Shown in pieces: positions 1 through 30,312 of a stretch of 30,312 nucleotides of DNA; position 1 is the stretch's first letter; each line of letters starts with the position of its first letter. Below the pieces are notes generated by a model. The model saw only the letters and a program-made list of their open reading frames with translations. It was not told the origin of the DNA and ran no database searches. Source of the DNA: a virus; the IMG/VR virus record IMGVR_UViG_3300020436_000054, positions 1-30,312 of that record; one strand, given 5' to 3'. Both the position numbers and the translations under genes were made by a program.

Positions 1-1
1 T

Positions 2-1495
2 GGATGGATGACAGCTGCTGCTTTTGCTAAGGTATTTCCACAATATAAGATCAGACTTATAGAGAACCCAACTCAAAAACCATTGAGTGTTGGAGAGTCT
101 ACTCTTGGTCATTTCAATCGTTACCTAGATTGCCTAGGTATACAAGATACAGATTGGATGAAAGATTGTAATGCCACATATAAACTATCAATTCAATTTA
201 CTAACTGGCAGAATAAGGGTGACGTATTTCAATATCCCTTTGGGGATTTCGATTATACTAACGGTGACTTTCTAACATGGTATTATCTACATCATACATG
301 GCCACAGTTATTTCCTGATACAACATACTGTGAGTTCTACAACCCTGTTAGTTACCTAGCAAGTACAAATAAGATCGTAGACAACAATGTCTATGTACGT
401 AATTTTAGAAGGACGTGGGATACATCATATCATTTTGATGCTACAAAATTTGGCGGTTGGTTACGAGATAATCTCTGTCAAACTATAGAGCATACAAAGG
501 CAAGAATTATAACAACTCTCTATGATGATGAGTGTAACGTCAAAGCACTTGTAGATGATGAAGGACATCATTATGAGGCAGATTATTTTATAGACTGTAG
601 TGGATTTGGATCTGTACTCCTAGAGAAATCTATGGGTCAAGATTTTATAGAGTTCCCTAATCTACCAAATGATTCTGCTGTAGTTACACATATACCATAT
701 ACTGACAAAGAGTCAGAGATGAAAAACCAGACAGATGGTTTTGCTATGGATAATGGTTGGTGTTGGACTATACCACTGTGGGAAAATATTGGAAAGGGAT
801 ATGTATATTCTAGTAAGTTCTGTGGTAAAGATCAGGCAGAACAAGAGTTTAGAAAACACCTAGACTGGGGTGGTGAAGTAGAACATATAAAATTTAAACA
901 CGGTAAGAGAAGACTAGGATGGTCTCAGAATGTTATTGGTATTGGTCTATCATATGGTTTCTTAGAACCATTAGAATCTACTGGTTTGTTCACTACACAT
1001 GAGAACATACTTAGATTAATAGATACGTTCCAACGTAGAGACGGACATATTACACAGATAGACATAGATGGATACAATCATGCTGTACACTATGAACTAG
1101 AAGCAATGAAAGAGTTTGTAGAGATGCACTACTATCTCTCTCCTAGAACTGATACAGAATATTGGAGACACTATAGTAACAAGTCACCACTATCTTATGA
1201 ACACATGTTTGATAAGGTAGTTAGATCACCTCGTCTATATCAAGAGTTTATACATTGTTGGAACATATCTAACGCACCTAAAGATATGGGTGGACTACCA
1301 TATATCGCAGCGGGACTAGGATATCATCCTATCACTAAGGTTGACTATGAATATAAGATGGCAAGAGAGGAGTTCTCAATAGCATATCTTCACGAAGTTA
1401 AGGACAGACATTTCCATTATCGAAAATCTGTGCTAAAATACTTACAGAAGCAACCATCTCACTACCAGTATTTGAAACAGAGGATATATGTTTAG
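2..1495 (+). CDS. Flavin-dependent halogenase, tryptophan-halogenase family (5' truncated)
   Basis: FADH2-dependent halogenases oxidise halide to hypohalous acid, which a catalytic Lys delivers to an aromatic substrate. The reading frame is already open at base 2 (Gly-Trp before the first Met at base 8) and matches the tail of the N-terminal GxGxxG-W-M-T flavin motif, so the true start lies left of the window. Counting from the Met at base 8, the candidate catalytic Lys is K59 in a CNATYK context. The family motif GWxWxIP is at residues 250-256, and EPLESTG carries the conserved Glu at 323. The visible 495 residues are close to full family length. The stop overlaps the next start by 8 bases, so it heads or lies within the oxygenase operon. 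A cyanophage enzyme of this family (VirX1, Syn10) is known to halogenate, preferring iodide, small aromatics. The substrate here is unknown. Confidence 0.93.
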   Translation, partial: GWMTAAAFAKVFPQYKIRLIENPTQKPLSVGESTLGHFNRYLDCLGIQDTDWMKDCNATYKLSIQFTNWQNKGDVFQYPFGDFDYTNGDFLTWYYLHHTWPQLFPDTTYCEFYNPVSYLASTNKIVDNNVYVRNFRRTWDTSYHFDATKFGGWLRDNLCQTIEHTKARIITTLYDDECNVKALVDDEGHHYEADYFIDCSGFGSVLLEKSMGQDFIEFPNLPNDSAVVTHIPYTDKESEMKNQTDGFAMDNGWCWTIPLWENIGKGYVYSSKFCGKDQAEQEFRKHLDWGGEVEHIKFKHGKRRLGWSQNVIGIGLSYGFLEPLESTGLFTTHENILRLIDTFQRRDGHITQIDIDGYNHAVHYELEAMKEFVEMHYYLSPRTDTEYWRHYSNKSPLSYEHMFDKVVRSPRLYQEFIHCWNISNAPKDMGGLPYIAAGLGYHPITKVDYEYKMAREEFSIAYLHEVKDRHFHYRKSVLKYLQKQPSHYQYLKQRIYV

Positions 1496-2285
1496 AAAGA
1501 AAAAACCAAAAGCAAGGTTCTTTAGTTTACATCCTGGCGTACATACTCTACATCCTATTACTAAGGCAGCAGAACTTGATAGAGATTGGGTTGGCAAAGA
1601 AAGAGATGATTATAGAGAGAGATTAGGTAAGTGCCCTTTCAATAAAGTATTACAAGGAGAACAACATCATCCTAATTCTATAGGTCGTTGTCCTGCTATA
1701 AATTCTATTATGAGGACAGGTTATATTGTCTACGCTCCTGCTGACTTTAAGGTTCATACAAATGGAGACGGACATACTATACTGTTTACTACCACTCCTT
1801 TTAATCCACCATCATCAGATTACGTTGTACTTCATGAAACAGATGTAACAAAATGGTTGATGGATTCTAGTAAGGATACTACAATAGATCAAGTAGTAAA
1901 AATCAATACTACTTGGCGAGTACAGGCAGACGATGATGTCGTATTTCTCCAGACAAAAGTACCTTTCGTTAATGAAACTCGCTTCTCAGCAGTATCTGGT
2001 ATTCTCGATCCACGTACTGCTTATGAAGTCAATGTCCAACTCTTCTGGCACGTGATGGAGGGTGATGTAACAATTAAAGCAGGGACACCTCTCTGCTGTT
2101 ATGTACCCATGTCACGTAGGATGTTAGAAGACTTAGACATGTCTATTGATGTAGCAACTCCTACAGATTATAGACTCGAAGAAGAGTTTATGTTCACTGC
2201 GTACAATCAGTTTCCTGAGAATGTTAACACAACTCAGAGACAAATTAAAACTAATAAAATATTGAAGAAGTATTGGAATGGATGA
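1488..2285 (+). CDS. Conserved hypothetical protein in halogenase operon (possibly DUF6065-like)
   Basis: This is a 265-residue soluble protein with no signal peptide or membrane segment. It has a basic N-terminus (MFRKKKPKARFF), a Cys/His-containing segment around residues 45-70 (GKCPFNK, GRCPAIN), then a beta-rich body ending in TPLCCYVPM near residue 205. I do not recognise a catalytic motif. From memory the pattern resembles the uncharacterised DUF6065 family, but I cannot verify that. It starts inside the last 8 bases of the halogenase gene and its stop overlaps the next oxygenase start by 8 bases, so it is almost certainly co-translated with them. A substrate-binding or carrier role for the halogenase/oxygenase set is inference from context only. 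Confidence 0.75.
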   Translation: MFRKKKPKARFFSLHPGVHTLHPITKAAELDRDWVGKERDDYRERLGKCPFNKVLQGEQHHPNSIGRCPAINSIMRTGYIVYAPADFKVHTNGDGHTILFTTTPFNPPSSDYVVLHETDVTKWLMDSSKDTTIDQVVKINTTWRVQADDDVVFLQTKVPFVNETRFSAVSGILDPRTAYEVNVQLFWHVMEGDVTIKAGTPLCCYVPMSRRMLEDLDMSIDVATPTDYRLEEEFMFTAYNQFPENVNTTQRQIKTNKILKKYWNG

Positions 2286-2886
2286 ATCAATACCTTTGTT
2301 TTCTGTACCTGTAGTTAAGGGTAGAATAGTACCAGATGAGTATGCTGATGCTTCTACTGAGACTATGTTAAATCGTATCTTTCTTGATAGAAAGTTAGGT
2401 GAATTTGAGGGTGAGTCAGGTCTATCTACAGGTCCTGATGAGATGAAACTACATGAGAAAGAAGAACTTAAGTGGTTAATGAAGCCACTAGAATTTGCTG
2501 TCAAAGAATACTGGGTATATACTCTAGGATATAAGAAGATGGCAGATATTAAATGTAGAGATGGTTGGGCAAACAAACACTTCGCAGGAGATACTACAGT
2601 AGAGCATAGTCATAATGATGGATGGTGGGGTAGTTGTCAGATATCATGTGTATATTATTTTAGAAAACCAAAAGGATCTAGCAATATAAAATTCTGTAAT
2701 CCAAATGATTATATCTTACGTCAGCAACCATACGCTATGATGAAGGGGATACATACTATAGCGAGTGAGTTCCCTGCTAATCAGTACGAGTATATAATCT
2801 TCCCATCATGGGTGAGACATAGAGTAGATCCTAGCACTGTAGGACCTCGTATAGCAATGTCATTTAATTACTATGGATATGAGTAG
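2278..2886 (+). CDS. Putative Fe(II)/2-oxoglutarate oxygenase, HxH type (copy A1)
   Basis: The 202-residue protein has the double-stranded beta-helix signature of Fe/2OG oxygenases that couple 2-oxoglutarate decarboxylation to hydroxylation. The proximal metal motif is H110-S-H112 (EHSHNDGWWG), the distal His is H181 in FPSWVRHRV, and the 2OG-anchoring Arg is probably R191 in GPRIAMSFNYY. The layout resembles the phage/marine family usually annotated 2OG-Fe(II) oxygenase (PF13759/TIGR02466-like). The usual HxD acid is not at its expected place; His takes it, although D114 is close. It overlaps the upstream gene by 8 bases and the downstream gene by 14. The same architecture recurs at 3685-4245. 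The substrate is unknown. Confidence 0.8.
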   Translation: MDESIPLFSVPVVKGRIVPDEYADASTETMLNRIFLDRKLGEFEGESGLSTGPDEMKLHEKEELKWLMKPLEFAVKEYWVYTLGYKKMADIKCRDGWANKHFAGDTTVEHSHNDGWWGSCQISCVYYFRKPKGSSNIKFCNPNDYILRQQPYAMMKGIHTIASEFPANQYEYIIFPSWVRHRVDPSTVGPRIAMSFNYYGYE

Positions 2887-3685
2887 ACTCCCTATATCTA
2901 AAAGGGTATACCAAGAAACAAAACCTATCTTCAAACCAGTGAGTGAGTGGTCATATACTTACCACAGTAAGTATTGGGTTGTAAGAGATATATTTAAAGA
3001 AGGTGGTCTAGATTTATTCAAGGACATCGCTAGTTCTTATCCTATTGTAGATACTAACAATCACGATGGGGACTTTGATCACAATCCTTTTATGGTACAT
3101 CATCTACCATACTGGATCACACAACCTCTATGTGAGGCAGTAAGAGAATTTGTAATTAGAGAACACTTTGGTCAAGGACCTGAAATGGAACTGATAGATG
3201 AACGTCTGTCAGAGTGGGGTAACGTATACTTCAAGGACGAGTGTCGTCCTCTAGTAAATTCATATATCCCACATGTAGACTTCCCTGATGATGAGGGATG
3301 GATAGGAAACTTATGGTTGTCAGAACATGAAGAAGGACAAACAACAACAAACATCTATGAATATAAAGGAGAGATTGATCAAGGACGGTACGATTTCCAA
3401 CTCGATCCACGTCACCAACGGTATAAAGAGTGGCACGAGTGGGTTGGAGACGGTAGAAATCACACAGAAGGTTTCCAAAATCTCACAGGTCAAAAAGCAT
3501 TCCACTGGGGATTCCGACAAGTAGGCAAGGCACCATGTGAACATGGCACTATGACAATTTACAATGGCAACATACCACATTGCCCTTTTGTCGATGATAG
3601 TGTAGAATATAGATGGTCTCATTGCTTTGGTTTCAAATACAAATCATTAGCAAAGGTCTTTAAAGCACAAGAAGTTCCTGTTTAA
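2873..3685 (+). CDS. Putative Fe(II)/2-oxoglutarate oxygenase, HVDFP type (copy B1)
   Basis: This 270-residue protein carries a canonical Fe/2OG facial triad: H134-V-D136 in PHVDFPDDEGW, distal H236 in GNIPHCPF and a probable 2OG-binding R247 in YRWSHCFGF. About 75 residues rich in charged and aromatic positions (roughly 150-225) separate the two halves, more than in its paralogue-like neighbour at 4242-4862, which shares the PHVDFP motif. It may belong to the DUF6445-type oxygenase-like proteins found near tryptophan halogenases; this is from memory and unverified. The start lies within the last 14 bases of the preceding gene, and a second in-frame Met (codon 3) is an alternative start. The stop shares one base with the next ATG (TAATG). 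Confidence 0.77.
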   Translation: MDMSRLPISKRVYQETKPIFKPVSEWSYTYHSKYWVVRDIFKEGGLDLFKDIASSYPIVDTNNHDGDFDHNPFMVHHLPYWITQPLCEAVREFVIREHFGQGPEMELIDERLSEWGNVYFKDECRPLVNSYIPHVDFPDDEGWIGNLWLSEHEEGQTTTNIYEYKGEIDQGRYDFQLDPRHQRYKEWHEWVGDGRNHTEGFQNLTGQKAFHWGFRQVGKAPCEHGTMTIYNGNIPHCPFVDDSVEYRWSHCFGFKYKSLAKVFKAQEVPV

Positions 3686-4245
3686 TGTTTCTAGAAGAAA
3701 TATTTCCCACCCCCATCTGGGGATTTGATCTTGACATAGATGTAGACAGTATCAAATACTGGTGCTACTCATGTATGAAAGAGAATCCTGGCAGACAAAT
3801 ATCTAACGTTGGTGGATGGCAATCAGAAGATTATAGAGAGTTTGGTCAGACACCATTGACTGAACTCGTGTTGTATATTGTCAGAGAATCTCATAACATA
3901 GCAAACGACATAGGTATACCTAAAGGTGATCGTTGGATAGAGAATCTATGGATCAATATCAATCCAAAGTATTCTTACAATCAGGTACACGTACACCCAG
4001 AAGCAAGACTATCTGGTGTGTTCTATGTGTCAGGTGCTGAGAACTCAGGTGATATATGTTTTACTAGATCTAATGGTTACTCTCTAGGAACAGTTGCCCC
4101 TAACTCTACTAGATACAGTAGTTGTGAATGGTGTTATCCACCCAAGAAAAACAGACTACTTATATTTCCTGCTTGGCAGGAGCATCACGTGAAAGCGAAT
4201 CTATCTGATGAAGATAGAATATCAATATCATTCAATATACGATGA
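3685..4245 (+). CDS. Putative Fe(II)/2-oxoglutarate oxygenase, HxH type (copy A2)
   Basis: At 186 residues this is the clearest TIGR02466/PF13759-like protein of the operon. The N-terminus (FPTPIWGFDLD) is typical of that family. The proximal motif H102-V-H104 sits in QVHVHPEA and is followed by a beta strand (LSGVFYV). The distal His is H167 or H168 in FPAWQEHHV, and R178 in DRISISFNI is the probable 2OG anchor. As in copy A1, His replaces the usual HxD acid, with E106 nearby. The start shares a base with the previous stop and the stop overlaps the next start by 4 bases (ATGA), so translation is coupled. Proteins of this family recur in marine T4-like phages, but I know of no established substrate. 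Confidence 0.85.
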   Translation: MFLEEIFPTPIWGFDLDIDVDSIKYWCYSCMKENPGRQISNVGGWQSEDYREFGQTPLTELVLYIVRESHNIANDIGIPKGDRWIENLWININPKYSYNQVHVHPEARLSGVFYVSGAENSGDICFTRSNGYSLGTVAPNSTRYSSCEWCYPPKKNRLLIFPAWQEHHVKANLSDEDRISISFNIR

Positions 4246-4862
4246 GAGAGTTTAGAAACTTTTTACCCATCTCGTTAGCAAACGAGTTACATGATAAGAT
4301 GACATCTAATGAGTTCCCTTGGTTCTGGTTAGATGATGTTACTGTATCTCCAGAGGAACGATCAGAAGTTCCTGAGTTTTACAGGAGTCAACCTGGCATG
4401 CACCATACACCATATCGTGATGGTAACATGAGTACATGGTATGGTGACTTTAGTTTCTTCTTTCATTACATCGTTGATGTTATGAATCTAGATTACAAAG
4501 ACTGGTATCTATCCAGACTAAGATGTGGATTAAACTTCCCTACATTCAGAGAAGAACATTTCCTACACAATCAACCACACGTTGACTTTCCTGAGTCATC
4601 AGGTGTTGATCATTACACATGCCTATACTACGTAAATAATTCCGATGGTCCGACAGTCGTATTTGAAGAGAAAAAAGAATCGCCCAAGTATACGATTAAG
4701 TATAAATGCGATCCCGAAAAAAATAAGTTATTCGTTTTTGACGGTAAGCACTATCATGCTAGCTCATGTCCTCAACATCATGATGCACGGTTAGCAATCA
4801 CTATCAACATTGTAAAACGTCAACCTATTCAGAATGTTAAGCCGTTTCTTCGCGTCGCGTAA
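4242..4862 (+). CDS. Putative Fe(II)/2-oxoglutarate oxygenase, HVDFP type (copy B2)
   Basis: This 206-residue protein has a full Fe/2OG triad: H113-V-D115 in QPHVDFPESSG, distal H172 in GKHYHASS and probable 2OG-binding R183 in DARLAITIN. The PHVDFP motif and general layout match the 270-residue protein at 2873-3685, but the segment between the triad halves is much shorter. The stretch from about 4640 to 4745 has more CG dinucleotides and A-runs than its surroundings, which may reflect a different history for that segment. It overlaps the upstream gene by 4 bases and the downstream gene by 29, so it belongs to the same translational unit. The substrate is not known; context suggests it works with the halogenase. 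Confidence 0.8.
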   Translation: MREFRNFLPISLANELHDKMTSNEFPWFWLDDVTVSPEERSEVPEFYRSQPGMHHTPYRDGNMSTWYGDFSFFFHYIVDVMNLDYKDWYLSRLRCGLNFPTFREEHFLHNQPHVDFPESSGVDHYTCLYYVNNSDGPTVVFEEKKESPKYTIKYKCDPEKNKLFVFDGKHYHASSCPQHHDARLAITINIVKRQPIQNVKPFLRVA

Positions 4863-5526
4863 TCTATACTGCGATGATGGAGTGGTTCACATTCGCAGTT
4901 TTTTAGACGACCCAACTCAATACCTATCATGGAAAAGTGTAGAGCATTGTCTTACACGTGATGATGTATTCTGGGAACTCATAGACAAGAAAGGACATAA
5001 AAAGAATCTTCAACAGTACAAACCTTACTGGTCTCCTGTACCATGTCAGGATAAGAACACAATATATGAACACATACAAAACAAAGAAAGTTTTGTCATC
5101 ACAGGTTACAGTAAAGTAAATAGAAAAGCAAATGACCTGTGTATAGAGATAGAGAGATCTCTAGATGTCAATGTAGATATACATGTGTATGGAGGAAAAG
5201 GTGAGGCACCTTCATTCAAGACACACTGTGACCACTTCTCTAACTTTATTATACAGTGTGTAGGAGAGACATATTGGAAAGTATATAAGAACAAACAAAC
5301 ATCCCTACTTGCTTGTAGGAATGACAAACAATTAAATTATGATATAATGGATATAGAATGGGAGGGTGTATTATTACCTGGCGATCTCCTCTATATACCT
5401 GATAGAGCATACCATCAAGCTCTACCAGATAGACCTAGGTTGTCCATAAGTATTCCTTGTGTACCAACTGTATTAAACCCTGAGTTTTATGACAGACGTA
5501 ACTACAAAATACAAACCGATAATTAA
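4834..5526 (+). CDS. JmjC/cupin-like Fe(II)/2-oxoglutarate oxygenase
   Basis: This 230-residue protein resembles cupin_4/JmjC-type hydroxylases (the family of bacterial YcfD and human MINA53/NO66, which hydroxylate ribosomal-protein side chains). The metal motif is H131-C-D133 in THCDHF, followed by the JmjC-like GETYWKVYK segment whose Lys would bind 2-oxoglutarate. LLPGDLLYIP and distal H194 in AYHQALPD follow. JmjC enzymes act mostly on proteins, so a protein or peptide target is more likely than a free metabolite, though unproven. The ATG used here overlaps the upstream gene by 29 bases; I see no better downstream start before the conserved region. The stop overlaps the next gene by 38 bases. 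Confidence 0.82.
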   Translation: MLSRFFASRNLYCDDGVVHIRSFLDDPTQYLSWKSVEHCLTRDDVFWELIDKKGHKKNLQQYKPYWSPVPCQDKNTIYEHIQNKESFVITGYSKVNRKANDLCIEIERSLDVNVDIHVYGGKGEAPSFKTHCDHFSNFIIQCVGETYWKVYKNKQTSLLACRNDKQLNYDIMDIEWEGVLLPGDLLYIPDRAYHQALPDRPRLSISIPCVPTVLNPEFYDRRNYKIQTDN

Positions 5527-6106
5527 AGTTTGGAAAGAGGCAGTTCCTATTCCATTAGTCGATTACTTATATACTGAGTTTAGACTGATGCGGGATGCCC
5601 TACTTGCCATGGGTAGTAATGAGGGTTATAATGACCCCACTGTTCCTAATACCTTTTCTTGGTATTCACCTCTATGTTTTGAAGCATTGAGTCTACACTT
5701 GAAACCTCAAGTGGAAAAAATACTGAAGACAAGTATTGAACCAACCTATTCCTATGGACGCATATATACTGAAGGAAGTGAATTGGTCAGGCATACTGAT
5801 CGTCGTTCCTCAGAAATAGCAGTCAATCTGTCTATTGCTCGTGACATCAAGTGGGATCTAAATTTTTTATGGGAAGGGCAAACCTTACATATTGACTTAG
5901 AACCAGGAGATGTGGTAATATACAGTGGATCAATTCCACACTGGAGAGAGAAGTATACAGGCAAAGAGCATATCAATGCTTTCATGCAGTATGTCTATGC
6001 TGATGGTCTACACAAAGATTTGAAGTATGACACACGTCCTTACCTCGCCACACCTTTTGCTCTAGCACAGCAAGATATACAAGATGAAGTAAAAAATTAT
6101 GTCTGA
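5489..6106 (+). CDS. Prolyl-4-hydroxylase-like Fe(II)/2-oxoglutarate oxygenase
   Basis: This 205-residue protein has the layout of the prolyl-4-hydroxylase branch of Fe/2OG oxygenases. YGRIYTEGSELVRHTD gives H102-x-D104, the segment EPGDVVIYSGSIPHW gives distal H151, and K159 in TGKEHINAF is the probable 2OG-binding Lys. It starts 38 bases inside the preceding gene; the match to the domain begins soon after this Met, so a much later start is unlikely. The stop overlaps the next gene by 8 bases. It is the sixth oxygenase-like gene in a row after the halogenase. Phage members of this fold are common, but their substrates are largely unknown. Confidence 0.85.
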   Translation: MTDVTTKYKPIIKVWKEAVPIPLVDYLYTEFRLMRDALLAMGSNEGYNDPTVPNTFSWYSPLCFEALSLHLKPQVEKILKTSIEPTYSYGRIYTEGSELVRHTDRRSSEIAVNLSIARDIKWDLNFLWEGQTLHIDLEPGDVVIYSGSIPHWREKYTGKEHINAFMQYVYADGLHKDLKYDTRPYLATPFALAQQDIQDEVKNYV

Positions 6107-6404
6107 CGCACCAGAAACAGCAGGAATGGGTACCGTTGAAAATGAACCAGAAGAGTGGACATTTGATATGGTATGGGAAGACTTCGTTGCTCAGTTAACT
6201 GAAGCACGAGAAGAAGTTAGAGAGAAGGAGGAGGAGTTAGATAAGAACTCTAGTCTCATGACTCGTATTGATCTAACTGATCTTAATGACGCTCGCACTA
6301 AAGTGAATCGTCTTGAAGGTGCTTGTGAAGCACTTGATATTATACGCACCACCGTCCTAGGTGTCGAATCTAAAATCCAACGTACTGAGGAAACTACAGC
6401 ATGA
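6099..6404 (+). CDS. Small acidic coiled-coil protein
   Basis: This 101-residue acidic protein is dominated by predicted helix. Heptad-like runs of Glu, Leu and Arg occupy residues 35-50 (AREEVREKEEELDK) and 60-95. It has no cysteine-rich, membrane or catalytic motif, and I do not recognise a family. It starts 8 bases inside the last oxygenase gene and overlaps the following small gene by 4 bases, so it is the penultimate member of the operon. A scaffold or adaptor role for the oxygenases is possible but is inference only. Confidence 0.65.
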   Translation: MSDAPETAGMGTVENEPEEWTFDMVWEDFVAQLTEAREEVREKEEELDKNSSLMTRIDLTDLNDARTKVNRLEGACEALDIIRTTVLGVESKIQRTEETTA

Positions 6405-6601
6405 CCATTGAAGAAATGATTACAGACTTTACTGAGCAACAGAGCAAGGTAAAAGCAGAAGTGGCAGAAATAAAAGATGCCCTTAAAACAAGAGAAGACC
6501 AACTACTGCGTCTACAAGGAGCAATAGAAGGTCTTAGACTAGCAACACAGGATGGTAAGACTGAAGAAGCAGCACCTACCAAACCCGCTAAGGTAAAATA
6601 A
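6401..6601 (+). CDS. Small coiled-coil protein
   Basis: This 66-residue protein is almost entirely helical by eye (EEMITDFTEQQSKVKAEVAE, then KTREDQLLRLQGAIEGL), with an Ala/Pro/Lys-rich tail (AAPTKPAKVK). It looks like a short dimerising coiled coil. The start overlaps the previous stop by 4 bases (ATGA), so it is translationally coupled to the 101-aa protein. Its stop abuts, with no spacer, the stop codon of the convergent minus-strand gene, and no hairpin terminator is visible there. The function is unknown. Confidence 0.65.
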   Translation: MTIEEMITDFTEQQSKVKAEVAEIKDALKTREDQLLRLQGAIEGLRLATQDGKTEEAAPTKPAKVK

Positions 6602-6889
6602 TTATTCCACAAACTTAAGAAACTTACTTGATATCAAGTCATGTTTCTCATCAAACTCTAAACGTCTACGGGCATGGGTCTTATCTCCTTCAACAACGAG
6701 ATAGTATCTTTTACCGTAGATGTTTTTTGTTATGCCTATAGCAACGATAGGTCTTTCGTCATATTTGTCGCCAACATCAAAAGGAATGGTATCTGAAGTG
6801 CCATCAAATTTTGCTTCAGTTCTACTCCAGAGGTGTTCTCTGAGTCTATATTCACCTGTTGGTGCTTCTCTGTCTCTAAGTCCAGCCAT
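6602..6889 (-). CDS. Hypothetical protein, only minus-strand gene
   Basis: This 95-residue protein on the minus strand has a charged N-terminus and a beta-rich middle (PFDVGDKYDERPIVAIG, then YGKRYYLVVEGD) and a Lys/Phe-rich C-terminus. Amino-acid composition and the balanced hydrophobic pattern look like a real folded protein. The opposite frame across 6720-6926 has low-complexity Ser/Leu content and is its shadow. It is convergent with the oxygenase operon and divergent from the 2083-codon gene. Its leader contains the TATAAATA late promoter of that gene on the other strand. No strong ribosome binding site is evident. I do not recognise the family. Confidence 0.7.
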   Translation of the reverse strand: MAGLRDREAPTGEYRLREHLWSRTEAKFDGTSDTIPFDVGDKYDERPIVAIGITKNIYGKRYYLVVEGDKTHARRRLEFDEKHDLISSKFLKFVE

Positions 6890-6895
6890 GAGTTC

Positions 6896-6903
6896 TATAA
6901 ATA
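6896..6903 (+). promoter_or_regulatory. T4-like late promoter (TATAAATA)
   Basis: There is an exact match to the T4 late promoter octamer, 29 bases before the ATG of the subtilisin/Ig-domain gene, in the gap between divergent genes. It implies late transcription of the large gene and of genes 13-16 downstream. Confidence 0.8.
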
Positions 6904-6932
6904 CAAAAGAGGATAATACTGACTAATATTCA

Positions 6933-9900
6933 ATGGCAACCCTTTTAGTAAAGGTAGCAGGTTCTATGACTCTTGATGGTGCTCAAGCACTAATAATGGG
7001 TCAGCATAGTTATTTAGAATTTGTAAGATCTTTCCCTTCATTTAGAACTATCCAATTTACAGCACCTTCAGAGGATCAATCATCTATAGATGAGATCAGA
7101 AGTTTGGCGTATGTTCATGGTGCGACCTATGATAAAGAGTATCAGATAGATCCAGTAGTAGGTGGTGAGACAGCAATAGCAGAGTGGGAAACAGATATAA
7201 TTGAAACTAACGCAGAAGAAGTAGCAGGAACAAGAAATACAAGAATCATTACATCAAGTGGTGGTGGAACAATATATGTAAAGGTAGCAAACTATGGTGG
7301 TAACTTAAGATTTCAGTTGTCATCTACACAGGGTGGTGTCTACAGTAGGATAGCAACCTATAGTGGTTTCGTACAAGGAGGTACCTATACCTTTGATCAG
7401 TCTGACTCATCTAACACAGGACACAGACTAGCCTTCTCTTTGACACCTGATGGTACGCACAGGGGTGGTACACAGTACACATATAATGTGACAACAGCGG
7501 GTACGCCTGGTTCATCTGGTGCGTATACTCGTATCACAGTAGATAGTGTTACAGCATCTGTACTATACTGGTACAACGTATCTAACTCTGACTACGGTGC
7601 TTATGATGACAGTCCATTACGTTATGGTGCTATTTGTATACATGACTTTTGGCATCTAGATCGTATATCAAAACAAAGTAGGAGTTTTTTAAATGGAGTC
7701 TATAACACTACAGAAGAAGCTGATGGTGTTGACGTTTATGTGCTTGATACTGGAATTAGAGGAGCTTCGAGACCGACTGGAACCAACGTAGGACTACATC
7801 CAGAACTATTTGACAAGAACAATAACGCTGACATGAACGGTTTATCCGAGCAACAGTCATACAGAGTATATGAGGTAGCAGGATATAGTTCAGGATATAC
7901 TGTCAATAGTGTAGCAAACAGTAATGAAGACGACAATGGACATGGTACATACTGTGCTAACTTAGTAGGTGGTATCAAGTCAGGTGTAGCAAATGAAACA
8001 AAATTCTATGCTCTAAAGTGTTTTAGTTCCTTTGGTAGTGGATCTCTGTCAGGTATCATGAACGCATATCAGGCAGTCATCAACCACAATGACAGTGGAC
8101 ATGTCAACTACAAAGGTAATACTAGACCCGCAGTTATCAACGCATCCTTTGGTGCTACACAACCTAGTGGTTCTTTCCCATACATTGAACTAAACGAGGC
8201 AGGAACTGACTCAGGGTTTGACGTAGAACTATATGACGAGACAGAGAAAGACGTAGTAGATGCTAATATTGTACTCGTTAGATCAGCGGGTAACGGATTT
8301 AAAGACTCTAGTGATAGTTTCTTAGGACCTCTACAGGGTAGATACCAAGCAGGAACTAGATCATCTGGATATCCAGACGGAGATGTAAACACAGTTGATA
8401 CAAATATCGCGTCTATCTCTGTAGGTGCCACAGACTACAATGACTTCTGGGCAGACTTCTCTAACTATGGTTCTGCTGTAACAGTTACAGCACCAGGTCA
8501 ACATGTAACTGTACCAAACTATAACTGGACAACTAACACCCCATATACATCAGTGGGTAATTATAGTGTTATACAAGGTACATCGTTCTCAGGTCCTATC
8601 ACAGCTGGTGTAGTATGTCAGTTCATAGCAGCTAACAGTTATACACATAGTACAGGTACACTACCAGTCTTATGTAAAAACTGGATCAGAGGATCAGGAG
8701 ATCCTGGCAACTTTGCTGCTACAAGTACAACAGCGTACCCTGCTAATACAGCTCATGAATATAAGTTACCTACTGACCCATTTGTAGTTAGCAATGGTAG
8801 TAACGTTATTAGGATATACTATCCATCTCTATACTCATCTGCCTTCTTGAACAAGATTGGAAAGAAGATACAGATAAGAGTAGCCGATACAAGTCTTGTA
8901 TTAGGTGGTATCAACCTGTATGTTGAGTCTGGGACATGGTGGGGTATCACAGGACAGGATGCTGCTAATAACTATATCGAGATAACTGTAGTCAACAGTG
9001 CTACAGGTAATGCTACAGGTGGTGGAGATAATAACTATGCTTGCGTAATATCTGACACACATGAGGGAACTGACGGACCTTCATTTGGTAACGTCACATT
9101 ATATGCTGAGTTAGACTCAGAGGAAGCAGGACATACAGGTCGTACCGTCAAACAAATACCAGTAGACACAGGTGTTGACTTTGACTATAGTCAGACAGGT
9201 GCCTTAATTAGTAAGGTCAGAGGACTGTTTACTAGATACATTTCTAAGACTATCACATGGTTCTATAACGGTAATATAAGTTCTACAGGAGGTCAAGGTG
9301 TCACTAACGGAAGAATATATTGGGATACAACAGGAGTCACAGCTGGTAGTTACTATTACCAATGTTCTGCTCACAATGACATGTATGGTACCATTACGTT
9401 ATCTGGATCAGGTGGTACTGCCAAAAGATACTGGAACGTAACCGCTTCAGGTAGTAGCAACTATACTTTACAGGAACAGAATGTCAATCCTGTAGTCAAT
9501 ACATATAACTTTGCTGTTACAGCTAGCGGTAGTCAAGACTATATCATATCTGGTTCTGACAGGACTGGTTCAATCAGTGGTAATGACCCTGCTATTGTAG
9601 TACAAGTTGGAGATACAATAAACTTTAATATGAATGCGGGTAGCAGTCACCCAACTGTTTTCAAGACTGTACAGGGAACTGGTTCAAGTAATCAGGTGTC
9701 AACAGGTACATACACAGGTGGTGGAGCATCAGCATCTGGTACTGTCAAGTGGATTACAACTGGCGTACCGATTGGCGTATATTACTATCAGTGTACAGCT
9801 CACAATAACATGTATGGTACTATCACTGTACAGGCAAACAGCACAGCAGGACAGAGTGGTGATGATGCGGGGATCAATGCTACACCAGGCGACATTCTAG

Positions 9901-12900
9901 TATTTGACACTACAGCAGGATCCAGTCATCCATTCTATATCAAGACAGCACAGGGAACTGGTACTGGTAATCTAGTAACCACAGGTAAAATAGGTGGTGA
10001 TGGGTTTGCTCACAATAGTTCTATTAATAAAGACATAGGTGTTGATGAGTTCAAGAGTTACGCCAATGAAACATTTAACGCAGGAGAAGCATATACTCTT
10101 TCTGGTGATGATATATCAGGTACAGGGCTAGCATTCAATACATCAACTGGTGTTCTATCAGGTACAGTTACATCATCCTATCAAGATTCATTCTTTGATA
10201 TCACAGTTACAGAGGACAGTTCTGGAGAGGTAAGAAACTATAACTTCCATACACTAGGTACAGGTGTTGTAATTACAATCGGAGATCAACCTTCGGATGC
10301 GACAATAGAAGCAGGAGCAGGAACTAACGCACAGTTCGGTCCTCTTAACGCAAGTATATCTGACAGTTCTACTATCAACTACCAGTGGCAGTATAGTACA
10401 GGTGGTGCTTGGACAAGTATTAGTAGTCTATCAGGACATAGTGGAGAGACAACAGATACACTTACAGTAGATGATGACTACTCATACAACGGATGGCAAT
10501 ACCGATGCGTTTGTAGTTCTAATACAGCAGCTGCTGATACAACATCTAACTCTGCTACATTGACTGTAACTAGAGTAGTAACAATATCACAGCAACCACA
10601 AAACCAATCAGCAGTGTCACCAGCTGCTGCTACATTCAGTGTAACTGCGGCTACTGCTGATGGAGCATCATTAACATATGGATGGGACAAGTCAGAAGAT
10701 AATACAGTATGGCATCAAATACCAGGTGCTACAAGTTCATCATATACAACTACAGCTACCACATATGACAGTGGTGGTACACCTCCTGCATCATTTGATG
10801 CTGATAATGGTGACTACTATAGAGTCAGAGTCAATGCTATCGGTGCTTCAGAGATAACATCTACGAGTGCCCAGTTATCAGTTACAAGAACTATAACAGT
10901 AGACACACACCCTGCCAATACTACAGGAGCAGTAGGTGGTACAGCAGACTTCACAGTTGCTGCTAGTCTTTCTGATGGAGATAGTGCTGACCTTAACTAC
11001 CTATGGCAAGTATCACTTGACGATGGACAAAACTGGTCAGGTCTTTCAGGAGCAACTTCAGCATCATACACAACACCTACACTTTCAGCTCAGTTTGATG
11101 AGTATCAGTATAGATGTTTAATATCTGCGGCTGGTGCTAATAATACATTCTCTAATGCTGCTACTTTACAGGTAGAATCAGTATCAGTTAGCGTAGTTTC
11201 TCATCCTAATGACAGCACTATAAATGAAGGACAGTCAACAAGTTTCACAGCAGTAGGTACAGTAACAACCTCTGCTATCAGTGCGTTACTAAACTCTTCC
11301 TTTGGAGTTGGTAATTGGACAACACCAGCTGGTGGTGGTGCTTCTGCTAAGGCAGAGACAGCTGCTGACCCAGAGCTATACAACTCTATATGGTCTAATC
11401 ATGCACCCTCAGTCCAGTATCAGTGGCAGAGAAAAGATGGTGGTGAAACTATCAATGTCACAGTGGGTGTAGATAATAACGGTGGACAGGCAACAGGAGT
11501 ATTCTACTTCAATGGTACAGAGAAACCTAACAACTTTGAATTTGAAAGAGGAGAGACATATATCTTTGATCAATCTGATTCATCTAATGCTACCTATAAT
11601 ACTCAAGAGCATCCATTGATGTTCAGTACAGGTGTTGACGGTGATCACAATGGTAACGGACACTATATGATGGGTGTTACCTATAAGTTAGATGGTGTTA
11701 CAAAAACTATGGCAGAGTATGTCGCAGACTTTGGTTCTGCTACTACTAAAACAATAGAATGGATCGTACCTCCTAACGCAGCTAGTGTTCTATATTATTG
11801 GTGTCACTACCATACAGGTCAGGGTAATAGTCTATTGACTACTGAACCATATAGTGATATCAGTGGTGCTACAAGTCCTACTTACAATACAGGAACAGCA
11901 ACTTACGCAGCAGATCATGCTGATCAGTATCGTTGTAAGCTTTCGGCTACAGGTGCTGACGCTGATGTATTCACCTCAGCCGCATTGCTAACTGTCTACA
12001 GGACTCATAGTGTAACCTCTGAACCAGTCAACGCAACAGGTAATGAAGGAGGCACATCATCATATACTGTAGCGGGTACAACATCAAGTGGTTCACACAC
12101 ATATCAGTGGAGTAAATCTGACAATGGCGTAGACTATAATACTATACCAGGTGCTACAAGTGCTACTTACACTACTCCTGCTCTAGTATTTGCTGATGAT
12201 AATGACGACAGATATAAGTGTACACTAAGTCTAGTAGGTGCTCAGAGTGATATAGAATCAACCTATGCTGTACAGACAGTTCTTAGAGTTATCTCTATTC
12301 AAACTCATCCACAACCACAAACTATTATTGAAGGACAGACAGCAACCTTTAGTATCGTTGCTTCTATTACCAGTGGAGCATTGAACTACCAGTGGCAGAA
12401 GACAACTGACAGTGGTGCTAATTGGGCAAATATAAATGGTGCGACAAGTGCTAGCTATACTACACCCGCACAACCATTCCCAACAAACTATAACGAGTAT
12501 CGTTGTGTATTATCTAACAGCAATGCGATATCAGTTACATCAAACTCTGCTACTATAACTGTTAATGAGTCTGAGTTCGTGGAAGCAGCTGCTTCTATGG
12601 AGGTCAATATAGATCAAACAACTAACTTGACATTCAATAGACAACCTACATTTACAGCAGGAGCATTTGTATCACAGTACGCAGGGTCAACACACCAAGC
12701 ATCGTTCTGGATAATCAAGAGAGTGGCAGATAACGTGACAGTATATGATACAGCACAGATCACTGTACCTGACTTATCACAAGGTGATACTGGTAACTTG
12801 ACTACGTTTACAGTACCAGCTGGTACACTTGACTTCGCAGTCACATACTCTGTACAAGTCAAATATAAGGATAACGCAGGACTACAAAGTAATTACTCAT

Positions 12901-13184
12901 CTCCTGTACAGTTTGCTACACCTGTAGTAGATCAACCAGAAGTACAAACTATTACTCCCGCATTTAATCCTACAATCAACGTTCTAAGTCCTGAGATCAA
13001 GGCAGGATATGGACATAACTCAACTGACTGGCAGTTCTCACAGGGAGATACTTTCATTAACATTGAACATCAATCGTTAGGAAACTCTACTAACCTACAG
13101 TCTTATACTTTACCAGGTGACGTTACACTGTTACCTACAACTACATATTATGTAAGAGTGAGATTCAACGTGGATACAGTCTAA
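6933..13184 (+). CDS. Giant virion-type protein: subtilisin-like protease with cupredoxin-like and Ig-like domains
   Basis: The 2083-residue protein has these parts in order. An N-terminal ~75-residue segment could be an I9-type propeptide. A degenerate cupredoxin-like domain spans ~100-230. A peptidase S8 domain spans ~262-580, with catalytic D272 (VLDTGI), H337 (NGHGTYCA) and S551 (GTSFSGP). Cupredoxin-like pieces follow at ~770-1020 with C-x2-H-x2-M sites (C811/H814/M817 and H906/C954/H957/M960). A putative He_PIG-like unit lies at ~1040-1110, and six Ig-like repeats at ~1112-1880. The fourth Ig repeat contains an inserted cupredoxin-like domain with H1560 and C1624-H-Y-H1627. The C-terminal ~200 residues look FN3-like. 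It directly precedes gene 13 (TAATG overlap), where T4 has wac, and has its own late promoter. It is probably a displayed tail/neck adhesin that may self-process or cut host surface protein. No signal peptide is seen. Confidence 0.88.
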   Translation: MATLLVKVAGSMTLDGAQALIMGQHSYLEFVRSFPSFRTIQFTAPSEDQSSIDEIRSLAYVHGATYDKEYQIDPVVGGETAIAEWETDIIETNAEEVAGTRNTRIITSSGGGTIYVKVANYGGNLRFQLSSTQGGVYSRIATYSGFVQGGTYTFDQSDSSNTGHRLAFSLTPDGTHRGGTQYTYNVTTAGTPGSSGAYTRITVDSVTASVLYWYNVSNSDYGAYDDSPLRYGAICIHDFWHLDRISKQSRSFLNGVYNTTEEADGVDVYVLDTGIRGASRPTGTNVGLHPELFDKNNNADMNGLSEQQSYRVYEVAGYSSGYTVNSVANSNEDDNGHGTYCANLVGGIKSGVANETKFYALKCFSSFGSGSLSGIMNAYQAVINHNDSGHVNYKGNTRPAVINASFGATQPSGSFPYIELNEAGTDSGFDVELYDETEKDVVDANIVLVRSAGNGFKDSSDSFLGPLQGRYQAGTRSSGYPDGDVNTVDTNIASISVGATDYNDFWADFSNYGSAVTVTAPGQHVTVPNYNWTTNTPYTSVGNYSVIQGTSFSGPITAGVVCQFIAANSYTHSTGTLPVLCKNWIRGSGDPGNFAATSTTAYPANTAHEYKLPTDPFVVSNGSNVIRIYYPSLYSSAFLNKIGKKIQIRVADTSLVLGGINLYVESGTWWGITGQDAANNYIEITVVNSATGNATGGGDNNYACVISDTHEGTDGPSFGNVTLYAELDSEEAGHTGRTVKQIPVDTGVDFDYSQTGALISKVRGLFTRYISKTITWFYNGNISSTGGQGVTNGRIYWDTTGVTAGSYYYQCSAHNDMYGTITLSGSGGTAKRYWNVTASGSSNYTLQEQNVNPVVNTYNFAVTASGSQDYIISGSDRTGSISGNDPAIVVQVGDTINFNMNAGSSHPTVFKTVQGTGSSNQVSTGTYTGGGASASGTVKWITTGVPIGVYYYQCTAHNNMYGTITVQANSTAGQSGDDAGINATPGDILVFDTTAGSSHPFYIKTAQGTGTGNLVTTGKIGGDGFAHNSSINKDIGVDEFKSYANETFNAGEAYTLSGDDISGTGLAFNTSTGVLSGTVTSSYQDSFFDITVTEDSSGEVRNYNFHTLGTGVVITIGDQPSDATIEAGAGTNAQFGPLNASISDSSTINYQWQYSTGGAWTSISSLSGHSGETTDTLTVDDDYSYNGWQYRCVCSSNTAAADTTSNSATLTVTRVVTISQQPQNQSAVSPAAATFSVTAATADGASLTYGWDKSEDNTVWHQIPGATSSSYTTTATTYDSGGTPPASFDADNGDYYRVRVNAIGASEITSTSAQLSVTRTITVDTHPANTTGAVGGTADFTVAASLSDGDSADLNYLWQVSLDDGQNWSGLSGATSASYTTPTLSAQFDEYQYRCLISAAGANNTFSNAATLQVESVSVSVVSHPNDSTINEGQSTSFTAVGTVTTSAISALLNSSFGVGNWTTPAGGGASAKAETAADPELYNSIWSNHAPSVQYQWQRKDGGETINVTVGVDNNGGQATGVFYFNGTEKPNNFEFERGETYIFDQSDSSNATYNTQEHPLMFSTGVDGDHNGNGHYMMGVTYKLDGVTKTMAEYVADFGSATTKTIEWIVPPNAASVLYYWCHYHTGQGNSLLTTEPYSDISGATSPTYNTGTATYAADHADQYRCKLSATGADADVFTSAALLTVYRTHSVTSEPVNATGNEGGTSSYTVAGTTSSGSHTYQWSKSDNGVDYNTIPGATSATYTTPALVFADDNDDRYKCTLSLVGAQSDIESTYAVQTVLRVISIQTHPQPQTIIEGQTATFSIVASITSGALNYQWQKTTDSGANWANINGATSASYTTPAQPFPTNYNEYRCVLSNSNAISVTSNSATITVNESEFVEAAASMEVNIDQTTNLTFNRQPTFTAGAFVSQYAGSTHQASFWIIKRVADNVTVYDTAQITVPDLSQGDTGNLTTFTVPAGTLDFAVTYSVQVKYKDNAGLQSNYSSPVQFATPVVDQPEVQTITPAFNPTINVLSPEIKAGYGHNSTDWQFSQGDTFINIEHQSLGNSTNLQSYTLPGDVTLLPTTTYYVRVRFNVDTV
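10267..12575 (+). repeat. Six tandem Ig-like domain repeats within the giant gene
   Basis: Six degenerate repeats of about 90-105 codons share a start like IxxxPxNxT, a core YxWQxSxDxGxxW, a conserved IxGATSxSYTT strand and a YRCxLSxxGA end. Approximate boundaries are 10267-10578, 10579-10887, 10888-11178, 11179-12000 (lengthened by a nested cupredoxin-like domain), 12001-12285 and 12286-12575. They diverge at DNA level, so this is protein-domain repetition rather than recent duplication. Confidence 0.75.
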
Positions 13185-13993
13185 TGGCAAAACCAAGTAG
13201 TAAAGCAACTCTAGCAGAGTATGCTTTAAGAAAACTAGGAGCACCAGTCCTAGAAATAAACGTAGATGACGATCAGATAGATGATCTGATTGATGATGCT
13301 TTGCAGTTTTTTCAAGAGAGATCTACTGATGGTTATATTAGAACTTTTCTAAAGTATAAGTTTGATCAAGCAACTATAGACTTGATGAAGACTGACACAA
13401 CTACTACAGTGACACAGGTAGGTGCTAGACAACCAGAGTTTCTTGAGCAGAATAATTTTATTACCATGCCTGAGCATGTCACCTCAGTCATTAAGATATT
13501 TGATTTCACATCTAAGAATACTACCAATCTATTTGACGTAAGATACCAGTGGAGATTGAATGATCTCTGGGATCTAACTCAGACTGAGATTCTTACATAT
13601 GAAATGGTAAACAGAAGATTAGAAGATATATACTGGTTACTAGAAGGACAGAAACAAATCAGATTCCAAGCAAGAGGAGACAGGTTATACATGGATCTTG
13701 ACTTCAAGACTGATGTAAACGATGGTGACTTCATAGTATTTGATGCTTACAGAGCATTGGATCCTTCATCATTTACTACACTATATGATGATATTTTCCT
13801 CAAGAGATATACTACACAACTTATAAAGAGACAGTGGGGTCAGAACTTGAGTAAGTTCCAAGGTGCTCAGTTGCCAGGTGGTATCACTATGAATGGTGAT
13901 CAAATATATCAACAGGCACAAACTGAGTTAGACAGAATAGAAGATGAGATGCTAATGAAGTATGAAATGCCTCCAATGGATATGATCGGATAA
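13184..13993 (+). CDS. gp13: Neck protein gp13 (head completion)
   Basis: In T4, gp13 and gp14 join the portal vertex after packaging and form the neck that receives the tail. This 269-residue protein has the gp13 pattern: an N-terminal helix LAEYALRKLG, the acidic segment DDDQIDDLIDDALQFFQERS, then a central strand pair (NNFITMPEHVTSVIKIF) and a C-terminal helical segment. It is a little shorter than T4 gp13 (about 309 residues). It is coupled by TAATG to the giant gene upstream and to gene 14 downstream. Identification rests on sequence pattern plus exact T4 gene order. Confidence 0.92.
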   Translation: MAKPSSKATLAEYALRKLGAPVLEINVDDDQIDDLIDDALQFFQERSTDGYIRTFLKYKFDQATIDLMKTDTTTTVTQVGARQPEFLEQNNFITMPEHVTSVIKIFDFTSKNTTNLFDVRYQWRLNDLWDLTQTEILTYEMVNRRLEDIYWLLEGQKQIRFQARGDRLYMDLDFKTDVNDGDFIVFDAYRALDPSSFTTLYDDIFLKRYTTQLIKRQWGQNLSKFQGAQLPGGITMNGDQIYQQAQTELDRIEDEMLMKYEMPPMDMIG

Positions 13994-15327
13994 TGGCAAG
14001 AAACGTATTCTTTACACACGGTACTCGTAACGAGCAGTTCCTTCAGCAGAACCTTGTTGAAGAGTATATCAAGATGTTTGGTATGGATGTGTTATACATT
14101 CCCAGACAAATGATAGCAAAAGATAATGTGTTTAATGAAGAGGTCATCTCACAGTTTGATGACTCATATATTATAGAAGCATACCTAGAAAACTTTGATG
14201 GTTTCCAAGGTGGTGGAGATCTATTGACAAAGTTTGGTATCAGACAGACTGATGAGATAACTATGGTTATATCACAGCAGAGATTTAGTGATCTTATATC
14301 TCAGTTCCTATTGTTAGACGAAGACATAGAGGTAGGAGAAAGACCACAAGAAGGAGATTTAATATACTTCCCACTCTCATCTAATTACTTTGAGATAAAA
14401 TTTGTAGAGCATGAAGAACCATTCTATCAGTTAGGTAAGAACTATACATATAAATTAAAGGCAGAACTCTTCGAGTACAGCGACGAAGGTGGAGAGTTCT
14501 TCGCAGGAGACGACGAGTTAATAGATACAGGTTATACTGTACAATACTATTATCTTGTATCACCTGGCGAGTCCGCTGCTGCGACTCCGTTACTTGATGG
14601 AGATGTAGTATCACAGGCTATAGTTACTACAAACGGTAGTAAGTATAACTTTACTCCGACTGTTGCTGTTACAGGTGATGGTACAGGAGCAACAGCACAT
14701 GCTGAGATGATCGTTGTAAATGTGGGTGGATCTATTCCAATAACCCCAGCTGTCTTAGATCCTACTGTGAAGAACGGTAAGATGGTTGGTCTAGAAATAA
14801 TTTCAGGAGGTAGTGGTTATGATGTATCTCGATCTAGTATTGATTTCACTGATCCTAGTAGCACAGGCACCAAACCTGTGGTCATTCCGACTTTTAACTC
14901 GTCTGGTTCGCTCACTAAAGTTGAGATTACTAACGAAGGATCAGGATATGATTCCGTCGAAAGGATAGTAATAGACAGTGGTGGTAGTGGATACACTACT
15001 GCTGCTTTTGATATACAATCAGTACCAGCTGGACTGTCTGGAAACTTTATTGATAAGGAACAAGTTACAGGTGGAACTACTGGTGGTACAGCTATGGTTG
15101 CTGATTGGGATAAATCAGAAGGCTGGTTGAAATTAAAATCAGTAACAGATGACTTCCAGATCGGTGAACTATTGGTAGGTAATACCAGTGGTGCGTCAAT
15201 AACGATACATAGTTATGACGCAATGAAGACAACAGATACTAAATACTCTGAGTCTTCCACGTTTGAGACACTTGCTGATGATATCATTGACTTCAGTGAA
15301 GGTAACCCATTTGGTATAGGAACATAA
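13993..15327 (+). CDS. gp14: Neck protein gp14 with internal beta-rich insertion
   Basis: Residues 1-190 follow gp14: the opening FFTHGTRNEQFLQQNLVEE, a YIPRQ segment, and EAYLENFDGFQGGGDLLTKFG. The C-terminus (LADDIIDFSEGNPFG) is also typical. At 444 residues it is far longer than T4 gp14 (about 256). The extra material is roughly residues 200-420, with three GSGY-type turns (near 14815, 14944 and 14983) and Gly/Thr-rich strands. Such GSGY repeats occur in other marine phage structural proteins and may form a surface-exposed decoration on the neck. The start is coupled to gene 13 by TAATG, and gene 15 begins two bases after its stop. Confidence 0.92.
   Translation: MARNVFFTHGTRNEQFLQQNLVEEYIKMFGMDVLYIPRQMIAKDNVFNEEVISQFDDSYIIEAYLENFDGFQGGGDLLTKFGIRQTDEITMVISQQRFSDLISQFLLLDEDIEVGERPQEGDLIYFPLSSNYFEIKFVEHEEPFYQLGKNYTYKLKAELFEYSDEGGEFFAGDDELIDTGYTVQYYYLVSPGESAAATPLLDGDVVSQAIVTTNGSKYNFTPTVAVTGDGTGATAHAEMIVVNVGGSIPITPAVLDPTVKNGKMVGLEIISGGSGYDVSRSSIDFTDPSSTGTKPVVIPTFNSSGSLTKVEITNEGSGYDSVERIVIDSGGSGYTTAAFDIQSVPAGLSGNFIDKEQVTGGTTGGTAMVADWDKSEGWLKLKSVTDDFQIGELLVGNTSGASITIHSYDAMKTTDTKYSESSTFETLADDIIDFSEGNPFGIGT
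15239..15245 (+). promoter_or_regulatory. Possible late-promoter-like CTAAATA upstream of gene 15
   Basis: CTAAATA lies inside gene 14, 83 bases before the gene 15 ATG, further than the other copies in this window (20-43 bases). It may be a chance match, so confidence is low. Confidence 0.2.
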
Positions 15328-15328
15328 C

Positions 15329-16327
15329 ATGTTAGGTGAATACACATATAATAAAGTCATCCGTAAATGCGTTATAGGATTTGGTACTTTATTCAACGGA
15401 ATAGAAGTTAGGAAAGAGACAGGTGGTACAACCTATCAGAAGATGAAAGTACCTCTTGCCTATGGTCCTAAGCAAAAGTTTTTAGCAAGACTAGAGGGAC
15501 AACCAGAATTAAACAAGAAGGTTGCTATCACTCTACCTAGAATATCATTTGAACTGTCTGGGATATCATATGACAGTAGTAGAAAGTTGAGTCCTATAAC
15601 GACTGACTATAAAAAAGATGGTAAGAATGTAAGAAAGATATTTACACCCGTACCATATAATCTAGACTTCAGTTTGTCTATACTATCAAAGACAAACGAT
15701 GAAGCGTTGGAAATCATAGAACAAATCGTTCCTATATTCCAACCATCATATAATATTACTATCAAAATATTAGATGATATCAATGAGTATCGTGACATAC
15801 CAATCGTTCTGAATAGTATTTCCTACTCAGACGAGTATGAAGGTAACTTTGATCAACGTAAATTAACTACGATTGACTGTACCTTTACTGTCAAAGCATA
15901 CATCTTCGGACCTACATCCACACAGAAACCAATCAAGAAAGCAAAAGTTCATTACGATACTGGTACCCCTGCGACACCAAACCGTCGTGTATCATATCAA
16001 GTAGAACCTACTGCCTTACGTGATAAGGATAGTGATGGAGCAGGACTGACTATCACAGCACAGGTCAACAGTAAGGTAGCTACACTACCAGTTGTAGACT
16101 CAACTGTACTCAGTATAGGTGACTATATTGAGATCAATAACGAAGTTATGAAGGTCAAGAGTAAACCAGATGGAGAGTCTATTACTGTACTTCGTGGTCA
16201 AAATGCCACAACTCAATCTGCTCATGCGAGTGGTTCAGTTATAGATATTATAACAACCGCTGACACAGAACTATTAGATAGTGATGATGACTTCGGATTC
16301 AACGAAATGACTTCTTTCTATGGATAA
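15329..16327 (+). CDS. gp15: Tail completion and sheath stabiliser gp15
   Basis: In T4, gp15 caps the finished tail and joins it to the neck. The 332-residue protein opens with MLGEYTYNKVIRKCVIGFGT, followed by FNGIEVRK and KVPLAYGPKQKFLAR, then PRISFELSGISYD, all characteristic of gp15. T4 gp15 is about 272 residues; the excess sits at residues ~230-315 as a beta-rich segment (VLSIGDYIEINNEVMKV, then TVLRGQN) before a gp15-like acidic end (DDDFGFNE). It lies between genes 14 and 16 as in T4 and overlaps gene 16 by 8 bases. Confidence 0.92.
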   Translation: MLGEYTYNKVIRKCVIGFGTLFNGIEVRKETGGTTYQKMKVPLAYGPKQKFLARLEGQPELNKKVAITLPRISFELSGISYDSSRKLSPITTDYKKDGKNVRKIFTPVPYNLDFSLSILSKTNDEALEIIEQIVPIFQPSYNITIKILDDINEYRDIPIVLNSISYSDEYEGNFDQRKLTTIDCTFTVKAYIFGPTSTQKPIKKAKVHYDTGTPATPNRRVSYQVEPTALRDKDSDGAGLTITAQVNSKVATLPVVDSTVLSIGDYIEINNEVMKVKSKPDGESITVLRGQNATTQSAHASGSVIDIITTADTELLDSDDDFGFNEMTSFYG

Positions 16328-16715
16328 CAATTTCGGTGGTTTAGAAAAGGCGTTTGATACCTCAGAACCTAAACCCAAAAAAGCAACTCCTATCAAAAAT
16401 ACTGATGATCAAGTCAATGATGATCATGAGTATGCTAGGTCAAACCTATACTCTCTCATAGAGAAAGGACAGGAAGCAGTCGATGGTGCTTTAGATGTAG
16501 CACAAGGGAGTGACCACCCTAGAGCATATGAGGTAGCAGGACAGTTAATCAAACACGTCGGTGACGTTGCTGATAAACTCATGGCACTTCAGAAGACAAC
16601 CAAAGAAGTAAAGGAAGAGAAAAAGAAAGGACCTTCCACAGTCAACAACGCTTTATTTGTTGGTAGCACAGCAGATTTACAGAAGATGTTGAAGAATGCT
16701 TCCAAGGATAAATAA
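16320..16715 (+). CDS. gp16: Small terminase subunit gp16
   Basis: gp16 recognises viral DNA and regulates the gp17 packaging motor. The 131-residue protein has a charged, flexible N-terminus, then a central helical hairpin (residues ~38-95; ARSNLYSLIEKGQEAVDGAL and GQLIKHVGDVADKLMALQK) that forms the oligomeric ring in T4 gp16. A Lys/Glu linker and the C-terminal signature NNALFVGSTADLQKMLK follow. It is shorter than T4 gp16 (about 164). It starts 8 bases inside gene 15. Gene 17 does not follow directly: almost 5 kb of accessory and tail-fibre-like genes separate the two terminase subunits. Confidence 0.9.
   Translation: MDNNFGGLEKAFDTSEPKPKKATPIKNTDDQVNDDHEYARSNLYSLIEKGQEAVDGALDVAQGSDHPRAYEVAGQLIKHVGDVADKLMALQKTTKEVKEEKKKGPSTVNNALFVGSTADLQKMLKNASKDK
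16707..16714 (+). promoter_or_regulatory. Late promoter (GATAAATA)
   Basis: This is a seven-of-eight match to the T4 late octamer, overlapping the gene 16 stop codon and ending 23 bases before the ATG at 16738. Placement fits a late promoter for the inserted structural genes. Confidence 0.6.
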
Positions 16716-16737
16716 GTAAGAACCAACTATTATTAAC

Positions 16738-17280
16738 ATGTCAGTATTAAAAGTAGTGCAGGATGGACCTACGGTGACCGTCGGTAGTGCTGCCAACACA
16801 CAAAGTACAGCACTATCTGTGAAGACAGGTATCTATCGCTTCGCTGCTGAAGTCGCAAAGGGCGGTGCTGCCATACAGCTAGGTGGAGCTGCCAATGCCA
16901 CTAACTCAAGTTTATATGTAGAGAAAGGCGAATCAGTCATCGTTAAAGGTGATAGCCCAGTGCGTATGGGTATCACAGGTGCTACTGCTGCTAACCCAGT
17001 AGTATTCACGATAGAAAGATCAGGTGGAAATCATAATCAGATTAAGGTAGGAGACTACGTTACAACAACTGGTTCATCTGTTGGAGCATATAATTTATCT
17101 CATGTTGAGGTAACTGCTGCTACACCTACCACATTCACAATCGGTGGTACAGATGGATCTGGTTTCGCTGCGTTCTCAGGAACTGCTGAAGTGCGTAACT
17201 CTATGAAGTATGCTATAATGCCTAAGACTGCTAGTGGAGCAACAGTCCACTGTACAGAGGTTCAAGTCGTTGTATCATAA
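16738..17280 (+). CDS. Putative small beta-rich structural protein
   Basis: This 180-residue protein is rich in Ala, Gly, Thr and Val, with alternating hydrophobic/polar strands throughout (LKVVQDGPTVTVGSAAN near the start, VKGDSPVRMG near 75) and no helix-rich region, signal peptide or catalytic motif. This resembles small virion proteins of marine T4-like phages, but I cannot name it. It has its own late-promoter-like element 23 bases upstream and couples to the next gene through TAATG. A role as a head or tail decoration protein is inferred from position and composition. Confidence 0.7.
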   Translation: MSVLKVVQDGPTVTVGSAANTQSTALSVKTGIYRFAAEVAKGGAAIQLGGAANATNSSLYVEKGESVIVKGDSPVRMGITGATAANPVVFTIERSGGNHNQIKVGDYVTTTGSSVGAYNLSHVEVTAATPTTFTIGGTDGSGFAAFSGTAEVRNSMKYAIMPKTASGATVHCTEVQVVVS

Positions 17281-17513
17281 TGATCACAGAAGCTGCGAGA
17301 CTGAATGAGTATGGCAAATACTATTACGTCGAGTTGGTTTGGCGTGGTAGACCATACCGTGTTCAGATATTTTTCCCGAAGCTTCAGAAACCACAACGTC
17401 AGGATATCCAGAAACAAGCTGGCAAGATATATCCTGGTGCTAGAATAGTATCATATGTAGAAGCAAGTCGTTCTAACGACCTACCTATGCTATTCGCTAT
17501 TGATTATTTCTAA
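17280..17513 (+). CDS. Conserved small hypothetical protein
   Basis: This 77-residue protein begins with a short helix (ITEAARLNEYG), continues with beta strands (YYYVELVWRGRPYRVQIFF), a basic helix (KPQRQDIQKQAGKI) and a hydrophobic end (PMLFAIDYF). It is basic overall, so nucleic-acid contact is possible but undemonstrated. Its start shares a base with the previous stop and its stop shares a base with the next ATG, so it is translated as part of a coupled series. I do not recognise the family. Confidence 0.7.
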   Translation: MITEAARLNEYGKYYYVELVWRGRPYRVQIFFPKLQKPQRQDIQKQAGKIYPGARIVSYVEASRSNDLPMLFAIDYF

Positions 17514-17671
17514 TGCAGTTCAGAGAAAGCGACATACTAGAATTACTAGACATGTGTCGCACAACAGATAAATGTAGTGTCAAACTTATACGTAAGTTAG
17601 AAGACTACCTAGAACAATATTCTTGTGATGAGCAAAATCTGGCACGAACATATCCCCCCTTCCCTTTTTAA
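17513..17671 (+). CDS. Possible 52-aa small protein overlapping the next gene
   Basis: A TAATG junction opens a 52-codon frame beginning MQFRESDILELLDMCR and ending PPFPF. Residues 1-40 look like a compact acidic helix pair. It fills the only gap between two genes and overlaps the downstream oxygenase gene by 44 bases. The Pro/Phe-rich end lies in the overlap and may be just read-through into another gene's frame. It could instead be leader sequence for coupled translation of the oxygenase. Confidence 0.5.
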   Translation: MQFRESDILELLDMCRTTDKCSVKLIRKLEDYLEQYSCDEQNLARTYPPFPF

Positions 17672-18173
17672 CAAGTTAAAAGATGCTTGTATAGAAAGAA
17701 GGAAAGACGAAGACTGGGACTATAATAATAAATTAGTTGGTGCTTTGAATCAACAGTCATCTCTCGTTCCTACTGAGGGGTTGGAAGATTATCTCGTCCA
17801 TACTTCACAGAATATTTGGCATACATTCTTTCAGACATGCCCATATAAAGGAGACTTCAATCCAAACTATTTGGATCTCCGCGAACTATGGGTAAACTAT
17901 CAGAAACCTGGTCAATACAATCCTTACCACTGCCATCATGGTGTGGTAAGTTTTGTTATTTTTGTAGACATACCATACGGTGTGGAAGAACGGAAAGACT
18001 TTGCTAGTGATGGTGGATTCCAACTAGAGGATAGACTTATCAACGTGGATAGATCATGGAATGGACAGGTACTTATGTTTCCATCTCCTACTAATCACGC
18101 AGTGTATCCTTATCATTCCACAGACAAAGAAAGAATTACTGTAGCAGGAAATTTATTCTGGAAAGTGTGCTAA
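17628..18173 (+). CDS. Putative Fe(II)/2-oxoglutarate oxygenase, HxH type
   Basis: The 181-residue protein (the GTG one codon before this ATG is possible but less likely) has an Fe/2OG-like layout. QYNPYHCHHG gives H101-C-H103, strand SFVIFVDIPY follows, FPSPTNHAVYPY supplies distal H157, and R169 in DKERITVAGN is the probable 2OG anchor. It is the HxH subtype seen at 2278 and 3685, without the canonical acidic ligand. It sits between the terminase genes, away from the oxygenase operon. Related genes recur at this place in marine T4-like phages as far as I recall (unverified). The substrate is unknown. Confidence 0.78.
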   Translation: MSKIWHEHIPPSLFNKLKDACIERRKDEDWDYNNKLVGALNQQSSLVPTEGLEDYLVHTSQNIWHTFFQTCPYKGDFNPNYLDLRELWVNYQKPGQYNPYHCHHGVVSFVIFVDIPYGVEERKDFASDGGFQLEDRLINVDRSWNGQVLMFPSPTNHAVYPYHSTDKERITVAGNLFWKVC

Positions 18174-18176
18174 ATA
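18170..18176 (+). promoter_or_regulatory. Candidate late promoter (CTAAATA)
   Basis: CTAAATA overlaps the stop codon of the oxygenase gene and ends 20 bases before the ATG at 18197. The same heptamer stands before three other genes in this window. Confidence 0.45.
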
Positions 18177-18196
18177 TATTAGCATCAATTATTGCC

Positions 18197-18430
18197 ATGT
18201 CTGAAGTACCAGAGGATCGCCTCACAGCCCAGATGGACTTTGAGGAAGATATGAGAGAGAACCCTGAGTTTTATAGGGAATATCTTTCTACACACTGCCA
18301 AGAACCCCCACACTGGGATTACATCATAGACAAATGGGTTGCCTATGATCATGGAGTCACGATGTTCTTTGACAAAGAGTCAGAAGCACGTGATTGGTAT
18401 ACGCTAAATACCCATAGTACAAGTAGTTAA
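18197..18430 (+). CDS. Small acidic hypothetical protein
   Basis: This is a 77-residue protein starting at ATG 18197. An upstream in-frame GTG at 18167 would add ten residues but would overlap the preceding gene and the promoter-like CTAAATA, so I prefer the ATG. The sequence is acidic and aromatic-rich (AQMDFEEDMRENPEFYREYL; PPHWDYIIDKW), with no recognised motif. The final codons contain a second CTAAATA that probably serves the downstream tail-fibre-like gene. Confidence 0.6.
   Translation: MSEVPEDRLTAQMDFEEDMRENPEFYREYLSTHCQEPPHWDYIIDKWVAYDHGVTMFFDKESEARDWYTLNTHSTSS
18404..18410 (+). promoter_or_regulatory. Candidate late promoter (CTAAATA)
   Basis: It lies in the end of the 77-codon gene and ends 29 bases before the ATG of the 1050-codon tail-fibre-like gene, the same spacing as the TATAAATA before the giant gene. 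Confidence 0.5.
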
Positions 18431-18439
18431 ACAGTTATA

Positions 18440-21400
18440 ATGTCACTGACGATTCGTAGATTACCTGAACAGGATAACAATCTGCTCAGACCCCCATCCA
18501 GTATACAACCATCACAAAATGGTGACGTAGTATTAGAAGCAACTTCTAATAGCGTTTTGACCATGAAGTTGAAGGGTACTGATGGTGTCGTCAGAAACTT
18601 TGACGTTGGTGGTGGTGGATCAACGATTGGTACAGAATATGATATCCGTGCTATCGCAGCTACATCTCCTGATGTTACATTTAGATTGACATCTTCTTAC
18701 TCTGTATTAGATGATATTACATTTAAAGGTAACTCACAGCAAATAATTTGTTCACGTATAGACGATAATAATATACAATTTGCTTTCCCAACTGATGTCA
18801 CAATGCCTAATGACTTGACAGTCACAGGTGACTTGACAGTTAATGGGACAACAACTACGGTCAATTCTACTACCGTTCAAGTAGATGATAAAAATTTAGA
18901 ACTAGGTACAGTTGCTTCACCTACAGATAGTACAGCCGATGGTGGTGGTATAATCTTGAAAGGAGCATCAGACTATAGCATGCTATGGTCAAATACTAAT
19001 GATGCTTGGACATTCAATCAGAATGTATTTCCAAGTGCTGATAGTACCTATGACTTAGGTAGCAACCTAATACGTTGGCAGAACATATATGGTGATGCTG
19101 CTAACATTACATCAATAACAGGAGCACTTACTGGTAATGCTGACACTGCAAGTACTTTACAGACTGCTAGAGATATCTCAGGCGTTTCATTCGATGGTGG
19201 ATCGGACATCACACTGGTTACAGACAACGTTCAGGAATCAGGGACACCCACGAATGTGTACTTCACAAACACTAGAGCGAGATCTGCGATTTCTATCACG
19301 GACTCTGGAGGTGATGGTGCCCTCGGTTACGACTCAGGCACAGGTGTTATTACCTATACTGGTCCTAGCCCCTCAGAAGTTAGAGCACATTTTTCGGGAG
19401 GGACAGGAGTTACGCTCACATCTGGAATAGTTAACATAGGACAGGCAGTTGGTACAACTGATGATGTAGAATTTAACCAAGTAACAGCCGCAGTTGTAGG
19501 TAACGCAACTACAGCAACAACATTACAGACAGCAAGAAATATAAACGGTGTATCATTTAATGGTGGTGCTGACATCACATTAGATCTAGATGATATTCAA
19601 GAAGCATCATCTACACCAACAAACTTATTCTATACAAATGAGAGAGTAGATGACAGAGTAGCAGTTCTACTTACAGGTGGTAACGGTATAAACAAATCAT
19701 ATGATGATGCTTCCGACTCACTTACATTATCTGTAGACTTTACAGAATTTACAACTGATGATGTTGTAGAAGGATCAACAGATTTATACTTTACTAATAG
19801 TAGAGCAAGAGCTGCTGTATCAGTAACAGACGCAGGAGGAGATGGTAGTCTAGCATTTGATAATAGCACTGGTGTATTCACATACACAGGTCCTAGTGCT
19901 GCTGAAGTAAGAGCACATGTATCAGTCACTGACTTAGGTGGTGACGGATCTATGTCATATGACAGTGGAACTGGCGTTATAACATACACAGGTCCTAGTC
20001 CTCTAGAGACCAGACAACATCTAAGTGGTGGTACAGGTGTATCTTATAACTCCGCATCAGGTGTAATTGCTATAGGTCAGGCAGTTGCTACTAACTCTGA
20101 CGTTACCTTTGGTGAGGTAACTATTGGTGCTAGTGGTACAAGAAACCTACTTATACAGAACACTGACAACGTAGGTACAGTAGACACAGTTGCCAACATC
20201 ACATTCAAGCACAGTGGTATTGACTTTACCTCTGATAGTATTGTTGCTGATGGTAATGACCTAGGACACATTGACTTTAGAAACAATGGTGGTTCTAAGA
20301 TAGCAGCTTTTGGATTTAGAAAGAGAAATACAGAAGGAAGCAAATTAGTATTTGAAGTTGACGCAAATAATAACGGTACACCTAACCTAGAAGTAGGTGA
20401 CACAAACTTATGTCTTGAGTCTAGTTACATCAAACTGACTGCTGCTACAACTAAGGTGATTGGTGCATCACTCACAGTAGAGTTAGATGATGCATCAGAG
20501 AACGCAGGTCCTGATCTTATTATTCAGAGAGACAGTGCTAGTGCGGCTACTAATGACTTACTTGGTGCTGTTAAGTTCCACGGTAGAAATACAAGTAACG
20601 GTGCTGACGTAGAGTTTGGTAAGATACAATCCAAGATACACTTTGATACCGAAGGATCTGAGAGAGGACTATTAAACTTCTCAGTTATAGACGCAGGATC
20701 AGAAGTCAAGACTATGACACTACGTGGTGGTCTAGTCGGTCTTAATATAGAGGAACCCGCAGGACAGTTACACGTCAAAGGTAGTGACACAACTGACCAG
20801 ATCATTATTGAGAACACAACTAACAGTTCTACTACTGCTCCTGACCTTGTATTATACAAGTCAGGTACTATCGGTATTGGACATCAGCCAGGTAGAATTG
20901 ACTTCAGAGGTAGAAATGCTAATGATGATGCTAACGTTACCTATGCAGGTATCTTTGCTGAGGTTACTGGTACATCAAACCTAGCAGAGAACGGAGCACT
21001 TAAGTTCTTTACCGTACAATCTGGTACACTATCTGAAGCCGCAAGAATTACTGAGTCAGGTCACTATAAGTTACAGCAAGATAAAGGTATTGACTTTAGT
21101 AACCAGACATCATTACCTGGCAAGACATATCAGATTCTTGATCACTATGAAGAAGGTTTCTATGATGCTACACCAGAGTTCCAGTCAACAATCAGAGCTG
21201 GTATGACAACTACATCTACTGGTTACTACACTAAGGTAGGTAGAATGGTACATGTACATGCTAAGGTTACAGTTAACATTCAAGACGCATCATTGATTGG
21301 TGGTGTTCTTAAGTTCCCAATTCCATTCCAACCCGCACTATCACATAGTGACGCACCAGTACAGACAGTAGTAATGGATACATCATCCACACACTTCTTG

Positions 21401-21592
21401 AACACAGGACAAGCAATATTCCTAGACGACAGTAAAGATATGGTAGTAGCACATGCAGGATCTCAGAATCAGTGGATGGTACTCCAGATACGTAACGCTG
21501 ATTATAAGAGATCAAGTGTCATCACCGCAGGAAACTGTGCGATTGGTACCGCTGCGTTATTCCTAGACTTTACTTATAGAGCTTCCTCATAA
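18440..21592 (+). CDS. Tail-fibre-like repeat protein
   Basis: This 1050-residue, Gly/Ser/Thr/Asp-rich beta protein has typical trimeric-fibre repeats. TVNGTTTTVNSTTVQVDDKN appears at ~135-155. LQTARxIxGVSFxGGxDITL occurs twice (~240 and ~362). A GGDGxxxxDxxTGVxTYTGPS unit occurs three times (~288, ~463 and ~497). The last third carries shorter fibre-shaft units, and ~900-1050 forms a C-terminal domain with ILDHYEEG, GYYTKVGRMVHV and LDFTYRA. That pattern is known from phage fibre tips. No S74 chaperone domain is visible. It likely makes a receptor-binding or virion fibre. It has a candidate late promoter and couples to gene 17 by TAATG. Confidence 0.85.
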   Translation: MSLTIRRLPEQDNNLLRPPSSIQPSQNGDVVLEATSNSVLTMKLKGTDGVVRNFDVGGGGSTIGTEYDIRAIAATSPDVTFRLTSSYSVLDDITFKGNSQQIICSRIDDNNIQFAFPTDVTMPNDLTVTGDLTVNGTTTTVNSTTVQVDDKNLELGTVASPTDSTADGGGIILKGASDYSMLWSNTNDAWTFNQNVFPSADSTYDLGSNLIRWQNIYGDAANITSITGALTGNADTASTLQTARDISGVSFDGGSDITLVTDNVQESGTPTNVYFTNTRARSAISITDSGGDGALGYDSGTGVITYTGPSPSEVRAHFSGGTGVTLTSGIVNIGQAVGTTDDVEFNQVTAAVVGNATTATTLQTARNINGVSFNGGADITLDLDDIQEASSTPTNLFYTNERVDDRVAVLLTGGNGINKSYDDASDSLTLSVDFTEFTTDDVVEGSTDLYFTNSRARAAVSVTDAGGDGSLAFDNSTGVFTYTGPSAAEVRAHVSVTDLGGDGSMSYDSGTGVITYTGPSPLETRQHLSGGTGVSYNSASGVIAIGQAVATNSDVTFGEVTIGASGTRNLLIQNTDNVGTVDTVANITFKHSGIDFTSDSIVADGNDLGHIDFRNNGGSKIAAFGFRKRNTEGSKLVFEVDANNNGTPNLEVGDTNLCLESSYIKLTAATTKVIGASLTVELDDASENAGPDLIIQRDSASAATNDLLGAVKFHGRNTSNGADVEFGKIQSKIHFDTEGSERGLLNFSVIDAGSEVKTMTLRGGLVGLNIEEPAGQLHVKGSDTTDQIIIENTTNSSTTAPDLVLYKSGTIGIGHQPGRIDFRGRNANDDANVTYAGIFAEVTGTSNLAENGALKFFTVQSGTLSEAARITESGHYKLQQDKGIDFSNQTSLPGKTYQILDHYEEGFYDATPEFQSTIRAGMTTTSTGYYTKVGRMVHVHAKVTVNIQDASLIGGVLKFPIPFQPALSHSDAPVQTVVMDTSSTHFLNTGQAIFLDDSKDMVVAHAGSQNQWMVLQIRNADYKRSSVITAGNCAIGTAALFLDFTYRASS
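19157..20030 (+). repeat. Degenerate fibre-shaft repeats in the tail-fibre-like gene
   Basis: Two copies of LQTARxIxGVSFxGGxDITL lie near 19157-19216 and 19524-19583. Three copies of a GGDGxxxxDxxTGVxTYTGPS unit lie near 19292-19381, 19817-19910 and 19922-20010. The last two copies are nearly adjacent, suggesting a local duplication of the fibre shaft. Confidence 0.7.
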
Positions 21593-23289
21593 TGTCATCA
21601 GCCCAAGACTTCTATCTTGGTAACCCCAACCTTAAAAAGGTTGGAACTGAAATTGAATTTACTCAAGACCAGATCCAAGAATACCTAAAATGCAAAGACG
21701 ATCCTGTCTACTTTGCTATGAATTACATCAAGATTATATCTCTTGATGAGGGTATAGTTCCATTCAAGATGTGGGACTTTCAACAGGAACTGATTAAGAA
21801 CTTTCACGAGAACAGGTTTAATATAGCAAAACTTCCTAGACAGACTGGTAAGTCCACTACGTGTGTGTCTTACCTTTTACATTATGCATTGTTTAATGAC
21901 AATGTGAATATAGGTATCCTAGCAAACAAGCTATCCACTGCTAGAGATCTACTCGGAAGACTACAACTTGCCTATGAACAACTCCCACTCTGGATGCAAC
22001 AGGGAATCATAGCATGGAACAAGGGTAGCATGGAGTTAGAAAATGGATCAAAGATTCTCGCTGCATCTACTTCAGCATCTGCTGTTCGAGGTATGTCGTT
22101 CAACATCATCTTCCTCGATGAGTTTGCGTTTATACCTAACCATATTGCGGAGCAATTCTTTAGTTCCGTTTATCCTACTATTACTTCTGGTAAATCCACA
22201 AAAGTCATCATTATTTCCACGCCAAATGGAATGAATCACTTCTATAAGTTGTGGGTTGACGCACAGAAAGGTAGGAACGGATACATTTGGACTGAAGTAC
22301 ACTGGTCAAAAGTACCAGGTAGGGATGCTGCTTGGAAAGAAACTACTATTGCCAACACGTCAGTCAGACAGTTCACTCAAGAGTTTGACTGTGAGTTCTT
22401 AGGGTCTGTTGACACACTCATAACTGCTAGTAAGTTACGCACACTGACATATGATGATCCAATTAAGTCAAATGGATCGCTAGATGTGTATGAAAATCCT
22501 ATACCTGAAAGAGATTATATAATTACATGCGATATATCGCGGGGTTTAGCACAGGATTATAGTGCTTTCTGCGTGATAGACATATCACAAGCTCCATGGA
22601 AGTTAGTAGCAAAGTATAGAGACCATGATATTAGACCTATGTTACTACCTAATGTCATAGCAGACGTAGCAAAGATATACAATATGGCATATGTTTTGAT
22701 AGAGGTGAATGATCTAGGAGAGGCAGTCGCATCACAGCTCCATTATGATGTGGAGTATGAGAATGTACTCATGTGTGCTATGCGTGGTAGAGCTGGACAG
22801 ATAGTTGGTACAGGATTTAGCGGAGGTAAAACACAGATGGGTGTCAAGATGAGTAAAACTGTGAAAGCACAGGGATGCTCAAACCTCAAGACGCTGATAG
22901 AGGATGACAAACTAATTGTAAACGACTATAACATTGTATCTGAGCTGACTACATTCATACAAAACAAGCAATCATTTGAGGCAGACGAGGGATATAATGA
23001 TGACCTTGTGATGTGTCTTGTCATCTTTGCATGGTTGGTACAACAGGAATATTTCAAGGAACTGACTGATCAGGACATAAGACGGAGGATATATGAGGAG
23101 CAAAAGAATCAGATAGAACAAGATATGGCACCATTTGGTTTCATTCTCAACGGTGTAGATGATGAAGAAGTTGTGGTAGATGAGAAAGGAGATGTCTGGT
23201 CACTTGAGATGGACGGTAGTGACAGGGAGACTTCAAAATGGAACACAGATGAGTATGGTGACAGATCATTTATGTGGGAGTATCGGTAG
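21592..23289 (+). CDS. gp17: Large terminase subunit gp17 (packaging ATPase/nuclease)
   Basis: gp17 powers DNA packaging and makes the headful cut. In this 565-residue protein the ATPase domain has Walker A PRQTGKST (K87) and Walker B IIFLDEF (D176, catalytic E177). The RNase H-like nuclease domain has D314 in ITCDISRG, an acidic site in LIEVNDLG, and D470/D471 in YNDDLVM. The length fits T4 gp17 (610) and cyanophage homologues. Unlike T4, it is separated from gene 16 by six intervening genes. Its first 53 bases contain two consecutive perfect inverted repeats. The start is coupled to the upstream fibre gene by TAATG. Confidence 0.97.
   Translation: MSSAQDFYLGNPNLKKVGTEIEFTQDQIQEYLKCKDDPVYFAMNYIKIISLDEGIVPFKMWDFQQELIKNFHENRFNIAKLPRQTGKSTTCVSYLLHYALFNDNVNIGILANKLSTARDLLGRLQLAYEQLPLWMQQGIIAWNKGSMELENGSKILAASTSASAVRGMSFNIIFLDEFAFIPNHIAEQFFSSVYPTITSGKSTKVIIISTPNGMNHFYKLWVDAQKGRNGYIWTEVHWSKVPGRDAAWKETTIANTSVRQFTQEFDCEFLGSVDTLITASKLRTLTYDDPIKSNGSLDVYENPIPERDYIITCDISRGLAQDYSAFCVIDISQAPWKLVAKYRDHDIRPMLLPNVIADVAKIYNMAYVLIEVNDLGEAVASQLHYDVEYENVLMCAMRGRAGQIVGTGFSGGKTQMGVKMSKTVKAQGCSNLKTLIEDDKLIVNDYNIVSELTTFIQNKQSFEADEGYNDDLVMCLVIFAWLVQQEYFKELTDQDIRRRIYEEQKNQIEQDMAPFGFILNGVDDEEVVVDEKGDVWSLEMDGSDRETSKWNTDEYGDRSFMWEYR
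21603..21644 (+). other. Tandem inverted repeats at the 5' end of gene 17
   Basis: There are two perfect potential stem-loops. The first, 21603-21620, has stem CCAAGA/TCTTGG with a 6-base loop. The second, 21626-21644, has stem CCAACCTT/AAGGTTGG with a 3-base loop. They start 11 bases into the coding sequence. No T-run follows, so a simple terminator is unlikely; a translational brake or protein-binding element is possible. Confidence 0.5.
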
Positions 23290-23303
23290 AAAAGCTACTT
23301 TCC

Positions 23304-23310
23304 CTAAATA
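23304..23310 (+). promoter_or_regulatory. Candidate late promoter for gene 18 (CTAAATA)
   Basis: It lies in the 61-base gap between genes 17 and 18, one of the few real intergenic gaps in the window, ending 40 bases before the gene 18 ATG. Confidence 0.55.
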
Positions 23311-23337
23311 TTTTTAGACAAATTGAAATTATTCATC

Positions 23338-23342
23338 AGGAG
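23338..23342 (+). promoter_or_regulatory. Ribosome binding site of gene 18 (AGGAG)
   Basis: AGGAG with an 8-base spacer to ATG 23351 supports this start. It is one of the few strong Shine-Dalgarno sites in the window, fitting high expression of the sheath. Confidence 0.75.
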
Positions 23343-23350
23343 TACCAAGC

Positions 23351-25315
23351 ATGGCTAGCACACTTCTCTCACCAGGAGTGGTAATTCAAGAGAGGGATTT
23401 AACCCTTGGATCCATTGAGACAGTAGAAGTAAACGTTGGAGCAATAGCTGGAGCTTTTACAAAAGGACCAGTTAATAAACCAGTTAGAATCTCATCGGAA
23501 TCAGAATTACTATCTAAATTCGGTGAACCAAATGACAGTAACTATGAAACATGGTTCGCTGCCTCATCTTTTCTCGCATACGGTGGCGTACTTGACGTAG
23601 TACGTGCTAGTGGTGCTTCATTAAAAACTGCTAACGTAGGTGGAGTTACACTTACAATCAACAGCGTAGAAGATTACGAAGGTAATTACTACGATGGTAC
23701 AGCAGCTTGGGACTATGCTTCTAGAAACATTGGTTCTGTAGGTAACTCACTTAAAGTTGTAGTAATCGACTCAGGTGCTAACCAACAAGTAACTCTTGCG
23801 GGCAACCTCCAGTCAGCTGGTGTAGCAGCAGGATCATTAATCCAAAACTCAGCGGGTACTAAATCTGCTTACATCCACAAAATTACAGGTGGTACAGTAG
23901 TAGATGTTATCTGGGTATCTGGTGGTGCTTGGACAACTTCTGATCTAGTTGATGATGGATCTAACCCTGATGTTGCTATCACAGCAGTAGCAGGATGGTA
24001 TGATTCACAGATGATTACCCCAACCTTGAACTGGAATCAAGTGGCTCCCCAACCTGGCACTTCAGTACACGTTGCTGAACGCGGAGGATCAAACGACGAG
24101 ATGCACATTGTTGTAGTCGACGTTGACGGTGGAGTAACAGGAACACCTAATACAGTTCTTGAGAAATTTCTATATGTCTCTAAAGCATCTGATGGTAAAT
24201 CAGCAGAAGGTTCTTTAGTATACTATCCAGAGGTTATCCTCAACCAATCTAGTTACATCTACTGGGGTTCTCATGATAACGAGGACATTTGGGATGTATC
24301 TGGTAACGCTCTTGCTAACGCATCTAACGTAGGTGGAGTTTCAACAACAGCATTTGATATTCTTGGTGAGAAAGAATATACAATGACAGCTGGTGCTGAC
24401 GACTTTACACTATCTCAGGCAGAGATCATCGCAGGGTATGATTACTTTGCTGATCCAGAAACAGTACAGATTGACTACCTAATCATGGGTGGTGGCGGTG
24501 CTACTGAGACAGAAACAAAAGCAAAAGCAAACAAACTGATCAGTATTGTGAATGCTCGTAAAGACTGTGTTGCTTTCATTTCTCCTGATAAAACAAATGT
24601 TATCGGAGTATCAGACAGCGGTACACAAACTAATAACATAGTTGAGTTTTTCGATTCATTCCCATCAACTTCATACGTAGTCTTCGATAGCGGTTGGAAG
24701 TATCTTTATGATCGCTTCGCTGACAAGTATAGATGGATCCCATGTAACGGTGACACTGCAGGATTGTGTGCTAGCACAACAGCAGCTGGAGATCCATGGT
24801 TCTCACCCGCAGGACTTAATCGCGGTGGAATCAAGAATGCTATTAAACTAGCATATTCACCTAAGAAATCTGAAAGAGACACACTTTATCAGAAGAGAAT
24901 CAACCCAATCACTTCTCTACCTGGTCAAGGTATCGTACTCTTCGGAGACAAAACAGCTCTCGCTTCACCATCTGCCTTTGATCGCATCAACGTCCGTCGT
25001 CTCTTCCTCGTCATAGAGAAGACAATAGGAAATGCTGCGAAGGGAGTATTGTTTGAACTAAATGACGAATTTACTAGAAACAACTTCAACAACGTTGTCG
25101 AACCATACCTACGTGACATTCAAGCACGTCGTGGTATCACTGACTTCTTAGTTGTTTGTGATAGTTCCAACAACACACCTGATTTAATTGATAAGAATGA
25201 GTTTGTTGCTGAGATTTACATCAAGCCTGCTCGCTCTATCAACTTCATCACACTAACCTTTGTTGCTACACGTACAGGTGTTAGTTTCGAGGAAGTAATC
25301 CCAAGGAGATCTTAA
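23351..25315 (+). CDS. gp18: Tail sheath protein gp18
   Basis: gp18 forms the contractile tail sheath. The 654-residue length is nearly that of T4 gp18 (659). The N-terminus LSPGVVIQERDLT is the standard sheath opening. GAIAGAFTKGPVNKPVRI follows, and near the C-terminus VFGEL-type segments appear as KGVLFELNDEFTRNNF and GITDFLVVCDSSNNTP, all sheath-domain hallmarks. The middle (~110-350) is variable, Gly/Val-rich and probably the exposed protease-resistant domain. The gene has its own promoter-like element and strong ribosome binding site and is followed after 3 bases by gene 19. Confidence 0.97.
   Translation: MASTLLSPGVVIQERDLTLGSIETVEVNVGAIAGAFTKGPVNKPVRISSESELLSKFGEPNDSNYETWFAASSFLAYGGVLDVVRASGASLKTANVGGVTLTINSVEDYEGNYYDGTAAWDYASRNIGSVGNSLKVVVIDSGANQQVTLAGNLQSAGVAAGSLIQNSAGTKSAYIHKITGGTVVDVIWVSGGAWTTSDLVDDGSNPDVAITAVAGWYDSQMITPTLNWNQVAPQPGTSVHVAERGGSNDEMHIVVVDVDGGVTGTPNTVLEKFLYVSKASDGKSAEGSLVYYPEVILNQSSYIYWGSHDNEDIWDVSGNALANASNVGGVSTTAFDILGEKEYTMTAGADDFTLSQAEIIAGYDYFADPETVQIDYLIMGGGGATETETKAKANKLISIVNARKDCVAFISPDKTNVIGVSDSGTQTNNIVEFFDSFPSTSYVVFDSGWKYLYDRFADKYRWIPCNGDTAGLCASTTAAGDPWFSPAGLNRGGIKNAIKLAYSPKKSERDTLYQKRINPITSLPGQGIVLFGDKTALASPSAFDRINVRRLFLVIEKTIGNAAKGVLFELNDEFTRNNFNNVVEPYLRDIQARRGITDFLVVCDSSNNTPDLIDKNEFVAEIYIKPARSINFITLTFVATRTGVSFEEVIPRRS
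25303..25308 (+). promoter_or_regulatory. Ribosome binding site of gene 19 (AAGGAG)
   Basis: AAGGAG inside the last codons of gene 18, 10 bases before ATG 25319, fixes the gene 19 start. Confidence 0.7.
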
Positions 25316-25318
25316 ACA

Positions 25319-25897
25319 ATGGCTGAAACCAAAGCACTGGGCGTATTAGAATTCCAGTCTAGAATCAAGGGAGCAGTTAGACCTAACCTGTTCTCTGTGA
25401 CACACAACTTTCCAACAGGCATAATCGCTGAAGATGGATTAGAAACATACTTGTGTAAGAGTGCTGCTCTTCCTGCATCAACAGTAGGAACAGTAGAACT
25501 ACCTTTCCGTGGTAGAGTGATCAAGGTACCTGGCGACAGAACCTTTGAATCATGGACTGCTACATTCTATATGGATGATGCTTTCCAACTACGTGGTGCT
25601 TACGAAAAGTGGATTGAACTAACCAACACTGTAGATGCCAACACAGCATCCGCAGGAATGGAAGCAATATTACAGGACATCACTGTAACTCAAATGGATA
25701 AGTTCAACGGATCCGCAAAACAATTCAAGGACATCCGTCAGTATAAATTAGTGAAAGGTTTCCCAGTATCTGTTTCACAGGTATCACTAGCATATGACAA
25801 CAACGATTCTTACGAAGAGTTCGATGTTGAGTTTGCTTACCAGTACTTCGAGACATCTATTGGACAGAATACTATGAAAAGGGTTGGCACTGCCTAA
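25319..25897 (+). CDS. gp19: Tail tube protein gp19
   Basis: gp19 polymerises into the inner tail tube through which DNA passes. This 192-residue protein (T4 gp19 is 163) has the family pattern. An N-terminal region (RIKGAVRPNLFSVTHNFP) is followed by PFRGRVIKVPGDRTFESWTA in two overlapping parts, the amphipathic segment DDAFQLRGAYEKWIE and strand-rich C-terminal DVEFAYQYFE. It directly follows the sheath gene and has a strong ribosome binding site, as expected for a high-copy structural protein. Confidence 0.95.
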   Translation: MAETKALGVLEFQSRIKGAVRPNLFSVTHNFPTGIIAEDGLETYLCKSAALPASTVGTVELPFRGRVIKVPGDRTFESWTATFYMDDAFQLRGAYEKWIELTNTVDANTASAGMEAILQDITVTQMDKFNGSAKQFKDIRQYKLVKGFPVSVSQVSLAYDNNDSYEEFDVEFAYQYFETSIGQNTMKRVGTA

Positions 25898-25904
25898 CTA
25901 AATA
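25898..25904 (+). promoter_or_regulatory. Candidate late promoter for gene 20 (CTAAATA)
   Basis: It begins immediately after the gene 19 stop codon and ends 22 bases before the gene 20 ATG in a 29-base gap. Confidence 0.55.
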
Positions 25905-25926
25905 GTAGGTAAAGAAACGCAATATT

Positions 25927-27579
25927 ATGGCAGAGTTATTCGGATTCTCGTTTAGAAGAAGAGAGGAGGAGTTAAAGAAAAGTGCTCCTTCTCCCGTCGC
26001 CCCAACTAATGAGGATGGTGCTACAAGTTTTATAGCTGGTGGTTACCATGGGACATACGTAGATCTTGATGGTAACTTCAAGACTGAATACGACATGGTG
26101 GTTAAGTATCGCATGATGGCGATGCACCCTGAAGTAGACAGTGCGATTGAAGACATTTTACAAGAGTCAATAGTCACAGACCAAAATGACTCACCCGTGC
26201 AGATAAACCTGGCAAACTTAGATGTCAGTGATTCTGTCAAGGATATGATTAGAACAGAGTTCGATTATATTAAAAATTTAATAGGATTTGATACTAAAGC
26301 TCATGAAATGTTCCGTAGATGGTACATTGATGGGCGTTTGTATTATCATAAGGTCATAGATTTGAAGAGACCTCAAGATGGTATTCTCGAACTCCGTTAT
26401 GTAGATCCACAAAAGATCAAGAAAGTCAGACAGATTAATAAGATTCCAAAGACAGCAGACCAGTTCCAGTCACTAGACTATGGTAAGGTAGACGAATATT
26501 TTATATACAATCCCAAAGGACTACGCAATACCTCCGCAAATAGTGGTATAAAAATTGCGAAAGATGCTATAACATATGTGACCTCTGGTATTCTCGATAC
26601 CAATAAGAATATAGTATTGTCTTACTTACATAAGGCAATCAAAGTTCTTAATCAACTCATGATGATCGAGGACTCTCTTGTTATCTACAGGATATCAAGA
26701 GCACCAGAGCGTAGAATTTTCTACATTGATGTAGGAAATCTACCAAAAGTAAAAGCGGAGCAGTACCTACGTGAGGTAATGAGTCGCTATAGAAACAAAC
26801 TTGTTTACGATGCTAATACAGGAGAGATTAGAGATGACAGAAAATACATGTCGATGCTCGAAGACTTCTGGTTACCCAGAAGAGAGGGAGGACGAGGTAC
26901 TGAAATCACTACGTTGCCAGGTGGACAAAATCTTGGAGAACTTACGGACATCCAGTACTTCCAAACCAAACTTTATAAAGCACTGAACGTACCAGCTGGT
27001 CGTTTAGAATCAGGACAAGCATTTAACATTGGAAGATCTTCAGAAATCATGCGTGATGAACTGAAGTTCACTAAGTTTGTGGGTAAACTCCGCAAGAAAT
27101 TTAGTGAGATGTTCCAAGATATTCTCAAGACTCAACTCATTCTAAAAGGTGTAATCACACCAGAGGACTGGGATGACATGAAGGAGCATATACAGTACGA
27201 TTACTTATATGACAATCACTTTACAGAACTTAAGAATATTGAAATGTTAAACGAGAAGATCAACGTAATCACTGCCATGGAACCATTCATGGGACGTTAC
27301 TTCTCTACTGAGTACGTACGTACAAACATCTTAGGTCAGTCTGAGGTCGAGAAAAAAGAACTTGACGATCAGATGAAAGATGATATTTCTTCAGGTAAGA
27401 TCATTGACCCATTAGAAATGACAGCCATGGATCAAAAAGCTATGGATGACGAAAAAGATAATGCGGAACTTGATAAAGAAATGAAGAAAGCACAGATCAA
27501 AACACAGGCAGAGAAGGGTACTACTAACCCCTCTGGCAGTACCAGAACCCCTGCTAAAAGTAGGAATGGTAATAAATAA
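25927..27579 (+). CDS. gp20: Portal vertex protein gp20
   Basis: gp20 forms the dodecameric portal that nucleates the prohead and docks the packaging motor. The 550-residue protein (T4: 524) shows HPEVDSAIEDILQESIV near residue 62, FRRWYIDGRLYYHKVID near 134 and ELRYVDPQKIKKVR near 160. RAPERRIFYIDVGNLPK lies near 260, LEDFWLPRREGGRGTEI near 310 and the LPGGQNLG segment follows, all portal signatures used in cyanophage g20 typing. The C-terminus is a Lys/Glu-rich helix with a Gly/Ser/Thr tail. A late-promoter-like heptamer lies just upstream. Confidence 0.97.
   Translation: MAELFGFSFRRREEELKKSAPSPVAPTNEDGATSFIAGGYHGTYVDLDGNFKTEYDMVVKYRMMAMHPEVDSAIEDILQESIVTDQNDSPVQINLANLDVSDSVKDMIRTEFDYIKNLIGFDTKAHEMFRRWYIDGRLYYHKVIDLKRPQDGILELRYVDPQKIKKVRQINKIPKTADQFQSLDYGKVDEYFIYNPKGLRNTSANSGIKIAKDAITYVTSGILDTNKNIVLSYLHKAIKVLNQLMMIEDSLVIYRISRAPERRIFYIDVGNLPKVKAEQYLREVMSRYRNKLVYDANTGEIRDDRKYMSMLEDFWLPRREGGRGTEITTLPGGQNLGELTDIQYFQTKLYKALNVPAGRLESGQAFNIGRSSEIMRDELKFTKFVGKLRKKFSEMFQDILKTQLILKGVITPEDWDDMKEHIQYDYLYDNHFTELKNIEMLNEKINVITAMEPFMGRYFSTEYVRTNILGQSEVEKKELDDQMKDDISSGKIIDPLEMTAMDQKAMDDEKDNAELDKEMKKAQIKTQAEKGTTNPSGSTRTPAKSRNGNK
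27571..27578 (+). promoter_or_regulatory. Late promoter (AATAAATA)
   Basis: This is a seven-of-eight match to the T4 late octamer, overlapping the gene 20 stop and ending 21 bases before the ATG of the gp67-like gene. It would drive the prohead core genes. Confidence 0.6.
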
Positions 27580-27599
27580 CATTACGTAACACAATTATT

Positions 27600-27854
27600 A
27601 TGACTACACCACAGCGAGATATCGTTGATTTGCTTTGGAACGACGACCAGGCTGATGCTCTGGGAAAACTCAAAGACATGCTACAGACTAAAGCTGCTAT
27701 GGCAGTGGACGCTAGTAAGCAAGGTGTTGCTGACAGAATGTTTCCACATGTACCTGATGAAGGTAATGCGGAACCTGACCCAGAGGCACTAGAAAACCCT
27801 ACCGCTGAATTAGAGGAACCATCTGATGAAACTGATAACGGAACAGAACAATGA
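27600..27854 (+). CDS. gp67: Prohead core protein, gp67-like
   Basis: This 84-residue acidic protein has an N-terminal helix (DIVDLLWNDDQADALGKLKD), an Ala/Met-rich helix and a strongly acidic C-terminal tail rich in Glu, Pro and Asp. Its size and location between genes 20 and 21 match T4 gp67 (80 residues), an internal core component cleaved by gp21. A LEE tripeptide in the tail fits the (L/I)xE cleavage rule. Sequence similarity to gp67 by eye is weak, so the call rests on position, size and composition. It overlaps gene 21 by 29 bases. There is no separate gene 68 as in T4. Confidence 0.75.
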   Translation: MTTPQRDIVDLLWNDDQADALGKLKDMLQTKAAMAVDASKQGVADRMFPHVPDEGNAEPDPEALENPTAELEEPSDETDNGTEQ

Positions 27855-28473
27855 TATAGAGGTTCTTACCGAAGAAAAAGACGGTAAGAAATCAACCTAC
27901 ATCAAAGGAGTATTCTTACAAACTGAGATCACCAACCGCAATGGTAGAATGTACAAGTTCGATACCATGAATCGTGAGGTGTCAAAGTATAATGAGGAGT
28001 TCGTTAACAGAGGTAGAGCTTTAGGTGAGTTAGGTCACCCAGAAGGTCCTACACTTAACCTAGATAGAGTGTCACATAAGATTGTTGAACTTTATCCAGA
28101 AGGAACTAACTTCATGGGTAAGGCAAAACTTATGGATACACCCATGGGTAAAATCGCTAAGTCATTGCTAGACGAGGGCGTACAACTGGGAGTCTCTTCG
28201 AGAGGTCTCGGTTCAATCAAGAAAGAAGGTAGTTGTTCTGTGGTAGCAGATGACTTCATTCTATCCACTGCTGCGGATATCGTAGCAGATCCTTCAGCAC
28301 CTGATGCATTCGTAGAGGGTATCTATGAAGGACGTGAGTGGATCACTGTAGATGGCAAAGTTAAGGAGCGTACAATCGAAGAGATTAAAGCTGCTATTGA
28401 CAATGCACCAAATCCACAAGAACTTCAAGAAAGAAAGATTTCCGCGTTCGCGACTTTCTTAAGAAGTATATAA
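27826..28473 (+). CDS. gp21: Prohead core protease gp21
   Basis: gp21 is the S21-type serine protease that sits in the prohead core and cleaves scaffold and capsid proteins after (L/I)xE. The 215-residue length matches T4 gp21 (212). Key segments are GVFLQTEITNRNGRMY near residue 28, ALGELGHPEGP with catalytic H71, and LGVSSRGLGS with the nucleophile at S124 or S125. The ATG chosen overlaps the gp67-like gene by 29 bases. The next in-frame Met would remove the conserved NRNGR region, so the overlap appears real and probably couples translation. Confidence 0.95.
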   Translation: MKLITEQNNDIEVLTEEKDGKKSTYIKGVFLQTEITNRNGRMYKFDTMNREVSKYNEEFVNRGRALGELGHPEGPTLNLDRVSHKIVELYPEGTNFMGKAKLMDTPMGKIAKSLLDEGVQLGVSSRGLGSIKKEGSCSVVADDFILSTAADIVADPSAPDAFVEGIYEGREWITVDGKVKERTIEEIKAAIDNAPNPQELQERKISAFATFLRSI

Positions 28474-28475
28474 AT

Positions 28476-28483
28476 TATAAATA
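28476..28483 (+). promoter_or_regulatory. T4-like late promoter for gene 22 (TATAAATA)
   Basis: There is an exact match to the T4 late octamer 3 bases after the gene 21 stop and 43 bases before the gene 22 ATG. It probably drives genes 22 and 23 together. Confidence 0.8.
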
Positions 28484-28516
28484 AAAATAGTTAAATTACC
28501 GCAGATCTTATTTCGT

Positions 28517-28521
28517 AGGAG
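28517..28521 (+). promoter_or_regulatory. Ribosome binding site of gene 22 (AGGAG)
   Basis: AGGAG with a 5-base spacer to ATG 28527 fixes the start of the scaffold gene. Confidence 0.75.
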
Positions 28522-28526
28522 AAACC

Positions 28527-29621
28527 ATGTCCACAATAGATGAAAAATTTGAGAAACTCATCGCGGAAAAGAAAGCAACTGAAGCTGTAGCTGAGGAAGC
28601 ATCTGAACCAAAAACCGAAGTTTCTGAAGACGCAGCAACAGGCAATACTGCCATTACTGGTGGTGCTGTGCCACAACAAAAGTCAGACTTAAAGAACGAT
28701 GCCATTGAGGTAGGTGGTTCTTCTAAGGAAAAACCTGAAGGTCCTGATAACGTTGGTAAAAAAGCAGCAGCTCCTGTAGGAGTAGAGAAAGACAAGACCT
28801 TGAAGATGAAACCATCTGGTGCATCATCATCAATGCCTGGTGCTTTATCAGCTAAAATCTTTGACGACACGGAAGTCGAAGGAGATGTGGTAACTGAAGA
28901 CAGCAGTGAAGACATCGAAGCAGTACTTAAAGGTGCTGACCTAGATGAAGAGTTCACAAAGAAAGCAAAGACTGTCTTTGAAGCAGCTGTTGACGCAAGA
29001 GTCACAGCAAAGATTGACTCCCTTAAGGAGCAAGCAGCTAACAAATTCGTAGAAGAGATCGACACGATCAAAGAAGAATTTGCTAGTCGCGTAGAGAATT
29101 TCCTCCAGTACGCTTGCGATGAGTGGCTCAAGGAGAACGAACTTGCAGTTGAGCAAGGTCTCCGCACTGAAGTCACTGAGACGTTCATGGAAGGATTAAG
29201 GAAATTGTTCATCGAATCAAACATCAACGTTCCAGATGATAAACTGGATCTTGCTGCTGAGATGAGCGAGAAAATAGATGACATGGAAGACCGACTTAAC
29301 GAACAGGTTAAGAAGAATGTCGAACTACACGAGGTAGTGGGTACCTATCGTAAAAATGAGATTTTGACAGAACTTACCAGAGGTCTCGCTGAGACACAGA
29401 AGGATAAGTTTAAATCCCTTGCCGATGCAGTCGAATTCAAATCTGATGAGTCGTATCGTGAGAAGCTAGGTCAAATTAAGGAATCATACTTTGGTGCTCC
29501 AAAGACTGAGACCGTGACTGAGGTTGCTTCAGAAGAATCTGCACCAGAAGCAGAAAAACAACTTGAAACTGTTAGTGAAAGCATGGCAGCATATGTCGAG
29601 CAACTAGCTAAAAGGATCTAA
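28527..29621 (+). CDS. gp22: Prohead scaffold protein gp22
   Basis: gp22 is the main core scaffold around which gp23 assembles; gp21 later degrades it. This 364-residue protein (T4: about 269) is very acidic and Glu/Lys/Ala-rich. The first ~130 residues appear disordered and low in complexity, then long helices run from ~130 to 325 (ASRVENFLQYACDEWLKENE; RLNEQVKKNVELHEVVGTYR). The latter region is typical of T4-type gp22. Several (L/I)xE tripeptides, such as IAE near residue 12, LTE near 278 and LAE near 284, are potential gp21 cut sites. It lies between genes 21 and 23 and has its own late promoter and strong ribosome binding site. Confidence 0.93.
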   Translation: MSTIDEKFEKLIAEKKATEAVAEEASEPKTEVSEDAATGNTAITGGAVPQQKSDLKNDAIEVGGSSKEKPEGPDNVGKKAAAPVGVEKDKTLKMKPSGASSSMPGALSAKIFDDTEVEGDVVTEDSSEDIEAVLKGADLDEEFTKKAKTVFEAAVDARVTAKIDSLKEQAANKFVEEIDTIKEEFASRVENFLQYACDEWLKENELAVEQGLRTEVTETFMEGLRKLFIESNINVPDDKLDLAAEMSEKIDDMEDRLNEQVKKNVELHEVVGTYRKNEILTELTRGLAETQKDKFKSLADAVEFKSDESYREKLGQIKESYFGAPKTETVTEVASEESAPEAEKQLETVSESMAAYVEQLAKRI

Positions 29622-29648
29622 TTCACTCTCTTAAACTAACATTTTAAA

Positions 29649-30312
29649 ATGTTCAATACAGAAAAACTACAGGAGAAGTGGAATCCCGTACTAAAGCATG
29701 ATGGTCTTCCTGAGATAAAGGATAACTATCGTAAAGCGGTTACCGCACAACTCCTAGAGAACCAAGAAAGGTTCATGCGTGAGGAAAAACAAATCCTTAC
29801 AGAGGCACCTACTAACGCAGGTCCTATCAACACCCCTACAACAGGTAGTGGTGCTAACTTCGGTTTCGACCCAATCCTCATAAGCTTGATTCGTCGTGCT
29901 ATGCCTAAGCTTATTGCTTATGACATCGCAGGTGTTCAGCCTATGAATGGTCCTACAGGTTTGATCTTCGCAATGAGATCACGCTATGTGAACCAAACAG
30001 GAAACGAAGCATTCTTCGACGAGCCAGACGCACAGTTCTCTGGTACTCAAGGTGGTACACCTCCAACAGCAACATCTGAGAAAAACCCAGGTTTAATCAA
30101 CGATGCTAGTGGTGGCGGTACAACAGAAGGTAACTATGACCTTGCTTCAAGCAAGTTTACATCTTCTGAACTTGAATCATTAGGAGAAGGTACATCTACA
30201 GCGTTCATGGAAATGGCGTTTAGCATCGACAGAATTGCTGTTGAAGCTAAAGGTAGAGCACTAAGAGCAGACTACTCAGTTGAACTTGCTCAAGACTTGA
30301 AAGCAATCCACG
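29649..30312 (+). CDS. gp23: Major capsid protein gp23 (3' truncated)
   Basis: Only the first 221 codons are in the window; the frame remains open at the right edge. The N-terminus (EKLQEKWNPVLKHDGLPEI) and segment FDPILISLIRRAMPKLIAYD, then AGVQPMNGPTGLIFAMRSRY, are diagnostic of T4-type major capsid protein and are standard g23 marker regions. A likely gp21 maturation site is ILTE52|A53, matching the (L/I)xE rule and close to the cut after residue 65 in T4. The ATG lies within the palindrome CATTTTAAAATG. No late-promoter octamer is visible in the 27-base gap upstream, so expression probably continues from the gene 22 promoter. Confidence 0.97.
   Translation, partial: MFNTEKLQEKWNPVLKHDGLPEIKDNYRKAVTAQLLENQERFMREEKQILTEAPTNAGPINTPTTGSGANFGFDPILISLIRRAMPKLIAYDIAGVQPMNGPTGLIFAMRSRYVNQTGNEAFFDEPDAQFSGTQGGTPPTATSEKNPGLINDASGGGTTEGNYDLASSKFTSSELESLGEGTSTAFMEMAFSIDRIAVEAKGRALRADYSVELAQDLKAIH

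Follow-up and report, generated by a model that had tools for sequence, protein, structure and literature searches.

A phage halogenase and oxygenase cassette that may tailor the glycine-rich fibre-tip proteins encoded upstream of it in related viruses

The window analyzed here is the whole of a 30,312-nucleotide stretch of viral DNA (IMG/VR record IMGVR_UViG_3300020436_000054). Positions 2-6601 contain ten open reading frames, all on the plus strand, for a putative flavin-dependent halogenase (FDH), a protein with a predicted dUTPase-like fold, six oxygenase-like enzymes and two small coiled-coil proteins; a 2083-aa gene lies downstream of this cassette. The first-pass annotation had described a halogenase and a run of oxygenases packed with overlaps of 1-38 bases. 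All ten frames were found where they had been placed beforehand, and 9/9 junctions overlap (in order, by 8, 8, 14, 1, 4, 29, 38, 8 and 4 nt). As compared with five relatives, dN/dS was 0.07-0.38 across all ten genes, and the arrangement of the genes is repeated in both isolates and contigs; the cassette is therefore constrained, and is neither a chance arrangement nor a decaying one. Scattered homologues or broken frames, the two outcomes named in that annotation as making a cooperating redox-tailoring set unlikely, were thus not what we observed, and the idea of such a set is supported. The number and type of the oxygenases differ from phage to phage. Among the ten genes, Pfam gave no match to a flavin reductase or to a scaffold-making family. 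Promoter and terminator scans of the window were near chance, and TATAAATA was seen twice, as expected by chance.

The first gene (2..1495, +) probably encodes a halogenase of the VirX1 group, as it matches PF04820 (E 3.5e-96) and phrog_2928 (E 2.3e-139) and has VirX1 of cyanophage Syn10 (6qgm) as its best PDB match over residues 1-496. The frame is open at the contig edge and, judged from the copy in the related locus L009 (FDH2), lacks 12 N-terminal residues; the flavin-binding GxGxxG motif falls beyond the edge and reads GGGSSGW in the near-identical L009 copy. Lys61, the catalytic lysine, is kept in 62/62 aligned FDHs. The window protein carries WxWxIP (W253, W255, P258) and FxEPLES (F320-P323-S326-G328), and the tested columns of the flavin-dependent halogenase motifs WxWxIP and FxxPLxSxG are kept in 50-62 of the 62. 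In the accessible part of a review, the catalytic lysine of VirX1 is Lys79, and its active site is described as open and accepting larger phenols (PMC8407142). VirX1 itself takes the second place in a tandem pair of halogenases, within a cassette of the same kind and in the same slot before the next gene, DUFx. The earlier statement that halogenases occur singly in marine phages, with VirX1 as the example, thus does not hold for VirX1 itself, although lone, diverged halogenases are present in some other phages, e.g., S-MbCM6.

DUFx (1488..2285, +; phrog_7084), previously left as an unrecognised protein, can now be given a predicted dUTPase-like fold (model pLDDT 88.7; best VIA Z 9.7, rmsd 4.6, 128 aligned; best Foldseek 1.3e-3). 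It was found by tblastn in 16 phage records, directly behind the halogenase in 14/16, and was not found in the cassettes of P-RSM6, S-WAM1 and S-SZBM1.

The six genes that follow had been read as a run of oxygenase-like genes, a reading upheld by family matches for O1, O3, O4 and the JmjC gene and more weakly for O2 and O6. O1 (2278..2886, +) and O3 (3685..4245, +) fall in PF13759/TIGR02466 (PF13759 E 1.2e-11 and 7.8e-22), and their H-x-H...H...R sites are invariant in 23 and 25 sequences, respectively. Since His replaces the carboxylate of the HxD/E element of the Fe(II)/2OG superfamily in both, we placed them in PF13759 only; Fe/2OG chemistry is likely for both, although we stop short of asserting it. 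The O3 site aligns with the H-x-D of O4 (hhalign 93.5%), and 3bvc, which is a solved relative of O3 together with 2rg4, also has HIH. O4 (4242..4862, +) has a complete metal triad and Arg (HxD...H...R; H113/D115/H172/R183, invariant in 26); its family matches PF13640 in 16/26 members, PF13759 in 12/26 and DUF6445 in 6/26, and the window copy gave no Pfam match at E up to 1. The JmjC_2 oxygenase (4834..5526, +; PF08007, 3.7e-18) likewise has the HxD...H triad and Arg (H131/D133/H194/R202, invariant in 28), and its best PDB matches are the protein hydroxylases NO66, MINA and YcfD (E 3e-5 to 9e-3). In O2 (2873..3685, +) and O6 (5489..6106, +), family homology is weak though the HxD...H triads are invariant (H134-x-D136...H236 in 26 sequences and H102-x-D104...H151 in 24): DUF6445 was matched by 6/26 members of the O2 family and PF13532 by 3/24 of the O6 family (best 1.8e-4), hhalign comparisons of both with O4 were non-significant, and the O2 family profile found nothing useful in the PDB. 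The PHROG names "minor coat protein" (O2), "DNA endonuclease V" (O4) and "ferrochelatase" (O6) were rejected because the metal sites and family kinship, strong for O4 and weak for O2 and O6, indicate oxygenases. Ferrochelatase was also the top PDB profile match of the O6 family, at an E of 0.29 that we took as chance.

The two small coiled-coil-like genes reported to close the operon are both present, namely CC1 (6099..6404, +; phrog_20247, with distant copies assigned with uncertainty) and CC2 (6401..6601, +; phrog_580). However, CC2 may be a neighbour of gp13 rather than a cassette member, because the phrog_580 profile matches beside gp13 in Sf-CH1a and has no match in the cassettes of Syn9, S-CREM1 and P-RSM6, none of which adjoins gp13.

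In close relatives, the operon is preceded by a giant structural gene and runs from tandem glycine-rich proteins (GRA) through a small gene (CHAP) and halogenases to the oxygenases. GRA and CHAP are conserved immediate neighbours, and genes lying further out vary from one phage group to another. A scan seeded with the GRA alignment alone gave 77 viral loci from the best 80 matches of 242; 13 of these, which end at most 2.2 kb past the last GRA, were set aside (FDH is present in 8, and 5 end before it). CHAP and FDH lay downstream of GRA in 64/64 testable loci, and 61/64 contained at least one oxygenase, the GRA-to-FDH distance being 443-850 nt (median 513) in these GRA-seeded loci. Compared by contig name, 47/64 were new relative to the FDH-seeded set. 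The scan reaches GRAs like those of L009 and the cyanophages and excludes a second cassette type, in which a gene of ~409 aa stands between CHAP and FDH; the phrog_1458 protein of that type had no Pfam match (two copies) and no NCBIfam or credible PDB match (one copy). Viewed from the FDH side, GRA was present in 52 and CHAP in 52, in slightly different sets, of the 65 viral loci (of 86) with at least 3 kb upstream, the 21 with less being excluded from the counts. No GRA was found within 6 kb in 13/65, nor by a GRA profile search of these 13 records, which are fragments and were searched with no positive control. Of 50,697 phage records, tblastn found GRA in 20, covering 11 named phages, and 20/20 are also FDH records (40 of the 65 phage halogenase records being listed). 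The other scan for relatives took the best 80 of 595 matches, and training and search loci overlapped for the cassette HMMs.

In S-B64 and S-H35, the FDH lies away from any cassette and JmjC is absent; nonetheless, a GRA was detected by profile (3e-28) one gene away from a tail fibre, and in S-B64 a CHAP-like gene (judged by eye) comes next. Sf-FR1 has GRA and FDH and lacks JmjC, O2 and O3. Since these three phages lack some of the enzymes, the full set is unnecessary for a GRA. Syn30 and Sf-CH1b carry JmjC orthologues and no GRA. GRA was absent in 7/12 profile-searched records, six of which have no cassette; the remaining record, Sf-CH1a, has a diverged cassette lacking DUFx, O1, O2, JmjC and CC1, with its FDH flanked by two other Gly-rich proteins. 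When a bacterial counterpart of the cassette was looked for among 80 GTDB loci picked by halogenase alignment, homologues of GRA, CHAP, DUFx, O2 and O6 were found in 0/80 at 1e-3; JmjC matched weakly in L206, L234 and L257, with an O4-like gene in L257 and an O3-like gene in L217. In two of the three GTDB loci viewed (L193 and L215), tandem halogenases appeared by eye to lie beside TonB-dependent receptors.

The predicted GRA model (pLDDT 87.9) matched the fibre of phage Pam3 (Foldseek 3.4e-8; against 7ypx, VIA Z 21.4, rmsd 2.5, 181 aligned), showing a TNF-like and Gly-rich fold; a sequence-profile search of the PDB with GRA gave nothing useful. In Pam3, according to the accessible text, receptor recognition sits in the matched fibre domain, and a fibre chaperone is described (PMC9608196). 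Across 40 GRAs, H165, H188, Y135 and E100 are conserved in 40/40, N160 in 39/40 and H209 in 38/40, and column 98 is H/Y/F in 39/40; the conserved His, Tyr and Asn sit between Gly runs. His makes up 7.7% of the non-Gly residues in 168 GRAs (individual GRAs down to 2.7%), as compared with 0-4.6% in seven other phage regions that match PF21722 (1.4% and 0.8% in two of the PF21722-matching controls) and 1.7% in 13 window proteins. This His/Tyr conservation could instead serve folding or metal binding.

The substrate had been left open between a peptide, a side chain of a protein and a metabolite of the host. The 64/64 linkage to GRA and the kinship of JmjC to hydroxylases of protein residues now point towards a protein, namely the fibre tip of the phage itself, and we consider it fairly probable that the cassette enzymes hydroxylate and halogenate GRA before virion assembly. 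The window would then be the downstream part of an operon for making a receptor-binding fibre tip and finishing it chemically, with the giant fibre gene, two or three GRAs, CHAP and the first halogenase presumably lying upstream of the contig edge, at the place they occupy in close relatives. GRA would be modified in the cytosol, late, while new or bound to CHAP as its putative chaperone: the halogenase(s) would halogenate an activated side chain, most likely Tyr and possibly His, and the oxygenases would hydroxylate others, with JmjC acting at His, Asn or Arg-type sites. Once finished, the tip would be mounted on the fibre, where it may provide new receptor-binding chemistry or greater stiffness. 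S-B64 and S-H35 fit this reading, as FDH and GRA are kept together there though unlinked. Counting against it are the 13/65 FDH loci in which no GRA was found, the gene between CHAP and FDH in the second cassette type, the JmjC orthologues of the GRA-less Syn30 and Sf-CH1b, the reduced enzyme sets of Sf-FR1, S-B64 and S-H35, the GRA-less Sf-CH1a cassette and the lack of a flavin reductase match among the ten genes. For the fuller proposal, that a virus-encoded workshop equips the polyglycine loop tips of the receptor-binding protein with halogenated Tyr/His and hydroxylated His/Asn/Pro and that GRA is the natural substrate of VirX1, we judge the case evenly balanced.

Natural products are commonly tailored by halogenases and oxygenases, and the set might instead act on a small host metabolite or peptide (antibiotic-like or signalling), its place behind fibre genes being incidental. 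This is the literature's assumption: in the accessible parts of the sources, the S-CREM1 halogenase is assigned to pyrrolnitrin-type antibiotic protection (PMC9964418) and VirX1 iodinates many small molecules (PMC8407142). However, we regard a metabolite target as unlikely, given that no scaffold-making family was matched by the ten genes, the FDH in 64/64 testable GRA loci, the protein hydroxylases matched by JmjC, and the persistence of FDH with GRA in S-B64 and S-H35. It also seems improbable that the target is another macromolecule, whether the giant fibre, some different protein of the virion or a molecule on the host surface. The giant structural gene before the operon, the 2083-aa gene after it and the incomplete co-occurrence of JmjC and GRA would agree with such a target, but it is GRA and CHAP that are the conserved close neighbours, and a surface molecule is disfavoured because the cofactors needed (reduced flavin, 2OG and Fe) would be cytosolic. 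Genes near host-range genes can hitch-hike, and the variable oxygenases and the accessory-gene hot-spots of cyanophage genomes, though other sites are named in the text available (PMC3037559), would suit a block inherited with the host-range module and not acting on the tip, which the 64/64 linkage seen from the GRA side, the joint retention of GRA and FDH in S-B64/S-H35, and the seven GRA-less records, six without a cassette and one with a diverged cassette beside other Gly-rich proteins, make very unlikely.

The conserved GRA-CHAP-FDH order supplies one concrete protein substrate candidate for VirX1 and for the cyanophage 2OG oxygenases, which in the literature accessible to us have so far been given loose explanations only, namely DNA repair or the control of 2OG. 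If the enzymes do tailor the fibre tip, VirX1-class halogenases would gain a natural substrate, and the adhesin-tailoring set would represent a novel type of post-translational system in viruses and a ready set of protein-halogenating enzymes. Enzyme swaps could then alter the chemistry of the host-binding surface with the adhesin gene unchanged, with consequences for predicting phage host range from sequence. A halogenated GRA would be, to our knowledge, the first halogenated viral adhesin. Within the accessible open literature, with subscription papers and preprints outside its scope, we found no paper linking a phage halogenase to a tail fibre.

Several known systems resemble parts of this one. 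JmjC ribosomal oxygenases hydroxylate protein residues, and NO66, MINA and YcfD share the JmjC_2 domain and HxD...H site with the phage protein, which differs in being short (230 aa), in lying beside fibre genes and in its proposed non-ribosomal substrate, the matches standing at E 3e-5 to 9e-3. VirX1 is the closest solved counterpart of the window FDH, in the same kind of cassette and the same slot; in contrast, the part of the review available to us handles it as an isolated biocatalyst and gives no pathway (PMC8407142). The Pam3 tail fibre gp24 with its chaperone gp25 (7ypx, 7yfw) shares the Gly-rich receptor-binding tip fold and the small chaperone partner, but Pam3 has a single simple fibre, and a word search of the accessible paper text found neither hydroxylation nor iron (PMC9608196). 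A sequence-profile search of the PDB with CHAP gave no useful match, so that its kinship to the Pam3 chaperone is putative. The S16 gp38-type adhesins are, as GRA, Gly-rich proteins at the fibre tip with variable loops, and we know of no enzyme cassette beside them. These polyglycine adhesins of T4-like phages are compared with the Pam3 fibre in the text available to us (PMC9608196).

The window is an IMG/VR virus record of 30,312 bases. Ten genes, all on the + strand, occupy 2-6601, and the ORF calls overlap by 1-38 nt at all nine junctions. The first gene, encoding the flavin-dependent halogenase, is cut at the contig edge, and is followed by DUFx (start 1488) and the oxygenase-like genes O1 (2278), O2 (2873), O3 (3685), O4 (4242), JmjC (4834) and O6 (5489). 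The last two genes, CC1 (6099) and CC2 (6401), are small. All ten were found to be under purifying selection (dN/dS 0.07-0.38 against five relatives). The ORFs, the nine overlaps and the dN/dS values thus bear out the compact cassette described in the first-pass annotation, the full extent of which proved to be larger than first noted.

Downstream of the cassette lies a T4-like structural cluster, in which the neck protein at 13993 matched PF11649; the remaining gp names rest on how the genes are ordered in S-RIM44. A 95-aa ORF at 6602-6889 on the opposite (-) strand separates the cassette from a gene (6933-13184) for a 2083-aa protein, which contains a plastocyanin/azurin-type domain (PF00127, 4.5e-7), as well as Ig-like repeats and subtilisin-like motifs that were recognised by eye and had no Pfam match at 0.01. 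Another PF13759 protein, not part of the cassette, is encoded at 17625-18173 between gp16 and gp17. The sequence TATAAATA, the core of the T4-type late promoter, stands directly 5' of two genes (6896-6903 and 28476-28483) and is absent from the cassette; its number of sites in the window equals the chance expectation.

Since the contig ends within the halogenase, relatives were used for the upstream half. In the nearest of the five compared, L009 (DUFx 97% and O4 about 100% identical), and in L008, a giant fibre gene is followed by three tandem copies of GRA (250-253 aa), a Gly-rich putative tail-fibre-tip protein, then by CHAP, a small fibre-chaperone-like gene (171-172 aa), a first halogenase, the window-type halogenase and the oxygenases. 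S-RIM44 has the same ordered gene set through CC2, and then gp13. Two or three GRAs were also present in the cassette variants of Syn9, Syn10, S-CREM1, P-TIM40, P-RSM6, S-WAM1, S-SZBM1, Sf-FP1 and Sf-FR1; one copy each in S-CREM1 and Syn9 is apparently broken in the deposited record, with an intact counterpart in Syn10. The second halogenase in the cassette of Syn10 is VirX1 (6qgm), the two sequences agreeing at all but the first residue; in a tree of 62 sequences VirX1 and the window halogenase fell within one large viral group. A second cassette type carries a gene of about 409 aa between CHAP and the halogenase (L056, L066, L070, L075, L096 and L059), and in some of this set O4 sits before the halogenase. 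The Cys-containing product belongs to phrog_1458, as tested for the L056 copy, and the copies tried had no Pfam, NCBIfam or PDB match. L075 comes from a 354-kb contig.

When GRA alone was used as the seed (77 loci from the best 80 of 242), CHAP and a halogenase were found downstream in all 64 loci with at least 2.2 kb beyond the last GRA, at a GRA-to-halogenase distance of 443-850 nt, and at least one oxygenase in 61 of the 64. A halogenase-seeded scan gave 86 viral loci (best 80 of 595 relatives kept), a set biased towards cassette members because its alignment was built from them. Among the 65 whose upstream stretch measured 3 kb or more, GRA was found in 52 and CHAP in 52, the loci differing slightly (CHAP follows the halogenase in L060 and occurs without GRA in L079). 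Profile searches of the records of the 13 GRA-negative loci, which are fragments, gave no GRA. One of these, L099, encodes at 11900-13255 a 451-aa Gly-rich collagen-like protein directly after the halogenase, with PF01391 just below the cut-off. The first-pass annotation had proposed stepwise tailoring of one substrate, be it a peptide, a protein side chain or a host metabolite; the GRA-CHAP-halogenase linkage leads us to keep the tailoring and to narrow its target to one specific protein, GRA, a reading that we regard as somewhat favoured.

GRA matched by tblastn 20 of 50,697 phage records, representing 11 named phages, and all 20 also carry a halogenase. Conversely, 26 records had a halogenase at ≥35% identity (among 40 listed of 65), 20 of them being the GRA-matching records. 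Four others are the S-B64/S-H35 twins, whose RefSeq records both contain GRA by profile (3.1e-28 and 3.5e-28), near a tail fibre and distant from the halogenase; the last two are Sf-CH1a/Sf-CH11. Profile searches found GRA in 5 of 12 records and none in S-MbCM6, S-PM2, P-SSM2, Syn30, Sf-CH1b, Sf-CH5 and Sf-CH1a. In Sf-CH1a (7734-13896), a diverged halogenase has two oxygenase-like genes before and two after it, and two other proteins of the Gly_rich_2 type border this group, one at each end. Of 80 GTDB loci, the one that comes closest to a bacterial version of the cassette is from Shewanella (L257, 4477-10238); its two halogenases are separated by a weak JmjC match and followed by an O4-like gene. 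Tandem halogenases adjoin apparent TonB-dependent receptors, identified by eye, in two marine Alteromonadales loci (L193, L215).

Among the oxygenase-like proteins, O1 and O3 belong to PF13759/TIGR02466, with O1 scoring under the cut-off of NCBIfam. JmjC is a member of PF08007, and the assignment of O4 is secured through its family (PF13640 in 16/26 members, PF13759 in 12/26). O2 and O6 are less certain candidates, with DUF6445 matched in 6/26 and PF13532 in 3/24 family members and HxD...H invariant in both. Profile comparison with O4 was significant for O3 (93.5%), and gave no significant match for O2 or O6. The full HxD...H...R is retained in the family alignments of O4 and JmjC. Because H-x-H...H...R was found in all aligned members of O1 (23/23) and O3 (25/25), the usual carboxylate position is His in these proteins, as it is in their solved relative 3bvc, and a three-His iron site is possible. 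In the PDB, JmjC comes nearest to a putative asparaginyl hydroxylase and to NO66, MINA and YcfD, enzymes that modify the side chains of proteins. The DUFx model (AlphaFold2, pLDDT 88.7) resembles dUTPases in its predicted fold (best VIA Z 9.7, rmsd 4.6, 128 aligned; best Foldseek E 1.3e-3), and a scaffold or a nucleotide-binding partner would be guesses at its role.

In the published work covered in part here, phage halogenases are read as antibiotic protection (PMC2984593, PMC9964418), and phage oxygenases as acting in DNA repair, in 2OG control or in reprogramming the host (PMC3037559, PMC9146016, PMC9602691); two of these papers (PMC9964418, PMC9602691) count protein modification among the general functions that the superfamily has. 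A link of either enzyme to tail fibres was found neither in those passages nor in the titles and abstract openings brought up by searches of the open literature. Under the modification of GRA that we prefer, the fibre, GRA and CHAP would be synthesised, the halogenase and oxygenases would modify GRA while nascent or chaperone-bound, and the finished tip would then be assembled. Since the kin of JmjC act on protein side chains and the VirX1 site is open to larger phenols, it would, by analogy, be chemically reasonable for Tyr or His in GRA to be halogenated and for His, Asn or Pro to be hydroxylated. The open site of VirX1 is described in a review, in the relevant passages of which no pathway is given (PMC8407142).

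GRA itself was grouped with tail-fibre proteins by PHROG 863 and 21412 and matched Gly_rich_2 in Pfam, the L009 copies under the cut-off and others over it. Y135, H165, H188 and E100 were invariant among 40 GRAs, with N160 in 39 and H209 in 38; in the primary sequence, these positions fall between stretches of Gly. Over the C-terminal 165 residues of 168 GRAs, His made up 7.7% of non-Gly residues (range 2.7-13.6), whereas seven further phage regions that match PF21722 had 0-4.6%. The GRA model (pLDDT 87.9) was closest to the fibre of cyanophage Pam3 (Foldseek 3.4e-8; VIA Z 21.4, rmsd 2.5, 181 aligned), followed by the tail tip of Bxb1 (Z 15.0) and the Gly-rich domains of ALK/LTK (Z 8-10), with other matches below 4. 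As described in the sections consulted of PMC9608196, the Gly-rich domain of the Pam3 fibre recognises the receptor and is clasped by a chaperone; by analogy to Pam3, the conserved residues of GRA may be located at loop tips.
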